Below are positions 1 to 64,000 of a DNA stretch of 64,000 nt, one piece after another (position 1 is the stretch's first letter; each line of letters starts with the position of its first letter). Origin of the DNA: Sphingosinicella sp. (lineage in GTDB: Bacteria > Pseudomonadota > Alphaproteobacteria > Sphingomonadales > Sphingomonadaceae); NCBI RefSeq assembly GCF_013911755.1, contig NZ_JACESP010000020.1, positions 1 through 64,000 on the forward strand, written 5' to 3'. The translations under genes and the position numbers were made by a program. The notes beneath the pieces are model-generated. The model was not told where the DNA came from and searched no databases. It saw only the letters and a list, made by a program, of their open reading frames with translations.

Positions 1-2063
1 ACCTGAGGATCCTGCGTCCCGCCGCGGCCAGGAAAAGCGTACGCGACTTCCTCGGAGACAAGTGGGTAGTTGTCCGAATGGTTGAACGAGGCCGCGAGCA
101 GATGTGCGTGCGGCGGTGTTCCAAGCGCGAGATCATAGCGGTCGAGCTCAAGGCCCGCAGCACCGCCGAGACCGAGGCCGAAATCGCCAATCAGCTCGTT
201 CTCCCCGATACCGTCGAAAATCCACGCCACCTCGGGATCAAAGCTATCGGGCAAGCGCTCAAAGGGCTGGCTTTCATCCATACCCTCGGTAGTAAAGCCG
301 ACGCCGACGATCTTTTGCGGCGGACGGCCACGCGAACGCCAGAGGCCCGAACGCTCGCCGGTGGTTGCGAGATAACCCTCGCCCGCCGCCGCCTGCCATG
401 CGCGTGAACCCACGTCGAGCTTGCGCACCTCGATGCACCACGGCTCTTCGGGGCGCACTGCGGTGACCCAGTAGTAGCCGTTGCCGCCGAGATAAAGCAG
501 ATGCCCTCCGCGCGCGAGATAGTCTTCGGTCGCGTCGAGCATGGACGATGAATAATATTCTGGATGCGTTCCAGTGAGAACGGCGCGGTAGGGCCGGAGC
601 GCGTCCAGTCCTTCGCGATCGAGATCGTGATCGGTCAAAATCTCGAAGTCATAGCGGGCATGATCGAGCCACCAGATCAGCGACAGGTCAGCCGGGAATG
701 CCCACGGTACGCCGGTTGCGGGCATGCGGTAGCGCGGGCGCATGTTGAGAATCGGCCGCCGCCACGACGAATAGCACACGCCCGCGTAGTCGCTGTGCAC
801 GTCGTAGGTCGAAAGCCCGAACTCCTCGGCTTCCTTCCATTGCAACTCCTCGGGCGTCACCACGGGTGTGTTGGCGCAGATCGCCTGCGCGATCGGCGCA
901 TCGAAAGCGAGATGCTCGTTCGCATAGGCGAGATACGTGAAGGTCGGCATCAGCACCGCGATCGGCGCCTTCGGCTGCGCGGCGCGCACGAAGAACGGCA
1001 CGTGGTCTTCGGCCTCGCCGCTGCGGATGCGGAGCGCGTAGACGCCGCTCGGCAGGTCGGCGGGAATGGAGTAGCGGAGCGTCGCCTGCCAGCCGCAATC
1101 GATGAGCGCATCCTCGTGGAACGCTATGCCGCCGTACTGGGAGGAATCGAGCCGGAAACTGTCCTCGCGACCGTTCCAGTTCCAGCCGGTCATCGCGCGG
1201 ATCGGGCGGTTGACGCCGTGCGCGTGCAGCTTCGACGGGGTGATATCCTCAATCACGTCGCCGATGCCGGTATCGGTGTAGCCTGCGGTCGTGTCCCAGA
1301 ACGCGACGGACGCGGCTGCGGGCAGTCCCTTGCCTTCACTTATCGCTGCAAGCACATCGGCAGACGCCACGCCGCCGAGCACGCCGGGACGGTCGATCTT
1401 GCCATTGTAGAAATTTGACGGCGTATCACCCGCCGATGCCCCGATCAGGAAGCGCGCGCCGGATGCCGGCACGAACACGACACCTTCGCCTTCGGCGCTG
1501 TCGTCGAAGTCGAAGGGCGCAACGGGGCCAATCTTCGAATTCCAGCGGTTGATGCGGCTCTTCTGCATCAGCGCCATGCGGCCCGTTTCAGCGTCCCAGC
1601 TTGCAGCCACGAAATACCAGCAGTTCGCCACCAGCTTCCGGTCGAGCGCCAGCTCAGCACCGCCAACGCGCATGCCGAGCCGACCGTCGGCACCGATCTG
1701 CAGCCTGTAGCCACTTGCCGCGCCGTCGCCGCAGCTGAGGAGCACCTGCTCGCCAGCGCCCGGAAGGCTGGGACAGATGAAGGCATGCAGCGTGGCAGAC
1801 GGCAGATCCGCGAGCATATCAGACGGTGGCACTGCCGCGTAGGATCCGCGATGGATCGCCTGCGGCACGACCTCGATTTCGGCGGGCAGCGTTGAGGCAA
1901 CCTCTTGCTCCACAAAGCCGGGGCCGGCCGGATTCACATCGCCGTGGAGAAGGCGCACGAGTTGCACTTCGGCACGCGTCGCGGCGTCAGCGGAGAGCAT
2001 GAAGGACACGGTTTCGCCCGCGCGTGTCGCAAGCGGGTCTGCATAGCCGAGCAGTCTGTTCAT
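1..2063 (-). CDS. N,N-dimethylformamidase-like large (catalytic) subunit, C-terminus beyond window edge
   Basis: The first 687 codons are present; the family is about 760 residues. A concanavalin/LamG-like segment occupies roughly residues 70-190, as in the beta subunit of N,N-dimethylformamidase, which hydrolyses DMF to dimethylamine and formate using a mononuclear iron. From memory of the Paracoccus enzyme, iron is bound by Tyr440, His519 and Glu521. Here Tyr420 (STYDVHSD) and the H-P-E triplet at His500/Glu502 (GTHPEYY) sit at a constant offset of 19-20, so the metal site looks intact. The start codon is 11 bases after the small-subunit stop, with GAAAGAGA as ribosome site, so the two subunits are co-translated. 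It is the last visible gene of a TonB receptor, LuxR, small, large subunit order. The real substrate could be another small amide. Confidence 0.85.
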   Translation of the reverse strand, partial: MNRLLGYADPLATRAGETVSFMLSADAATRAEVQLVRLLHGDVNPAGPGFVEQEVASTLPAEIEVVPQAIHRGSYAAVPPSDMLADLPSATLHAFICPSLPGAGEQVLLSCGDGAASGYRLQIGADGRLGMRVGGAELALDRKLVANCWYFVAASWDAETGRMALMQKSRINRWNSKIGPVAPFDFDDSAEGEGVVFVPASGARFLIGASAGDTPSNFYNGKIDRPGVLGGVASADVLAAISEGKGLPAAASVAFWDTTAGYTDTGIGDVIEDITPSKLHAHGVNRPIRAMTGWNWNGREDSFRLDSSQYGGIAFHEDALIDCGWQATLRYSIPADLPSGVYALRIRSGEAEDHVPFFVRAAQPKAPIAVLMPTFTYLAYANEHLAFDAPIAQAICANTPVVTPEELQWKEAEEFGLSTYDVHSDYAGVCYSSWRRPILNMRPRYRMPATGVPWAFPADLSLIWWLDHARYDFEILTDHDLDREGLDALRPYRAVLTGTHPEYYSSSMLDATEDYLARGGHLLYLGGNGYYWVTAVRPEEPWCIEVRKLDVGSRAWQAAAGEGYLATTGERSGLWRSRGRPPQKIVGVGFTTEGMDESQPFERLPDSFDPEVAWIFDGIGENELIGDFGLGLGGAAGLELDRYDLALGTPPHAHLLAASFNHSDNYPLVSEEVAYAFPGRGGTQDPQ

Positions 2064-2074
2064 GGTGGTCTCTT

Positions 2075-2434
2075 TCATTCAGCCTGGAGCTGGGCGATGC
2101 GGCGCAGGAACACCGCATGATAGGCGGCATTCAGCGAAGTGAAGACCTCGTCTTCCACCGCCGCGGGCACGCCTCGCCTCCCGGGAAACACGACGAGCCG
2201 GTATTCGGGCACCGCCGGATCGGGCTGGAAGATGCCGAGCTTACCCGCCATGCCGCCGCGCCGGAAATAGTTGAGCAGCCGTTCGAGCGCGTCCGAATGC
2301 TGACCGAGGGGTCGCTGGCGATGCTCTTCGATCACGGCATCGCTGACTAGGCTCCGCAGGCGGGCGCGGATGCGCTGGTCGAACGCCGCGAAATAATCGA
2401 GCTGCTTGTCCCTGACCGGATCGGGATACTCCAT
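2075..2434 (-). CDS. N,N-dimethylformamidase-like small subunit
   Basis: This 119-residue protein matches the alpha (small) subunit of N,N-dimethylformamidase in size and position; the known subunit is about 130 residues and packs against the large subunit. The ATG at 2434 is chosen because AGAAGGAC lies about ten bases upstream and the protein then begins MEYPDPVRDK. The same frame is open further upstream, but that part is only the shadow of the luxR gene. The sequence is basic and helical in the middle (RLRSLVSDAV, ALERLLNYFRRGG) and ends with a conserved-looking stretch before the stop. It starts 92 bases after the LuxR stop and 11 bases ahead of the large subunit. No catalytic residues are expected in this subunit. 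Confidence 0.8.
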   Translation of the reverse strand: MEYPDPVRDKQLDYFAAFDQRIRARLRSLVSDAVIEEHRQRPLGQHSDALERLLNYFRRGGMAGKLGIFQPDPAVPEYRLVVFPGRRGVPAAVEDEVFTSLNAAYHAVFLRRIAQLQAE

Positions 2435-2526
2435 GACGCCGATGTCCTTCTGGCAAGCGCGAACGCCGGGTGGAAAAGCCCGTCCCTGATCGCGTGTGGA
2501 TGAAAGAGGCCGCGCGCGGCCCGACT

Positions 2527-3420
2527 TCATTTGATGTCGATCAGGCCGAGCGCGACCGCACGCGCAATGGCGTGCGCCCGGTTCACCGTATCGAGCTTCT
2601 GGTTGATGCGTTTCAGGTAGATGCGGACGGTTTCGGGCGAGATGTCGATGATCGTGGCGATATCCTCGATCGTCTTGCCGCGTGCCGACCAGGCGAGACA
2701 CTCGAGCTCGCGCTCGCTGAGCGGACGCGCGGTCGCCGGCATCTCGTGAAAGCGCTGCGCGACGACACTGTCGAAATAGTGCGCCACGAGCTTCAGAAGC
2801 GGCCGCGCGGCCCCCACCGAATCCTGCCATCGGCTGCCGTTCGTGGGGTCACCCACCGCCGTGACGAAAGCGAAGCGACCGCGGCTCGCCACCGGCACGG
2901 TAAGGCCCTGATGCAGACCCCAATCGGCGGCATAATCGATACAGGCCTGCTCCTCGACGCTCAGCTCCTCGCGCCGATCCCGCACGTCCTTCCAGTCTGT
3001 TTCGCCGGTGACGTAGGAGTTCCGGAAATAAGGATCGTGGGGGCTATGGCGCTCCCAGTCACGATCCCATTTCGTGGGGAAGTTCCGCGTGTGCAGCGGC
3101 ACTGCCGCCCACTTGCCGTCCACGCGGCACGGCGTTCGCGTCCAGCCGTAGACGAGCTGCGGGAAGCCAAGGCCGATGATGACATCGTGTAGAACATCGA
3201 CCGCTTCGTCGACACAGCGCGCACGATCGATGTCGGACATGAAGCGTCCGATCACACCGAGCTCGCCTGCCCCCGGATTCAATCGCTTCCGGCCTCCCTG
3301 CCCGCGACCAGCCGGGGCGCTATCACTCGCCCGTGACCGAGTCGTCGTCGTACGACTATCATCAATCCACCCGGGCTGGTAGCCGCAAGCGGAGGACGGG
3401 GCCTGCATTGCCGCGCTCAC
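2527..3420 (-). CDS. LuxR-family transcriptional regulator of the amidase operon
   Basis: The protein is 297 residues from a GTG at 3420; ATG codons at 3408 and 3240 are alternatives. An autoinducer-binding-like domain fills roughly residues 55-215 (W and Y ligand-pocket positions around VYGWTRTP and WKDVRDRREE). A C-terminal GerE-type helix-turn-helix follows, starting at LSERELECLAWSARGK and including the recognition-helix region SPETVRIYLKR. No luxI-type synthase is visible, so it is a LuxR solo that probably senses the amide or a breakdown product; DMF operons described elsewhere carry a LuxR-type activator. The GTG overlaps the TGA of the upstream TonB receptor (GTGA), so its translation is probably coupled to that gene, which is itself frameshifted. 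Confidence 0.85.
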   Translation of the reverse strand: MSAAMQAPSSACGYQPGWIDDSRTTTTRSRASDSAPAGRGQGGRKRLNPGAGELGVIGRFMSDIDRARCVDEAVDVLHDVIIGLGFPQLVYGWTRTPCRVDGKWAAVPLHTRNFPTKWDRDWERHSPHDPYFRNSYVTGETDWKDVRDRREELSVEEQACIDYAADWGLHQGLTVPVASRGRFAFVTAVGDPTNGSRWQDSVGAARPLLKLVAHYFDSVVAQRFHEMPATARPLSERELECLAWSARGKTIEDIATIIDISPETVRIYLKRINQKLDTVNRAHAIARAVALGLIDIK

Positions 3421-5721
3421 AGCTTGAACGAGGCCGAGACACCATAGGTGCGCGGCGCGCCGTGGATGTTAAGCAGAAAGCCGAAGGCCGCGAGATCGTT
3501 CACATAGGTGCGGTAGGTCGTCTTCGTCAGGTTCTTCGCGAAGAAGCCCACCGACCAGCGATCATCCGGCCCGTTGAGCGCCAGCCGCGCGTTCACCAGC
3601 CAGTAGCCCGGCTCGAGGCTGTTCGGCGAATTGGTCGTTTCGAAATACTGCGCGGAGCGATAGTTCGCATCACCGGTGAGCGCGAGTTCGAGATCGCCGG
3701 CGAGCGGCTGCGTGAAGGTCGCCTGGGCATTGTAGGTCCAGCGGGGCGACTGCACGGTGCGGTTGCCCTTCAGGCTTAGGCCGCCGGTGCTGATGTCGCT
3801 GTCGATCTTCGATTGCAGCCAACCGCCACCCATGCCGAAGCTGAGCTGCTCCACCGGCCGCCACTGCAGATCGAATTCGACGCCGTAGGTGGAGATGTTC
3901 GCCGCGTTGATGGTGATCGGGATCGGCGAAGTGGTGCTGTCGACGTTGATGAAGCCGTCGGTGAACTTGTAGTGATAGGCGGACGCGTTGAAGAGCAGCG
4001 AACGGCCGAACAGGATCGATTTCCAGCCCGCCTCGTACGCCGTGATCTTCTCGGGTGCGAGCGAGGTGAGCGCCTCCGGGCTGCCGACGAATTCGCCATT
4101 GTAGCTGCCCGAACGGAAGCCCGTGGAGGCGTTCGCGAACACCATCAGCTTATCGACCGAGGCCGAATTGATCACCGGCTTCCATTCGATGCCGACCTTG
4201 AACGTCGCGGCGTCATCGGTGCGCGATTCATCCGCCTCGGCAAGCGTCGCGATGATCGCAGATGGACGGATCGGGCTTCCAGTGCGGCCGGTGCCCGCGT
4301 AGGTGCCTCCGTCGAAGCTCACCTTCTCACGCGAGTAGCGCACGCCCGCGGTGAGGCCGAGCGTATCGGTGAGCGCGACATCGTTGTGGAAGAACAGCGC
4401 CAGCGCATCCACCTTCTGCGTGAACGGGCTGTAGTAGCCGGGCGCCGCGCCGTAGCCGACGGTGAGATAGTCGCCGTTCTTGTAATCGTCGTGCTCGTAG
4501 TAGGCGCCGACGACATAGTTCCACGTCCGCTCGCCTGAGGAAGTGAGACGCACCTCCTGCGTGAACTGGTTGATGCGGTTGTAGTAATCGACATCGAGCG
4601 TATCGACCGGCGTTCCGTCTGAATCTTCGTGCTGCATCCGCCGGAAATGCTGATAGCTGGAGAGCGAGGTGAGCGTGCTCTCGCCGAGATCGTGCTCGAT
4701 GCGTAGCGTGGTGCCGAGGCTCTTGTTCTTTACCGTGTGCAGGCGATTGTTGTTCGAGGTGTACGGATCGTCGTCGCCCGGAAAGAGGCCGTCCGTGCCG
4801 CGCACGCAGCCCACGTCAGCGCCTGACGCAGCGCCCGCCGCATAGGGCGCGCAGAGCACCGGGGCGCCATCCGCAAGCGAACCCGGCGTGAAGATGCCGA
4901 CGCCTTCGTAAGGCTGCAGCGTGCCCCACTGGCGCCCGGCGTTCACCGTGAGAAGCGCATTCGTGACACCGTTATCCCACGCCACCTGCCCGCGCAGCGC
5001 CCACTTCTTCTCTTCGCCTTCGCGGCGGCCGAGCGTGAGGTTGCGGTAATAGCCCTTGTCCTGATCGACATAGAGGCCGGAAAGACGCGCCGAAAAATCG
5101 CCGCCAAGCGGCCCGGTGACATAGGCTTCTGAACGCACGGTGCGGTAGTTGTCGTAGCTGACATTCGCCCCTGCCCCGAAATCTGTCTGCGGTCGGCGCG
5201 AGAAGAAATTGACCGTGCCCCCAGTGGCATTCCGCCCGAAGAGCGTCCCCTGGGGCCCCTTAAGCACCTCTACCCGGTCGACATCGAACAGCAGAAGCCC
5301 GGTCATGAAGGTCTTGGATAAGGTACACTTCATCAAGATGCACCGCGATTGGAGAATCAAGATTCGCCGAAAACTCATTGGTGCCGATGCCGCGCACATT
5401 GAACGCGACCTGGCCCGCGCCATAGTTCGCCTGCACGTTGGGTACCATGCCGGCAATGTCGGTAACCGACGTGACACCGCCGTTTGCCAGCGCCTCCGAC
5501 GAAAGCACCGACATGGTGATGCCCACGTCCTGCACTGACTGATCGCGCTTCTGCGCCGTGACGACAATCTCCCCGATGCCGCCGTCGACCGCTTCGTCCG
5601 CCGCGACAGCCGGACCTTCTTGCGCCCGCGCCTGTATTGCCGATGCAAGCAGCGCAATCATCGATGTCACTCGTAAACTGTTGCTTCCGAACGCCGTATC
5701 CGTCCTCACTCGCATAGTCAT
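3417..5721 (-). pseudogene. TonB-dependent receptor with a one-base frameshift
   Basis: The start is ATG 5721, preceded by a strong AGGAGG; a signal peptide, a TonB-box-like EIVVTAQKR and a plug domain follow (SVLSSEALANGG, NVRGIGTNEF). The reading frame then breaks: the N-terminal frame reads HLDEVYLIQDLHD while the rest reads TLSKTFMTGLLLFDVD. Removing one base near 5317-5322 restores HLDEVYLSKTF and continues into VEVLKGPQGTLFGRNATGG and a complete 22-strand barrel ending FKL. The gene length (2305 bases) is a multiple of three plus one, and the repaired product would be 767 residues. Both halves keep clean coding sequence, so the lesion is recent or is a sequencing error. It heads the amidase operon and would import the substrate or a precursor. 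Confidence 0.85.
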
Positions 5722-6057
5722 TCCCCCTCCTGAACCACCCTCAGATGGCTTCCCGTTCCGGACCGGCGAGACGCCACCTCCGTTTCGCCCCCTGGAAACG
5801 CAATTTCTGTTGTGCTGATCGTCGTTCAGAGCAGCCATCACGTTCAAGTCACCGAAAGCGGGGACGTTTTGAGGGCGCGTCGTGCAGGCGCGCCGCCGGG
5901 GCGATCACGCGCCCGATCTTGATTGTCCTGACCTATCCCTCGGGCCCGGTGGGCGGAACGGCTCCCACCGTCGGCCCTTCCGGCGCGGCTCTCTCCCGCA
6001 TCACTTCTCGGTCAGCGGCATCAGGCCTGCCATGATGATCGGTTCACCCCGTTTCAT
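5722..6057. other. Intergenic region upstream of the amidase operon and the stress peptide
   Basis: About 340 bases without a supported gene. It must hold the promoter of the leftward TonB receptor/amidase operon, but I cannot place -35/-10 boxes with confidence. Several GC-rich self-complementary runs occur around 5935-5985 (GGGCGG next to CACCG), which could form a hairpin. Open frames in this stretch lack ribosome sites and recognisable domains. Confidence 0.4.
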
Positions 6058-6082
6058 GGAACGGGTTTGCATGCTTCCCGTT
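6058..6082 (+). promoter_or_regulatory. EcfG-type general stress response promoter
   Basis: GGAAC at 6058-6062 and CGTT at 6079-6082 are separated by 16 bases. This is the consensus used by the EcfG sigma factor of the alphaproteobacterial PhyR/NepR/EcfG general stress response. It is correctly oriented about 47 bases upstream of a small gene with a good ribosome site, so transcription would start near 6088. Confidence 0.75.
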
Positions 6083-6128
6083 TCTCCAGAACGTCCGCGT
6101 TCCGGCGGATCAATTGGAAGGAAGTCCC

Positions 6129-6272
6129 ATGGGAAATCAGAACCCGAACCCGAATCCCGGCCAACAGCCCGGCAAAAATCCTCAACAGGAACAGAGCAAC
6201 CCTGACGATCAGCGTCGCCAGCAGGGCCAGCCCGAGCGCCGTGAAGACAGCCAGAACGAGCGTCAGCGCTGA
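6129..6272 (+). CDS. Small Gln/Asn/Pro-rich stress-associated peptide (47 aa)
   Basis: The ATG at 6129 follows GGAAGGAAG at ideal spacing and the frame runs 47 codons to TGA at 6270. The product is extremely polar, beginning MGNQNPNPNPGQQPGKNPQQ and ending in Arg/Glu/Gln, with no hydrophobic stretch, so it should be intrinsically disordered and cytoplasmic. It stands alone between an EcfG promoter and a rho-independent terminator, making a complete monocistronic unit. Composition and promoter together suggest a hydrophilin-like protein made in desiccation or osmotic stress. That role is inferred from composition, and I do not recognise a named family. Confidence 0.75.
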   Translation: MGNQNPNPNPGQQPGKNPQQEQSNPDDQRRQQGQPERREDSQNERQR

Positions 6273-6294
6273 GCCTCCAGCTCAAGTGAAGAAC

Positions 6295-6322
6295 GGTCGC
6301 CTTAATCGGCGGCCTTTCTTTT
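6295..6322 (+). terminator. Rho-independent terminator after the stress peptide gene
   Basis: GGTCGCC (6295-6301) pairs with GGCGGCC (6308-6314) around a TTAATC loop, with one G-U pair. TTTCTTTT follows directly. It lies 22 bases past the stop codon at 6272. Confidence 0.75.
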
Positions 6323-6387
6323 GTGCGTGAGATGCCACTGCGCTTGGGACGATTGGCCGGGGCTACAACTGAGTAGCCCTTAGTCTT

Positions 6388-6890
6388 CTAGACGCTTTCT
6401 GCTTTCAATATTTGCTGCCGTTCGAACTCGACGGGCGACAGCATCCTGTTCCTGATTTTCTGGCGCACCGGGTTGTAGAACATCTCGATATAATCGAACA
6501 CGTCCTGCCGGGCATCCTCGCGTGTTTTGTATGGCCCTTATAAGCGCGGCCCACAGTCCATGCTGGTGAACTGCGAGCCTTGATCCGAGTGGATCAGCAC
6601 CCGCTGCTTCGGTTTCCGCCGCCATACCGCATGTGCAGAGCCGGCAGCACCACATCGGCGGTCTGGCGGCTCTGCATCGACCAGCCTACCACGCGAGGGA
6701 GTACAGGTCGATCACGACGGCCAGCTAGGCGAAGCCTTCCAGGGTGCGGATGTAGGTGATGTCTGTCACCCAGGCTCGGTCAGGCGCAGCCACGTCCGGG
6801 AGCTGCCAAGCCTCGGCGCCCTGTATCAGGGCCTGATGGGCGGTTAGGTCCTTCAAGCCTTTCAAGATGCGCTTTACCTCACCCGCGCGA
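6388..6890 (-). pseudogene. Decayed IS3-family transposase OrfB (C-terminal part)
   Basis: Read on the minus strand, the integrase-core fragments WVTDITYIRTLEGFA, VVIDLYS, VVGWSMQ and FYNPVRQKIRNRMLSPVEFE can be pieced together, ending ILKAESV. These are typical of IS3-family OrfB (DDE transposase). An in-frame stop follows EGFA, at least two frameshifts lie between VIDLYS and the C-terminus, and the N-terminal half is missing. No intact inverted repeats or orfA remain. It cannot be active. It marks the boundary between the stress peptide gene and the catabolic island that follows. Confidence 0.8.
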
Positions 6891-6901
6891 CAATTATATT
6901 A

Positions 6902-6915
6902 ACTTAGCACTAAAT
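6902..6915 (+). promoter_or_regulatory. Putative TetR operator in front of the acyl-CoA ligase
   Basis: ACTTAGCACTAAAT lies 75 bases upstream of the ligase start. The same pattern ACTTAGNNCTAAAT recurs at 9387-9400 in front of the TonB receptor. The TTAG-N2-CTAA core is an inverted repeat, as expected for a dimeric TetR-family repressor, and a tetR gene lies between the two sites. Confidence 0.6.
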
Positions 6916-6989
6916 CAACCAGTAGATGCATCCGAAAGGAGAGCATCGTCACGCACACGCACGGCAAAGCTGAAACAGGAAATCAGGAC

Positions 6990-8450
6990 ATGTCTGACGA
7001 GATCCCTCTGGCATCCTTGCTGCAATACCATGCATCCGCTGGACCTGGCCGGATCGCACTGATCTTTCGCGATAAGCGGCTGTCCTTCGCCGAACTCGAC
7101 GCGAAATCTAACCGGCGCGCTCGGCTGCTGGCGAGACACGGCGTCCGCAAGGACGATTTTGTAACCGTGTCGTTGCCGAATGGCCTCGACTTCTACGAAA
7201 CAGTGTTCGCAATCTGGAAGCTGGGCGCCACGCCCAACATCGTTTCGGCAAAGCTGCCGCCGGCGGAGGCAAACGCGATCCTGGAGATCGTCCGGCCAAG
7301 CCTGTTCGTCGGCGAATCACCCCGGACCGATCTTCCGTCGGTCCCCGGATCAACACGCGCGCATGAGTATCTGTCGGCGGAACCTCTGCCCGAAGCGACG
7401 GCGTCCCATTGGAAGGCCATGACCAGCGGAGGGTCAACCGGGCGGCCCAAGGTCATCGTCGATGCCATGGCGGCGCGATGGAACCCGCAGAACGGGTTTC
7501 TCGGCCAAAGGCCGGGAGACGTTATCCTCAATCCCGGACCGCTATACCATAATGCTCCCTTCCACTGCATCACGATGGGCCTGTTCGTCGGCGCGACGAT
7601 CGTGGAGATGGGGCGTTTCGATGCGCTGCGCTCGCTGGAGTTGATCGAGGAGTACGGAGTCAACTGGGTAACGATGGTGCCCACGATGATGCACCGCATC
7701 TGGCAATTGGGCCCCGATATCCTGTCGCGCTTTTCCCTGCCCAGCCTTCGGATGATGCTGCACATGGCTGCGCCATGCGCGCCATGGCTCAAGAAGGCCT
7801 GGATCGACTGGCTCGGCAGCGAACGGGTCTGGGAGTATTATGGAAGCACAGAGGGGATTGGCTCAACAATCATTTCTGGCAAAGATTGGCTCGAACACGA
7901 AGGCTCGGTCGGAAAAGTGCGGGAAGGCTTCCGCATGAAAATCCTGGACGAAGAGGGCCGCGAATGCCCCACGGGCCAGGTGGGTGAGGTCTATTTTCGG
8001 CCGGATACCGGGGTAGGATCGACGTATCGATACCTTGAAAGTCCCTCGCGACGGATCGGTGAATGGGAATCCAACGGCGACTTGGGGTCGATCGACGAAG
8101 AAGGCTACCTTTACCTGTCGGATCGCCGGAACGATCTGATCATATCAGGGGGTGCCAATATCTATCCAGCAGAAGTCGAAGCCGCGATCGATGCGCATCC
8201 CGATGTCCGCACGAGTGCGGTGATCGGGCTTCCAAGCGAGGAATGGGGCGCCTTAGTCCATGCGATCGTGCAGCCCGTTGAGGGAGCAACGATCGAACAG
8301 GAGGAACTCCTCTCATTCGTTTCCAATCATCTCGCCCGCTACAAACTTCCCAAGTCCATTGAGTTCACTATGCAATCGCTGCGCGACGACGCCGGGAAAG
8401 TGCGCCGATCCGCCCTGCGCGATGAACGCCTCGCTAACATGGGCCGATGA
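6990..8450 (+). CDS. AMP-dependent acyl-CoA synthetase (class I adenylate-forming enzyme)
   Basis: This 486-residue enzyme would activate a carboxylic acid to its acyl-CoA with ATP. Visible family motifs are the P-loop MTSGGSTGRPKVI (about 144-156), YYGSTEG, the hinge and A8 region DRRNDLIISGGANIYPAEVE, and the C-terminal catalytic lysine in DDAGKVRR (about 471). It is slightly short for the family (500-550). AGGA lies about eight bases before the ATG. It is monocistronic, transcribed toward the convergent tetR gene, and has a putative TetR operator upstream. Together with the hydrolases downstream it probably takes up the acid released from an ester; chain type cannot be told from sequence. 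Confidence 0.9.
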   Translation: MSDEIPLASLLQYHASAGPGRIALIFRDKRLSFAELDAKSNRRARLLARHGVRKDDFVTVSLPNGLDFYETVFAIWKLGATPNIVSAKLPPAEANAILEIVRPSLFVGESPRTDLPSVPGSTRAHEYLSAEPLPEATASHWKAMTSGGSTGRPKVIVDAMAARWNPQNGFLGQRPGDVILNPGPLYHNAPFHCITMGLFVGATIVEMGRFDALRSLELIEEYGVNWVTMVPTMMHRIWQLGPDILSRFSLPSLRMMLHMAAPCAPWLKKAWIDWLGSERVWEYYGSTEGIGSTIISGKDWLEHEGSVGKVREGFRMKILDEEGRECPTGQVGEVYFRPDTGVGSTYRYLESPSRRIGEWESNGDLGSIDEEGYLYLSDRRNDLIISGGANIYPAEVEAAIDAHPDVRTSAVIGLPSEEWGALVHAIVQPVEGATIEQEELLSFVSNHLARYKLPKSIEFTMQSLRDDAGKVRRSALRDERLANMGR

Positions 8451-8484
8451 GCGCTTGCTCACCAACGGACCTGGGACGTCCAGC

Positions 8485-9183
8485 TTACTTTGCGCCCTTG
8501 CGTCGGTTGTACAGGGCCTCGAAACCGCCCGCCATAAACGTCACAAACCGCTCCCGGACAGCAGCGAAATCGTCGGACTTGCACAGGTTGCTTGAAAGGC
8601 GGTCGATTCGTCCGGTCCGCGAAAGGATCAGCGAATAGGCGCCGGAGGTGAACTGGAAGCTCCAGAACAGGTCTTCCGGCGAGGCATCGGGCTTGGCCTT
8701 CTGCAGAAGGCCAATCAGTCGAAGCACAAGGGGATCGAAGTAGGCGTCCATCATTTCCGCGCCATAACCGGGCGCGTTGTTCACTTGAGCGAAGATCCGC
8801 CCGAAGCTGCGCCAATTGTCGTGGTCGTCCATATAGACGTCGAAAGCGCTGTCGTAATAGGCTCGGAGCGCCCCCTCGATCGTCGGACGGTCGCCCACCT
8901 CCGCCTCGTAGGCATCCAGCCCCGCCGTTCGCGCCTCTACCGCATAGGCCACGCGACGCTCGAACACTGCGTCGAACATCGCCTTTTTGGCGTCGTTCCC
9001 GTCGAAATAGTAATGGATGAGCGCCGGATGTGTGCCCATCCGATTGGCGACGTCCTTGATGGTGACACCGAAATAGCCGAGTTGAGCAAACAGTTCCTCG
9101 CTGGTGTCCAGGATCGTCTTCAATGTCGCCGCGCGCTGTTCGGCGCGAGTCTTGCGGTTGGCTGGTCTGGGTGCTGCGGTCAT
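8485..9183 (-). CDS. TetR-family repressor of the hydrolase/ligase island
   Basis: The protein is 232 residues from ATG 9183, which follows AGAGG; an in-frame upstream extension to 9315 has no comparable site. The N-terminal TetR helix-turn-helix covers about residues 20-65 (ELFAQLGYFGVTIKDVANRMG, then ALIHYYF). The C-terminal ligand-binding domain is unassigned. It sits between the acyl-CoA ligase and the divergent TonB receptor operon, both of which carry the ACTTAGNNCTAAAT operator, and a weaker copy (9293-9305) lies in its own leader. The simplest reading is a local autoregulated repressor relieved by an acyl-CoA or substrate. Confidence 0.9.
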   Translation of the reverse strand: MTAAPRPANRKTRAEQRAATLKTILDTSEELFAQLGYFGVTIKDVANRMGTHPALIHYYFDGNDAKKAMFDAVFERRVAYAVEARTAGLDAYEAEVGDRPTIEGALRAYYDSAFDVYMDDHDNWRSFGRIFAQVNNAPGYGAEMMDAYFDPLVLRLIGLLQKAKPDASPEDLFWSFQFTSGAYSLILSRTGRIDRLSSNLCKSDDFAAVRERFVTFMAGGFEALYNRRKGAK

Positions 9184-9292
9184 GACCTCTGACTCTGGTT
9201 GCGGTTCCGATTGCTCGACGCCGGAAGCCAACCCGTCGCTGGGAAGCTCTGCTCTGTCCGGCTTATTCGGCAAACGCCTGATACTTAGCTCA

Positions 9293-9305
9293 TTTACCAC
9301 TGAAT
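9293..9305 (-). promoter_or_regulatory. Degenerate third copy of the TetR operator (tetR leader)
   Basis: TTTACCACTGAAT matches the reverse complement of the operator (TTTAGCACTAAGT) at 10 of 13 positions and lies about 110 bases upstream of the tetR start. It would allow autoregulation, but a match of this quality could be chance. Confidence 0.35.
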
Positions 9306-9386
9306 AAACCAGCATCTTCCTGGGATCGGAAGAGCGAAAGCGAAGGGACTTGCAAGCGGGCCATCAATGCCGTACCAATTTCACTG

Positions 9387-9400
9387 ACTTAGTGCTAAAT
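9387..9400 (+). promoter_or_regulatory. Putative TetR operator in front of the TonB receptor operon
   Basis: ACTTAGTGCTAAAT lies 31 bases before the receptor start codon and matches the site at 6902-6915 at every position except the two central bases. Its closeness to the start fits a repressor site overlapping the promoter or transcription start. Confidence 0.6.
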
Positions 9401-9431
9401 AAATGAACAGATTCTTTTTGGGGAGAAAGAA

Positions 9432-11657
9432 ATGCGCTTCATTTCCGCCCGGGCACAGCTCGCTTCGTGCGTGCTCACCACCATCGCTTTGGCCGCGGCT
9501 GCAACGCATGCCTCAGCACAGGATGTGAATTCCGGCCGAAACCCAGCAGGACAAGGTGAGGCTGACATCGAGCGGCTGGGTGAAATCATCGTCACAGCGG
9601 AAAAACGTGCTGAAAGTGCCCAGAGCGTCCCCATCGCGATTTCGGCCTTTACCGGAGAAGAGCTGGAGAACGCCGGCGTCACCGATATCGAAAGCCTGAA
9701 GCAGGTCTCGCCCAATCTCCAGTTCGGAAAAGGACCAATCGACAACTTCGTTTCCATCCGCGGGGTGGGCGCCGAGCTTATCAACATAAGTTCCGAACCC
9801 GGCGTTTCCATCGCACAGGACGGTGTCCCCTTTTCAAGTCCGACCATGTTCGATGCCGCATTCATGGATGTGGCGCGCATCGAGGTGCTGAGGGGTCCCC
9901 AGGGGACCATTGCAGGGCGCAACGCAACCGGCGGCACCATCAACATTTATTCCGCCTTGCCGACCAGCCGATTCGAAGGGCGCGTGAGGGCTGCGGTCGC
10001 CAACTTCGACTACCGGATGGCTGAGGGCATGATAAGCGGCCCGCTTGCAGGCGATGTCCTCCTGGGACGGCTGGCGGTCCGCCGGGAAAGATCGGACGGC
10101 TGGGCCACGAACACGCTCACCGGCGAGACGTTCAACAATGCCGACAATTTCAAGGCGCGGGCTACACTTCTCGCCAAATTCAGCCCCGATTTCACGGCAA
10201 GCCTTATCCTTGAGAAGTTTATCGACGATTCCTCACCGATGATCTTCGGTCTCGGCCGCGCAAGGCCTGACCGGCCGTCCTATGCCGAGGCGATCGGTTC
10301 GGTCGACTATGACAGGGAGGCGAGAACATTTAGCGCCAACTACCCATCGAATCGCCGCGTCGAGGGCGAAAAGGGAATTCTGCGGCTAAGCTGGGACCTT
10401 GGTCTCACCACCAATCTCACCTCGATTACTGGCTATGTCGCGAACAAGAACAGCGGCCAGTTCGGTGGCGCGTTGGTCGATACTCTCGCAGTCTTCGATT
10501 ATCTGGAAACCGACGTCGAGCAGCGGTCTCAGGAGGTGACGCTGACCACGGACTTATCGGACAGGCTGGATCTCATCCTCGGGGGCATCTACCTCAACTC
10601 TAAATCGCACGAGCCCCTGCTGTTCGGGCTGCCCAGTGCTGGCCTCCCGGTGGATACGTTCGATTTCACCGCCGACCAGACCCTGAACTCATTCGCTTTC
10701 TACACGCAGTGGCGCTACCGGCTTTCCGACGAGGTGCGACTTACCGTCGGCGGTCGCTATACCCACGATGAAAAACACTATCGCGAAGTCGATTTCTTTG
10801 CCGGTTTTCCACTGCCGACCGTGGACGCGAAGCGTGCCTGGGAAGCTTTCACGCCCCGCTTCGCGATCGATTACATGCCGAATCCTGACCTGTTATTTTA
10901 TGCGAGTGTATCGCGCGGCTTCAAGGCCGGCGGCATCAATGCCTTCGCGACCTCGGACGGTACGTTCGACGAATTCGAGCCGGAATTCATCTGGAACTAC
11001 GAAGCGGGTGTGAAGGCGAATCTGCTGGATAACCGCGTTCAGACCTCGTTGACCGGCTTCTACATGGACTACACCAATGTGCAGCAAAACCTGCGCATTC
11101 TGAACGAAACCACCGGTGTACTGCTGCCGAACGTGATCAATGCGAGCAGCGCCACGATAAAGGGTATTGAGGCATCCATCGACGCGGCCGCTACCGATCA
11201 GTTGATGCTGAGGGCCGCGGGAACCTGGCTCGACGCCACATACGACGAACTCGAGACGAACGACCTGATCTATCCTGAGCTCGGTCTGCGCGACCTGTCT
11301 GGCAACAGGCTGACGCGGGCACCGGAGTGGCAATTTACGACCTCTGGAATTTACACCTTGCCGATCGGCAATAGTCTGCAAGCCATCTTCCGCGCCGACT
11401 ACCAGTGGCAGAGCAAGGTATACTTCTCATTCTTTAACCACCCACTCAACGCGCAGAAAGCCTATGGCGTGCTAAACCTGTCCGCTTCCCTTGGCGGAGT
11501 TGACGGAAACTGGCGGCTGGACGCATTCGTTCGCAATGTCACAGACGCTTTCTACGTCACCTACGCCGAGGCAAACGTGAGCCAGGGCAATCCAAGTCTG
11601 GGCGGCGCCGTGGGCCAGCCTCGGATGTATGGGCTGAGTGCGGAATTCAAGTTCTGA
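9432..11657 (+). CDS. TonB-dependent outer-membrane receptor
   Basis: At 741 residues it has the normal length for the family. It begins with a signal peptide ending near THASAQ, a TonB-box-like LGEIIVTAEKR, and a plug domain with FTGEELENAGVTDIESL and VLRGPQGTIAGRNATGG. A full beta barrel follows, closing in a terminal aromatic residue (AEFKF). The ATG at 9432 follows GGGGAGA. It is the sphingomonad type of receptor used for uptake of carbon sources rather than siderophores, judged by its operon with two hydrolases and a transporter. The substrate is not predictable. A putative TetR operator lies directly upstream. Confidence 0.92.
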   Translation: MRFISARAQLASCVLTTIALAAAATHASAQDVNSGRNPAGQGEADIERLGEIIVTAEKRAESAQSVPIAISAFTGEELENAGVTDIESLKQVSPNLQFGKGPIDNFVSIRGVGAELINISSEPGVSIAQDGVPFSSPTMFDAAFMDVARIEVLRGPQGTIAGRNATGGTINIYSALPTSRFEGRVRAAVANFDYRMAEGMISGPLAGDVLLGRLAVRRERSDGWATNTLTGETFNNADNFKARATLLAKFSPDFTASLILEKFIDDSSPMIFGLGRARPDRPSYAEAIGSVDYDREARTFSANYPSNRRVEGEKGILRLSWDLGLTTNLTSITGYVANKNSGQFGGALVDTLAVFDYLETDVEQRSQEVTLTTDLSDRLDLILGGIYLNSKSHEPLLFGLPSAGLPVDTFDFTADQTLNSFAFYTQWRYRLSDEVRLTVGGRYTHDEKHYREVDFFAGFPLPTVDAKRAWEAFTPRFAIDYMPNPDLLFYASVSRGFKAGGINAFATSDGTFDEFEPEFIWNYEAGVKANLLDNRVQTSLTGFYMDYTNVQQNLRILNETTGVLLPNVINASSATIKGIEASIDAAATDQLMLRAAGTWLDATYDELETNDLIYPELGLRDLSGNRLTRAPEWQFTTSGIYTLPIGNSLQAIFRADYQWQSKVYFSFFNHPLNAQKAYGVLNLSASLGGVDGNWRLDAFVRNVTDAFYVTYAEANVSQGNPSLGGAVGQPRMYGLSAEFKF

Positions 11658-11697
11658 CCCAGCCTGAACGGTTCGCCATTCGGAAAGGTTCGCGACC

Positions 11698-12990
11698 GTG
11701 ATCGCTGACGCAGTCCACAACACCCATGGCTTCGACCGGGAGAGGCTCGCCGCGGTCGAACCTGCATTGCAGGCATTCATCGACCGGGGTGAGCTTTCCG
11801 GAATCGTCACGCTTACCTCGAAATCGGGGACCATCGTCCAGTCCTCAGCTCTCGGATGGCGAGACATTGAAATGGCGTCGCCGATGCGGACCGATACGCT
11901 GTTTCGAATAGCATCGATGACGAAACCAATCACGTCTGCAGCCGCGCTGCGGCTGGTGGAGGAGAAGCGGATCACACTCGACCAGCCGATCTCCACGTGG
12001 GCCCCGGAGCTTGCCGAACCGCGGGTGCTTCGCGCGGCGGCAGGCCCACTTGACGAGACCGAGCCCGCCCGGCGCCCGATAACCTTCGAGGACCTGCTCA
12101 CCCATCGGTCCGGCCTGGCCTACGGCTTCTTTTCCGAAGGGCCGATCCAACAGGCATATTTCGATGTGCTGGGCAATCCGTCGATGAATGCGATGACGCC
12201 GGACGAATGGCTCGCGGCGCTGGGCACCCTGCCGCTCACCTACCAGCCAGGTGAGCGTTTTCATTATGGCCATTCGACGGACGTTCTGGGCTTTCTCATC
12301 GGGCGGATCGTGGGACGTCCGCTGCGCGATGTGCTGTGCGAAAGGATTTTCGAACCGCTTGGAATGACCGATACTGACTTCTGGCTGCCGCCAGCAAAAC
12401 GTGACCGGCTCGCCAGCATCTACGAATACGACAAAGCGGCCGGCGGGTTGTCGAAGGTTGAAATGGGCATGTACGATGAACCGCCGGGCTACACGCCAGG
12501 CGGCGGCGGGCTTATCTCCAGCGCCGGGGACTACCATCGGTTTGCCCGGATGCTTCTACAACGCGGTGAGTATGATGGCGTGCGGGTGCTGCGGCAGGAG
12601 ACGGTCGAAAGCATGCTGACCAACCGCCTCACTGCGACGCAGCGTCAGGTGCCATTCGCGGGCATGCCCCTGTGGCAGAAATCCGGATTCGGACTGGGTC
12701 TTTCCATGGCGGAAGACGTCGACGACAATCCTTACGCCTGCGGCGCGGCTGGCTCCTACACGTGGCCAGGAATTTTTGGAACGTGGTGGCAGGCCGATCC
12801 AGCCAATGACCTTGTCATGATTTATCTGATCCAGCACCAGGTGCCGGTCTCCGCCCAGTCCGGATCGACGATCGCCACCGGGGTAGGCGCGGCGGGAAGG
12901 CGCGCGCTGCCTGTCTACCAGCGAGGAATCTACAATGCGTTGAACGCGGACGTCGGTGGGATGGAGAAGCAGCAGCGTGGAACAGACTGA
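11698..12990 (+). CDS. Serine hydrolase of the class C beta-lactamase / EstB esterase family
   Basis: The 430-residue product carries the SxxK signature at Ser73-Met-Thr-Lys76 within FRIASMTKP and a tyrosine motif Tyr190-Gly-His192 in place of YxN, followed by a GGGGL loop. These mark the beta-lactamase-related esterases. The GTG start at 11698 follows GGAAAGG and lies 40 bases after the receptor stop. There is no convincing signal peptide, so it probably acts in the cytoplasm on an imported ester or lactone rather than on a beta-lactam. Its end overlaps the next hydrolase gene by 14 bases. Confidence 0.88.
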   Translation: MIADAVHNTHGFDRERLAAVEPALQAFIDRGELSGIVTLTSKSGTIVQSSALGWRDIEMASPMRTDTLFRIASMTKPITSAAALRLVEEKRITLDQPISTWAPELAEPRVLRAAAGPLDETEPARRPITFEDLLTHRSGLAYGFFSEGPIQQAYFDVLGNPSMNAMTPDEWLAALGTLPLTYQPGERFHYGHSTDVLGFLIGRIVGRPLRDVLCERIFEPLGMTDTDFWLPPAKRDRLASIYEYDKAAGGLSKVEMGMYDEPPGYTPGGGGLISSAGDYHRFARMLLQRGEYDGVRVLRQETVESMLTNRLTATQRQVPFAGMPLWQKSGFGLGLSMAEDVDDNPYACGAAGSYTWPGIFGTWWQADPANDLVMIYLIQHQVPVSAQSGSTIATGVGAAGRRALPVYQRGIYNALNADVGGMEKQQRGTD

Positions 12991-13765
12991 GACGCCCCTC
13001 AACACAGGTTATGCTGAAGCCGGCGGCCATTGGATCCATTTCGTTGAATGCGGCAGGGGGGAGCCCTTGCTTTTGCTTCATGGGGCTTTCGGTTCGGGCA
13101 CCGACATTCTGCAGCGCGACCTCGGCCGGAAGCTTGCCGCGCGCTACAGGGTCGTAGCGCCGGATTCGCTGGGCCATGGCAGGAGCGACGCACCGGTTGA
13201 ATCCGGGCACTACACTGCCAAGCGGCGCGCAGCACACCTCGCGGCGGTCCTTGATGTCCTGGCCATCGAGCGTGCGCACATCGTCGGCTACTCGATGGGC
13301 GGCTGGATGGCGTCGGCGTTCGCTACCTATTATCCCGACAGAGTCGCCACCTTGGCGATCGGTGGCTGGGACGTCGTCGGCGGCATGTACACCCCTGCAG
13401 CCATTTGGGGCGTCGCGGAGATAACAGGTCCGTACCTCATCGCACTCGTGCGGGAAGTAAATCCCGAGATAGCTGCATGGGTCGGCAAGACGGAGGAAAC
13501 ATCCCTCGCGTCGGCAATCGAGGGGATGAACGATCTTGACGGACTTGCGGAGGGGGTAGCCCGCGTTCCGGCGCCGGTCGCCTTCTGGATGGGATGCGAC
13601 GATCTTTATTACGCTGCGAGCCGGAAATTCGCAGCCAGCCACGGCATCACGTTTATTGACTTGCCCGGCGACCACATCGCGGCGTTCGAAATTCATGGCG
13701 CTTCAGCCGGCGAGCGTATTGCGGACTTCATCGCATCAGCCAAACGTGCAGGAGAAATGAAATGA
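12977..13765 (+). CDS. Alpha/beta hydrolase
   Basis: The product is 262 residues with the classical fold: oxyanion strand LLLLHGAFGSG, nucleophile elbow Gly-Tyr-Ser106-Met-Gly, an acid at Asp208 or Asp209 (MGCDD) and His233 (PGDHIA). The GTG at 12977 is preferred because GGAGAAG precedes it; a GTG at 12956 is in frame and possible. It overlaps the serine hydrolase gene by 14 bases and is likely translationally coupled. No signal peptide is present. With the ligase and serine hydrolase it forms an ester or lactone degradation set, although which enzyme acts first cannot be read from sequence. Confidence 0.9.
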   Translation: MEQTETPLNTGYAEAGGHWIHFVECGRGEPLLLLHGAFGSGTDILQRDLGRKLAARYRVVAPDSLGHGRSDAPVESGHYTAKRRAAHLAAVLDVLAIERAHIVGYSMGGWMASAFATYYPDRVATLAIGGWDVVGGMYTPAAIWGVAEITGPYLIALVREVNPEIAAWVGKTEETSLASAIEGMNDLDGLAEGVARVPAPVAFWMGCDDLYYAASRKFAASHGITFIDLPGDHIAAFEIHGASAGERIADFIASAKRAGEMK

Positions 13766-13805
13766 GACTGCCTGCCGTGACAACGCAAACTGTGACGAAA
13801 AGTTG

Positions 13806-15302
13806 ATGCCTCAGGCAGAAGCGAAGTCCGCGGCTGACCACTGGTCAACGGCAACTGCCCGGCGTGGCCGTCCACTGTCAGTCAGTCTCAAGGCAGGTTA
13901 TGGCGCGGGGGCGCTCGCCGACGGCATTGTCGCCGCAGGATTTGGCTTCTTCCTGTTGTTCTATCTCACTGCCGTGTGCGGCATGTCCGGCACCCTGGCG
14001 GGTACGGCAAAACTGATCGCCCTTCTGGTCGACGCCATAGCCGATCCGGCGATCGGGCTGGCGAGTGACCGCCTTCGCTCGCGCTGGGGGCGCCGATTGC
14101 CCTGGATGGTCTTCAGCCTGCCGCCATTCGCAATTGCCTTTGGCATATTGTTCTCCATGCCAGAGTCCCTGACCGGATTCCCGCAATTCATCTACGTAAC
14201 GGGTTGCCTGATTGTCCTTCGAGTGACGCTGTCCGGTTTTGTTCTGCCGTATACGGCCGTGGGCGCCGAAGTAACCGATGACTACCGGGAGCGCGCTTCG
14301 ATCGTATCCTATCGCCTGATCTCCCAGAGCGGCGGCATCTTGCTTGGCGTCATCCTTGGCCTCGGCGTTTACATGTCCGGCGACGGTGGCCTGCTCGCCC
14401 GAGAGCGCTACATCCCCTATGCCTGGACATCTGCGGTGCTCATTATGCTCGCAGGACTCATCGCCATTGTCGCTGTCAGGAAGGCCCTCCCACGGTTACA
14501 TGCTCCAACCCCGGAGACGACACCCTTTCTTGCCAGCTTCAGGCGGGAGATGATCGAATTGGGCCGCAATCGCTCGTTCCTAGTCCTGTTCGGAACCGTG
14601 CTCCTCTACTTCCTTGCCTATTCGGCATCGGTATCTTTGTCGCTGCACGCAACACGCTATTTCTGGAATCTCGATACATTCTCCATCCAGTTAGTCCTCC
14701 TCAGTTCCACGCTCGGACCGCTGTTGGGCGCACCCATCAGCAGCTTTATTCTGCGCAGGAGCGAGAAACGCACACTGGCGATCTCAGCATTTCTCGGGAT
14801 CGCTATATTTCTGATGTGGCCGCCCCTCGTGAAGATTTACAATCCTCAGATATTCACACCGTCCAGCACGACGCCGATCCTGGTCGTCAATGGAATCCTG
14901 TTCGGTACGACGATCATGATAGGAGGCGTAGCATTTCAGTCGATGCTTGCTGACACCGCTGACGAGCACGAATGGCTATTCGGGGTTCGACGGGAGGGCC
15001 TGTTCTTTTCCGGCCTTACCTTGGCCTACAAAGGCGCTTCCGGTCTCGGCGGCCTGATCGCCGGCATTGCGTTGGATGTCGTCGGCTTTCCTGCCGATCT
15101 CGCCTCGCGTCCCGACGCCTTCCAGCTTCCCAGCCATGTCGTTGAAAGGCTCGGCCTGATCGCAGGGCCACTGCCTGCGCTGATCGTTATAGTCGCACCG
15201 CTGTTCCTTTTCGGTTATCATCTGACCAGGGCAAAACATAAGAATATCGTGGTTGAGCTGGAGGCCATGCGAACTGAGGCAGCCGTGAACGAGCCACGAT
15301 AA
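13806..15302 (+). CDS. MFS transporter (glycoside-pentoside-hexuronide:cation symporter-like)
   Basis: This 498-residue membrane protein has about twelve hydrophobic segments. The loop after helix 2 reads DPAIGLASDRLRSRWGRRLPW, characteristic of the GPH/MFS_2 group. The ATG at 13806 has only a weak upstream site (GACGAAAAG) and follows the hydrolase by 40 bases. As the last gene of the receptor/hydrolase/hydrolase operon it probably carries the compound brought through the outer-membrane receptor across the inner membrane. Sphingomonad receptor-plus-GPH pairs often serve glycosides or aromatic conjugates; the substrate here is unknown. Confidence 0.88.
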   Translation: MPQAEAKSAADHWSTATARRGRPLSVSLKAGYGAGALADGIVAAGFGFFLLFYLTAVCGMSGTLAGTAKLIALLVDAIADPAIGLASDRLRSRWGRRLPWMVFSLPPFAIAFGILFSMPESLTGFPQFIYVTGCLIVLRVTLSGFVLPYTAVGAEVTDDYRERASIVSYRLISQSGGILLGVILGLGVYMSGDGGLLARERYIPYAWTSAVLIMLAGLIAIVAVRKALPRLHAPTPETTPFLASFRREMIELGRNRSFLVLFGTVLLYFLAYSASVSLSLHATRYFWNLDTFSIQLVLLSSTLGPLLGAPISSFILRRSEKRTLAISAFLGIAIFLMWPPLVKIYNPQIFTPSSTTPILVVNGILFGTTIMIGGVAFQSMLADTADEHEWLFGVRREGLFFSGLTLAYKGASGLGGLIAGIALDVVGFPADLASRPDAFQLPSHVVERLGLIAGPLPALIVIVAPLFLFGYHLTRAKHKNIVVELEAMRTEAAVNEPR

Positions 15303-15852
15303 TGCGCACCAACGTCCCCCATGCGATCATTTCGCCGTTTAGATCGAGTGACCCAATCCTAGGGAGAGTTTTCTCGCAGGCCGCTCGATCGCATCGGCCA
15401 AGTTTACGCATTTCCATGCCCTGGAGATGGCGCGATACCATTTGAGCCATGGACGCCGGCAGAGATGTGTCGTCTTGGCGCTCAAGACCTCAAGCGCACG
15501 ATATGGAACGACATCATGTGTGAAGGCATAGCGCGCGGGACCTAGGCTGTTTCTTGTCGCCCGCGACGAAGCCTCAAGTCGTCAGCTTCGGACTGTCTAT
15601 CTCGAGCGGATGCGTGGACGGCGACCTCAATCATGTCCGCTGCGGCCAGCATAACAAAGAAGCCTCTACGGGGTCGGACGATCCTGAGATGATGGTATCG
15701 CCCTTTCGGGCCCGCGCGACGTACCATCAAAAATACCATCAGATTGATGGGATGTGGCGGTCCAGAGCGGGATGGCCTAGGAGCATTATAGCGGAATAAA
15801 TGGCTGAAAACAGCCGCTTATGACACGTCTTGGGAGCCTTGGGAAGCCTTCG
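15303..15852. other. Gene-poor interval before tRNA-Glu
   Basis: About 550 bases with no supported gene. Short frames on both strands lack ribosome sites and recognisable domains. A short inverted sequence (GATGGTATCGCC / ACCATCAAAAATACCATC) around 15690-15745 resembles sequence often found beside integrated elements at tRNA genes, but no integrase remains. The interval separates the accessory island from conserved genes and may be a deletion scar. Confidence 0.4.
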
Positions 15853-15928
15853 TGGTGACCCCTACGGGACTCGAACCCGTGTTTTCGCCGTGAGAGGGCG
15901 ACGTCCTGGACCGCTAGACGAAGGGGCC
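15853..15928 (-). tRNA. tRNA-Glu (anticodon CUC)
   Basis: On the minus strand the molecule begins GGCCCCT and ends AGGGGTC-A-CCA, giving a seven-pair acceptor stem with encoded CCA. The anticodon arm is TCGCC-CTCTCAC-GGCGA, giving anticodon CUC. The T arm ACGGG-TTCGAGT-CCCGT is standard. Confidence 0.95.
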
Positions 15929-15994
15929 GTGGGCGGCAGAGCCGCTTGCGAAGGCGCGTGACTTAGGCGGGTGGGCTGCAGGAGTCAAGCCGGC

Positions 15995-16028
15995 AAGAAA
16001 CGGGCGGCGATGCTGCCATCGCCGCCCG
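15995..16028 (-). terminator. Rho-independent terminator of the porin/MHS operon
   Basis: CGGGCGGCGAT (16001-16011) and ATCGCCGCCCG (16018-16028) form a perfect 11-pair stem with a six-base loop. On the minus strand it is followed by TTTCTT. It begins 19 bases past the stop codon of the MHS transporter. Confidence 0.8.
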
Positions 16029-16046
16029 GATTCATGTGGGGTACGT

Positions 16047-17714
16047 TTACTCGTCGATGTTGCGGCGGAAGGTTTCCGGCAGGAACAGAATCCCGACCAC
16101 GAGCGTGATCACCGCCACCACCACCGGATACCAGAGGCCGTAGTAGATATCACCCGTCGCCGCGACCATCGCGAAGGCCGTCGTCGGCAGGAAACCGCCG
16201 AACCAGCCGTTGCCGATGTGATACGGCAGCGACATCGATGTGTAGCGGATGCGGCTCGGGAACAATTCGACCAAAAGTGCCGCGATCGGGCCGTATACCG
16301 CCGTCACGAGCAGCACGAGGAAGAAAAGGATCGCCACCACCATCGGCTTGTCGATCCGGTCCGGGTCCGCAGCTGCCGGGTAACCGGCATCGCCGAGCGC
16401 ACTCTTCACCTGATCCTGAAAGGCCGTGATTGCCGCCGTGCGGTCCGCCCCCGTCACCTCTGCCGGATTCGGAGCTGCGATCGTGGTGCCGCCGATGTGG
16501 ATTTCAGCGACGGTGCCTGCGGGCGCCTCCACGTTTTTGTAGTTGAGACCCGCCTTGGCGAGATAGGCCTTGGCGATGTCACAGCTTGAGCTGTCGAACT
16601 TGTTCTTGCCGATCGGATCGAACTGGAACGAGCACTCGTCCTGGTTTGCTATCACGCTGATCGGAGCCGCCGCCTGCGCTGCCGCAAGCGCCGGGTTCGC
16701 CGCCTTCGTGAGCGCACCGAACAACGGGAAGTAGGTGAGCGCCGCGATCAGGCAGCCCGTGAGGATGATGGGCTTGCGGCCGATCTTGTCCGACAGCCAG
16801 CCGAAGAAGATGAAGAACGGCGTGCCGAGTGCAAGCGCGATCGCGATGAGGATGTTGGCGGTCGCGCCGTCTACCTTCAGCGTCTTTTCAAGGAAGAACA
16901 GCGCGTAGAACTGGCCCGTGTACCAGACCACTGCCTGCCCCGCGACCGCGCCCATCAGTGCGATCAGCACCCACTTGAGGTTACCCCACTTGCCGAACGC
17001 TTCGGTGAGAGGCGCCTTTGATGTGGTGCCCTCGTCCTTCATCTTCTGGAAGACCGGGCTTTCGGAAAGCTGCATACGGATCCACATCGAGACCGCGAGC
17101 AGGATGATCGAAACGAGAAACGGAATCCGCCAGCCCCAGTCGGCGAAGGCTTCCTCGCCCATGACGGTGCGGATGCCGATGACGACGAGGAGCGCGGCGA
17201 ACAGGCCGAGCGTCGCCGTGGTCTGGATCCAGCTGGTATAGAGGCCACGCTTGTGGTTGGGGGCGTGCTCGGCAACATATGTGGCCGCGCCGCCGTACTC
17301 GCCGCCCAGCGCGAGGCCCTGAAGCAGACGCAGGGCCACAAGGATGAACGGCGCGGCGACGCCGATCGTGCCATAGGACGGCAACAGGCCGACCGCGAAC
17401 GTCGAAAGGCCCATGATACCCATCGTTACGAGGAACGTGTTCTTGCGCCCGACGAGATCGCCGATGCGCCCGAAGAAAATGGCGCCGAAGGGCCGCACCG
17501 CGAAACCCGCCGCGAACGCCGCAAGCGCGAGGATGAAGCCCGTGGTTTCATTCACGCCCGAGAAGAAGTGGGACGAGATGTAAAGCGCCAGAAGACCGTA
17601 GAGGTAGAAATCATACCATTCGAAAACCGTACCCAGCGACGATGCGGCGATGACGAGCTTTTCGCTCTGCGTCGCCTTATGGTGCTTGGGGATGCTGTCG
17701 TAAGCGGTTGCCAT
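16047..17714 (-). CDS. MHS-family MFS metabolite:H+ symporter
   Basis: The protein is 555 residues, longer than the usual 430-450 of the metabolite:H+ symporter family (ProP, KgtP, ShiA). The N-terminus SLGTVFEWYDFYLYG and the loop FFGRIGDLVGRKNTF are family signatures. The extra length is one insertion of about 110 residues (around 350-460) between late helices. It contains two cysteines and is rich in Ala, Gly and Asp, so it is probably a periplasmic domain. The start at 17714 follows GGGAACAGGGAC. It lies 18 bases after the porin gene and divergent from acetyl-CoA synthetase, so uptake of acetate or another short-chain acid is the likely role, by context. Confidence 0.88.
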   Translation of the reverse strand: MATAYDSIPKHHKATQSEKLVIAASSLGTVFEWYDFYLYGLLALYISSHFFSGVNETTGFILALAAFAAGFAVRPFGAIFFGRIGDLVGRKNTFLVTMGIMGLSTFAVGLLPSYGTIGVAAPFILVALRLLQGLALGGEYGGAATYVAEHAPNHKRGLYTSWIQTTATLGLFAALLVVIGIRTVMGEEAFADWGWRIPFLVSIILLAVSMWIRMQLSESPVFQKMKDEGTTSKAPLTEAFGKWGNLKWVLIALMGAVAGQAVVWYTGQFYALFFLEKTLKVDGATANILIAIALALGTPFFIFFGWLSDKIGRKPIILTGCLIAALTYFPLFGALTKAANPALAAAQAAAPISVIANQDECSFQFDPIGKNKFDSSSCDIAKAYLAKAGLNYKNVEAPAGTVAEIHIGGTTIAAPNPAEVTGADRTAAITAFQDQVKSALGDAGYPAAADPDRIDKPMVVAILFFLVLLVTAVYGPIAALLVELFPSRIRYTSMSLPYHIGNGWFGGFLPTTAFAMVAATGDIYYGLWYPVVVAVITLVVGILFLPETFRRNIDE

Positions 17715-17732
17715 GTCCCTGTTCCCTCTCCC

Positions 17733-19076
17733 TCAGAAATTGTATTTTGCTGCAAATTCCAGACGATTGAGCTGTCCGGCAAGTCCGTTCAGCAACTCGC
17801 GTTCACCGTGGCGGTATTCGACGCCGAGATCGAGCGCCTTCACGGGCGACCAGAACAGGTTCGCGGCAAGGCTCCACGCCTTGTCGTTCGCCGTGAGCGG
17901 CGCCGGCGAAGGATAGCTGGCGTTCTGGTATCCGGCCATGACGGTGGAGCGTAGCGTCGGGGTCCAGCCCAGCTTCAGGGCGGCGAGTGCGGCGAAGGTC
18001 TTCACCGTTTCGAGCGTACTGCCGGGAAACCCGTCGTACACCGCATCGGGCGCGAAGTTCAGGCCGACGTAGCGGCCGATGCCGTCGCCGTAGGTTGCCA
18101 TGAAGCGGAGGTCGTGGCGCTTGTCGGGTCCGAACACGATCTTGCCGGCGGCGCTGATCCCCCAGGCCGCGGCCGTGTCGGAGACGGTGCCGTTATCGAC
18201 CGACAGTTGGCGGAACAGCCCGGCGAAGGAGAGTTCGCCGATGGGAGCGGTGTAGGTGAGCCTTGCGACGAAGTCGGGGAGACGGTCGTCGTCGTTCTCG
18301 ACAAGAGTGGGCGAAGTAGACGAAATAGTCGCGGACTCGGCGTTTTCGGCGGAGACGCTGAGCGCGAGCGCAGGTGTCAACTTCGCCGTGTAGCGCACGA
18401 GCGGCTGGCGGACGAAGACCGTGCCTTCGGTGGGGCCGACGAAATCCGTGGTTTCGGGAAGCGCGCCGACATACTGGAAGGTCGACCAGTCCTGCCCCAC
18501 GAGCAGATTGTCGAACTGGACCCAGGCGCGGCGCAGCGCGAGGTTGTAGCCGTTCGTCGTGCGCTCCGATCCCTGCGTGCCGGGCGCGGACTGGAAATCG
18601 GTTTCGAGATAGCCCTTCAGCGTGTGGCCGGAAACGTCGGTCGAGAGGTTCAGCCAAAGGCGCGTCTGCTTTGCGGAGAAATCGCTGTCCGTGGACTCGC
18701 GCGTTCCGCCCACGGGAATTGCCTGCGGCAGATAGAAATCGCGGCCGAGCGAATTGCCCGCGACGTCGCCATCGTCCCACCGGCTGAACGTCGCGACGGT
18801 TTTCAGAAAGCCGCCGATCTTGATGGTGGTGCCGCCGACCTTGAAACCGTCCGCAGGTGACGGCGATGCCTTCGCGCGGGTTTCGGCAAGCGCGTTACGG
18901 AGCGAGGCGTTTTCCGCGCGGGTGGCTTCAAGCTCGCCGGTGAGCGCCGCCATGCGGCTCTCGATCGCGCTCATGCGCGCTTCGATGTCGGGGGTTTCGG
19001 CGGCGCTTGCCGGCCCAGCGATCAGGGCGATCAGGGCGACACCGGCGCACAGGCCGGGCCGCGAACGCATGGTCAT
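17733..19076 (-). CDS. DcaP-like outer-membrane porin
   Basis: The ATG at 19076 follows GGGAGGATT at good spacing and yields 447 residues. A signal peptide ending GPASAAE is followed by a short coiled coil (residues about 28-65, Leu/Ala/Glu heptads). A DcaP-type barrel then begins [18 protein letters not shown] and ends with KYNF, the terminal phenylalanine needed for assembly. DcaP porins are trimeric and favour negatively charged small molecules. The gene leads a two-gene operon with the MHS symporter, so the pair forms an outer- plus inner-membrane route for an organic acid. Confidence 0.85.
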
Positions 19077-19165
19077 GGCAATCCTCCCAGTGGCGGCCGG
19101 TCCCCTGGCGGGACTATACCGACGCTGCTGAGCATCGCGCTGACCGGGCAGCGGGAACACCCCGA

Positions 19166-19197
19166 CGATGGTCGAATGCAGCTACGACCATGGTCGA
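19166..19197. promoter_or_regulatory. Candidate regulator binding site between porin and acs
   Basis: ATGGTCGA occurs twice, at 19168-19175 and 19190-19197, exactly 22 bases (two helical turns) apart. The second copy lies inside a perfect 12-base palindrome CGACCATGGTCG (19185-19196). The site is in the divergent promoter region of the porin and acs genes and is a plausible target of the LuxR response regulator encoded next door. Confidence 0.45.
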
Positions 19198-19259
19198 GGA
19201 TGCGCGACAGGGCTCCCCTGCCCTATGTGCTGCCCCAAACAGAACGGGAGGAGATCATC

Positions 19260-21221
19260 ATGGCCAGTCTTGCCGCATCCGCCAGCAGCGCAGCAGCGAC
19301 CTATCCGGTTCCCGCCGAATGGCGCACACGCGCCATGATCAACCCCGACACCTATGCGGAATTCTACGCCGAGGCCGCGCGCGACCCCGAGGTATTCTGG
19401 AAACGCGAGGCGCAGCGGCTCGACTGGATGACGCCGTTCACGAAGGTGAAGGCCACATCGTTCGCCGAGGCCGACTTCGGCATCAAGTGGTTCGAGGACG
19501 GCGCGCTCAACGTCTCCGCCAACTGCCTCGACCGCCACGTCGCCGACCGGCCCGACGCGATCGCCATTATCTGGGAAGGGGACGAACCCGGTGACAGCCG
19601 CATCATCAGCTACCGCGCGCTGCACAACGAGGTGTGCCGACTGGCGAACGCGCTGAAGGCAAGCGGCATCCGCAAGGGCGACCGCGTGACGATCTATCTG
19701 CCGATGATCCCGGAAGCCGCTGCCGCCATGCTCGCCTGCGCGCGCATCGGCGCGATCCACTCGGTGGTGTTCGGCGGGTTTTCGCCCGACAGTCTCGCCG
19801 GGCGCATCACCGATTGCGATTCCCAGCTCGTCATCACCGCCGACGAGGGGCTGCGCGGCGGGAAGCGCGTGCCGCTGAAGGCCAATGTCGACGAGGCGCT
19901 GACCCACTGCACGAGCGTTGAAAAGGTGATCGTGGTGCGCCGCACGGGCGCGGACATCGCGATGAAGGACGGCCGCGACATCTGGTATCACGATGCCGTC
20001 GCCGCCGCCGCGGCGGACTGTGCGGCCGAAACGATGAACGCGGAAGACCCGCTGTTCATCCTCTACACTTCGGGTTCCACCGGAAAGCCCAAGGGCGTGC
20101 TTCATACGACCGGCGGCTACCTCGTCTGGGCATCGATGACGCATCAATACGTGTTCGATTACCGCCCGGGCGAGGTGTTCTGGTGCGCGGCGGACGTGGG
20201 CTGGGTGACGGGCCACACCTATGTCGTCTACGGCGCGCTTGCGAACGGCGCGACGACATTGATGTACGAAGGCATCCCGAACCACCCGGACTTCAGCCGC
20301 TTCTGGAATATCATCGACAAATACCAGGTGGAAATTTTCTACGCGGCACCGACGGCGCTCCGCGCGCTGATGCGCGAGGGCGACGACTGGGTGACGCGCA
20401 CCAGCCGCAAATCGCTGCGCCTGCTCGGCACCGTCGGCGAGCCGATCAACCCGGAGGCGTGGGAATGGTATCACCGCGTGGTCGGCGAAGGCCGCTGCCC
20501 GATCGTCGATACGTGGTGGCAGACGGAGACCGGCGGCGCGATGATTTCGCCGATGCCGGGCGCGACCGACCTGAAACCCGGAAGCGCGACCAAGCCCATG
20601 TTCGGCGTGAAGCCCGAACTCGTCGATTCCGAGGGCAAGGTTCTGGACGGCGCCGCCGAGGGCAATCTTGTCATCACCGACAGCTGGCCGGGACAGGCGC
20701 GCACGATCTGGGGCGACCACGAACGCTTCTTCCAGACCTATTTCACGACCTATGCAGGCAAGTATTTCACAGGTGACGGCTGCCGCCGCGACGCCGACGG
20801 CTATTACTGGATCACGGGCCGCGTCGACGACGTGATCAACGTGTCCGGCCACCGCATGGGCACCGCCGAGATCGAAAGCGCGCTCGTCGCCCATGCGAAG
20901 GTCGCGGAAGCGGCGGTCGTCGGGATGCCGCACGACCTGAAGGGCCAGGGCATCTATGCCTATGTGACGCTGAACGCCAACGAGACCGGTGACGACGCGC
21001 TGCGCCGCGAACTCGTGCAATGGGTGCGCCGCGAGATCGGCCCCATCGCGACTCCGGACGCCATCCAGTTTGCGCCCGGCCTCCCCAAGACGCGATCGGG
21101 CAAGATCATGCGGCGCATCCTGCGCAAGATCGCCGAAGGCGACGTTTCCAACCTTGGCGACACATCGACGCTCGCGGACCCTTCCGTGGTTGCGAACCTC
21201 GTCGGCAATCGCCAGAGGTGA
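19260..21221 (+). CDS. acsA: Acetyl-CoA synthetase
   Basis: The 653-residue enzyme matches the standard length of AMP-forming acetyl-CoA synthetase. The ATG at 19260 follows GGGAGGAG; a longer in-frame start at 19176 lacks such a site. Motifs seen are the P-loop [14 protein letters not shown], the acetate-pocket tryptophan in [11 protein letters not shown], the hinge and CoA region [20 protein letters not shown], and the C-terminal [11 protein letters not shown], whose lysine is the acetylation-controlled catalytic residue. It converts acetate to acetyl-CoA for growth on acetate. Six bases separate it from the response regulator gene, and the divergent porin/symporter operon supplies uptake. 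Confidence 0.96.
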
Positions 21222-21227
21222 ACCTGC

Positions 21228-21854
21228 ATGGCAGGCGAGAGCATCCTGATCGCGGACGACCACCCCCTGTTCCGACAGGCGCTCTCGCTCGCTGCCACCC
21301 GCGTCCGCCCCGCCGCCCGCATCATCGAGGCGGGGACGCTCGACACCGCGTCGCGCGCGGCGGAGGCGAATGCGGACATCGCGCTCATCCTGCTTGATCT
21401 CAACATGCCCGGCGCGACCGGCTATTCAGGCGTCGCGCTGCTCCATGCCGAGCGGCCCGGCGTGCCGATCCTCGTGGTGTCGAGCGCCGAAGCTTCGACC
21501 GCGGCGGCAGAGGCACGGCGGTTCGGCGCCGTGGGTTTCGTGAGCAAGGAAAGCGACCTCGGCACGATCGAAAAGGCCATCGCGAACGCGCTTGCCGGGG
21601 AAACCATCGCCGCGCCCGCGAGCGGCGAACTCGATGATGTCGCAGCGCGTGTCGCGGCACTGACGCCGACCCAGCTTCGTGTGCTTCTCGGCGTTCTCGA
21701 CGGACGACTCAACAAGCAGATCGCCTTCGACCTCGGCATTACCGAGGCAACCGTGAAGGCGCACATGACCGTGATCCTGCGCAAGCTCGACGTCGGCAAC
21801 CGGACACAAGCGGCGCTTGCGGCACGCGCGCTCGGCATCGGCATCAAGCACTAG
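21228..21854 (+). CDS. LuxR/NarL-type response regulator, CrbR-like
   Basis: This 208-residue regulator has a receiver domain with the acidic pair Asp10-Asp11, phospho-acceptor Asp57 (LILLDLNMPG) and Lys near 105. A C-terminal GerE helix-turn-helix follows (LTPTQLRVLLGVLDGRLNKQ, then TEATVKAHMTVILRKL). It starts six bases after acs with AGAGGTGAA as ribosome site, so it is in the acs operon. In Pseudomonas and Vibrio the CrbS/CrbR pair switches on acs; the partner SSS-type kinase is encoded 600 bases downstream on the other strand. The assignment rests on this synteny plus domain type. Confidence 0.85.
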   Translation: MAGESILIADDHPLFRQALSLAATRVRPAARIIEAGTLDTASRAAEANADIALILLDLNMPGATGYSGVALLHAERPGVPILVVSSAEASTAAAEARRFGAVGFVSKESDLGTIEKAIANALAGETIAAPASGELDDVAARVAALTPTQLRVLLGVLDGRLNKQIAFDLGITEATVKAHMTVILRKLDVGNRTQAALAARALGIGIKH

Positions 21855-21921
21855 GCGGTAGTGTCAGGTTCCGCGCTCACCGAATGAATGATTTTTTTGA
21901 AGAGGTGCAGGCATCCCCGCG

Positions 21922-22254
21922 TCAGTCCCGCACCCTCTTGAATGTCACCACTCTCTGATGCTGATCCAGGTCGATTAACAACCACTCGTTGTCAATCGGC
22001 ATATAAGAGCCATCATTGCCGAGCACATAAGCCATCTCTGTACCGTCCCACTTGTCTGTTTTTGTGGGTTCTCCGAGTAAGGCGATTACTTCGCTGCGAG
22101 TCTTTCCCTTCAGTGGGTAACGATCCAAAAAATCTTGGAGCATGTCGGCGCGCGCGCGACCCATGAGGTCGGCATTCTTCCACGCCTCTTGATCGAAACG
22201 ATCGCCGGGCGAGCAATTGACGAGTGCGAAGCAAAGTAAAACGGCGGCACGCAT
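21922..22254 (-). CDS. Small exported protein with BamE/SmpA-like motif
   Basis: A 110-residue protein with a short hydrophobic leader (MRAAVLLCFALVNC) whose cysteine could be lipidated, although Asn before it is atypical for a lipobox. The segment GKTRSEVIALLGEPT resembles the helix-turn of the SmpA/OmlA/BamE superfamily, which is also found in many unrelated small lipoproteins. No clear ribosome site precedes the ATG. It lies between the convergent end of the response regulator gene and the kinase gene. It is unlikely to be the BamE subunit itself given its position; function unknown. Confidence 0.6.
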   Translation of the reverse strand: MRAAVLLCFALVNCSPGDRFDQEAWKNADLMGRARADMLQDFLDRYPLKGKTRSEVIALLGEPTKTDKWDGTEMAYVLGNDGSYMPIDNEWLLIDLDQHQRVVTFKRVRD

Positions 22255-22446
22255 AACGAGAGGATATCTTCAGCGCGACCATGTATGCAACCGCGTTGAT
22301 TCCTGACCGTCCGAACTTGTCCGCACTGCCCAGATGTTCTGTTCCGGATTGGATCGGTAAGCCCCTCCGCTTCAGGGAGGGGGGGGATCGTGGACGATCC
22401 ATCCGACTCCGAATATCTCTAAGACCAATCAACATTGGGACCTGAT

Positions 22447-25400
22447 TCAGGCAGCGCGGGGTTCTTCCGCCGCGCCTGCAAGCCACGCATCGAGCGTCGC
22501 CGCCGCCAGCGGCTTTGCGAGCACGGGAATGCCAAGCGCGGCGGCGCGGCGCGGCGTTTCCGGGCTGCGATCCGCCGTGACGAGCGCGGCGCGCAGGCCG
22601 GGATGGCGCGCGCGCAGGTGGGCGATGAGATCGATACCGTCCATGTCGGCACCGAGCTGGAAATCGACGAGCGCGACATCGAACGGGCCTTCGTGGGCAA
22701 GCGCAGCCTCGGGGTCGTTTGCGGTCGTGACGCGGTGGCCCCGGCTGGTGCCGAGCACGGTCATTGCCTCGCAGACCGCAAGATCGTCATCAACGACGAG
22801 GAGATGCAGCGGCACCGCGTCCGTCACCGAAACGGCCTTTTCATCCTGGATCAGCGGCGGCTGCGCGTTCGCGAGGTCGAAGGTGACGCTGAAGCGGCTG
22901 CCCCTGCCCTGCACCGATGCAAGGTCGACCTTCGCGCCAAGATGGCGGGCGGCACGATCGACGATGGCGAGGCCGAGCCCGACGCCCGCCTCGCCGCCCG
23001 TACCGAGCCTTTCGAATTCGCGGAAGATCAGGTCCTGCTTGTCTTCCGGAATGCCGGGGCCGGTGTCGACGACATCGATGCGCACGCGCTCGCCCCGCCG
23101 CCGCGCGCCGAGGACGATACCGCCGCGCGCGGTGTAGCGGACGGCGTTCGATAGGAGATTCTGCACGATCGAGCGAAGCAGCGTGCGATCGGTTTCGAGC
23201 GTCGCATCGACACCACCGATACGCAGCGTCAGTCCCTTTTCCGCGGCCATCGGCTGGAATGTCGCCGCGACCTCGTGGAGCAGGGGTTTCAACTGGAAGA
23301 CGGTGATCGTCGGTTCGAAGCCGCCTGCGTCGAGCTTCGAGATATCGAGCAGCGTGCGCAGGAGCTGCTCGGCGGCGACGATCGACTGGTCGATCCGATC
23401 CACGAGCACATGACCGCTTCCGCTCACCTCGCGGTCGAGGGCGGCGGCAAACAGGCGGGCGGCGTGGAGCGGCTGCAGCAGATCGTGGCTTGCGGCGGCG
23501 AGGAAACGCGTCTTTTCACGCGTTGCCCGCGCAAGCGCGACATTGGCTTCGGACAGTTCGGCAGTGCGCTGCGTGACGCGGATTTCGAGCTCGGCGCGCG
23601 ACTGTTCGAGGGCTGCGCGCGCCTCGGCTTCCGCCGTGATATCGGTGAAGCACATCACGTAGCCGCCGCGCGGCATCGGGCCGCCGACGGTCTTTATGAC
23701 GCGGCCATCGGGGCGGATGCGTTCGAAACTGTGCCGACTGCCGCGCCGCATGTGATCGAGGCGCCGCTGCACATGATCGTCGACCTCCCCGGGGCCGCAT
23801 TCGCCGCGCAGTGCATTGTGGCGGATGAGTTCGGCGACCGGCGCGCCGACGCGCACCATACCGGGCGGATAATCGAACAGGTCGAGATAACGGCTGTTCC
23901 ACGCCACGAGATTAAGATCGCTATCGACCACGCTGACGCCCGGATCGATGTGTTCGAGCGTCGCGGCGAGCAGATCCTTCGAGAATTGCAGGCTGCCGCT
24001 GCTTTCATCGAGCATCAGCGCAACGTCGCTTGCGGTGAATGTCGTGCCGGAAAGCGCGGACGCAACAAGAGAGCGTGCGGAAGGTGCGCCGACAACGCCC
24101 GCGATCATGCGCTCGGCCATCTGCGCGGCCCCGCGCCCGACCGGAACGCCTGCTGGCGCATCGCCGAACGCAGCGGCAGTGCGCTCGGCGCCCACGAAGC
24201 GCTCGACGAGACGGGCAAGCCCCGCGAGATCGGACACACGCGCGACGCCGTCGCCGAAATCGAAGGAGACACGCGCCGAGCGGATGCGCCGTGCCGCGAC
24301 GAGTGCGTGGACGGCGATGTTGAGCCCGAGGCTCCAGAGCGTGCCGTGGACGAGCGGGCTGAGCCCATCAAGGCCGAGCAGCGCATTGGGGTCGGCGAAC
24401 GTTCCGGCGAGCGGCGCGATGCCTTCGGCGCCGACGACGGCGGGAATGAAGAGCGTGTAGGCCCACAGCACGAGGCCGGTCGAAAGCCCCGCCTTGGCCG
24501 CCGCTGCATCGCGCCCGGCGCGGCCTACGGCGAGCACGAGGCTCGGCGCGAACTGTGCCATTGCCGCAAACGCGATCAGCCCGATCGCGGCGAGCCGCTC
24601 GCCCGCCGGAATGATCTGCGTGTAGGCGAGCGCACCCGCCATCACCGAGGCGATGACGACGCGCCGGATCGTGAGCATCACGCGGCCGAGATTGGCATCG
24701 TTTGCCCAGCGCGGGCTGCGCAGCAGAAGCGGCGCGATGAGATCGTTCGAAACCATCGTGGAAAGCGCGACGGATTCGACGATCGCCATGCCCGTCGCCG
24801 CCGAGAAGCCGCCGATGAACACGAGGATCGCGATGGCCTCCGCACCCGCGGCGAGCGGCATTTCAAGCACGAGCAGATCGGCGCTGGCCCCTGCCGGAAC
24901 GAGCGCGGTCGCGGCGAGCGCGATCGGGATCACGACCAGCGACGTGACGACGAGATAAGCGGCGAAGGGCAGGCGCGAGCGGCGGACATCCTGGACGGAT
25001 GCAGCCTCGATCACGCCGATGTAGAACTGGCGCGGCAGGCAGACGATCGCCATCATCGAAAGCAGCGTCACGACAAGGAAATCGATGCCGATGCCCGCGG
25101 GCGCGAAATTCTCGCCGAGTGCCGCCATACCGGATGTGCGCGTCGGCGCGTCGAGGCCCATGAACACGACCGCTGCAAACACGCCCGCCGCGACCAGCGC
25201 GGCGAGCTTCACGAGCGATTCAACGCCGACCGCGAAGAGAACGCCGTCGTTGCGGCCCGCCGCCTCGTAGCGCCGCGTGCCGAACAGCATCGCGAACAGC
25301 GCCAGCATCGCGGCGGTAAATCCCATGACGAGGCCGGGACTGTCTGTGCCGGTGAACTCCGCGAAACTGGTGCCGACCGAGCGCAACTGCAGCGCAAGAT

Positions 25401-25788
25401 AGGGGATCGTGCCGAGGAGCGCGAGCAGCGTGACCAGCGCCGCGACCGTGCGGCTCTTGCCGAAACGCGAGCCGATGAAATCGGCGATCGAGGTGGCGCC
25501 CTCGCGCTGGACGGTTTCGACAAGCCGCTCGAGGAAACGCCAGCCGAACAGATAGATGAGGATCGGCCCGAGATAGATCGGCAGGTACAGCCAACCGTCC
25601 GCCACCGCGCTGCCGACCGCGCCGTAGAACGTCCAGCTCGTGCAATAGACCGCGAGCGCGAGCGTGTAGGCCGGAATCCGGTAGCGCGGCTTCAGCCAGC
25701 GGCCACGCCGGTTCTCCGCCCAGTAGGCGAGCGCGAACAGCGCGGACACGTAGGCCGCGGCGATCGCGAACAGGACAAGCCCATCCAT
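22447..25788 (-). CDS. SSS-family hybrid sensor histidine kinase, CrbS-like
   Basis: The start ATG 25788 follows GGGGAGG and gives 1113 residues. The first ~480 residues are a sodium:solute symporter-type domain with about thirteen membrane segments (YCTSWTFYGAVG, FIGGFSAATGM). A linker and a PAS domain follow (about 600-730, VSVVDSDLNLVAWN). Next come HisKA with the phospho-histidine in FLAAASHDLLQPLHA, and HATPase with N box IVQNLLSNAVRYT and G box DTGPGIPEDK. A C-terminal receiver domain carries Asp in VALVDFQLGADMDG. This SSS-PAS-HK-REC architecture is that of CrbS, which senses acetate-type signals and controls acs. It is convergent with the acs/response-regulator operon. Confidence 0.92.
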   Translation of the reverse strand: MDGLVLFAIAAAYVSALFALAYWAENRRGRWLKPRYRIPAYTLALAVYCTSWTFYGAVGSAVADGWLYLPIYLGPILIYLFGWRFLERLVETVQREGATSIADFIGSRFGKSRTVAALVTLLALLGTIPYLALQLRSVGTSFAEFTGTDSPGLVMGFTAAMLALFAMLFGTRRYEAAGRNDGVLFAVGVESLVKLAALVAAGVFAAVVFMGLDAPTRTSGMAALGENFAPAGIGIDFLVVTLLSMMAIVCLPRQFYIGVIEAASVQDVRRSRLPFAAYLVVTSLVVIPIALAATALVPAGASADLLVLEMPLAAGAEAIAILVFIGGFSAATGMAIVESVALSTMVSNDLIAPLLLRSPRWANDANLGRVMLTIRRVVIASVMAGALAYTQIIPAGERLAAIGLIAFAAMAQFAPSLVLAVGRAGRDAAAAKAGLSTGLVLWAYTLFIPAVVGAEGIAPLAGTFADPNALLGLDGLSPLVHGTLWSLGLNIAVHALVAARRIRSARVSFDFGDGVARVSDLAGLARLVERFVGAERTAAAFGDAPAGVPVGRGAAQMAERMIAGVVGAPSARSLVASALSGTTFTASDVALMLDESSGSLQFSKDLLAATLEHIDPGVSVVDSDLNLVAWNSRYLDLFDYPPGMVRVGAPVAELIRHNALRGECGPGEVDDHVQRRLDHMRRGSRHSFERIRPDGRVIKTVGGPMPRGGYVMCFTDITAEAEARAALEQSRAELEIRVTQRTAELSEANVALARATREKTRFLAAASHDLLQPLHAARLFAAALDREVSGSGHVLVDRIDQSIVAAEQLLRTLLDISKLDAGGFEPTITVFQLKPLLHEVAATFQPMAAEKGLTLRIGGVDATLETDRTLLRSIVQNLLSNAVRYTARGGIVLGARRRGERVRIDVVDTGPGIPEDKQDLIFREFERLGTGGEAGVGLGLAIVDRAARHLGAKVDLASVQGRGSRFSVTFDLANAQPPLIQDEKAVSVTDAVPLHLLVVDDDLAVCEAMTVLGTSRGHRVTTANDPEAALAHEGPFDVALVDFQLGADMDGIDLIAHLRARHPGLRAALVTADRSPETPRRAAALGIPVLAKPLAAATLDAWLAGAAEEPRAA

Positions 25789-25862
25789 GGGCCGCGCCTC
25801 CCCTTGTTTGGCCGGAATTTGAGAGGATTCACAAGGCAATGCAAGCAATGCTATGAAGCGTC

Positions 25863-26294
25863 ATGCGCATCTTCTCGATCGGCTACGAAGGAACGACGCA
25901 GGAGGCCTTTATCGCGGCGCTGCGCGATGCCGGCGTCACGGTGGTCGCCGATGTCCGCGCCGTGCCGCTCTCGCGGCGCCCGGGGTTTTCGAAGAACGTG
26001 CTTGCCGCCGGTCTGCGCGAAGCCGGGATCGATTATGTCGGGCTGAAGGCGCTCGGCACACCGCCTGCGGGCCGGGAGGCTGCGCGGAAGGGCGATCACG
26101 CCGGACTCGCCGCCGTATACGAAGGCCAGCTCCGCGAGCCCGAGGCCATTGTTCAGGCAGAACAGCTGATCGAGCTTGCCCGAGAGAAGCCGACCGCGCT
26201 GCTCTGCTTCGAGCGCGACCCTGCCTGCTGCCACCGCACGCTTCTGATCGATGCCATCATGCCCGATGCCGACGTGACGCACCTGTTCGCCTGA
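25863..26294 (+). CDS. DUF488 family protein
   Basis: The 143-residue protein starts MRIFSIGYEGTTQEAF and contains DVRAVPLSRRPGFSK and the cysteine motif CFERDPACCHR, the three conserved blocks of DUF488. Members are small cytosolic proteins of unknown activity; the Cys/His motif suggests a metal or redox role, but nothing is proven. It is divergent from the sensor kinase, with 74 bases between the starts, and has only a weak ribosome site. Confidence 0.85.
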   Translation: MRIFSIGYEGTTQEAFIAALRDAGVTVVADVRAVPLSRRPGFSKNVLAAGLREAGIDYVGLKALGTPPAGREAARKGDHAGLAAVYEGQLREPEAIVQAEQLIELAREKPTALLCFERDPACCHRTLLIDAIMPDADVTHLFA

Positions 26295-26307
26295 TGCGAC
26301 ACCGAAT

Positions 26308-27291
26308 TCATAACCCGGACCCGACCCCTCGCCCGGACAGCCGATCTGCGACAATTGTACGATTGCATAATTTCCGGTCGGACGGCACAGGGTCCGCAAT
26401 CAGGCCGAATGGCCGAAAAACCGTCGTTCGGGACAATAACGACCGGAGACGGAAAACCCCATGGGACGCGAGGTAAGTCAATGAAACGCAATGAAAATTC
26501 GTGTTACAAAATAACCAATATCGTAACAGATGGCAATAAATTAAACGCGCCGCTGATCTGAGCGTCCACGGCGGCGGCGCCGCAGCATGTGCCCGCGCCC
26601 CCTCCGAACGCGCTCGCGCTGATACATTTTCCGTGGAATTCGCGGATTCAAGCCTTTCATCGGACTCGATTTTATTTTCGCGCGGCGCCCTTTCGCCGCC
26701 CGACATCGCCCCACCCCCGCCCCGCCCATCGAGCCACATGCGCGCTGCGATCTGCCGCTCCTCCGGTCCGGACGCGCTCGCATAGATCGCCGTCGTCTTC
26801 ATGTCGGCGTGGCCGAGCCAACGCTGCACCAGATTGAGTGGAACCCCCGACTGAATGGCCCGGACGCCGAAGCCGTGGCGTAGTCCGCGCGGTGTCGCAT
26901 AGTCGCCGGTAAGTCCCGCCTCGACCATCACCTCGCAAACACGGCGATATGCAGTCATGCGAGACCATGTCCAAAGATCGGATTCCGAACTTGACCTGCT
27001 ATTTATCCATTTTTTCATGAATCTTAGGAATTCTTCAGAAAGAGGAACTTCCCGATATACAGATTTACCCCGCTTCTTCAGGCATTTTATAATTAAGGTT
27101 CCAGCCTGGAAATCTATACTCTCCGCACTAACGGCCAGCGCCTCCGATATTCGGCAACCCGTTTCTGCCATCAGCCAACAAAACGCATAGACATCTTTAC
27201 TTTTTTGTTTCGCAAATCTAACAAAATCCATAGTTTCTGATTCTGTAAGATACTTTCTTTTTCCATTAGTATTATACATATTCCAGGACAT
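26308..27291 (-). CDS. Orphan tyrosine recombinase (integrase), C-terminus uncertain
   Basis: The N-terminal ~195 residues form a catalytic domain of the tyrosine recombinase family. The first Arg is in ETGCRISEAL, a lysine-bearing hairpin lies around KRGKSVYREVPL, the second His/Arg cluster is GLRHGFGVR, and His in WLGHAD and the nucleophile Tyr in TTAIYAS follow. There is no core-binding (SAM-like) domain, so it is shorter than phage integrases. The remaining ~130 residues are low-complexity and then hydrophobic, and look like non-coding read-through to the stop at 26308. The 5' third is strikingly AT-rich against its neighbours, a sign of transfer. No phage genes accompany it. Confidence 0.7.
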   Translation of the reverse strand: MSWNMYNTNGKRKYLTESETMDFVRFAKQKSKDVYAFCWLMAETGCRISEALAVSAESIDFQAGTLIIKCLKKRGKSVYREVPLSEEFLRFMKKWINSRSSSESDLWTWSRMTAYRRVCEVMVEAGLTGDYATPRGLRHGFGVRAIQSGVPLNLVQRWLGHADMKTTAIYASASGPEERQIAARMWLDGRGGGGAMSGGERAPRENKIESDERLESANSTENVSARARSEGARAHAAAPPPWTLRSAARLIYCHLLRYWLFCNTNFHCVSLTYLASHGVFRLRSLLSRTTVFRPFGLIADPVPSDRKLCNRTIVADRLSGRGVGSGL

Positions 27292-27435
27292 TTTTGTTTT
27301 ACCATTACATTGTTTTTTTGGATTTTCTTCTTCCGATAGGGAGTATTCATCCCCGATACTCGGTCGTCCAGCCGCCTCTGATACCGTTTTGGTTATTTCG
27401 TCTCAAACCAAGGCGAACAGGATTTGGCGGAACGC

Positions 27436-28743
27436 ATGGCGGACATGGCGGCAAGATTCACGACAATCGGGGCGGAAGCCGCGCACCCGGACGACTCCGT
27501 GGCCAGCGTTTTCCACTGCGCCCCGATCCTCATCGCGCTTCGAATCGACAATATCCGGTCGATCGCGAAAGCCTATGGCGAGGCCGCTGCACTCGCAGCG
27601 CAGCAGCATCTTGAGAGCACCGTGTCCGGGCGCGCCACGACGCATGTCGTCGATCGCGCGCTCGGCCGGCTCGATGCGGCGCTCGTCGTGCCGGGCAGCC
27701 CCGAACACTTCACCCAGCAGTTGCGTAGCGTATTTGCCCGTTCGCCGATCCGGTATCTGGACGATTCCATTTTCCTGACCGTGTCCATTGCCTGGTCGGC
27801 GGCGACATTCACGAGCGGGGCAGACATAAGCCCCGCCGGGTTTGCCGCACTTCACGACGCCTTCGGCGCCCCCCTGCCCGCGTGCCCGGATGCCGCGCGC
27901 TATCGCCGCGACATGGCGACCGCCGCGCAGGTGTTCACGGCCGTGGCGGAGGGGCGCCTGTTTCCCGCGTGGCAGGCGGTGAGCGGCGAGGACGAAATCC
28001 TTTATCATGAATGCCTGCTGCGCCTCGTCGGCGACGACACGCCCACGGTGAGCGACGCCGTCGCAGCGCTGGAACGCACAGGCCTCGTGCGCGCGTTCGA
28101 CCAGATCATGCTGTCGCTGGTGCTCGACGAGCTGGAGGCCGATTCCGCAGCGCGACTCGGCGTCAATATTTCCGCCGCGAGTGCGCTTCTCGATCCCTGG
28201 TGGGACGATGCGCTCGCGCGGCTACGCGCGAACCCCGCCGCGACGCGTCGGCTCGTCGTGGAGATCACCGAGACCGCGGCGTTCCCTTCGATTTCCAGTG
28301 CCGCGCGCTTCACATCCGCGCTGCGCGAACTCGGCTGCCGGATCGCGATCGACGATTTCGGCATGGGCTTCAGCTCCGTGCGGAGCGTGCTTGCCCTATC
28401 GCCCGACTATGTGAAGGTCGACGCCTTCTTTCTGCGCCGCGCAGGCCAATCGGCACGATGCCGCAACGCGCTTGCGCACATGATCGGGCTTGCAGGCACG
28501 ATGGCCGCCGGGGTCATCGTCGAAGGCGTCGAGACGGAGGCGGACAGCCGCCTCGTCGCGTCGCTCGGCGCGGACTGGCAGCAGGGCCACTACATCCATT
28601 TCCCCTCCACGCTGCGCCCGTGGATCGCACGCCGCAATGCACCCGCCGCAGCGAGCGGATTTGCATCCACAATGACCGCATCTGGTGGCGCCGCGTTTCT
28701 GCCCGCAAATTCGCCATATCGATCGATCGGACTCTCCGGATGA
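27436..28743 (+). CDS. EAL-domain cyclic-di-GMP phosphodiesterase with degenerate N-terminal domain
   Basis: From ATG 27436 the product is 435 residues; a TTG at 27424 is an alternative and neither has a strong ribosome site. The N-terminal ~150 residues look like a GGDEF-type fold (LIALRIDNIRSIAKAYGE) that has lost the GGDEF loop. The C-terminal domain has the EAL set: Glu-Cys-Leu in place of EAL (YHECLLRL), Asn in NIS, Glu in EITETA, Asp-Asp in IDDFGMGFSS, Lys in DYVKVD, EGVE, and Gln in QQGHYIHFP. All metal- and base-type residues appear kept, so c-di-GMP hydrolysis is likely. It sits directly upstream of the adhesin operon. Confidence 0.85.
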   Translation: MADMAARFTTIGAEAAHPDDSVASVFHCAPILIALRIDNIRSIAKAYGEAAALAAQQHLESTVSGRATTHVVDRALGRLDAALVVPGSPEHFTQQLRSVFARSPIRYLDDSIFLTVSIAWSAATFTSGADISPAGFAALHDAFGAPLPACPDAARYRRDMATAAQVFTAVAEGRLFPAWQAVSGEDEILYHECLLRLVGDDTPTVSDAVAALERTGLVRAFDQIMLSLVLDELEADSAARLGVNISAASALLDPWWDDALARLRANPAATRRLVVEITETAAFPSISSAARFTSALRELGCRIAIDDFGMGFSSVRSVLALSPDYVKVDAFFLRRAGQSARCRNALAHMIGLAGTMAAGVIVEGVETEADSRLVASLGADWQQGHYIHFPSTLRPWIARRNAPAAASGFASTMTASGGAAFLPANSPYRSIGLSG

Positions 28744-28791
28744 TCAGAACGCAATCATTGCGGGAACGGTTCGAAGCACCGGAACGGTTCC

Positions 28792-28814
28792 ATCCCCGGT
28801 TCGATTCCGGGGAT
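28792..28814 (+). terminator. Hairpin between the EAL gene and the adhesin operon
   Basis: ATCCCCGG and CCGGGGAT form a perfect 8-pair stem around the loop TTCGATT. Only a weak T-rich run (GTGTTT) follows, so it could be an inefficient terminator or a leader structure. The loop also has the form of a tRNA T loop. Just upstream, GGAACGGTTC is repeated at 28763 and 28781. Confidence 0.4.
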
Positions 28815-28886
28815 GTCGTGTTTATGCGTTCTCTCGCGAAGTCGAACGGCAGTCGCACATAACAATAACAATGCTGCTGGTGAAAA

Positions 28887-29666
28887 ATGCCTCCGTTGCT
28901 TTACGAAGACCCCGTCCTTCTCCGGGGCGATCTCCACAAACACGCCGCACTCCTCGCCTGCGAAAGTTTTCAATTCGCGGCGAGCGTCGTGGCCGTTCCG
29001 CTGAACGCATCGGAATTCGCGCTCGCCGCGCGCTGCTATCCAATCGTGTTCGCCGACACCGAGACGACGGTGCCGCTGGCGGTGCTGGGACTTGGCGGCG
29101 ATTCCAATCTGTTCGTGGACGGCGAGGGCCGCTGGTCGGATGGCGCTTACGTGCCGGCCTATGTTCGGCGCTATCCGTTCCTGCCCGTGACCACACCGAA
29201 CAGCGACGCGCTGATGCTGGCGATCGATCGGCCGCGATTGATCGAGCGCGACGGCATGGTGCCAGCGGACGCGAATGGGCTTTTCGACGGCGACACCGCC
29301 TCCCCTCTTGCCGCGCGCGCGCTCGACTATTGCGAGCGCTATCACCGCGATCATTTGCGTACGGTGGAATTCGTGTCGGGTTTGCGGGAGCGCGATCTTC
29401 TCGAAACGCGGCGCGCCGATATCCACCTTCCCGACCAGTCGCAATTCCGGATCGACGGGTTTCGGATGATCGATCGCGCGAAGCTGCGTGCGCTTCCCGA
29501 CAATTGTCTGGGCGACTGGTTCCGCAAGGGCTGGCTCGATCTCGCCGCACTTGCCGAAACCTCTCAGGCGAACTGGCAGACGCTGCTCGATCGTCAGGCT
29601 GCGCGCGCTGCGGCGAACACACCGCCGGCACGCCAGCGATCAACAAGAAAGCGTGCCGATGCGTGA
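28887..29666 (+). CDS. SapC family protein
   Basis: A 259-residue protein of the SapC family, with conserved blocks such as VPLNASEFALAARCYPIVF, AYVRRYPFLP and the C-terminal LPDNCLGDWFRKGWLDL. SapC-type proteins are linked to surface-layer or outer-surface protein secretion in some Gram-negative bacteria, but their biochemistry is unknown. No signal peptide is visible. The stop overlaps the start of the TpsB gene (ATGCGTGA), so it heads a translationally coupled operon with the secretion pore and adhesin. That fits a role in making or presenting the adhesin. Confidence 0.85.
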   Translation: MPPLLYEDPVLLRGDLHKHAALLACESFQFAASVVAVPLNASEFALAARCYPIVFADTETTVPLAVLGLGGDSNLFVDGEGRWSDGAYVPAYVRRYPFLPVTTPNSDALMLAIDRPRLIERDGMVPADANGLFDGDTASPLAARALDYCERYHRDHLRTVEFVSGLRERDLLETRRADIHLPDQSQFRIDGFRMIDRAKLRALPDNCLGDWFRKGWLDLAALAETSQANWQTLLDRQAARAAANTPPARQRSTRKRADA

Positions 29667-31365
29667 TGTTCTCCCGCCGGCCGTGCTCGCGGTCCTGCTC
29701 TGCACCGCCCACGCAGCGGGGGCGCAGGTGACACCCGCCGATATTCCGCGCACCGCGGAGCCGCGGCCGCAGATGCCCGAGCCGATTCCCGAAGCCCGCG
29801 CGACCGCACCCGCGCCCGCGCCGCTGCTGCGTCAGCAGGTCGCGCCGGAAGCCGCCGCCGAAACACGATTCACATTCCGCACACTCGTGATCGACGGCGC
29901 ATCGGCGATTCCCGAAACCGACCTGCGGGCGCTGTGGCGGGCGGAGCCGGGCGAAGAGGTTGCCGTCAGCGCGATCTTCCAGTTCGCCGACGCCGTTACG
30001 CGCGCCTATGCGGCGGAGGGCTATCTCCTCTCCTTCGCGCTCGTTCCCGAGCAGGCGCTCTCCGAAGGCGTCGTGCGTATCCAGGTGATCGAGGGGCACG
30101 TCTCCGCGATCCGCGTGAAACGGAACGGCACGGTGCGCGAAATCCGCAGCGTGAGCGACGCAGCGGGCGAACTGCTCGCGGTGCGGACGGCGGCGCGCAT
30201 TCTCGAATCGCGCCCGCTGAAGGCAGAGGATCTGGAGCGCGCGCTGCTGCTGATGAACGACCTGCCGGGGCTCGCCGCGACATCGCAGCTCGCGCCATCA
30301 CCCGATACGCCGGGCACGTCGCTGCTCACGATCGATCTGTCGCACCGCGCCGTGCGCGCCGACGCGAGCTATACCAACATGATGTCGGGCGTGCTCGGCC
30401 GCGACATGCTGGGCGGCGGGCTGCGTTTCAGCGGCGACAGCGGCGAGGTGCGCCTGCGCGGATGGGCGAGCCCCGACGGCGACCGCTACCGCTCCTTCAC
30501 CGGCGAAGCGACCAAGTGGCTCGGCCCGAACGGTGTCCGCCTGGATGGGCGCGCGAGCTTTTCGTGGAGCCGGCCGATCGGCGAACTGCTCGAAGCGATC
30601 CGCTATCGCGGCGAGACACTGAACGTCGATCTCGGCATTGCGGTCCCGATCCGCCGTAGCCGCGCGAGCAACATCGGCCTCACCCTTGCCGGGCACGTGA
30701 TCGATTCCGATTCCACGGTTCTGCGCACGGCGTTCACGCGCGACCGGATGCGCACGGCGACCGTCGATCTCGATTTCGACTGGGCCGACACCGGCGGCGG
30801 CATCAATCTCGTTCGCGTCGGCGCGATCAAGGGCTTCTCCGGGCTCGGCGCAACGAGGGATGACGATCCGCTGCGCACGCGCATGAACGGCTCCGCGTCC
30901 TTCCTCAATGTCACGCTCTACGCGCAGCGCTATCAGCCGGTGGCGCGCGTGGCGGGCGGCGATTTCGGGATTGTCGCCAAGGGCTCCGGCCAATGGGCCG
31001 CGACCGATGCGCTGCTGAGCGCGGCGGAATGCAGCTATGGCGGCGCGGGCTTCGGGCGCAGCTACGACAGCGGCACGGTGAGCGCCGATCACTGCGTGAT
31101 GGGCGGGCTTGAAGCGCGCTGGCGGCGCGGGGTGGCGGGCAAGATCGGGGTCGGCGTTCACGGCTTCGTCGATGGCGGCATCGGCTGGCAGAAGGGACGC
31201 CTCGATACCGGCGAGGCGCGGCGTCATTCCGCGTCCTCGGCAGGCGGCGGCATTTCGGTGCAGATCGGGCCGCGCCTCACCGCGCAGGCGGAGGCCGCGC
31301 GCGGCCTTTCGGGGCCGACCGAGCGCAAATGGCGCGCCAATTTCTCGATCTCTCTCTCGCTATGA
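29659..31365 (+). CDS. TpsB outer-membrane transporter (ShlB/FhaC family)
   Basis: The 568-residue product from ATG 29659 has a signal peptide (ends AAGAQ) and a proline-rich linker. A POTRA region follows (FRTLVIDGASAIPETDLRAL, then VEGH-like VIEGHVSAIRV), and then a 16-strand barrel ending ISLSL. In Omp85-superfamily TpsB proteins a conserved VRGY loop plugs the pore; here the equivalent position reads GFGRSYDSG, a divergent form. It would export the giant TpsA protein encoded 560 bases downstream. The start overlaps SapC by eight bases and its end overlaps the next gene in ATGA. Confidence 0.92.
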   Translation: MRDVLPPAVLAVLLCTAHAAGAQVTPADIPRTAEPRPQMPEPIPEARATAPAPAPLLRQQVAPEAAAETRFTFRTLVIDGASAIPETDLRALWRAEPGEEVAVSAIFQFADAVTRAYAAEGYLLSFALVPEQALSEGVVRIQVIEGHVSAIRVKRNGTVREIRSVSDAAGELLAVRTAARILESRPLKAEDLERALLLMNDLPGLAATSQLAPSPDTPGTSLLTIDLSHRAVRADASYTNMMSGVLGRDMLGGGLRFSGDSGEVRLRGWASPDGDRYRSFTGEATKWLGPNGVRLDGRASFSWSRPIGELLEAIRYRGETLNVDLGIAVPIRRSRASNIGLTLAGHVIDSDSTVLRTAFTRDRMRTATVDLDFDWADTGGGINLVRVGAIKGFSGLGATRDDDPLRTRMNGSASFLNVTLYAQRYQPVARVAGGDFGIVAKGSGQWAATDALLSAAECSYGGAGFGRSYDSGTVSADHCVMGGLEARWRRGVAGKIGVGVHGFVDGGIGWQKGRLDTGEARRHSASSAGGGISVQIGPRLTAQAEAARGLSGPTERKWRANFSISLSL

Positions 31366-31895
31366 CCCGGAGCAAGGACCGCTTCATGATCGCGCTGCCC
31401 GCCATCCTCGTCGCACTCGCCGCCGCCGCGCCCGAAACACCAAAGGCCGACATCCACGGCGACTGGGTCGTGCAATGCACGGCGGCGGCGGACGTGCCGC
31501 CGTGCGAGATCGCGCAGGCCGCGACATCGAAGAGCACGGGCGAGCAGATCATGCGCGTCGCCTTCGCCTATCGCGGCAGCGGCGAACGCTATGCCGTGCA
31601 GATCCGTCTCCCGCTCGGCGTGCGGCTCACGCAGCCGCCATTGCTGCGCATCGACGAAACCAGCGATCTGGAAGGCTATGGCTACACGCGCTGCGACGCG
31701 GGCGGCTGCTACATCGAGCGCCTGCTCGGCACGCCGGAGATCGCACGGCTGCGCACGGCGAAGGCGGGTGCGCTCGCCGTTCTCGGCAGCGACGGCAAGC
31801 CGATGGTGCTGCCGCTTTCCTTCAACGGTTTCGCCGAGGCGCTCGATGCATCGGCAATCCAGAACACGGCGTGGGCGAAAGCCTCCAACCGCTGA
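31362..31895 (+). CDS. Invasion-associated locus B (IalB) family protein
   Basis: The 177-residue product has a signal peptide (VALAAAAPE) and the IalB pattern: GDWVVQCTAAADVPPCEIAQ with paired cysteines, a central ISL-like strand LPLGVRLTQPP, and a second cysteine pair YTRCDAGGCYIE. Two disulfides are therefore likely in the periplasm. IalB proteins affect erythrocyte invasion in Bartonella, but homologues are widespread and mostly unexplained. ATGA overlap with the TpsB stop ties it to this operon; an ATG at 31386 is an alternative start. It may act as a periplasmic helper for the adhesin. Confidence 0.88.
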   Translation: MTRSKDRFMIALPAILVALAAAAPETPKADIHGDWVVQCTAAADVPPCEIAQAATSKSTGEQIMRVAFAYRGSGERYAVQIRLPLGVRLTQPPLLRIDETSDLEGYGYTRCDAGGCYIERLLGTPEIARLRTAKAGALAVLGSDGKPMVLPLSFNGFAEALDASAIQNTAWAKASNR

Positions 31896-31924
31896 AAGAC
31901 CTAATAAGAAAAGAGGCATTCCCA

Positions 31925-34900
31925 ATGGCCCCGCGTTTCGTATTCGACAAGCGCCGCATCATTCTTGCGGGCACCAGCCTTGCCGCACTCGCGCTCGCGG
32001 GCGCGGCGCACGCGGGCCCCTCCGGCGGCACGGTGAGCACCGGTAGCGCATCGATCGCGGGCGACGGCACCGGCCACGTGACCGTGACGCAGACGAGCGA
32101 CCGCGCGATTCTCGATTGGAACAGCTTCTCGATCGGCACGGGCGAAAGCACGCGCTTCATCCAGCCGGGCAGTACCTCGGTCGCCGTGAACCGCGTGACG
32201 GGCGCCGACCCCTCCTCGATCCTCGGGAACCTGACCGCGAACGGGCGCGTCGTGCTCATCAACCGGAACGGCATCGCCTTCGGCAAGGATGCGACCGTGG
32301 ACGTGGGCGGGCTCGTCGCGACGACGGCGGACATCGACCGCCAGGCGTTCATGGCGACGGGATCGCTGAACTTTTCGGGCGGCAGCCTGCCCGCCGCATC
32401 GATCGTCAACGAAGGCCGCATCACCGTGCGCGACGCGGGGCTTGCCGCGCTGGTCGCGCCGCGCGTGCGCAACAGCGGCACGATCGTCGCCAACCTTGGC
32501 CGCGTCGCGCTGGGCGCAGGCACGGGATTCTCTGTCGATTTCTACGGCGACGGTCTGGTGTCGTTCGCGCCGGACGGCATTGTTGCGGCCACGATCGGCG
32601 ACGGCGGCTCCGCGCTTGTCGAGCACAGCGGCGTTATCGAGGCGAGCGGCGGCAAGGTGCTCTTGAGCGCGGCAGCCGCGCGCGATGTCGTCAACGCTTC
32701 GGTGAACGTGTCGGGCGTCGTGCGCGCGGACGGTATCAGCCGCAAGGGCGGCAGCATCGTGCTTTCGGGCTCGGGCAGCGTCACCGCGAACGGACGCATC
32801 ACCGCGGACAGCGACAAGCAGGCGGGCGGCACCATAGCGATCAGCGGCGGCAGCGTTTCGCTCGGCGGGCTGATCAGCGCCAGCGGCACGGACGGTGGCG
32901 CAATCGCGGTAGACGCGCAGGGATTGCTCTCGCTCGCGGAGACCGTGGCGGCGACCGGCCGTCTCGGCGACGGCGGCACGATCCGGTTCGACGCCGGACG
33001 CATCATCGAAACCACGACAGGCCGCAACGATGCCTCGGGCGCGATTCACGGCGGCGCGATCCGCGTCGTCACCGAAGGCGGGCTTGCCACATCGGGCACC
33101 TATCTGGCGGACGGCGTCTACGGGCGCGGCGGCCAGGTCGATCTCAGCGGCGCCAGCGTGTCGCTGCTCTCCACGCAGATCAGCGCACGCGGTCGGCTTG
33201 CGGGCGGGCTCGTGCGCGTCGGCGGCGCGTTTCAGGGCGGGAAGACGCCCGATCCTGCGCAGGCCTATCATTCGACGTTCCTCGGCCGATGGGGCGCGCG
33301 CGAAGCCCTGTCGAGCGCGGACACGCTGTTCGTGGGCAACGCGGCTGCGATCGATGTTTCGTCCTCGCGCGGCGACGGCGGCACGGCGGTGTTCTGGTCG
33401 GACACGCGCACGACGTTCCTGGGATCGGTCGACGCGCGCGGCGGGCGCGGCGGTTCGGTGGAAATCTCCTCCGCGGGCGATCTTCGCCAGGCCGCGCTCG
33501 ACTGGGTGCTGACCGGCGCGGGCGGGCACCTGCTGCTCGATCCGAAGAACATCGTGATCGGCACCGTCGACGATGTCAAAAGCTGGCAATATGCCGCCGT
33601 TCTCGGTGCGGTCTATGCGAACAGCAGCAATCCCGATGCATTCGAGAATTCCGTTGCGGCGGCGCTCGATACATTCGATTCGTTCGGATCGTCGGTGGCG
33701 CTCAATGCGGCCGGAACGCGCATGGCGGTCGGCGCGAGCGGAGACGACGGCGCGAACAATCTCACGACCAATGTGGGCGCCGTCTATCTGTTCAGCTTCA
33801 GCGACGGCGATTTCTCGAACGGCACGCTGACCAGCATCGTCGGCAAGGGCTATACAGGCGGCAAGAATATCGACGTCGCCGCACTCGCCGCTGCCGACGG
33901 ATTCGGTACGTCTGTCGCGCTGAATGCGACAGGCGATCTGCTCGCGGTCGGCGCCATCGGCGACGACGGGAAGAATGAAGACGCGAGCGGTTCGGGCGCT
34001 GCCTATCTGCTCCGTTTCGCGGACGGCAATTTCAGTGGCGGTACGCATGTCGGAACGATCGGCAGGAATTATAACGGCGCGGGCGACGTTGCCATCGCCG
34101 TTGAAGCCGACGCCGGCTTCGGACGCTCGGTCTCGCTGAACGGCGACGGCGACCTGCTTGCGATCGGCGCGTGGAACGACGACGGCTTCGGAAACGTTGC
34201 CGATAAATCGGGCGCGGCCTATCTCGTCCGCTTCGCCGGCACGGATTTCGGCGGCGGCACGCACGCCGGGACGGTGGGCTACGGCTATGCAGGGCCCGGC
34301 GATATTAATCTCGCGCTCGACGTCGGTGATTATCTCGGCGTCTCCGTCGCATTGAACGCTGCCGGTGATCGGCTCGCCATAGGCGCGCACGGGGACAACG
34401 GCTTCGGCAACAGCGCGGCGGAATCGGGCGCGATCCATGTGATCGGTTTTTCCGACACGAACTTCTCCGGCGGTACCAAGCTCGGCACCATCGGCAAGGG
34501 CTATACGGGTGCCGGAGATACGAATGTCTCTGCGATCGTCGGCGGCGACATGTTCGGGTACGCGGTCGCGATGAATGCGGACGGCACGCGCGTTGCCGGA
34601 ACCGCACTCGGCGACAATGCCGCGACGAACAATATGTCCAACTCGGGCGCCGTGCACCTGCTGTCGTTCGCGAACACCGATCTTTCCGGCGGCACCTACG
34701 AAGGCATCATCGGCAAGGGCTACACCGGCGGCAAGAACACCGACGTCGCCGATCTGGAAGCCGGCGACATGTTCGGCTTCGGCCTCGCGTTCAATGCGGC
34801 GGGCGACCGGCTGGCGGTCGGTGCTTACAGCGACGACGGCGGCACCAACAGCCTGAGCGGCGCGGGCGGCGTCTATCTGATGCGCTTCGCGGACGGCAAT

Positions 34901-37900
34901 TTTTCGGGCGGCGCGGTGGCGGGCGTGATCGGCCGGGATGCCTGGCGGACGGGCGACATCGATGTCGCGAACCTGCAGGCGAATGACCGGTTTGGCGATG
35001 CCGTCGCACTCAACGCCGAAGGAGACCGGCTCGCCATTGGTGCGCTGGCAGACAGCGGCGCACTCAACGACACGTCAAGCGCGGGTGCCGTGTATCTGTT
35101 CAGCTTCACGGACGGTGATTTTTCGGGCGGCACGCTCTCCGGGATCATCGGCAAGGGATATAGCGGCGGCAAGAATCTCGACATCGCACGGCTTCAGGTT
35201 GACGACAATTTCGGATCAACGGTTGCACTCAACGCAGCCGGAACACGGCTCGCGATCGGAGCCCTCAACGACGACGGCAGCGACGACTCCACCTCAAACG
35301 CGGGTGCCGTGTATCTGATTGATTTCAATGACGGTAACTTCTCGAACGGGAATGTCAGCGGGATCATCGGAAAAGGATATTCGGGCTTTAGCGGCGCCAA
35401 CGATCTTGACGTCGCCAGCCTCGAGGATAGCGACCGGTTCGGCCGCGCAGTCGCACTGAACGCCGCGGGCGATCGCATGGCTGTCGGGGTGACCGGTGAT
35501 GACGGATTCAACAACTCTGTCACAGATTCAGGAGCCGTACTTCTTTTCACGCTGGGAAGCAGTGCGTCCCTGACGGGTACGATCGGTGCCGGTTATGCCG
35601 GACCCGATGATTTGAATGTTGCGCTTGCGGCCGGTGACCAGATCGGCGTTTCAATATCACTGAACGCGGCAGGAGACCGTCTCGCCGTCGGCACGATCGT
35701 CGACGATGCAAGTGACGACCTGACAAGCAATGCTGGTGCAGTCTATCTGTTTTCCTTCACCGACGCTGATTTCGCTGGCGCTTCGCATGTCGGTACGATC
35801 GGCAAGGGCTATGCAGGCGGCGGCGATGTTTCCCTGGCGCTGGATGCAAACGACTCCTTCGGAATAAGCGTATCCCTGAACGCGGCGGGCGACCGGCTTG
35901 CAGTTGGCGCATTTGGCGATGCCGGCAATGGCAACGCTGCAGCGAACGCGGGTGCGGTATACCTCTTCAGCTTTACCGACAGGAACTTTTCCGGCGGCGC
36001 AGTCTCCGCAAAGATCGGCAGCAGCTACACTGGCGGCAAGAATCTGGGCTTATCCAACCTGGAGGCAAATGACCGGTTCGGCATATCAGTCGCGTTGAAT
36101 GCCGCGGGCGACCGGCTTGCCGTCGGCACGTTCCTGGATGGCGGCGCGTCAAATGGGGCTGCAAGTTCCGGCGCCGTCTATCTGTTCCGCTTCACCGATG
36201 GTGATTTCAGCGGTGGCCGGCTCTCGGGCATTTTCGGCAAGGGCTATGGACGAAACCGCGATCTCGCGCTCAATCCCACACCGGACACTGCGGACCAATT
36301 CGGCATATCCGCAGCGCTAAACGGCGCGGGTGACCGGCTAGCGGTTGGGGCTTTCGGGGACCATGGTGCCGAGGGCGGGACAACGCCCTACGGCGCCATC
36401 TATCTGTTCAGCTTCAGCGACGACCAGTTCTCGGACGGTGCGCTCGAAGCCATTGTCGGCAAGGGTTATACGGGCGGGAAGAATATCAATCTCGCGTCGC
36501 TTGAATCGGGCGACGGGTTCGGCTTTTCCGTCGCGCTGAACGATACCGGCAATCGCATGGCGGTTGGCGCGTGGGGGGATGACGGTTTCGCAAACGGCGT
36601 GGCGGGATCGGGTGCCGTGCATTTGTTCAGTTTCACTGACAGCACGTTTTCCAACGGTGTGCAGTCAGGGACCATCGGCACGGGCTATGTCGGCGTCGGA
36701 GACATTAATGTTGCGCTTGGCTCCAGCGACTCCCTGGGTTCGGCCGTCGCGCTGAACGCGGCGGGTGATCGGCTAGCGGTGGGTGCTTATCTCGATGATG
36801 GAAGTACCAACGCCACGACAAATTCGGGCGCGGTTTACCTGTTCCGCTTCACCGACACGGATTTTGGCGGCGGGTCTCACGCCGGCACCATCGGGAGCGG
36901 ATATGCCGGCGTCAGCGGAATGCCGACGCTTGAAGACAGCGACTATTTCGGCATTTCTGTCGCGCTGAACGCGGCCGGCGATCGGCTCGCCGTCGGCGCC
37001 TCGGGCGATGACGGCGCGGGCAACGCGGCGAGTGCCTCCGGCGCGGTGTATCTGTTCACCTTTACCGATGCGGATTTTGGCGGCGGTACCTCCGCCGCGA
37101 GGATCGGTACGGGCTATTCCGGCGGAAAGAATCTCAATCTCATCCCGCTCGAAGCTGGCGACCAGCTTGGCCGATCAGTCGCTTTCAATGGCGATGGCAA
37201 TTATCTGGCCGTGGGCGCCAATCTGGACGATGGTTTCAGCAACGCAGTGCAGAACGCGGGCGCTGTTTACCTATTCAGCTTCACCGACACGAGTTTTTCG
37301 GGTGCGGCGCACAAAGGCACGATCGGTGCGGGCTACACGGGCACGTGGGACACGAATATCGTGCTCGACGTGGATGATAATTTCGGCGTGTCGGCGACGC
37401 TGAGCGCGGACGGCCTGCGGCTGGCGGTGGGGGCGAACGGAGATGACGGCGCAAGCAACGCCATCTCCAACAGCGGTGCCGTCTATTTGTTCTCGACCGA
37501 ACGGCCGAGCGCGTTTTCCTATGCCGACCATCCGGATGCCACCGTCAACATTTCGGCAACGTCGCTCGCCGCGCTGCTTGCCGCCGGCACCAACCTGACG
37601 CTGCAGGCATCGAACGACATCACCGTCTCGGCGGCAGTGACGGTGGACAACGCGCTTGGCGACGGCGGCGATCTGACGCTGCAGGCGGGGCGCAGCGTGC
37701 TCCTCAATGCAAGCATCGCCACCGACAACGGCGACCTGACGCTGATCGGGAACGATAGGCTGGCGAACGGCGTGGTCGATGCCTACCGCGACAGCGGAAC
37801 CGCAGCCATTACCATGGGCGTGGGCACGACGATCACCGCAGGCACCGGCAGCGTCTCCATCGATCTGCGCGACGGCGCGGGGAAAACCAATACCGCTGCC

Positions 37901-40900
37901 GGCGACATCACGCTGCGCGCGATCACGGCAGGCGCGCTCACCGTGACGAACGCCAGCACGGCGGGCGACATCCTGCTCAGCGGCAACATCACCACGAGCG
38001 GCGCGCAGCACTATACGTCCGAACGCGACGTGAAGCTTGCGGCGAGCACGACCATCGCGGTGTCGGGTGCGGCGACGCTCGGTATCGACGCCGCGCGGCA
38101 GCTTCTTCTCGACGATGCCTCGAAGATCGAGAACACATACAGCGGCGGCCTGACGCCGTTCGACGCCATCGTCATCGAGGTGAACCGGCGCGCTATCGCC
38201 GCGACCGGCTCGCTTGCGGGCATCCAGATGGACGCTGCCGCCGTCATCCGCACCGCCGCCGGGGGCGCGGGCGCGATCAATCTCTCAGCACGCGGCGGCG
38301 CCACTGATGGGCGCGGCATCAACATGATCGGCGCCTCCAGGATCGAATCGCTCGGATCGGGCAAGATCACGCTGAACGGCACGGGCGGCGGCGGCACGGG
38401 CGGAACCGCTTACGGCGTGTTCCTGACCCAGTCGTCGGAGATCATCGGCACGGACGGCGACATAGAGATCATCGCCGAATCGACGGGAACCGGCCCGGCG
38501 CCGGGGATGCACGTGTTCAACGGTTCGCAGGTGCGCACGACGGGTACGGGCGACATCACGCTGCAGGGCACCGCCTCCGCCGCCGGTGCAGGCGTATGGA
38601 TATCGGGGAGCGGCGCCAGCGTGCACACGGCTTCGGGCGATATCACCATCAACGCGGCCAGCGCCGTCGGCGGCAACCCGGATTTCGAGATCGCCTCCGG
38701 GGGATCGCTGGGCGTCTCCGGCACGAACGACATCACGATCAACGCAGACACGGTTGCATTCATGGCCGCGGTTTCCGGAAACGGCATCCTCACCATCCGG
38801 CCGCGCACGGACGGGCGAACCATCGGGCTCGGCGCGGGCGCGGGCGACCTATCGCTGAGCGTGTCATCGCTCTCCAACATCCAGAACGGCTTCTCCGAAA
38901 TCGTCATCGGCAATGCGGATGCAGGGGCAATCACGGTTGGCAGCGGCCTCACGACCTTCAACGACAGGCTGCGCATCGTGGGCGGCAGCACGCTTGCGAT
39001 CGGTGGCGGGATCGATGTGGGCCTCAACCGCCTGACGCTCGACATCGCAGGCGGAACGACGCAGACCGCAGCGATCTCCGCCGAGCAGCTCCTGCTGCTG
39101 GGCGCGGACAGCGACTACACGCTGGACCATGCGGACAACGCTGTCGGCTTCCTCGCCGCCGATATCGGGACGGGCGCGCTCGTGCTCAATCACGGTGCGG
39201 CGACCGGTCTTAATGTCGGCAGCTTCGGCGGGGTGGACGGCATCACCGCAGGCAGCGCGTCCGTAACCACGACTGATGCTTCCGGCGTGATCTCCATCGA
39301 GCAGGACGTGACCACAAGCGGCGCGCAGAGCTTCACATCCGAACTCGCATCGATCGATGTCAAATCCGGGGTGCATCTCCTCGTCACGGGCAAGGCGACA
39401 CTCTCCCTCACGGCGGGCACCCAGATCGCCATTTTCGAAGCCACGCTGGAGAACAGCTACGCGGGTGACGGCGCCGCCTTCGATGCCATCTCGGTGACGG
39501 CAAACAACGATGGAATCGCATTCGCCAGGCCGGATGGCCGCAGGAATACCGGGCTCTTTGCCTTCGATGCGCTGATCCGGACCGCGGCGGGAGGCGGCGG
39601 CGGCATTGCGCTCTTCGGGCGCGCAGGCACCGGCACGCTCGATGCGATCGGCGTGGATATCGACGGCAGCACGATCCAATCGCTCGGCGCCGGGGCGATC
39701 GAGATCGAAGGGCACGGCGGCGCGGGCGCTGTCGGCGGCGGCAAATCCGGTGTCCTCGTTCACGATACGGCGACAACGCCGGTCGGCGCGCGCATCGAAA
39801 GCAATCTCGGCGCGATCACGATCACCGGCACGGCGGGCAATGCGACGGTGGGCGACGACAATGTCGGCGTCGCCATCATCCAGAATTCGTCGGTCGCCTC
39901 CACCTCGAGCAATTCCAGCGCGGGCACCGTGGCGATCATCGGCACGGGCGGCGGCACGGGAACCTCCGGCGGCAATCATGGCGTACTTCTTGATGGCGCG
40001 CTTGCGCTCTCGAGCAATGGCGCGAACATCAGCATCACCGCCACAGGCGGCATCCCGGCCTCCGGCACGAACAATGACGGCCTCCGCCTCGCGGGAACCG
40101 GAACCGTGGTCCAATCCGGCACCGGCGAAATCGTGATCGCGGCGGCAGCCGGAACCGATGGCCTCGACTTCGACAACCTCGCCGGAAGCAATGCCTTGGA
40201 CGCCGGTTCGGGCCGCTGGATCCTGTATCTGGGGAACCCCGACGACAGCGTGTTCGGTGGCCTCGCCAGCGGCAGCCTGCCGATCTGGGGGCAGACGATC
40301 GGAACACTCCCCCCCGCATCCGTTGGAGCCGGAAACCGTCACGTCTTCGCCTTCGCTCCCACACTGATGGCGAGCACGGACTTCGAGGACGACAAAGTCT
40401 ACGGCGAAACCTATTCTTGGCCGACGCTCGTGCTCGGCACGCACTATGCGCTTGATGGCCTCGTCGACGCATCGGCCTACGGCGATATCTGGACACAGGA
40501 GACGCTCGCAACGATCGGCCTCTCCGGCGCGCCCATACTGAGTTCGGCGGGCACCGCAGCCGCCGCGAACGTCGCCGGTTCGCCTTACAGCATCAGCATT
40601 GCCAACGGCACGCTGGCAAGCAGCGCCGGCTATACGTTCGGCACCCCCTCCTCCACCGGCGCGCTCACCGTGACGCGGAAAGCGCTCACCCTCGCCGGTG
40701 TGACCGCCGCGGGCAAGACGTATGACGGCAATGCCGACGCCGACCTTTCCGGCGGCACGCTGGGCGGCGTGGTGGGCAGCGACGATGTCGCGTTCGTCGC
40801 CGGATCGGGCACGTTCGCGAGCCGCAATGTTGGCACCTGGAGCATCACCGCCACAGGATACACGCTGTCGGGTGTGGATGCGGGCAACTACACGCTGACG

Positions 40901-43033
40901 CAGCCGACCGTCACCAATGCAACCATCACCGCGAAGACACTGACGCTGACGGGCGTCTCCGCTGCGGGCAAGGTCTATGACGGCGACGCAGACGCGGACC
41001 TTTCGGGCGGATCGCTCATCGGTATTATCGGCAGTGACGACGTCGAATTCTCGGCAGGCTCGGGGCTGTTCGCCAACAAGAACGCGGGGACCTGGAGCGT
41101 CACCGCATCGGGCTACACGCTCACCGGCGGCGACGCGGGCAATTATACACTGACGCAGCCGACGATCGCCAATGCGACGATCTCGCCGCGCACGCTGAAC
41201 ACGGGCGTCACGGCAAACGGCAAGACCTATGACGGGACGCGCGATGCCGCCCTCACCTTCTCCACCGGCGACATCGTGACCGGGGATTCGGTGACGTTCG
41301 CCTATGATGCGCAGTTCGCCGACAAGGCCGCCGGGACGGGCAAGTCCGTCAGCCTGGTGGGCAGCGTAACGCTGACGGGAACGGACGCGGCGAACTATAC
41401 GCTCGCGCTCGATCCGGGCGACGTGTCCACGCTCACGGCGGACATCACGGCGCGAACGCTGACGGTGAGCACGGTTGGTGCGACGGACAAGGTCTATGAC
41501 GGCGGGACGTCGGCGGGCCTCGCGTTCACGACGGCGGACATCCTTTCCGGCGATATGGTGACGTTCGATTACACCGCGAACTTCGCGGACAAGAACGCCG
41601 GCGTCGGCAAGAGCATCACCGCCTCCGGTGTGTCGCTCTCGGGCTCGGACGGCGGAAATTATATTCTCGTCCTCGATGGCGCGCTGCTCGCGGGGCTTTC
41701 GGCCGACATCGCCGCAAGGACGCTGAACATCACGGCCGTAGAGGCCTCCGAAAAGGTATACGACGGAACGACGACGGCCATGCTGGCGATCACCGCGACG
41801 GGACTCGTCGGCGGCGACGATGCGGCGTTCGGTTATGATGCGCGCTTTGCCAACAAGAATGTCGGCAGCGGAAAAACCGTCTCGGTTAGGGACGGCATAA
41901 GCCTGAGCGGTGCGGATGCGGACAATTATGTTGTCGTGCTCGATCCCGCGCTGCTCGGCGGTTTTTCGGCGGACATCACCGCGAAGACGCTCAGCATCAC
42001 AGACGTGCTCGCGCTTGCCAAAACCTACGACGGTTCGCGCGGCGCCGATCTCGCCTTCGTCACCGACGATGTCGTTAGCGGCGACACGGTGGGCTTCGGT
42101 TACGAAGCGCTGTTCGCAGACAAGAACGCGGGCGCAAACAAGGCCATCGCTGTGACCGGCGGCGCGGTGGCGCTGACCGGCGCCGACGCGGGCAATTACG
42201 CGCTCAGCCTCGACGCGGCGCTGCTGCTCGGGCTCAGCGCCGATATCGGGCGCAAGACGCTGACAGTCACGGATGTGGCGGCCGCCGAAAAGACCTATGA
42301 CGGCACGCGGAACGTGCCGCTCGATTTCACGACCGTGGATATTCTTGCCGGCGACAACGTCGCGTTCGACTACGAGGCGCTGGCCGCCGATCGCAACGCC
42401 GGAACCGGCAAGAGCGTGACCGTGGGCGGGGTTTCGCTGTCGGGCGGGGATGCGGGCAATTACGATCTCGTTCTGGACGACAGCCTGCTCGGCGGCCTCA
42501 CGACGGACGTTTCCGCGAAGGCGCTGACCGTCGTTGTCGATGACAAGTCTCGCGCGCGCTTCCAGCCCAATCCGGCGTTCACCTATCACCTCGTCGGCCT
42601 CGCCGAGGGCGACGACGCCTCGGTGGTCAGCGGCGTGGCGCTGCATACGGCCGCGACGGGCGAATCCCCCGCCGGGCACTATGCGATCGAAGCGTCCGGC
42701 GGATCGGCTCCGAATTACGTGCTCGCCTACACGCCGGGCACGCTCACCGTGACCGGCCACCTGATTTCGCCCTACGATCAGGACCGCATCCAGCACGTGC
42801 CCGGCAGCCTCAGCGGCAGCGACGGTTTCGGCGGGCTGGTCTCGATCGCACCCACGCCCACGCTGCAAACGCTCTCGGGCTACACGAGCGAAGCGGCGCT
42901 GGATGGCCAGGAGCCGTTCTGTTCCGATCCGGGGAAACGCTCGGGCGGCCAGCGTCTGCTTCCGCACCTCCAGCTCAATATGAGCGGCCGCACGCTCTAC
43001 TGCCTCGGCAGCCCCTCGCGTTTTGCGCAATAG
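31925..43033 (+). CDS. Giant two-partner-secretion adhesin (TpsA) with 18 FG-GAP-like repeats and YDG/MBG domains
   Basis: ATG 31925 follows AGAGG and gives 3702 residues. After a signal peptide (ALAGAAHA) comes the TPS/haemagglutination-activity domain (about 30-280). It includes AILDWNSFSIG and LINRNGIAFG, a variant of the usual NPNG motif. The motif HLLLDPKNIVIGT lies near residue 535. Residues about 585-1858 are 18 tandem ~71-residue units with consensus FGxSVALNAAGDRLAVGAxGDDG...GAVYLFSFTD. A beta-helix-like region (about 1870-2800) follows. Residues about 2919-3610 are seven KTYDG...NAGNY (YDG) domains plus one MBG domain, then a short Cys-containing tail. The pore is encoded upstream in the same operon. 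The role in surface attachment is inferred from family. Confidence 0.93.
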   Translation: MAPRFVFDKRRIILAGTSLAALALAGAAHAGPSGGTVSTGSASIAGDGTGHVTVTQTSDRAILDWNSFSIGTGESTRFIQPGSTSVAVNRVTGADPSSILGNLTANGRVVLINRNGIAFGKDATVDVGGLVATTADIDRQAFMATGSLNFSGGSLPAASIVNEGRITVRDAGLAALVAPRVRNSGTIVANLGRVALGAGTGFSVDFYGDGLVSFAPDGIVAATIGDGGSALVEHSGVIEASGGKVLLSAAAARDVVNASVNVSGVVRADGISRKGGSIVLSGSGSVTANGRITADSDKQAGGTIAISGGSVSLGGLISASGTDGGAIAVDAQGLLSLAETVAATGRLGDGGTIRFDAGRIIETTTGRNDASGAIHGGAIRVVTEGGLATSGTYLADGVYGRGGQVDLSGASVSLLSTQISARGRLAGGLVRVGGAFQGGKTPDPAQAYHSTFLGRWGAREALSSADTLFVGNAAAIDVSSSRGDGGTAVFWSDTRTTFLGSVDARGGRGGSVEISSAGDLRQAALDWVLTGAGGHLLLDPKNIVIGTVDDVKSWQYAAVLGAVYANSSNPDAFENSVAAALDTFDSFGSSVALNAAGTRMAVGASGDDGANNLTTNVGAVYLFSFSDGDFSNGTLTSIVGKGYTGGKNIDVAALAAADGFGTSVALNATGDLLAVGAIGDDGKNEDASGSGAAYLLRFADGNFSGGTHVGTIGRNYNGAGDVAIAVEADAGFGRSVSLNGDGDLLAIGAWNDDGFGNVADKSGAAYLVRFAGTDFGGGTHAGTVGYGYAGPGDINLALDVGDYLGVSVALNAAGDRLAIGAHGDNGFGNSAAESGAIHVIGFSDTNFSGGTKLGTIGKGYTGAGDTNVSAIVGGDMFGYAVAMNADGTRVAGTALGDNAATNNMSNSGAVHLLSFANTDLSGGTYEGIIGKGYTGGKNTDVADLEAGDMFGFGLAFNAAGDRLAVGAYSDDGGTNSLSGAGGVYLMRFADGNFSGGAVAGVIGRDAWRTGDIDVANLQANDRFGDAVALNAEGDRLAIGALADSGALNDTSSAGAVYLFSFTDGDFSGGTLSGIIGKGYSGGKNLDIARLQVDDNFGSTVALNAAGTRLAIGALNDDGSDDSTSNAGAVYLIDFNDGNFSNGNVSGIIGKGYSGFSGANDLDVASLEDSDRFGRAVALNAAGDRMAVGVTGDDGFNNSVTDSGAVLLFTLGSSASLTGTIGAGYAGPDDLNVALAAGDQIGVSISLNAAGDRLAVGTIVDDASDDLTSNAGAVYLFSFTDADFAGASHVGTIGKGYAGGGDVSLALDANDSFGISVSLNAAGDRLAVGAFGDAGNGNAAANAGAVYLFSFTDRNFSGGAVSAKIGSSYTGGKNLGLSNLEANDRFGISVALNAAGDRLAVGTFLDGGASNGAASSGAVYLFRFTDGDFSGGRLSGIFGKGYGRNRDLALNPTPDTADQFGISAALNGAGDRLAVGAFGDHGAEGGTTPYGAIYLFSFSDDQFSDGALEAIVGKGYTGGKNINLASLESGDGFGFSVALNDTGNRMAVGAWGDDGFANGVAGSGAVHLFSFTDSTFSNGVQSGTIGTGYVGVGDINVALGSSDSLGSAVALNAAGDRLAVGAYLDDGSTNATTNSGAVYLFRFTDTDFGGGSHAGTIGSGYAGVSGMPTLEDSDYFGISVALNAAGDRLAVGASGDDGAGNAASASGAVYLFTFTDADFGGGTSAARIGTGYSGGKNLNLIPLEAGDQLGRSVAFNGDGNYLAVGANLDDGFSNAVQNAGAVYLFSFTDTSFSGAAHKGTIGAGYTGTWDTNIVLDVDDNFGVSATLSADGLRLAVGANGDDGASNAISNSGAVYLFSTERPSAFSYADHPDATVNISATSLAALLAAGTNLTLQASNDITVSAAVTVDNALGDGGDLTLQAGRSVLLNASIATDNGDLTLIGNDRLANGVVDAYRDSGTAAITMGVGTTITAGTGSVSIDLRDGAGKTNTAAGDITLRAITAGALTVTNASTAGDILLSGNITTSGAQHYTSERDVKLAASTTIAVSGAATLGIDAARQLLLDDASKIENTYSGGLTPFDAIVIEVNRRAIAATGSLAGIQMDAAAVIRTAAGGAGAINLSARGGATDGRGINMIGASRIESLGSGKITLNGTGGGGTGGTAYGVFLTQSSEIIGTDGDIEIIAESTGTGPAPGMHVFNGSQVRTTGTGDITLQGTASAAGAGVWISGSGASVHTASGDITINAASAVGGNPDFEIASGGSLGVSGTNDITINADTVAFMAAVSGNGILTIRPRTDGRTIGLGAGAGDLSLSVSSLSNIQNGFSEIVIGNADAGAITVGSGLTTFNDRLRIVGGSTLAIGGGIDVGLNRLTLDIAGGTTQTAAISAEQLLLLGADSDYTLDHADNAVGFLAADIGTGALVLNHGAATGLNVGSFGGVDGITAGSASVTTTDASGVISIEQDVTTSGAQSFTSELASIDVKSGVHLLVTGKATLSLTAGTQIAIFEATLENSYAGDGAAFDAISVTANNDGIAFARPDGRRNTGLFAFDALIRTAAGGGGGIALFGRAGTGTLDAIGVDIDGSTIQSLGAGAIEIEGHGGAGAVGGGKSGVLVHDTATTPVGARIESNLGAITITGTAGNATVGDDNVGVAIIQNSSVASTSSNSSAGTVAIIGTGGGTGTSGGNHGVLLDGALALSSNGANISITATGGIPASGTNNDGLRLAGTGTVVQSGTGEIVIAAAAGTDGLDFDNLAGSNALDAGSGRWILYLGNPDDSVFGGLASGSLPIWGQTIGTLPPASVGAGNRHVFAFAPTLMASTDFEDDKVYGETYSWPTLVLGTHYALDGLVDASAYGDIWTQETLATIGLSGAPILSSAGTAAAANVAGSPYSISIANGTLASSAGYTFGTPSSTGALTVTRKALTLAGVTAAGKTYDGNADADLSGGTLGGVVGSDDVAFVAGSGTFASRNVGTWSITATGYTLSGVDAGNYTLTQPTVTNATITAKTLTLTGVSAAGKVYDGDADADLSGGSLIGIIGSDDVEFSAGSGLFANKNAGTWSVTASGYTLTGGDAGNYTLTQPTIANATISPRTLNTGVTANGKTYDGTRDAALTFSTGDIVTGDSVTFAYDAQFADKAAGTGKSVSLVGSVTLTGTDAANYTLALDPGDVSTLTADITARTLTVSTVGATDKVYDGGTSAGLAFTTADILSGDMVTFDYTANFADKNAGVGKSITASGVSLSGSDGGNYILVLDGALLAGLSADIAARTLNITAVEASEKVYDGTTTAMLAITATGLVGGDDAAFGYDARFANKNVGSGKTVSVRDGISLSGADADNYVVVLDPALLGGFSADITAKTLSITDVLALAKTYDGSRGADLAFVTDDVVSGDTVGFGYEALFADKNAGANKAIAVTGGAVALTGADAGNYALSLDAALLLGLSADIGRKTLTVTDVAAAEKTYDGTRNVPLDFTTVDILAGDNVAFDYEALAADRNAGTGKSVTVGGVSLSGGDAGNYDLVLDDSLLGGLTTDVSAKALTVVVDDKSRARFQPNPAFTYHLVGLAEGDDASVVSGVALHTAATGESPAGHYAIEASGGSAPNYVLAYTPGTLTVTGHLISPYDQDRIQHVPGSLSGSDGFGGLVSIAPTPTLQTLSGYTSEAALDGQEPFCSDPGKRSGGQRLLPHLQLNMSGRTLYCLGSPSRFAQ
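33677..37498 (+). repeat. 18 tandem ~212-bp coding repeats (FG-GAP-like blades)
   Basis: Each unit encodes FG-x-SVALNAAGDRLAVGA-x-GDDG, then N-x(5)-SGAVYLFSFTD, FSGG and GxIGKGY. Linkers are of two kinds: GGKN (units 1, 5, 7, 11, 13, 16) and GxGD (units 2, 3, 4, 9, 10, 14, 17). Units 8, 12 and 15 have altered linkers and unit 9 is shortened. The pattern resembles integrin-alpha beta-propeller blades without the calcium loop. Confidence 0.85.
40679..42756 (+). repeat. Seven YDG domains plus one MBG domain in the adhesin
   Basis: The motif K-x-YDG recurs seven times about every 87 residues, each followed by GD-x-V-x-F, FADKNAGT and DAGNY-x-L. An eighth unit has the MBG2 form (AFTYHLVGLAEGDD). 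These immunoglobulin-like domains commonly form stalks near the C-terminus of large secreted adhesins. Confidence 0.85.
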
Positions 43034-43130
43034 ACGCCTTAAATTGACAGTCCTAATGCCATATTATTGATTGCGTCGAGGGCGTGAGCCCTGCAGATGC
43101 AAGGGGACGGTCAAACGGGAGAGGGTGTTG

Positions 43131-44900
43131 GTGCGGCTGGGCAGGCTGCAGCGCTGGCTTTGGGGCGGCTTTGCCGGCCTTGCAGCCGCTTGCGCCCCTG
43201 CCCGCGCGGAACCCGCGCCGGTACGTCCCAACTTCGTGCTTATCCTGGTCGATGACGCAGCGCTGATGGATTTCGGCGCCTACGGCGGCGAAGCGCGTAC
43301 CCCCAATATCGACCGGCTCGCTTCGGCGGGCGCGCTGTTCACGCACTACCGCACCTCGCCGCTCTGCGCGCCGTCGCGCGCGATGCTGCTCACCGGCATC
43401 GACAATCACCGGAACGGCGTTGCCACCATCCCCGAGGTGCTGCCGCCCGAACACGAGGGGAAGCCGGGCTACGGCCTGCGGCTTGCGCCCGAAGCGGTCA
43501 CGGTCGCGGAGCGGCTGCGGCGTGCGGGCTATCGCACCTACATGACGGGCAAGTGGCACCTTGGCAGCGGCAAGGGCGACCTGCCGCCTTCGCATGGCTT
43601 CCAGAAGTCGTTCGCGCTCGATGCCTCCGGCGCCGACAACTGGGAACAGAAGCCCTACATGCCGTATTACGATACGGCACCGTGGTTCGAGGACGGCAAG
43701 CCCGCGACACTGCCCGCCGATTTCTACTCGTCGGAATTCATCGTCGACCGCATGATCGACTATCTGGAAACGGACCGGGCCACGGGCGACCCGTTCTTCG
43801 CCTATGTGGCGTTCCAGGCTGTGCACATCCCGGTGCAGGCGCCGCGGTCCTATACGGCGCGCTACGAGGCGGTCTACGACAAGGGCTGGGACAGTGTCCG
43901 CACGGCACGCTGGCAGCGCGCGCAGGCGATGGGCCTGATCCCGGCCGGCGCCCCTGTCGCCGCCAAACCCGCCGGCCAGCGGCGTTGGGATGCGCTTCCC
44001 GACCCCGAGCGGCGCCTGCTCGCGAAAAGCATGGCGGTGAACGCCGGCATGATCGAGGCGATGGACGACCACATCGGCCGGCTGATCGCCTATCTCGAGA
44101 AGCGCAGTGCGCTGGCGAACACGGTGTTCGTCGTCACCTCCGACAATGGGCCTGAGCCCAATGAACCCGTCAGCCAGCGCGGCTTTCCGCTCTGGATGCG
44201 GATGAACGGCTACGACCAGAACCTGGACCGGCTCGGCGAGAAAGGCTCGTTCGTCTCGATCGGCCCGGAGTGGGCGACCGCCGCGGCAGCGCCGCACAGC
44301 CTGTTCAAGTTCTATGCGTCCGAAGGCGGGCTGCGCGTGCCGTTCATCATGTCCGGCCCCGGCATCACCGCGCAGCCGCGCGTGTCAGCCGCCGCCTTTG
44401 TCACCGACGTGGCGCCGACACTGCTCGACATCGCCGGTATCGAGGGCGCGGGCGGCATGACGATGACCGGCCGCAGCCTTCGCCCCGTCCTCAGCGGCGC
44501 GGCCGATCACGTCTATGCGCCCGATGCGGCGATCGGCATGGAGGTTTCGGGCAACGCCGCGCTCTACCGCGGCGACTACAAGCTCGTCCGCAACCTGCCA
44601 CCGCACGGTGACGGGCAATGGAAACTCTACAATCTCGCGCAGGACCCCGGCGAAACCCGTGACCTCGGCAGCACCGAACCTGCACGCCTCCGGTCCATGC
44701 TCGCCGACTATCGTTCCTATGCGAAGTCGATGGGCGTGCTCGAGATTCCGGAAGGATACGACCCCTTCCGGCAGATCACGCTCAACACACGCATCAAGAT
44801 CCTGAAACATCACGGCTGGGCGCTCGGCGGCATTCTGCTCGGCGGCGTCGCACTCGTCATTCTTACCCTGCGTCTTATACGCAAACGGAGGCCCGCTTGA
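43131..44900 (+). CDS. Type I sulfatase, exported
   Basis: The GTG at 43131 is chosen because GGGAGAGG ends six bases upstream; TTG and GTG codons just before it are too close to that site. The 589-residue product has a signal peptide (ACAPARAEP), metal-binding Asp41-Asp42 (LILVDDAALMD), and the formylglycine motif Cys79-Ala-Pro-Ser-Arg. It also has GKWHLG, TSDNG, and a C-terminal membrane anchor (ALGGILLGGVALVILTLRL) followed by Arg/Lys. It would cleave sulfate esters in the periplasm after the cysteine is oxidised. Its TGA overlaps the TTG of the next gene. A formylglycine-generating-enzyme gene lies three genes downstream on the opposite strand. Confidence 0.9.
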   Translation: MRLGRLQRWLWGGFAGLAAACAPARAEPAPVRPNFVLILVDDAALMDFGAYGGEARTPNIDRLASAGALFTHYRTSPLCAPSRAMLLTGIDNHRNGVATIPEVLPPEHEGKPGYGLRLAPEAVTVAERLRRAGYRTYMTGKWHLGSGKGDLPPSHGFQKSFALDASGADNWEQKPYMPYYDTAPWFEDGKPATLPADFYSSEFIVDRMIDYLETDRATGDPFFAYVAFQAVHIPVQAPRSYTARYEAVYDKGWDSVRTARWQRAQAMGLIPAGAPVAAKPAGQRRWDALPDPERRLLAKSMAVNAGMIEAMDDHIGRLIAYLEKRSALANTVFVVTSDNGPEPNEPVSQRGFPLWMRMNGYDQNLDRLGEKGSFVSIGPEWATAAAAPHSLFKFYASEGGLRVPFIMSGPGITAQPRVSAAAFVTDVAPTLLDIAGIEGAGGMTMTGRSLRPVLSGAADHVYAPDAAIGMEVSGNAALYRGDYKLVRNLPPHGDGQWKLYNLAQDPGETRDLGSTEPARLRSMLADYRSYAKSMGVLEIPEGYDPFRQITLNTRIKILKHHGWALGGILLGGVALVILTLRLIRKRRPA

Positions 44901-45919
44901 CCGAACCGCTGAGACTGCTGGGCGCCCCGGGCTCGCCCTATACGCGCAAGATGATCGCGCTGCTCCGGTACAGGCGCATTCCCTACGCGATCCTCTGGGG
45001 CAGCTACAGGCAGCCGCCCGCCGGCCATCCGGTTCCGAAGGTGAAGCTGCTGCCCACGGTCTATTTCCCGCTTCCCGACGGCACGCTCGACCCCGTGGTG
45101 GATTCCTCGCCGATCATCCGGCGACTCGAAGCCGAACATGGCGGGCGCGAGGCGCTTCCCGGCGATCCCGTGCTGGCGTTTCTCAACCACCTGATCGAAG
45201 ACTATGCGGACGAGTGGCTGACGAAGGCCATGTTCCACTACCGCTGGGCGTTCGCCGAAGATGCCGCGAATGCCGCGCCGCTGCTTGTATTCTGGATGGC
45301 CCCGACGATGCAGACGGAACTCGCCGCGCAGGCGGCGGACATGTTCGCCGACCGGCAGATCAGCCGGCTCTACGTCGTCGGATCGAACGACACGACGGCC
45401 GAAACGATCGAACTCAGCTACCGGCGGTTCCTTGCCGTTCTGGATGCGCTGATTGCAAGGCGTGGCTATGTGCTCGGCGCGCGGCCATCCTCCGCCGATT
45501 TCGCCATTCACGGGCAGCTCGCGCAGCTTGCCGTCATCGAGCCGACCTCCGCCGCGATCGCCGCGCAGACCGCGCCGCGCGTGCGGGCATGGATCGACCG
45601 TGTCGAGGATCTCTCGGGCGTCGAGCCGGCCACCACAGACTGGTTTTCGCGCGATGAGCTCACCGCGCTGCGCCCGCTGCTCAGCGAGATCGGACGGGTT
45701 TATGCACCGTTTCTGATCGCGAACGCCAAAGCGGTGATGGCAGGCGCCGAAATCGTGCAGACGGAAATCGACGGTCGCCCCTGGACGCAGCCCGCCTTCC
45801 CGTATCAGGCGAAATGCCTGCAGTGGATTGGGGATGCGTTTGCGGCGCTTGGTACGGATGACCAGGCCGCGGTGCGGACGCTTCTCGATCGCACCGGCTG
45901 CGAAGAGCTTCTGCCGTGA
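44897..45919 (+). CDS. Glutathione S-transferase-like protein
   Basis: A 340-residue protein beginning with a thioredoxin-fold GST N-domain (LLGAPGSPYTRKMIALLRYRRIPY, cis-Pro region KLLPTVYFP, SSPIIRRLE). A helical C-domain contains GARPSSADFAIHGQLAQL. The unit is followed by about 100 extra residues. The start is TTG 44897, which overlaps the sulfatase stop (TTGA) and is preceded by GGAGG. No signal peptide is present, so it acts in the cytosol while both neighbours are exported. Its relation to the sulfatases is unclear. The sequence in strings longer than twenty is not given here; the fold call rests on the N-terminal block. Confidence 0.8.
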   Translation: MTEPLRLLGAPGSPYTRKMIALLRYRRIPYAILWGSYRQPPAGHPVPKVKLLPTVYFPLPDGTLDPVVDSSPIIRRLEAEHGGREALPGDPVLAFLNHLIEDYADEWLTKAMFHYRWAFAEDAANAAPLLVFWMAPTMQTELAAQAADMFADRQISRLYVVGSNDTTAETIELSYRRFLAVLDALIARRGYVLGARPSSADFAIHGQLAQLAVIEPTSAAIAAQTAPRVRAWIDRVEDLSGVEPATTDWFSRDELTALRPLLSEIGRVYAPFLIANAKAVMAGAEIVQTEIDGRPWTQPAFPYQAKCLQWIGDAFAALGTDDQAAVRTLLDRTGCEELLP

Positions 45920-47559
45920 AAAGGCGGTGGGCCCTCGCCGCCGCCGCGCTTCTTGTTGTGCTTGGCGCGGCTGCGTGGCTGAACCGCAAGGAGGTGATCC
46001 TGTGGCTCGTCACCACGCTCGCCAAGGATCGCGACATCGCGCCCTACAGCCCCGTTGCGTGGAACGAAGGCCCGGCCGCCGCACCCGCAGGCAAGCGGCC
46101 GCCCAACATCGTCTTCATCCTGGCCGATGATCTCGGCATCAACGACATTACCGCGTTCGGCGGCGGTGTCGCGGGCGGGCGCGTGCCGACGCCGAACATC
46201 GACCGGCTCGCGAAGGACGGTGCGCTGTTCGCGCAGGCCTATGCAGGCACGGCGAGCTGCGCGCCTTCGCGCGCCATGATCCTGACCGGACGCTATCCGA
46301 CGCGCACGGGCTTCGAATTCACGCCGACGCCGGACGGGATGGGGCGCATGGTCGCCATGTTTTCGGACAACGACCGCTCCGGTCTGCCGCCCGCCGACTG
46401 GAACCGTGACGCAGACGACAAGGTGCCGCCCTTCGACGAACAAGGCCTTCCGGGTTCGGAAGTGACCATCGCGGAGGTGCTGAAGGGCGCGGGCTATCAC
46501 ACCGTCCATATCGGCAAGTGGCACCTCGGCAGCGGCAAGGAATTCGGCGCGAACGCGCAGGGCTTCGACGAAAGCCTGCTGATGGCGAGCGGCCTCCATC
46601 TGCCGGAGGATGACCCCGGCGTCGTCAACGCGCGCGTCGATTTCGATCCCATCGACCGCTTCCTGTGGGCGCGGATGCAATATGCGGCATCCTTCAACGA
46701 AGGGCCGCTGTTCGCGCCGGGCGGCTACCTTGCCGATTACTGGACCGACGAGGCGGTGAAGGTGATCCGCGCCAACCGCAACCGACCGTTCTTCCTCTAT
46801 CTCGCGCACTGGGGCGTGCATACGCCGCTGCAGGCGACGCGCGCGGACTATGAAGCGGTGGGAGACATCAGGCCGCATCGCCTGCGCGTCTACGCCGCGA
46901 TGGTGCGCGCGCTCGACCGGAGCGTGGGACGCGTGCTCGCGACGCTGAAAGCCGAGGGTCTCTACGAGAATACCATCGTCGTGTTTTCAAGCGACAACGG
47001 CGGCGCAGGTTATATCGGCCTGCCCGACATCAACGCGCCCTACCGGGGCTGGAAGCTCACGATGTTCGAAGGCGGCATCCGGGTGCCGCTGTTCATGCGC
47101 TGGCCCGCCCGGATCGCACCCGGCACGCGCGTAGAGCGCCCCGCCGGGCATATCGATTTGATGCCGACCTTTGCGGCGGCGGCGGGCGCGGCGCTTCCCA
47201 CCGGGGTCGCCATCGACGGCATCGACCTGCTCGCCGACGCTGCGCCGCGCGCCGACGATGCACTCTTCTGGCAGAGCGCCTACTATCGCGTCGTGCGGCA
47301 GGGCGACTGGAAGCTGCAGGTGACCGAGCGGCCGAAGAAAACCTGGCTGTTCAACCTTGCCGCCGACCCGACCGAGAAGACCAACCTTGCGGACCGCGAT
47401 CCGGCGCGCGTGAAGGCGATGACGGCGCTGCTCGATGCGCATCGCAAGGCCGGGCGCGCGCCGCTCTATCCGCATACGATCGAGGCACCGGTTGCGATCG
47501 ACAAAACGCTCGCCGAGCGGGTCGGCGCCGGGGACGAGGTCGCCTACTGGCCCAACTGA
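45916..47559 (+). CDS. Type I sulfatase, membrane-anchored
   Basis: GTG 45916 overlaps the GST-like stop (GTGA). The 547-residue protein has an uncleaved-looking N-terminal membrane segment (ALAAAALLVVLGAAAWL) and metal ligands Asp71-Asp72 (FILADDLGIND). The formylglycine motif is Cys115-Ala-Pro-Ser-Arg; GKWHLGSGKEFG and SSDNGG follow. It is clearly homologous to the first sulfatase but lacks its C-terminal anchor, so the pair probably divides substrates. Its last 16 bases overlap the end of the convergent formylglycine-generating-enzyme gene. Confidence 0.9.
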   Translation: MKRRWALAAAALLVVLGAAAWLNRKEVILWLVTTLAKDRDIAPYSPVAWNEGPAAAPAGKRPPNIVFILADDLGINDITAFGGGVAGGRVPTPNIDRLAKDGALFAQAYAGTASCAPSRAMILTGRYPTRTGFEFTPTPDGMGRMVAMFSDNDRSGLPPADWNRDADDKVPPFDEQGLPGSEVTIAEVLKGAGYHTVHIGKWHLGSGKEFGANAQGFDESLLMASGLHLPEDDPGVVNARVDFDPIDRFLWARMQYAASFNEGPLFAPGGYLADYWTDEAVKVIRANRNRPFFLYLAHWGVHTPLQATRADYEAVGDIRPHRLRVYAAMVRALDRSVGRVLATLKAEGLYENTIVVFSSDNGGAGYIGLPDINAPYRGWKLTMFEGGIRVPLFMRWPARIAPGTRVERPAGHIDLMPTFAAAAGAALPTGVAIDGIDLLADAAPRADDALFWQSAYYRVVRQGDWKLQVTERPKKTWLFNLAADPTEKTNLADRDPARVKAMTALLDAHRKAGRAPLYPHTIEAPVAIDKTLAERVGAGDEVAYWPN

Positions 47560-48425
47560 GACGGTGCATCTTTAATGATGCGGAAGCCGACGTGGCTTGC
47601 AGAGAAGCGCGCCTCCTGTGGCTGGCGCGCGGCGGGGCGGTAGCGGCGGCAGAAGTTCTCCGAACAGAGATAGGAGCCGCCCTTGATCGTCTGCGTGCCC
47701 TCGCCGTAGGGCGTCTCGGTGATTTCCCAAACGTTGCCGATCATGTCGTAAAGGCCGATGCGGCTCGGCGGGAAGCAGCCGACGGGTGCGCGACCTGCGA
47801 AGCCGTCTGCCGCCTTCTGCTCTTCGGGAAACACGCCCTGCCATGTGTTGGCGACCGGCCGTGCTTCAGGCCCATAGGCGCCCGCTTCCTGATCGCCGCC
47901 CTTCGGCAGGCCGAGCGACGCGGCATATTCCCACTCGACCTCGGTCGGCAGACGCCCGCCCACCCACGCCGCATAAGCGGCGGCATCGGCAGGGGAGACG
48001 TGCACGACGGGATCACGGCCGCGGCCGGCGATGTCCGAGCCCGGCCCTTCCGGCGTCCGCCACGTCGCGCCCTGCACCAGCTTCCACGGCCGGCTCTCGC
48101 CGCCGTCGGGCGCCGTGAACACCGCCGATCCGCCATCGGCGTCGCCCGCCGTGCGCTCGGCATCGGTGAGATAGCCGGTGGCCTTCACGAACGCGGCGAA
48201 CTGATCGTTCGTAACTTCATGCGCCTGAATTCGGAACGCGCCGACATGCAGCGACACTTCAGGGCGTTCCTCGGGATAGCGCGGCGCGGCGCCCTTGATG
48301 AAGCGCCCCTCCGGCACATCAACGAAAACGCCGAGCCTGTCCGCGGGAATGCCGCACGCGGCATCGCCACCGCGTACGCCGCACGCACCGAGCAACGCGA
48401 GGCCGAGGACGGCGAGGCGCCTCAC
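47544..48425 (-). CDS. Formylglycine-generating enzyme family lipoprotein (SUMF1-like)
   Basis: The 293-residue protein has a lipobox LGAC with Cys15, then the FGE-sulfatase fold: VPEGRFIKG, HEVTNDQFAAFV, GRLPTEVEWEYAA, IGNVWEITE. The active-site block GGSYLCSENFCRRYR has Cys254 and Cys259 at the spacing of the two catalytic cysteines of human SUMF1 (C-x4-C). It should oxidise the sulfatase cysteine to formylglycine. Most bacterial enzymes of this kind are cytosolic, so a lipid-anchored periplasmic form is noteworthy. GTG 48425 overlaps the TetR stop (GTGA). The convergent sulfatase genes are the obvious clients. Confidence 0.88.
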   Translation of the reverse strand: MRRLAVLGLALLGACGVRGGDAACGIPADRLGVFVDVPEGRFIKGAAPRYPEERPEVSLHVGAFRIQAHEVTNDQFAAFVKATGYLTDAERTAGDADGGSAVFTAPDGGESRPWKLVQGATWRTPEGPGSDIAGRGRDPVVHVSPADAAAYAAWVGGRLPTEVEWEYAASLGLPKGGDQEAGAYGPEARPVANTWQGVFPEEQKAADGFAGRAPVGCFPPSRIGLYDMIGNVWEITETPYGEGTQTIKGGSYLCSENFCRRYRPAARQPQEARFSASHVGFRIIKDAPSQLGQ

Positions 48426-49039
48426 AGACCAAGCAGCCGTTCGACGGCAAACCGCATCGCCGCCTCCGCATCTTCAGGCTCGAGGTTCTGATCCTGCCGC
48501 AGGCGCTGCCACGACTGGAACCCCGTGACCATTTCGAACGCCGCGAACAACGCAGGGTTCGACCGGACCTCGGGGGGCAGGATCGCCTGCAGTGCCGCCC
48601 GCTCAATCGCGAGAAAGCGCCGGTGGGCATCCATCAGATATTCGGACTGGAACCGGCGCGCGTGCGCCGCGGTCTTGAACGGCATCAGCCGCTCGTAGAT
48701 GCGCGCCCGTCGCGTCACGACCTCTAGCGCCCTGCCCTGCCAGTCGCGCGCCTCGAACTGCGTCATCACCATCGGCAGGATTTCCGCCTCCAGCTGTGCG
48801 TTCAGTTCGCGGTAGAGGCTGTCCATCTCCTCGAAATGCCGGAAAACGGTACGGATCGAGACACCGGCCGCTTCGGCCACGCTTGTTGCATTGGGATCCA
48901 TGTTCCCGCCCTCGATCACGGCGCGCATCGCGGCGACGATCTGCACACGGCTTCGCTCGCTCCGCAGTCGGCGGCCATCGACGACCTCCTCACCGTGCGG
49001 CACCAGCCGGGTGACCTTGCCCATTGGAGCGGATGTCAT
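48422..49039 (-). CDS. TetR-family regulator
   Basis: The product is 205 residues from ATG 49039, which overlaps the methyltransferase stop in ATGA; an ATG at 49024 is also possible. The N-terminal helix-turn-helix reads ATSVAEAAGVSIRTVFRHF (about 38-56), and the C-terminal region is all-helical. It is the middle gene of a three-gene coupled operon (methyltransferase, TetR, formylglycine-generating enzyme). It may therefore regulate its own operon and perhaps the facing sulfatase genes. No operator could be identified. Confidence 0.88.
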   Translation of the reverse strand: MTSAPMGKVTRLVPHGEEVVDGRRLRSERSRVQIVAAMRAVIEGGNMDPNATSVAEAAGVSIRTVFRHFEEMDSLYRELNAQLEAEILPMVMTQFEARDWQGRALEVVTRRARIYERLMPFKTAAHARRFQSEYLMDAHRRFLAIERAALQAILPPEVRSNPALFAAFEMVTGFQSWQRLRQDQNLEPEDAEAAMRFAVERLLGL

Positions 49040-49662
49040 GAGGGTACCGCCGCACCCCAGCTCGCAAAGCCCGCAAAGCGCGGTGTCGATGGCAGGTACA
49101 TGGTTTCGAGGCGATCCACGCGAAAGCCGCTGTTCGCGAGCATCGCGACGGGCTGGCGCGTCAAGTGGCAGCCGCCGAAAACACGCGTCCAAACGGGCTC
49201 GATCCGCTGCTGCCAGCGCGCGACGTCCGCGTCGGGCGCGAGGCCGTGCTCGGAAAACAGCACGCGCCCGCCCGGCTTCAGCACGCGCCGCACCTCGCGA
49301 AGCGCTCGGCCCCAATCCGGGATCGTGCAGAGCACGAAGGTCACCACCGCCGTATCGATGCTTTCGTTCTCCAGCGGTAGGCTCTCCCCGCCCGTTTCGT
49401 GAAACTGCACGCGGTCCATGATCGCGGTGTGCCGCGCCCTCTCCCGGGCACGGGCGACCATGCCGGGCGCAGGCTCCACGGCATGAAGCCGCGTAACGCG
49501 CGCCGGATCATACAAAGCGAAATTCGTTCCCGCGCCGCAGCCGAGTTCAAGCACTGCCCCCGCAGCTTCCGGCACAACCTTCGCGCGCTGCCGCATGACC
49601 GGTTTCGACGTGCAGGCGCACGATACGATTGCCGGCACCGCATAGCGATCCCAAAAACCCAT
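49036..49662 (-). CDS. Class I SAM-dependent methyltransferase
   Basis: ATG 49662 follows AAGGAG at good spacing; the product is 208 residues. The SAM-binding motif I is VLELGCGAGTNFALYD, the acidic loop HAVEPAPGM follows, motif post-I is GESLPLENESIDTAV, and motif IV/V is FVLCTIPDWGRALREVRRVLKPGGRVLF. This is the Methyltransf_11 / UbiE-like type. The substrate is not predictable. It leads the operon that ends with the formylglycine-generating enzyme and is divergent from nhaA. Confidence 0.88.
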   Translation of the reverse strand: MGFWDRYAVPAIVSCACTSKPVMRQRAKVVPEAAGAVLELGCGAGTNFALYDPARVTRLHAVEPAPGMVARARERARHTAIMDRVQFHETGGESLPLENESIDTAVVTFVLCTIPDWGRALREVRRVLKPGGRVLFSEHGLAPDADVARWQQRIEPVWTRVFGGCHLTRQPVAMLANSGFRVDRLETMYLPSTPRFAGFASWGAAVPS

Positions 49663-49730
49663 TATTATATCTCCTTGAGCGAATAGTCGGACACCCGACG
49701 CGCGCGGGCAAGCAGCATATTTCGGCAGGT

Positions 49731-49790
49731 CAGGCGTCCGGTTTGGGGTTTTCGCCCCCAGCCGGCTCCTGTAACCCCATTCGGAGCGCA
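49731..49790 (+). ncRNA. Structured nhaA leader, candidate cation riboswitch
   Basis: GGGG (49745-49748) can pair locally with CCCC (49756-49759) inside an outer CCGG/CCGG pair (49738-49741 with 49762-49765). Alternatively TGGGGTT (49744-49750) can pair with AACCCCA (49773-49779). The latter lies in the loop of a GCTCC/GGAGC hairpin (49765-49769 with 49783-49787), giving an H-type pseudoknot. The two folds exclude each other. The element lies 26 bases before the nhaA start. Structured nhaA leaders of other bacteria include lithium/sodium riboswitches; membership in those classes is not shown here. Confidence 0.4.
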
Positions 49791-49815
49791 TGGTGAACGT
49801 TGCGGACGAGGTGAG

Positions 49816-51006
49816 ATGATAAACGATCTGCGCACTCTGGTGATCGAACGCCCACAGTCGGCGCTGCGCGAGTTCCTGCGGACGGAGTCCGCCGGCGGCA
49901 TCGTGCTGATGGCGGCTGCGGCGGCTGCACTGATCGTGGCCAATTCCCCACTTTCGGACGCGTATTTCAGCGCGCTCAAGACCTATGTCGGCCCGCTTTC
50001 GCTCAGCCACTGGATCAACGACGGGCTGATGGCGATCTTCTTCCTGCTCGTCGGGCTGGAAGTGAAGCGCGAGCTGCTGGACGGCCAGCTTTCGACGTGG
50101 GAACGCCGTATCCTCCCAGGCGCCGCCGCAGCAGGCGGCATGATCGTGCCCGCGCTCATCTTCGCCGCATTCAACGTCGGTGACGCCGCCACGATTCGCG
50201 GCTGGGCGATCCCTTCCGCCACCGACATCGCCTTCGCGCTCGGCGTCCTTACGCTGCTGGGCCCGCGCGTGCCCGTGTCGCTCAAAGTGTTCCTGACCGC
50301 TGTTGCCATCATCGACGACCTCGGCGCCATCGTGATCATCGCGCTGTTCTATACGGCCGAACTCAATCTCGCCGCGCTTGTGGCGGCGGTGCTGCTGATC
50401 GCGGTGCTGTATGGCTTCAACCGCTTCGGCATCCGTTCGCTCTGGCCCTACCTGATCGTGGGCGCCGGCGTGTGGACGGCGATGCTGCTTTCAGGCGTTC
50501 ATGCGACGCTCGCAGGCGTTGCCGTCGCGCTCACCATCCCGCTGACACAGACGGCGACCCACATCGACGACGAACATTCCCCGCTGCACCGGCTCGAACA
50601 CGCAATTGCAGGTTGGGTCGCGTTTGCGATCGTGCCAATCTTCGGCTTCGCCAACGCGGGGCTTTCGTTCGCGAACGTCACTGCGGAAATGCTCGTCAGC
50701 CCGATCGTGCTCGGCATCACGCTCGGCCTTTTCATGGGAAAGCAGGTCGGCGTGTTCGGCGTGATCTGGGTGATGAAGAAGCTCGGCCTCGCCGACTATC
50801 CGGTCCACGCCTCTACTGCGCAGGTCTATGGCGTGGCGCTGCTCTGCGGCATCGGCTTCACGATGAGCCTGTTCATCGGCGGCCTCTCCTATGCCTCCGA
50901 CATCTATCTCGACGAGGTGAAGCTCGGCGTGCTCGGGGGCTCGCTGCTCTCGGGCATCCTCGGGGCGGTGGTGCTGTCGATCGCACGCCGCGAACCGGCG
51001 CCGTAA
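49816..51006 (+). CDS. nhaA: Na+/H+ antiporter NhaA
   Basis: The 396-residue protein has the standard NhaA length and about twelve membrane segments. The ion-binding pair is seen in [18 protein letters not shown] (the two adjacent aspartates, equivalent to Asp163/Asp164 of E. coli). The helix motif [15 protein letters not shown] and the pH-sensor end [10 protein letters not shown] are also present. GAGGTGAG precedes the ATG. It exchanges internal Na+ or Li+ for external protons at alkaline pH. It is convergent with tesB, with two bases between the stops, and its leader is unusually structured. Confidence 0.96.
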
Positions 51007-51008
51007 CG

Positions 51009-51878
51009 TCAGGCGAGGTCGCGGTTCCGGATCAGCCCTTCCTGCGTCACCGAAGCGACGAGCACGCCGGAGCGGTCGTAGATGAGCCCGCGGTTGAAAC
51101 CGCGTGCGCCGGAGGAGCGTGGGCTGTCCTGCACGTAGAGCAGCCAGTCGTCGACGCGGAACGGTGCGTGGAACCACAGCGCGTGATCGAGGCTGGCGAT
51201 CTGCATCGCTTCGTCCCACCAGGCGATGTTGTGCGGCCGCTCGCTTGTCGACAAGAGCGTCATATCGGAGGCGTAGGCCAACATGCAGCGATGCAGCGCG
51301 GCATCGTCCGGCACCGGCGCGATTGCCTTGAACCAGATGTTCTGCTGCGGCGGCCTCGCCCCGCTGCCCGGTATCGACGGATCGACGCGGCGGAACTCGA
51401 TCGGCCGTTCCTGTAGAAAGCGCTCGAGCGCCGCCTCGGGAATCTGATCGGCGAACTGCAGCCGCCAGTCCATGTCGCTGATCAGCGTTTCCGGAGCCGG
51501 CACATCGGGCATGTCGAACTGATGCTCCAGCCCCTTTTCCTCGACCTGGAACGACGCCGCGAGGTTGAAAATCGGACGGCCGTGCTGGATGGCGATGACA
51601 CGCCGGGTGGAGAAGCTCTTGCCGTCGCGGTCGCGCTCGACCTGATAGACGACGGGGACACTATGGTCGCCTTCGCGCATGAAATAAGCGTGGAGACTGT
51701 GCGGCGGGCGATCGTCCGCGACCGTGCGGCTCGCCGCGACGAGCGCCTGCGCGATCACCTGCCCGCCGAACAGTCGGCGGAAGCCCTCGCCCGTGTTGCG
51801 GCCGCGGAACAGGTTTTCCTCGATCCGTTCCAGATCGAGCGCGGACACGAGATCCGCAACCATCTCCTCCGCGTTCAT
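51009..51878 (-). CDS. tesB: Acyl-CoA thioesterase II
   Basis: The product is 289 residues with two hot-dog domains. The first contains FGGQVIAQALVAASRTV and HSLHAYFMREGD; the second contains AYASDMTLLST, with the catalytic Asp of the TesB triad, and SLDHALWFH followed by WLLYVQDSP. It hydrolyses medium- to long-chain acyl-CoA to free acid and CoA. ATG 51878 overlaps the TGA of the epimerase gene (TGATG), so the two are translationally coupled. The in-frame TTG at 51881 is a less likely start. Confidence 0.93.
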   Translation of the reverse strand: MNAEEMVADLVSALDLERIEENLFRGRNTGEGFRRLFGGQVIAQALVAASRTVADDRPPHSLHAYFMREGDHSVPVVYQVERDRDGKSFSTRRVIAIQHGRPIFNLAASFQVEEKGLEHQFDMPDVPAPETLISDMDWRLQFADQIPEAALERFLQERPIEFRRVDPSIPGSGARPPQQNIWFKAIAPVPDDAALHRCMLAYASDMTLLSTSERPHNIAWWDEAMQIASLDHALWFHAPFRVDDWLLYVQDSPRSSGARGFNRGLIYDRSGVLVASVTQEGLIRNRDLA

Positions 51879-52300
51879 CAATGCGCGTCCTTCGGCGTTT
51901 CCATCAGTTCGATAAGGACCCCGCCCATGTCCTTGGGATGAATGAAGATCACCGGCGTGCCATGTGCGCCGATGCGCGGTTCGCCGGTGCCGAGAACGGT
52001 GGCGCCCTTTGCGCGCATGTCGTCACGCGCGGCAATGATGTCCGGCACTTCGAAACACACGTGGTGCTGGCCGCCCGCCGGGTTCTTTTTCAGGAAACCG
52101 TGGATGGGCGAATCGTCGCCGTAAGGCTCGATCAGTTCGATCTGGCTGTTCGGTGTATCGACGAAACAGACCCACACGCCCTGCGCGGGCAGTGCGAATT
52201 TTTCGTGGATCTTCGTCGCGCCAAGGAAATCGCGATAGACGGCGACGGCCTTGTCGATCGACGGGGTTGCGATCCCGACATGGTTCAAGCGTCCGATCAT
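51878..52300 (-). CDS. mce: Methylmalonyl-CoA epimerase
   Basis: This 140-residue VOC-fold protein has the conserved metal ligands His in LNHVGIA, Glu in QIELIEP, His in GGQHHVCFEV and Glu in LIELMET. It interconverts the R and S forms of methylmalonyl-CoA in propionyl-CoA use. ATG 52300 follows AAGGAGG, a near-perfect site; the upstream in-frame extension has none. It is coupled to tesB; the mutase genes are not in the window. Confidence 0.92.
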   Translation of the reverse strand: MIGRLNHVGIATPSIDKAVAVYRDFLGATKIHEKFALPAQGVWVCFVDTPNSQIELIEPYGDDSPIHGFLKKNPAGGQHHVCFEVPDIIAARDDMRAKGATVLGTGEPRIGAHGTPVIFIHPKDMGGVLIELMETPKDAH

Positions 52301-52374
52301 TTGGGCCTCCTTCACCGCATGTTGCATCTGCGAAGAAGGCCCATAAACCCCGGCGGGCGCCGGACGCAACCCGG

Positions 52375-54468
52375 CTAGAAACTGAGGCTGAGCGTCGCCC
52401 GCACGTCGCGGCCCGCAAGCGGCACGTAGTCCTTGGTGAAGCTCGCGTGGCGGCGCGCATCGACATCGAACAGGTTGTTCGCCGAAAGCTGCAGCGTCGC
52501 GGGGCTATCGGCACCGAGGACGCGCCACAAGACGGAGGCGTTCACCAGCGTGTGCGAGCCGGTTTCGGTTTCGAACGCGGCAACGCGCGTCTGCTTGTCG
52601 CTCCATTCCACCTCGACGCGGCCCGTGACGAGATCCGACTGCGCCTCGATGCCGCCGAGCACCCGAAGCGGCGGGATGCGCGGCGCGGGGCCGACCGAAT
52701 CGATCTTCGCGCGGACGTAGTCCGCCACACCGTCGGCAACGAAGCGGAAATCCCCGGCCGTGAACAGCGGCGCGGAGAGTTCGGCTTCGAGCCCATAATA
52801 GGTCGCGTCGGCCTGCGAATACTGGAAGACGGGAAGCTCGTCTTCTTCCAGCCCCGTGTCGGCCTCGTAGATGTAGTTCTTGAACCAGCTCGCGAAGGCG
52901 CCCAGCGAGAAGGCGACACCGCCCGTCTCCCCGCGCAGGAAGGCTTCGAGACCCCAGCTCTTTTCCTTGGCGAGCGTCGGATCACCGACCTCGAACGCCT
53001 GTGTCGCGATGTGCGGGCCGTTCGAGAACAGCTCCTCGGCGGAGGGAGCACGCACGGCGCGCGAGCCGTTGATGCCGATGTTGATGCCGTCCGTCAGTTC
53101 GTAGCGTGCGCCAAGTGCGGCGGAAAAGGCATTGAAATGACGACTGATGCCGACCGCGTTCGAAGTCACGTTGGTGCGCTCGTAGCGCCCCGACGCCTCG
53201 ACACCGAGCGCGCCGAGGTTCAACTCCTGGACGGTGAACAGGCCGAACTGTTCGGTTTCGTTCGGCGGCAGGAAGGCTTCTTCGCCGACGGCCGAGAAAT
53301 CGCGGATGTAGAACTGGCCGCCGAACGCACCGTTCCACGCGCCGCGCTTCGCCTGAACGAGCTCGACGCGGCCCTCGACGCCCTGGTTGTCAAACACCGT
53401 GCCGACCTCGTCGCCCTCGAACTCGGTGTGCGTGTAATCAGCGTAGCCGACGCGCACGCGCAGCTTTTCGAGGAAGCCTTCGCCAAGCTCGACCTCGCCG
53501 CGCACGTCGGCGCGCCACTGCTTGAGGCCGATGCTGACGTCGCCGTGCTCGTGGCCCTCTTCCTCGCCTTCCTCCTCGCCCTCCTCATGCTCGTGCAGCA
53601 CGGGCCGTTCCGGAACGCCGTAGTTCGAATTGAAATAGCCGACCGAAAAGCCGAGCGAACCACCGTCGGTAATGATCGAGAGACCGCCGCCCGCCGTCTT
53701 CGTGCGCGTGAAGCTGTTCGGTAGGCGGCCGCGGATGCCCGCAGCCTCGGCGGCCTCTTCGTCGCCTTCCGCGGCGTGTTCCAGAGCCTCTGCGCGCAGT
53801 TCAGGCGCCAGCCCATAGCCGCCAATGCGCAGGTCGTTCGTGTCGCGCCAGCTACCGTCGACGTGGGCGACGATCGTGTCGGTAAGCGCCGCGTCGATGC
53901 CGGCGGCAACGCTGACCTCATCCGCCGCGCTCGCGACGCTACCGATCGCATCGACATGCACGCCGTGCTCCGGGACCGAACGCGGGATACGCTTGTCGAG
54001 GACGTTGACGACGCCGCCGATCGCCGACGAGCCATACAGCAGCGACGCGGGACCGCGGATGATCTCGACGCGCTGCGCGGTGATCGGGTCGATCGTGACC
54101 GCATGATCGGCCGACGTGTTGGAAACGTCGATCGAACCGATACCATCCGTCAGAACGCGGATGCGCTCACCCTGCATGCCGCGCAGGACGGGGCGCGAGG
54201 CGCCGGGCGAGAAGCTTGTCGCCGAAACGCCGGGCTGGCGGGCGATGACTTCGCCGATCTGCGGCTGCAGCGACTGCCGGAGCTCGCCTTCGGTCATCAC
54301 CGAGGTGCCCGAGAGAAGGTCGGCGCGCGAGCGGGCGTAAGGCGCGGTCACCACGATATCGTCGCCGATCGTGTGCAGGTCGTCGCTCTTCTGCTCGCCG
54401 GAGGCCTGTGCAAACGCCGGAAGCGCAAGAACCTGAACCGCACACGCGGCGAGAAGCATCGAACGCAT
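52375..54468 (-). CDS. TonB-dependent receptor, probable zinc importer (ZnuD-like)
   Basis: ATG 54468 lies about nine bases after GGGAG and gives 697 residues. A signal peptide (ALPAFAQ), TonB box DDIVVTAPY, plug (VLRGMQGERIRVLTDGIG, IEIIRGP-like VEIIRGPASLLYGSSAIGG) and full barrel ending LSLSF are seen. Extracellular-type loops are rich in Glu and His, notably HEHEEGEEEGEEEGHEHGD near residue 300. Such loops are the hallmark of ZnuD-type zinc receptors. A Zur-like palindrome lies about 45 bases upstream. The function is inferred from loop chemistry and the operator. Confidence 0.88.
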   Translation of the reverse strand: MRSMLLAACAVQVLALPAFAQASGEQKSDDLHTIGDDIVVTAPYARSRADLLSGTSVMTEGELRQSLQPQIGEVIARQPGVSATSFSPGASRPVLRGMQGERIRVLTDGIGSIDVSNTSADHAVTIDPITAQRVEIIRGPASLLYGSSAIGGVVNVLDKRIPRSVPEHGVHVDAIGSVASAADEVSVAAGIDAALTDTIVAHVDGSWRDTNDLRIGGYGLAPELRAEALEHAAEGDEEAAEAAGIRGRLPNSFTRTKTAGGGLSIITDGGSLGFSVGYFNSNYGVPERPVLHEHEEGEEEGEEEGHEHGDVSIGLKQWRADVRGEVELGEGFLEKLRVRVGYADYTHTEFEGDEVGTVFDNQGVEGRVELVQAKRGAWNGAFGGQFYIRDFSAVGEEAFLPPNETEQFGLFTVQELNLGALGVEASGRYERTNVTSNAVGISRHFNAFSAALGARYELTDGINIGINGSRAVRAPSAEELFSNGPHIATQAFEVGDPTLAKEKSWGLEAFLRGETGGVAFSLGAFASWFKNYIYEADTGLEEDELPVFQYSQADATYYGLEAELSAPLFTAGDFRFVADGVADYVRAKIDSVGPAPRIPPLRVLGGIEAQSDLVTGRVEVEWSDKQTRVAAFETETGSHTLVNASVLWRVLGADSPATLQLSANNLFDVDARRHASFTKDYVPLAGRDVRATLSLSF

Positions 54469-54510
54469 GACCACGAACTCCCTTTTTTCTGATGGGAGGC
54501 CGTTTAGAAT

Positions 54511-54528
54511 GTAATGTTATAACTTGTC
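54511..54528 (-). promoter_or_regulatory. Zur-like operator upstream of the zinc-type TonB receptor
   Basis: GTAATGTTATAACTTGTC contains the palindromic core TGTTATAACT, close to Zur/Fur-family zinc boxes. It lies about 45 bases before the receptor start in an AT-rich promoter. The match is by eye to a remembered consensus. Confidence 0.5.
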
Positions 54529-54530
54529 AA

Positions 54531-55376
54531 TTATTGTGGTGCGATGCTCTCGGCGAAAGCGATGAGATCGCGGGCCTGCGCGGCGTGGAGCACCTCGACG
54601 ATCTTGCCATCGAGCGTCGCGACGCCTTTTCCTTCGGCCTTCGCCGCTTCGAACGTCGCGACAATGCGGCGGGCCTGCTCCACCTCGGCAGCGGAGGGCG
54701 AAAAGACGCGGTTCGCGGTTTCGATCTGCGCGGGGTGGATCAGCGTCTTGCCGTCGAAGCCGAGCGCCTTGCCCTGAAGCGTCACCGCCTCCAGCCCCTC
54801 CATATCCTTGATATCGGGGTACATGGCGTCGAACGCCATGATGCCGGCGGCGCGCGCGGCAATGACGATCCGCTGCAGCGCGTACTGCATTTCGGCACGC
54901 GCCGGGCCGACGCGGCAGCCGAGATCCTTTTCGAGATCGGCAGCGCCGACGACGAGCGCGGCGACACCCGGGGTATCGGCGATCGCGTCGACCGCCTGCA
55001 CCCCGCGCGGCGTCTCGATCATCGCCCACACCGGCACACCGCCTGCGAGGCGCACCGCCTCCGCTGCTTCGTCCGCGCTGCTCACCTTGGGCACGACGAC
55101 GGCTGCGGGCTGGGCGGAACGGACGGCGAGGAAATCCGCCTCGCACCACTGCGTGCCAATGCCGTTGACGCGGATCGCGACCGTGCGGCGACCCCAGCCG
55201 CCCACCGTCACCGCTTCGGCGGCGGCGGCGCGGGCGGCTGGTTTTGCGTCAGGCGCGACGGCGTCCTCAAGGTCGAGGATCACCACGTCGGCATCCAGCG
55301 TCCGCGCCTTCTCGACGGCGCGCGCATTCGCGGCCGGAAGATAGAGCGCACTGCGGTAAGCGCGAAAATCGGTCAT
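54531..55376 (-). CDS. CitE-like HpcH/HpaI aldolase/lyase
   Basis: The 281-residue protein starts at ATG 55376 ([17 protein letters not shown]). It shows the citrate lyase beta subunit/HpcH fold: [15 protein letters not shown], the Arg in VAIRVNG, metal Glu in [10 protein letters not shown], Asp in [11 protein letters not shown], and KTLIHPAQI near the end. Members cleave acyl-CoA substrates such as malyl-CoA or citramalyl-CoA. No CitF or CitD partners are present, so it is a stand-alone lyase, and the substrate is not set by sequence. It is divergent from the SPFH gene. Confidence 0.88.
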
Positions 55377-55440
55377 GGCGTTAAGATTCCCTGTGGAATT
55401 CGTGCTATGGCGGTCCAATATCGCTGTGGGCAACCGATTT

Positions 55441-56430
55441 ATGGGGGACATGGATATGGGTGGCGGACTTTTCGTAATCTTCCTGGCGGCGCTCGCCGTC
55501 GTGTTCGTGTGGAGTGCGGTCGTCGTCGTCCGGCAGGGCTATGAATATACGATCGAGCGCTTCGGCCGCTTCACGCAGGTCGCAAAGCCCGGCTTCACGC
55601 TGATCCTGCCGTTCATCGATCGCGTCGGCCGCAAGGTCAACATGATGGAGCAGGTGCTCGATATTCCGGGACAGGAAATCATCACCAAGGACAACGCCAT
55701 GGTTTCCGTGGACGGCGTGGTGTTCTTCCAGGTGCTCGATGCCGCGAAGGCCGCTTATGAGGTCTCCGACGTCTATGTCGCGATCCTGCAGCTCACCACG
55801 ACCAACCTGCGCACCGTGATGGGCTCCATGGACCTCGACGAGACGCTGTCGCGCCGTGACGAGATCAATGCCCGGCTGCTGCATGTCGTCGATGACGCGA
55901 CGACATCGTGGGGCGTGAAGATCACGCGCGTCGAGGTGAAGGACATCCGCCCGCCGCAGGACATCGTGAACTCGATGGCGCGGCAGATGAAGGCGGAACG
56001 CGAGAAGCGTGCCGCGATTCTGGAAGCTGAAGGTCTGCGCGCTTCGGAAATCCTGAAAGCGGAAGGCCAGAAGCAATCGCAGATCCTGGAAGCCGAAGGC
56101 CGCCGCGAGGCTGCGTTCCGCGACGCCGAGGCGCGCGAGCGCGAGGCGGAGGCCGAAGCCAAGGCGACCGAAATGGTCTCGAACGCCATCGCCAGCGGCA
56201 ACGCGCAGGCGATCAACTACTTCGTCGCGCAGAAATATGTGGACGCGATGCACGCCTTCGCAAGCTCGCCGAACGCCAAGACGATCTTCATGCCGCTGGA
56301 AGCCACGAGCCTCGTCGGCACGATCGGCGGCATCGGCGAACTGGTAAAGGCCGTGCGCGACGGCGGGGATACGCCGCCGCCAGCGCCCGCGCCACGCCCG
56401 CGCCGTCCGGGTCCGTTCGAGCAGGCCTGA
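55441..56430 (+). CDS. SPFH/Band 7 membrane protein (QmcA/stomatin-like)
   Basis: From ATG 55441 the product is 329 residues; ATGs at 55450 and 55456 also suit the GGGGG site. An N-terminal membrane helix ([21 protein letters not shown]) precedes the Band 7 domain ([41 protein letters not shown]). A coiled coil follows, with repeated LEAEG/LKAEG units (about 205-250). The C-tail is proline-rich. Such proteins oligomerise in membrane microdomains and pair with NfeD, encoded 10 bases downstream. Confidence 0.92.
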
Positions 56431-56440
56431 GGAGACCGCC

Positions 56441-56887
56441 ATGCCGGATTTCCAGAACTTCGAGATGACCTACTGGGTCTGGTTCGCCGCCGCCGCGGTG
56501 CTTGCGATCATGGAGATCATCGCACCCGGCATCTTCATGATCTGGCTCGCGATGGCCGCCGGCGTTACCGGCGTCGTCACGCTCGCGCTCGGCTTCGGGT
56601 GGGAACTGCAACTCGCGGTGTTCGCGATCCTGTCGGTCGTGGCGGTGTTCGTCGGCCGCAACTTCCTGAAGCGCAACCCGGTTGAAACCAGCGATACGGG
56701 GCTCAACCGCCGCGGCGAGCGGCTGGTCGGTACGCGCGTCAAGGTCGTGGAACCGATCATCGACGGGCGCGGGCGCGTGCAGGTCGGCGATTCGCCTTGG
56801 CTCGCCACCGGCCCCGACGCCGCGGCCGGCACCATGGTCCGCATCACCGGCGTTGACGGTGCGACGCTCCACGTCGAACCGGCATAA
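56441..56887 (+). CDS. NfeD-like membrane protein
   Basis: A 148-residue protein with membrane segments around residues 11-65 (WFAAAAVLAIMEIIAPGIFM; TLALGFGWELQL; FAILSVVAVFV). A C-terminal OB-fold domain contains LVGTRVKVVEPIIDGRGRVQVGDSPWLA. This is the short NfeD type that partners with SPFH proteins. GGAGACC precedes the ATG and the gene lies 10 bases after the SPFH stop. It ends two bases before the 3' end of the RNase P RNA gene on the other strand. Confidence 0.92.
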   Translation: MPDFQNFEMTYWVWFAAAAVLAIMEIIAPGIFMIWLAMAAGVTGVVTLALGFGWELQLAVFAILSVVAVFVGRNFLKRNPVETSDTGLNRRGERLVGTRVKVVEPIIDGRGRVQVGDSPWLATGPDAAAGTMVRITGVDGATLHVEPA

Positions 56888-56889
56888 AC

Positions 56890-57266
56890 GGTCAGAGGGT
56901 CTGTAAGCCGGGTTCTGTACTGCCCGCAAAGGCAGCGACGACCATTCCTCTAGGACGGCGCTCGCGCGCCGTCTCAAGCAACCTACCCGGGCGGTCCGGC
57001 CGGATAAGCCATGCGCCGCCCCTATTCGGTTTTGCTCCCGGTGGGGTTTGCCGTGCCGCTTCCGTTGCCGGTCGCGCGGTGCGCTCTTGCCGCACCCTTT
57101 CACCCTTGCCGTCCGGCCGAAACCATCGGGCGGTCTGCTCTCTGTGGCACTTTCCCTGGGGTCGCCCCCGCCGGGCGTTACCCGGCACCGTCTATCCGTG
57201 GAGCCCGGACTTTCCTCCCCGCCGTTCTTTCGAACCCTGGCGCGGCGGCCGTCCGACCCTCTGACC
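56890..57266 (-). ncRNA. rnpB: RNase P RNA (type A)
   Basis: On the minus strand the gene begins GGTCAGAGGGTCGG and contains the conserved block GAGGAAAGTCCGGGCTCC near the 5' end. It ends with ACAGAACCCGGCTTACAGAC followed by CCTCTGACC. Start and end pair to form helix P1. The ~377-base length fits alphaproteobacterial RNase P RNA. Confidence 0.93.
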
Positions 57267-57454
57267 GGGCATATAGATACGGTCAGGGGTTCGGATTGGC
57301 AAGGCAGCACCTGAACAGAGGCACTTGCAAGACCATCGAAACAGTAAGGTCTCGTTTCATGAATCCGTTGCCTCACCAAAAGGAATATTTGGCAAAACGC
57401 GTCTTGATACCCCCCAGAATCGTTCTAGATTTGTGAGACAGGGGGATGTCCATC

Positions 57455-59035
57455 ATGATTACTCGTTACGCTGCACTCGCGGCCGTGTTTTTCGCCACGT
57501 CGGCGGCCAGCGCACAAGTTTCTGCATCAGATGCATTGTGGGCGGGATGCGGGGAAAACCCTGTTTCCAAGATGACGACGTTCATGGCGGGCCCCAAAGC
57601 CGCGAAAGCCAGAACGCCGAAAGTCCTTCCAGAGATCGGCCACCAACGCTGCACGCTGGCGCTGGATCATCCATCGATGGCGAACGCGCCATGGCAACGA
57701 CGCGCAAGCCTTCTACGATCACGTGCCCGTTTCGCGCTTTCGAGCGGCGACCCGGAAGGCGCGCTTGCGGACCTTGATCTGATAAAATCCATTGAACAGC
57801 CCGATACGGTCTATACGCGCAGCTTCGGCGTTTCTCTGCTGATGCTTCGCGCGCTTGCTCTTGCGAAAACCGGGCAATTCGAAGCCGCGACGGTATCGGC
57901 GATGGAAGCCGCCAAGCTGAGGCCATGGAGCGACGACATTGCTACATTTGCTGCATTCATAGGCCAATTGGACGGCTCGACATCGGCCGACGAAGCGCAA
58001 TTCTGGACGCAGGCCATTCGCGTTTCACCTTCAAACATCGAACAGCGCGCGCGTATACGCAGCGCGTCCGGCGACTGGGCCGGCGCGTTACACGACTGGA
58101 AACACGCAGAATCTGAACCGGGGTCTTACGGAAAAGCCATGGACGGACGAGGCGGAAAGTTTAACCTCGTCACAACGGAAGTGGATGTCACGCGAACGGG
58201 ACAGGCTGCACTTGCCGCCGCGATGACAGGCGAAATCGAAACCGCACGAAAATGGCTGGCTGCTGCACGGAGCGCCATCGAAAGCCCTCCGCCAGAAAGT
58301 GACACACCTTACCACCCACGCATCAGCGCGGAAAAGCAGACCTCTAGGCTTGCAGCCTGGCAAGGCGTGGTCGAAGCAGCCGGAGCGTACAAATCTGGCG
58401 ATGCATCCGGCGCAGCAGAGCGCGTGTACGCGTTGAAAAACCTGCCTGCGAACATGATCGTCGTCCAGATGCTGTCCTCCATCGCCGAAGCATTACCGAC
58501 AGCGAGCCGCGCTGGGCCGCTCCGTGATGTGCCGTCTCTCAGAACGCAGCTTCTGAATAGTCAGCGGAAAGCGGCCGACAATGACATGCTACTGACTTTT
58601 TTATTGGCAGACATGCCCGAGCATGAAGATGTCGCGGCGACCAACCGCTATCGCAGTTCGATCCTGTTTCTTCGCGCGAGCGGTTTCAAGGATACGCTTC
58701 GCAAAGATGGAACCGGAGCGACAATCAAGTATTTCGGAGACAAATCGACGCCGCTTGCGGTGGGAGAGATGGCGTTGTTGCGTGACGCCGAACTTGCGCA
58801 GAAAAGCGGCAAGCCGGCTTTCCTGATCCGGGACCGCAGCGATTATCGGATGACATCGACGCCGACGATGTATGGCTCGCCCATTGGGCCGACTGTGACG
58901 GCGGGATACGGGTCGCAGATCGAGGTCGATTTCCTTGATTCCATATCAGCCGACAACGCCCGTGCAATCGATGCCGCCGCGCTGCGTGTGGCGCTCGAGC
59001 CGATCTACATTCGCACCGACGCTGCCGGATCATAG
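57455..59035 (+). CDS. Exported protein of unknown function with TPR-like helical repeats
   Basis: From ATG 57455 the product is 526 residues; an ATG at 57446 is in frame but lies inside the GGGGG ribosome site. A signal peptide ends TSAASAQ. Residues about 70-340 are helix-rich with pairs such as ARFALSSGDPEGALADLDLIKSI and LRALALAKTGQFEAATVSAMEAAKLRP, the spacing of tetratricopeptide repeats. The C-terminal ~100 residues are a different unit (MTSTPTMYGSPIGPTVTAGYG). I do not recognise the family. It stands alone between rnpB and the convergent HxlR gene, overlapping the latter by 31 bases. Confidence 0.75.
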   Translation: MITRYAALAAVFFATSAASAQVSASDALWAGCGENPVSKMTTFMAGPKAAKARTPKVLPEIGHQRCTLALDHPSMANAPWQRRASLLRSRARFALSSGDPEGALADLDLIKSIEQPDTVYTRSFGVSLLMLRALALAKTGQFEAATVSAMEAAKLRPWSDDIATFAAFIGQLDGSTSADEAQFWTQAIRVSPSNIEQRARIRSASGDWAGALHDWKHAESEPGSYGKAMDGRGGKFNLVTTEVDVTRTGQAALAAAMTGEIETARKWLAAARSAIESPPPESDTPYHPRISAEKQTSRLAAWQGVVEAAGAYKSGDASGAAERVYALKNLPANMIVVQMLSSIAEALPTASRAGPLRDVPSLRTQLLNSQRKAADNDMLLTFLLADMPEHEDVAATNRYRSSILFLRASGFKDTLRKDGTGATIKYFGDKSTPLAVGEMALLRDAELAQKSGKPAFLIRDRSDYRMTSTPTMYGSPIGPTVTAGYGSQIEVDFLDSISADNARAIDAAALRVALEPIYIRTDAAGS

Positions 59036-59736
59036 CCGCTGGGCTGCTCGGCCCCGCGCTTCGCGAATGGGCTGAGGCCGAGCCACCTATTCATGTTCGC
59101 GGCGAGGTGGCGATCGCCGGTGAGGTGCAGGCGGTCCTCGTCCACGGCGGTAGCGACGGTGTCGTGGCCCATCCAGATCGCGGTCATGGTGCGGAGGTCC
59201 GTGGACACGTAGAGATCGACATCGAAGCCGGGATCGACCGAGCAGAGATCAATCTCTTCGCCAGGCTCGATCATGAGCCACCACGCGCGCCGGTCCGCTG
59301 GCAACTCGGGATAGCGGAACTGGACGACCGTTCGCCGCGCGGGGAGCGGACGCGGATCGAGGTTGCGGCGCATGTCCCACATCAGGAGCTGCGCATCGAG
59401 CCGCTGGAGCGAAAGCTCGCTATCCACCCAGCGATGACCCCACAGGCCGAACGCTTCGACCAGCGGCTCCAGTTCCCTGCCTGCTTCCGTCAGCCGGTAG
59501 TCGAAGGCGCCAGCATCGCGCGCGGAGGGCAGTCGGTGTATGATGCCCGACGCCTCGAGCTCCTTCAGCCGCTGCGAAAGGAGCGCGGGCGACATGCGCG
59601 GGAGACCGCGACGCAGATCGTTGAAGCGCGAGGAGCCGGCAATGAGTTCGCGCAGGAGGACCACGGTCCAGCGCGTGCAGAGGATTTCCGCCGCCATCGC
59701 GACCGGACAGAACTGGCCGTAGGTGGTCTGTGCCAT
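59005..59736 (-). CDS. HxlR-family regulator with C-terminal SCP2-like domain
   Basis: The 243-residue protein begins with the winged helix of the HxlR/MarR type: CPVAMAAEILCTRWTVVLLREL, then GSSRFNDLRRGLPRMSPALLSQRLKELE. The C-terminal half (about 120-235) resembles an SCP2 sterol-carrier fold (WWLMIEPGEEIDLCSVDPGFDVDLYV). Fusions of this kind may bind a lipid or acyl-CoA. It is divergent from an acyl-CoA dehydrogenase-type gene, with a palindromic site between them, so it probably controls that gene. Confidence 0.85.
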   Translation of the reverse strand: MAQTTYGQFCPVAMAAEILCTRWTVVLLRELIAGSSRFNDLRRGLPRMSPALLSQRLKELEASGIIHRLPSARDAGAFDYRLTEAGRELEPLVEAFGLWGHRWVDSELSLQRLDAQLLMWDMRRNLDPRPLPARRTVVQFRYPELPADRRAWWLMIEPGEEIDLCSVDPGFDVDLYVSTDLRTMTAIWMGHDTVATAVDEDRLHLTGDRHLAANMNRWLGLSPFAKRGAEQPSGYDPAASVRM

Positions 59737-59790
59737 GATCGGGCTCCAGTGTTGCGGGGCCTTATACCGCGAAGTCGCCGCAAGTGACGA

Positions 59791-59827
59791 GTTCAGATTC
59801 TGTACCGGGGTGATTCAGATGCTGAAC
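59791..59827. promoter_or_regulatory. Inverted repeat between the HxlR regulator and the dehydrogenase gene
   Basis: GTTCAG at 59791-59796 and CTGAAC at 59822-59827 are perfect inverted arms, and TTCAGAT recurs in direct orientation inside at 59814. The site is central in the 152-base divergent region and is a plausible HxlR operator. Confidence 0.45.
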
Positions 59828-59888
59828 TGGCCGCGCCCCGACAAAACCGCGATCAGTTGCGTCAATACCCGATTGAGGAGATGACGAC

Positions 59889-61031
59889 ATGTCGGCAACA
59901 CCGGTTCTGAAAATGCAAACCCCGCGTAACTGGACAGCGATCGGCGCAGAAATCGCCGCAGCCGTGGGCGCGGTCGCCGCCGCCCATGACACGGATGCGC
60001 GTTTCGTTGCAGAAAACTACGCAAAACTGCGCGATTCCGGTCTGATCGCAGCGGCCGTTCCCGCAGAGCTTGGCGGCGGCGGCATCGATTACCGCACGCT
60101 TTGTGGCATCATCCGCCAGATCGGCACGCGCTGCGGATCGACCGCCCTCGCCTTCTCGATGCACGCGCATCTTGTCGCGACGGCAGCCTGGCGCTGGACG
60201 CATCAGCAGGCGCCGACGGACGGCCTGCTTCGGCGCGTCGCGGCGGAAAAGCTCGTGCTCGTATCGAGCGGCGGGTCGGATTGGCTGAAGAGTGCGGGCA
60301 CGGCCACGAAGGTCGACGGCGGCTTCCGCATAGACGCGCGCAAGATTTTCTCAAGCGGCTGCCCGGCGGGCGACCTGCTGATGACGAGCGCGGTTTATGA
60401 CGACCCCGACGCCGGGCCGGCCGTGCTGCACTTCGCGGTGCCGTTCAAGGCCGAGGGCGTCAGCATCCTCGACACGTGGCACGTGATGGGGATGCGCGGC
60501 ACGGGCTCCAACGACGTGGAGCTGAAAGGCGTGTTCGTGCCCGACGCCGCCATCTCGGGCCGGCGGCCGCAGGGCGCTTGGCATCCGCTGTTCCACACGA
60601 TCAGCATGATCGCCTTCCCGCTCATCTATTCCGCCTACCTGGGCGTCGCCGAAAGCGCGCGCGACGCCGCGCTGGCGATGGCCAGATCGAAGCCCGCGAA
60701 CGCAGGACTGATTGGTCTTGCGGGCGAGATGCAGACGGCATTCTGGACGGCGGAAACGGCGCTCGACGCTATGATCGCCACGGCGGAAACGGCGATGCCG
60801 GGACCGGAAACCACGAACGCGATCATGACCGGACGCACGGTCGCCGGACAAAACGCGATCCGAACCGCCGAGCTTGCCTTGGAAGTCGCGGGCGGCGCGG
60901 CCTTCTACACGAGCGCGGGGATCGAACGCGCCTTCCGCGACGTGCAGGGAGCGCGCTTCCACCCCCTGCAAGGCCTGGCGCAGCGCGACTTCAGCGGACG
61001 GCTGGCGCTGGGGCTCGATATCGACGGCTGA
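59889..61031 (+). CDS. Acyl-CoA dehydrogenase-fold flavoprotein (possibly DszC/HsaA-type monooxygenase)
   Basis: The 380-residue protein has the three-part acyl-CoA dehydrogenase fold: helical N-domain (AAAVPAELGGGGIDY), beta domain (WHVMGMRGTGSNDVEL) and C-terminal helices. The C-terminal motif IERAFRDVQGARFHPLQ matches the flavin-dependent monooxygenase branch (DszC, HsaA; R-x-x-RD...HP) as well as type-2 acyl-CoA dehydrogenases, and the usual catalytic Glu is not obvious. Either activity is possible. GAGGAG precedes the ATG. Its last 41 bases overlap the convergent PepSY gene. Confidence 0.82.
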   Translation: MSATPVLKMQTPRNWTAIGAEIAAAVGAVAAAHDTDARFVAENYAKLRDSGLIAAAVPAELGGGGIDYRTLCGIIRQIGTRCGSTALAFSMHAHLVATAAWRWTHQQAPTDGLLRRVAAEKLVLVSSGGSDWLKSAGTATKVDGGFRIDARKIFSSGCPAGDLLMTSAVYDDPDAGPAVLHFAVPFKAEGVSILDTWHVMGMRGTGSNDVELKGVFVPDAAISGRRPQGAWHPLFHTISMIAFPLIYSAYLGVAESARDAALAMARSKPANAGLIGLAGEMQTAFWTAETALDAMIATAETAMPGPETTNAIMTGRTVAGQNAIRTAELALEVAGGAAFYTSAGIERAFRDVQGARFHPLQGLAQRDFSGRLALGLDIDG

Positions 61032-62355
61032 GCCACCGGCCGCCGAGCACGAGCAGAAGCGAGGCGCCGACAAGCGGGAAGAGCACGGCAAGCGCCGTGA
61101 TCATTCCGACGACGACGGGCGGTAGCCGATCATCCGCATGGGTGATCGGCGCCGCCAGTTCGCCTTCGGGACGCCTGCGCCACCAGAGGACGATCCCGGC
61201 GACGACACCGCCTATGAGGGCGAGACACACCGCAAGGTTCGCAAGCTGGTTGGCGAGGCCGTATTCGCGGCCGACATGAAGTGAGACGCCCCACTCCACC
61301 GCCTTTGCGACCGGGCTGTAGTTTTCCCATCCGATATCGCCGAGGATCGCGCCCGTGCCGGGATCGACATGGATCGTGCGCTGGCCTGCTGCCTTGTCCG
61401 GCACGTAGCTGATCGTGAAAACGCCGCCGGGCGTGGTCGGGTAGAAGATGCGCACGCCGCCGCCGAAACGCTCGCGGTGGAGACGCGGAAGCAGCTGTTC
61501 GATCTCGGCAATGCCGAGACCGTGGCCACCCGAGCCGTGCGGCATCGGCATCTGACGGATCGTCCACGGCAGCTTCGCGGAATCGGGATCGTGCATGGCG
61601 TGTTCATCGGCCGCAAGCCCGGGGTCCACTGTAGGCGGCGCCTTGAAATTCGGCGAGGGCGCGACGAACGGCACGCTTTCGCCGATGCGCGCGAACTGCT
61701 GCCCCCAGAAGGCGGACCACGGCAGCCCGGTCAGCACCAGAAGCGCCACGAGTAGCGCATTGACCGTGGCGGGAATGGCGTGAAGATCGCGCCAGAACCG
61801 CCGGCCTGTCGTCGACAGCCGCGGCACCAGCACGCCGCGCAGCTTCCAGCGGCGCGGCCACCAGAGCCAGACGCCGGTCGCGAGCATCACCAGAGTCCAG
61901 CAGGCGACGAGTTCGACGATATGGCTGCCGATCTCGCCGCCCATCAGGTTGCCGTGGAGATCGCGCACGATCACCGTCGGCTGCAGCGCGGGATCGGCCG
62001 TGCCGGTCACGATGCCGCGATACGGATCGAGGTAGACGTCCAGCGCAGTGCCGTCCGGAAGCCGGACGTTCCAGACGGCGGCCTCGACTGCGTCGTGGGG
62101 GAGGCGGACCCTGCCGATGACAGCGCCGGGAACCGCCCGCAGCACGGCAGCCTCCTGCGCAGCGAGCGGGAGCGCCGCCCCGCCCACCGCAACAGCCTGC
62201 ATATCGCGGTTCCACCAGCCGTCGATTTCCCTGTCGAACAGGTAGATCGCACCCGTCAGCGTCAGCACGATGAGCAGCGGCGCCGAAAACAGCCCCGCGT
62301 AGAAATGCCAGCGCCAGACGGATCGGTAGGCGCCGGTGCCCGGTGTCCTGTGCAT
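60991..62355 (-). CDS. PepSY-associated transmembrane protein (siderophore-iron reductase type)
   Basis: The 454-residue inner-membrane protein has four to five helices, starting YRSVWRWHFYAGLFSAPLLIVLTLTGAIYLF. PepSY domains occupy the periplasmic loops (IGRVRLPHDAVEAAVWNV; IHVDPGTGAILGDI). Paired histidines such as RDLHGNLM and VSLHVGREYG would bind haem b. These proteins reduce ferric siderophores or affect iron release. GGGAGGGG precedes ATG 62355, 17 bases after the TonB receptor stop, so the two are one operon. Confidence 0.9.
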   Translation of the reverse strand: MHRTPGTGAYRSVWRWHFYAGLFSAPLLIVLTLTGAIYLFDREIDGWWNRDMQAVAVGGAALPLAAQEAAVLRAVPGAVIGRVRLPHDAVEAAVWNVRLPDGTALDVYLDPYRGIVTGTADPALQPTVIVRDLHGNLMGGEIGSHIVELVACWTLVMLATGVWLWWPRRWKLRGVLVPRLSTTGRRFWRDLHAIPATVNALLVALLVLTGLPWSAFWGQQFARIGESVPFVAPSPNFKAPPTVDPGLAADEHAMHDPDSAKLPWTIRQMPMPHGSGGHGLGIAEIEQLLPRLHRERFGGGVRIFYPTTPGGVFTISYVPDKAAGQRTIHVDPGTGAILGDIGWENYSPVAKAVEWGVSLHVGREYGLANQLANLAVCLALIGGVVAGIVLWWRRRPEGELAAPITHADDRLPPVVVGMITALAVLFPLVGASLLLVLGGRWLSRRYRAPAPAVR

Positions 62356-62372
62356 GGTCCGCCCCTCCCCTG

Positions 62373-64000
62373 TCAGAAGCCGACGCCGACGCGGATGCTG
62401 AACGTCCGCGGATCGCCCGGATTGACCGCGAAACCGTTGCCCGAGGCGGTGTAATACAGCTTGTCGAACAGGTTGCTGACGGTCGCGTCAATCGTGAAGC
62501 GGCCCGCGCGCAATCCGGCGCCGAGATCGGCGATCGTGTAGGCAGGCAGGCTGACCGCGCTGCCGTTCACCAGAAGGCGGCTGCCGACGTGGTTGACCGC
62601 CGCGCGGAGCATGAGCGGCGTGCCAGGGACGGCAACCGCCGTGCGCGCGGTGATCGTGTGCCGCGGCACGTCGCCGAGCCGGAGACCTTGGTCGCCGTCG
62701 TTGCTGCGCGTGATCTTCGAATCGAGCAGGGCGTAGCCCGCCGAAAGCGTCCACCATGGCACGGGCTGCCACTCGCCCTCAAGCTCCACGCCCTGCACCC
62801 GCTGCGCGCCGACGTTGATGCTGAAATCGGGATTGTCGAGATCGACGGTGAGCGCGTTCACGCGCTTGATACGAAACGCGGCAAAGCTCGCCCGGAAATC
62901 GCCGTGGCGGAAACGGAGACCGGCCTCCAGCTGGTTCGATTCCTCGGGCTTCAGCGGTTTTCCATCCGCTGCGCGCGCGCCGGCACTGCTTTCGACATCA
63001 AAGCCGGTGTTGTAGCCGGCATAGACCGAAAGCTGCTCGCTGACGCGGTAGGTGGAACCGATTTGCCAGATCGTCGATTGGGTCGGTGTGCGGTCAGCGG
63101 CAGGCCCACCCCAGTCGCCGCTCGACGCCTTCACCCAGCTGTGCCGGACGGCGCCGACAACATCCCAGCGATCGGTGAGCGAGACTTGATCCTGCAGATA
63201 AACCGCGTGGCCATCGATGTTGTAGAAGCTGTCGAACGCAAAGCTCGTGGCAGGCGGGGCGGTATCGTAGGTGTAGACGGGCGCTGTCACATCAATTGGC
63301 GTGACGTTATCCAGCGAATATTGCGTGAAGCGGCCCCGCTCCCGGTCGTATTCATAGCCGAGGAGCAGCTTGTGCGTGGCCAGGCCGGTCTTCAGCGTTC
63401 CGGCAAGATCGAGCTGCGCGATCGTGTAGGCATCATCCTCCCGCCCGATGCGGCCGTTGCGGCCGATAATTGTGGAGGTAACAGGCGCGCGCAGCCGGAT
63501 TTGCAGGAACGACGAGTTGAATTCCTGGTACTGGATACGCGGCGTGAGCGTCCAGCCGTCCGCCAGCTTCACGTCCACCCACGCCTGTACCAGCGGTGCG
63601 TCGGCGCTCAGTCGGTCAGCGGCGGGTTCGCCGAGGTTGAGCCCGCGTCGCAGCCACTCGCCGCCGTTCGGCACCACGGTGCCGACGACGGGAAGCCCCG
63701 GATAACGGCTCGTCTTGCGCTCGGTGTATTCGGCGACGAGGTTCGCGCTGAAGCCTTCGCCGGCGTAGTGCAGGCTGAGCCCGCCGTTCACGCGGTCCAT
63801 ATCCTGGAAATCGACGAAGGTGTTCGAGCGTTCGACCTCTCCCGTGGCGCGGATCGAGAGGCCGGGCGCGACGCCGCCCGTCATGTCGAACGCGACCACC
63901 TTCTGGTCGAAGCTGCCGAAGGTGGCGGAAAAGTTCGCGGCAGGTTCCGCCTGCGGGCGCTTGGTGACGATGCTGATGATGCCGCCGACCGCCGACTGGC
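62373..64000 (-). CDS. TonB-dependent siderophore receptor, N-terminus beyond window edge
   Basis: The visible 542 codons cover the end of the plug (SAVGGIISIVTKRPQ), then a full barrel with SVYAGYNTGF and TRNAGVQ-like INVGAQRVQGVELE, ending FSIRVGVGF. The plug motif and barrel blocks match FhuA/FecA-type ferric-siderophore receptors. The start, signal peptide and TonB box are outside the window. It is in operon with the PepSY reductase-type gene downstream, supporting an iron role. No Fur box can be seen since the promoter is not included. Confidence 0.9.
   Translation of the reverse strand, partial: QSAVGGIISIVTKRPQAEPAANFSATFGSFDQKVVAFDMTGGVAPGLSIRATGEVERSNTFVDFQDMDRVNGGLSLHYAGEGFSANLVAEYTERKTSRYPGLPVVGTVVPNGGEWLRRGLNLGEPAADRLSADAPLVQAWVDVKLADGWTLTPRIQYQEFNSSFLQIRLRAPVTSTIIGRNGRIGREDDAYTIAQLDLAGTLKTGLATHKLLLGYEYDRERGRFTQYSLDNVTPIDVTAPVYTYDTAPPATSFAFDSFYNIDGHAVYLQDQVSLTDRWDVVGAVRHSWVKASSGDWGGPAADRTPTQSTIWQIGSTYRVSEQLSVYAGYNTGFDVESSAGARAADGKPLKPEESNQLEAGLRFRHGDFRASFAAFRIKRVNALTVDLDNPDFSINVGAQRVQGVELEGEWQPVPWWTLSAGYALLDSKITRSNDGDQGLRLGDVPRHTITARTAVAVPGTPLMLRAAVNHVGSRLLVNGSAVSLPAYTIADLGAGLRAGRFTIDATVSNLFDKLYYTASGNGFAVNPGDPRTFSIRVGVGF

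Follow-up and report, generated by a model that had tools for sequence, protein, structure and literature searches.

Strings of predicted six-bladed, integrin-like propellers at one site in the shaft of a family of two-partner secretion adhesins

A giant protein encoded by Sphingosinicella sp. is very probably a two-partner secretion (TPS, type Vb) exoprotein, with three six-bladed propellers of the integrin type breaking its shaft at one fixed site. Among its relatives the number of blade units is, with a single exception, a multiple of six. From this we consider it probable that TPS adhesins gain and lose whole six-bladed propellers, and that between one and eight complete ones hang from a single fixed site of the shaft, since only closed propellers would return the chain to the point at which it leaves the beta-helix. 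Throughout, the window means the whole stretch of DNA that was analysed, 64,000 nucleotides (positions 1 to 64,000 of contig NZ_JACESP010000020.1, forward strand).

The gene, tpsA, is one frame on the + strand running from an ATG at 31925 to a stop at 43033 and encoding 3702 amino acids. By Pfam and a pattern scan, its TPS domain is followed by a first part of the shaft, the 18 FG-GAP_2 units, more shaft, the seven YDG domains and finally MBG_2. A first-pass annotation of this DNA had placed at these coordinates an adhesin with a TPS domain, a blade array and a YDG tail, which is confirmed by the frame and by Pfam; it had also proposed 18 FG-GAP-like blades, flanked by beta-helix parts and a YDG/MBG stalk, and on this Pfam and the pattern scan agree. 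The features are as follows.

29659..31365, +, tpsB, outer-membrane transporter partner with POTRA_2 and ShlB (Pfam; start codon picked by eye)
31329..31895, +, IalB-family gene between tpsB and tpsA, its 5' end overlapping the end of tpsB (Pfam)
31925..43033, +, tpsA, giant adhesin (frame and Pfam)
32009..32803, +, TPS secretion domain, residues 29–293 (Pfam, E 5e-34)
32804..33574, +, shaft ahead of the array, with LLLDPKNIVIG near its end (from sequence; beta-helix fold assumed)
33575..33670, +, stretch 5' of unit 1, presumed to contain the strand closing the first propeller (by analogy with strand E65-72 in the model of a six-unit relative)
33671..34978, +, hexad 1, units 1–6 (pattern scan, DNA units, window model)
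34979..36286, +, hexad 2, units 7–12 (pattern scan, DNA units; units 7–10 poorly modelled)
36287..37510, +, hexad 3, units 13–18, unit 18 partial (pattern scan, DNA units; putative limits, from relatives)
37511..40690, +, shaft 3' of the array, with conserved TLQASNDI near its start (sequence comparison; putative fold)
40691..42523, +, seven YDG domains (Pfam; outer limits approximate)
42524..42748, +, MBG_2 domain, residues 3534–3608 (Pfam)
43071-44900, sulfatase
45916-47559, sulfatase
47544-48425, FGE-type maturase

Membership of the TpsA proteins is indicated by the N-terminal TPS domain, which scores 118.7 bits against PF05860 (curated cut-off 33.5), by a score of 74.1 against TIGR01901 (cut-off 29.1) and by the adjoining TpsB gene. 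In a search of the genome, the window TpsA was the sole PF05860/TPS match, the gene beside it the sole POTRA_2 match, and all FG-GAP_2 matches were confined to the tpsA frame. Within the protein, Pfam reports FG-GAP_2 (PF14312) in 12 stretches at E 1e-78, YDG in seven at E 9e-100, and MBG_2 once. The FG-GAP_2 match is far beyond chance: 13 of the 15 listed unit matches exceed the 23-bit PF14312 cut-off, three of the 18 units being absent from that listing. We infer that the protein is exported through TpsB, lies at the cell surface and is used in adhesion.

By the pattern scan, the 18 units start at residue 583; the first 17 are of 68–76 residues and the 18th is partial. They had been called nearly identical, a description that does not hold, as pairwise protein identity is 37–67% with a mean of 49%, and DNA identity among units 1–17 is 56–71% (mean 64%). 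Tandem Repeats Finder listed no DNA array at score 50. The calcium-binding DxDxDG loop of integrin-type propellers is missing from the window array, in which a search for the pattern D.[DN].[DN]G gave no occurrence. The earlier suggestion that the loop had been lost is nevertheless not borne out, the match being to FG-GAP_2.

Relatives were collected in one scan of 84,980 named species genomes with two flank motifs, tblastn with the window array and its flanks being used to confirm and rank the matches. The scan matched 349 stretches, of which 229 were confirmed; the best 80 of the 229 were retained, amounting to 72 loci. Among these best 80, near kin of the window array are found in Sphingosinicella, Sphingobium SYK-6 and Blastomonas. 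The other bearers, under submitters' names and many of them MAGs, are Beta- and Gammaproteobacteria, Nitrospirota, Nitrospinota, Cyanobacteriota, Melainabacteria, Bdellovibrionota, Thermodesulfobacteriota and Verrucomicrobiota; the family spans eight phylum names, several represented by single MAG contigs. Closer to the window, and with its own genome counted in each case, the unit profile at E 1e-6 matched 6/6 genomes of the genus, 9/396 of the order and 3/385 of the class, and whole-genome searches found PF14312 in 24/298 genomes of the family. The PF14312 matches of G006, G007, G032, G115, G159 and G175 gave no match to the unit model.

The arrays counted below number 66: the window, 61 of the 72 loci, L048, L132 and L136, and one plasmid (L211). 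In the kept arrays with an LLDP motif, 30–48 residues separate it from the first unit (core model count), and 27–49 separate the last unit from the downstream motif, save for three rows at 4–5 where the loose pattern matches early. Because these distances are steady on both sides, the array is taken to occupy one site of the shaft. Sixty of the 66 arrays share their frame with a TPS domain; of the six others, L152, L180 and L186 start near contig ends, L153 is a split gene, and L162 and L199 are without explanation. TpsB is present in 55 of the 66 loci, and of the eleven misses five (L161, L162, L167, L168 and L179) had several kb upstream yet no TpsB. A complete plasmid of Comamonas antarctica carries 12 units with TpsB immediately upstream; when plasmids were queried with the downstream flank for shafts lacking an array, the sole matches were Comamonas antarctica and a partial one in Aquicella lusitana, and no empty site came to light. 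Variations in gene order are also seen. In the Massilia/Duganella group, tpsB is downstream of tpsA, not upstream (L185-L188, L190-L196, L198, L200, L201 and L205). An uncultured alphaproteobacterium (L204:4124-17362) has three successive TPS frames followed by one TpsB, with divergent blades. In another genome of the window's genus (G150, L048:8569-19998) there is no shaft between TPS domain and closing strand; the array still has 12 units.

By the core model count, 65 of the 66 arrays are divisible by six: 27 have 6 units, 19 have 12, eight have 18, two have 24, one has 30, six have 42 and two have 48, giving 1, 2, 3, 4, 5, 7 or 8 sets of six per array. Only six are divisible by seven, every one of them a 42-unit array. 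The sole exception to the rule of six, in Sinorhizobium medicae (L153:8369-14677), has 11 units, and an in-frame stop parts its TPS part from the array. It should be noted that the count includes three genomes with two arrays apiece (L161/L162, L152/L165 and L178/L203) and that most records in it are drafts or MAGs, where repeats could collapse. L161, L162 and L171 were retained despite an odd flank, the LLDP pattern being absent and the tblastn match extending into the flank, and L048 was retained although its shaft ahead of the closing strand is missing. Excluded were six arrays that reach a contig end (L137, L139, L160, L182, L184 and L202), L183 (41 units, running off the contig), L145 (22 units and stretches of X) and L197 (flank only). 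L189 and L204 were set aside as divergent, with 11 matches that make 12 with one weaker unit recognized by eye, and with further TPS frames that could not be counted. Outside the count but consistent with it are L130 (18 units, some weak) and Sphingosinicella soli, split over two contigs (15 + 3). Also outside it is a second tpsA-like gene of G095 (L135:4261-12062), its frame broken around unit 6, whose pieces give 6 matches and 11 matches, the latter along with a weak unit recognized by eye.

Judged from the repeats themselves, a six-unit register is carried by the long arrays. Six was the best of periods 2–11 in all 19 arrays of at least 18 units, about nine lineages by our reading of the tree, with p < 0.05 in 16 of them; in some arrays, including that of the window, period 12, a multiple of six, does better than six. 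For the window array alone the period-six contrast is 1.3% (p 0.14, not significant), and six is the best period in 3 of the 19 12-unit arrays. Between proteins, units at the same place modulo six had the top mean in 10/10 group comparisons, by 0.1 to 3.5%, with another offset winning more single pairs when the group of 18 is set against that of 24 and more. Sixth units are longer, and at the position of an Ala in first blades they often carry Val or Ile; window units 6 and 12 retain Ala there. No unit-to-unit orthology was visible between the window array and two 12-unit relatives from its genus.

The first-pass annotation had likened the units to integrin propeller blades and proposed AlphaFold as a check. 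Propeller-like domains are indeed predicted, albeit in a window model of modest quality, but they form sets of six rather than the seven-bladed integrin type. A natural six-unit relative is predicted, with good scores, to make six full blades, with a strand (E65-72) ahead of its first unit taken as the closing strand. For the window (residues 534–1733, 7 rows) the best model has a mean pLDDT of 67.6 and a pTM of 0.47, and the other four have mean pLDDT from 57.8 down to 28.2. Its confident parts are units 1–6 (unit means 62–81) and 11–16 (70–82), with units 7–10 at 42–50. It contains two six-unit domains, the second of which, units 11–16, is out of register with 13–18; the construct ends at unit 16, and the shift can be attributed to the cut there. 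Both confident parts align to integrin heads, and to TolB over ~255 residues at 2.7–2.9 Å; the first also aligns to nvWrap-T, titled 7-bladed. Integrin heads rank top in the comparisons of both the relative and the window models, and the matches as a whole mix seven-bladed folds (integrin heads, nvWrap-T) with six-bladed ones. When the PDB was searched by sequence with the unit profile, nothing matched at E 0.1. By prediction, then, the fold is six-bladed, the counts in sixes and the six-blade model departing from the seven blades per ring of integrin-type propellers, and the strands and structural matches are consistent with ring closure.

The units could nevertheless be thought to build seven-bladed propellers of the kind found in integrin alpha and in ordinary FG-GAP proteins, any spare blades being unfolded or shared. 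The ranking of integrin heads points that way, as do the seven PF14312 matches in each of five small FG-GAP_2 proteins from the family; in two of these the unit model gives 7 and 6. We dropped this reading, and regard it as very improbable, on the divisibility of the counts by six in 65 of 66 arrays against by seven in six (all 42-unit); exactly six units in 27 of the arrays and the six full blades of the six-unit model also speak against it. If the array were instead a rod or an open superhelix, it would be a spacer drifting in length as units are gained and lost. Long tandem arrays of surface proteins often serve as spacers, and the YDG repeats of these same proteins do drift in number. That the counts shift in sixes, that the sequences have a period-six signal and that six-bladed domains are predicted make such a rod most unlikely, and it was dropped on the same divisibility evidence.

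Could the multiples of six have arisen by accident, through shared descent or through assembly? Many of the rows are closely related: the six 42-unit arrays belong to Blastomonas and its kin, and 15 six-unit arrays to Massilia, Duganella, Rugamonas and Pseudoduganella. Repeat collapse is also conceivable in draft and MAG records. However, on a flank tree of 63 rows (L153, L180 and L186 were left out for their short flank) the count changes at least 17 times, because of which shared descent does not readily explain the sixes. If any number were equally reachable, all changes would land on sixes by chance with a probability of ~6e-14, a rough figure given that the tree is a quick one, with support below 80 on 16 of 60 inner branches and very long branches for L048 and L166. 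The window units are only about half identical, and two complete records, the Comamonas antarctica plasmid (12) and Sphingobium SYK-6 (18), obey the rule. The YDG repeats serve as a control: in the 31 proteins that have closed ends and one YDG or more, they number 1 to 24, and 8/31 are divisible by six (binomial 0.13 against the one-in-six expectation). YDG repeat number thus drifts freely in the same proteins whose blade arrays keep to sixes, and we see scarcely any likelihood in an accident.

The near-exclusive sixes across distant bacteria suggest instead a string of complete propellers, changed one whole propeller at a time, and with units coming in sixes, a six-bladed propeller, not the seven-bladed one of integrins, seems to be the natural module. 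In two-partner secretion the TPS domain is targeted to TpsB, the polypeptide is passed outwards, and folding of the shaft starts at its N end. In the window array the propellers would be units 1–6, 7–12 and 13–18, with the strand ahead of the first unit completing the sheet of the last and so closing each propeller. A propeller with entry and exit strands in one blade could bud from a shaft loop and leave the shaft undisturbed, whereas five or seven units would give an open or overfull ring. With entry and exit side by side, whole propellers may be added or removed while the shaft stays unbroken; arrays of 1, 2, 3, 4, 5, 7 and 8 hexads would exist because whole propellers come and go in this way. 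Propellers commonly bind ligands, and for this reason the string is likely to be a multivalent ligand-binding side arm for adhesion.

Upstream of the tps genes lies a gene for an EAL-domain protein of the c-di-GMP phosphodiesterase type (27424-28743, +), and c-di-GMP control of the adhesin is possible. The region 3' of the adhesin (43071-48425) contains the two sulfatases, a GST-like gene and the FGE-type maturase; a link to sulfated polysaccharides is conceivable. The EAL, sulfatase and maturase genes fit a surface role for TpsA and prove nothing.

With TpsA exoproteins of the filamentous haemagglutinin type the window protein shares the TPS domain, the adjoining TpsB gene and large, repetitive make-up; it differs in the array of 6–48 blades that its family has at a fixed shaft site and, in the window, in the YDG/MBG tail. 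With the integrin alpha propeller and bacterial FG-GAP propellers it shares the FG...GA motif, four-stranded blades and a good structural match, but the sets are of six, not seven, several stand in a row, and the window array is without a DxDxDG-like loop. Highly repetitive beta-propellers, in the portion of PMC9218822 consulted, likewise string many similar blades together, as many as 47, and 15 blades are there predicted to fold as 7+8; in contrast, blade counts in the window family go in sixes. BapP of Pseudoalteromonas tunicata is also a surface adhesin with a predicted propeller, but, according to the excerpts of PMC12153261, a single five-bladed one on a beta-sandwich stalk, and it is said there to be without the beta-helical structure of TPS adhesins. 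The first-pass annotation knew of no well-described TPS adhesin with this layout. Among the matches listed in the open PMC literature we too found none that deals with FG-GAP arrays of TPS proteins, nor was there such a description in the consulted portions of PMC6851490, PMC12153261, PMC8023676, PMC3192720 and PMC9218822; the layout is not a one-off, however, as 66 arrays are now counted in the window and its relatives.

The finding points to an adhesin class absent from the literature searched, in which TPS shafts display strings of integrin-like propellers. How the blade number of a propeller is set is an open question, and PMC9218822, a broad survey, sees in the portion consulted no counting system accompanying blade amplification. 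Arrays of 6–48 blades that go in sixes, beside YDG repeats that drift, would offer a direct system in which to test ring closure as a selected feature.
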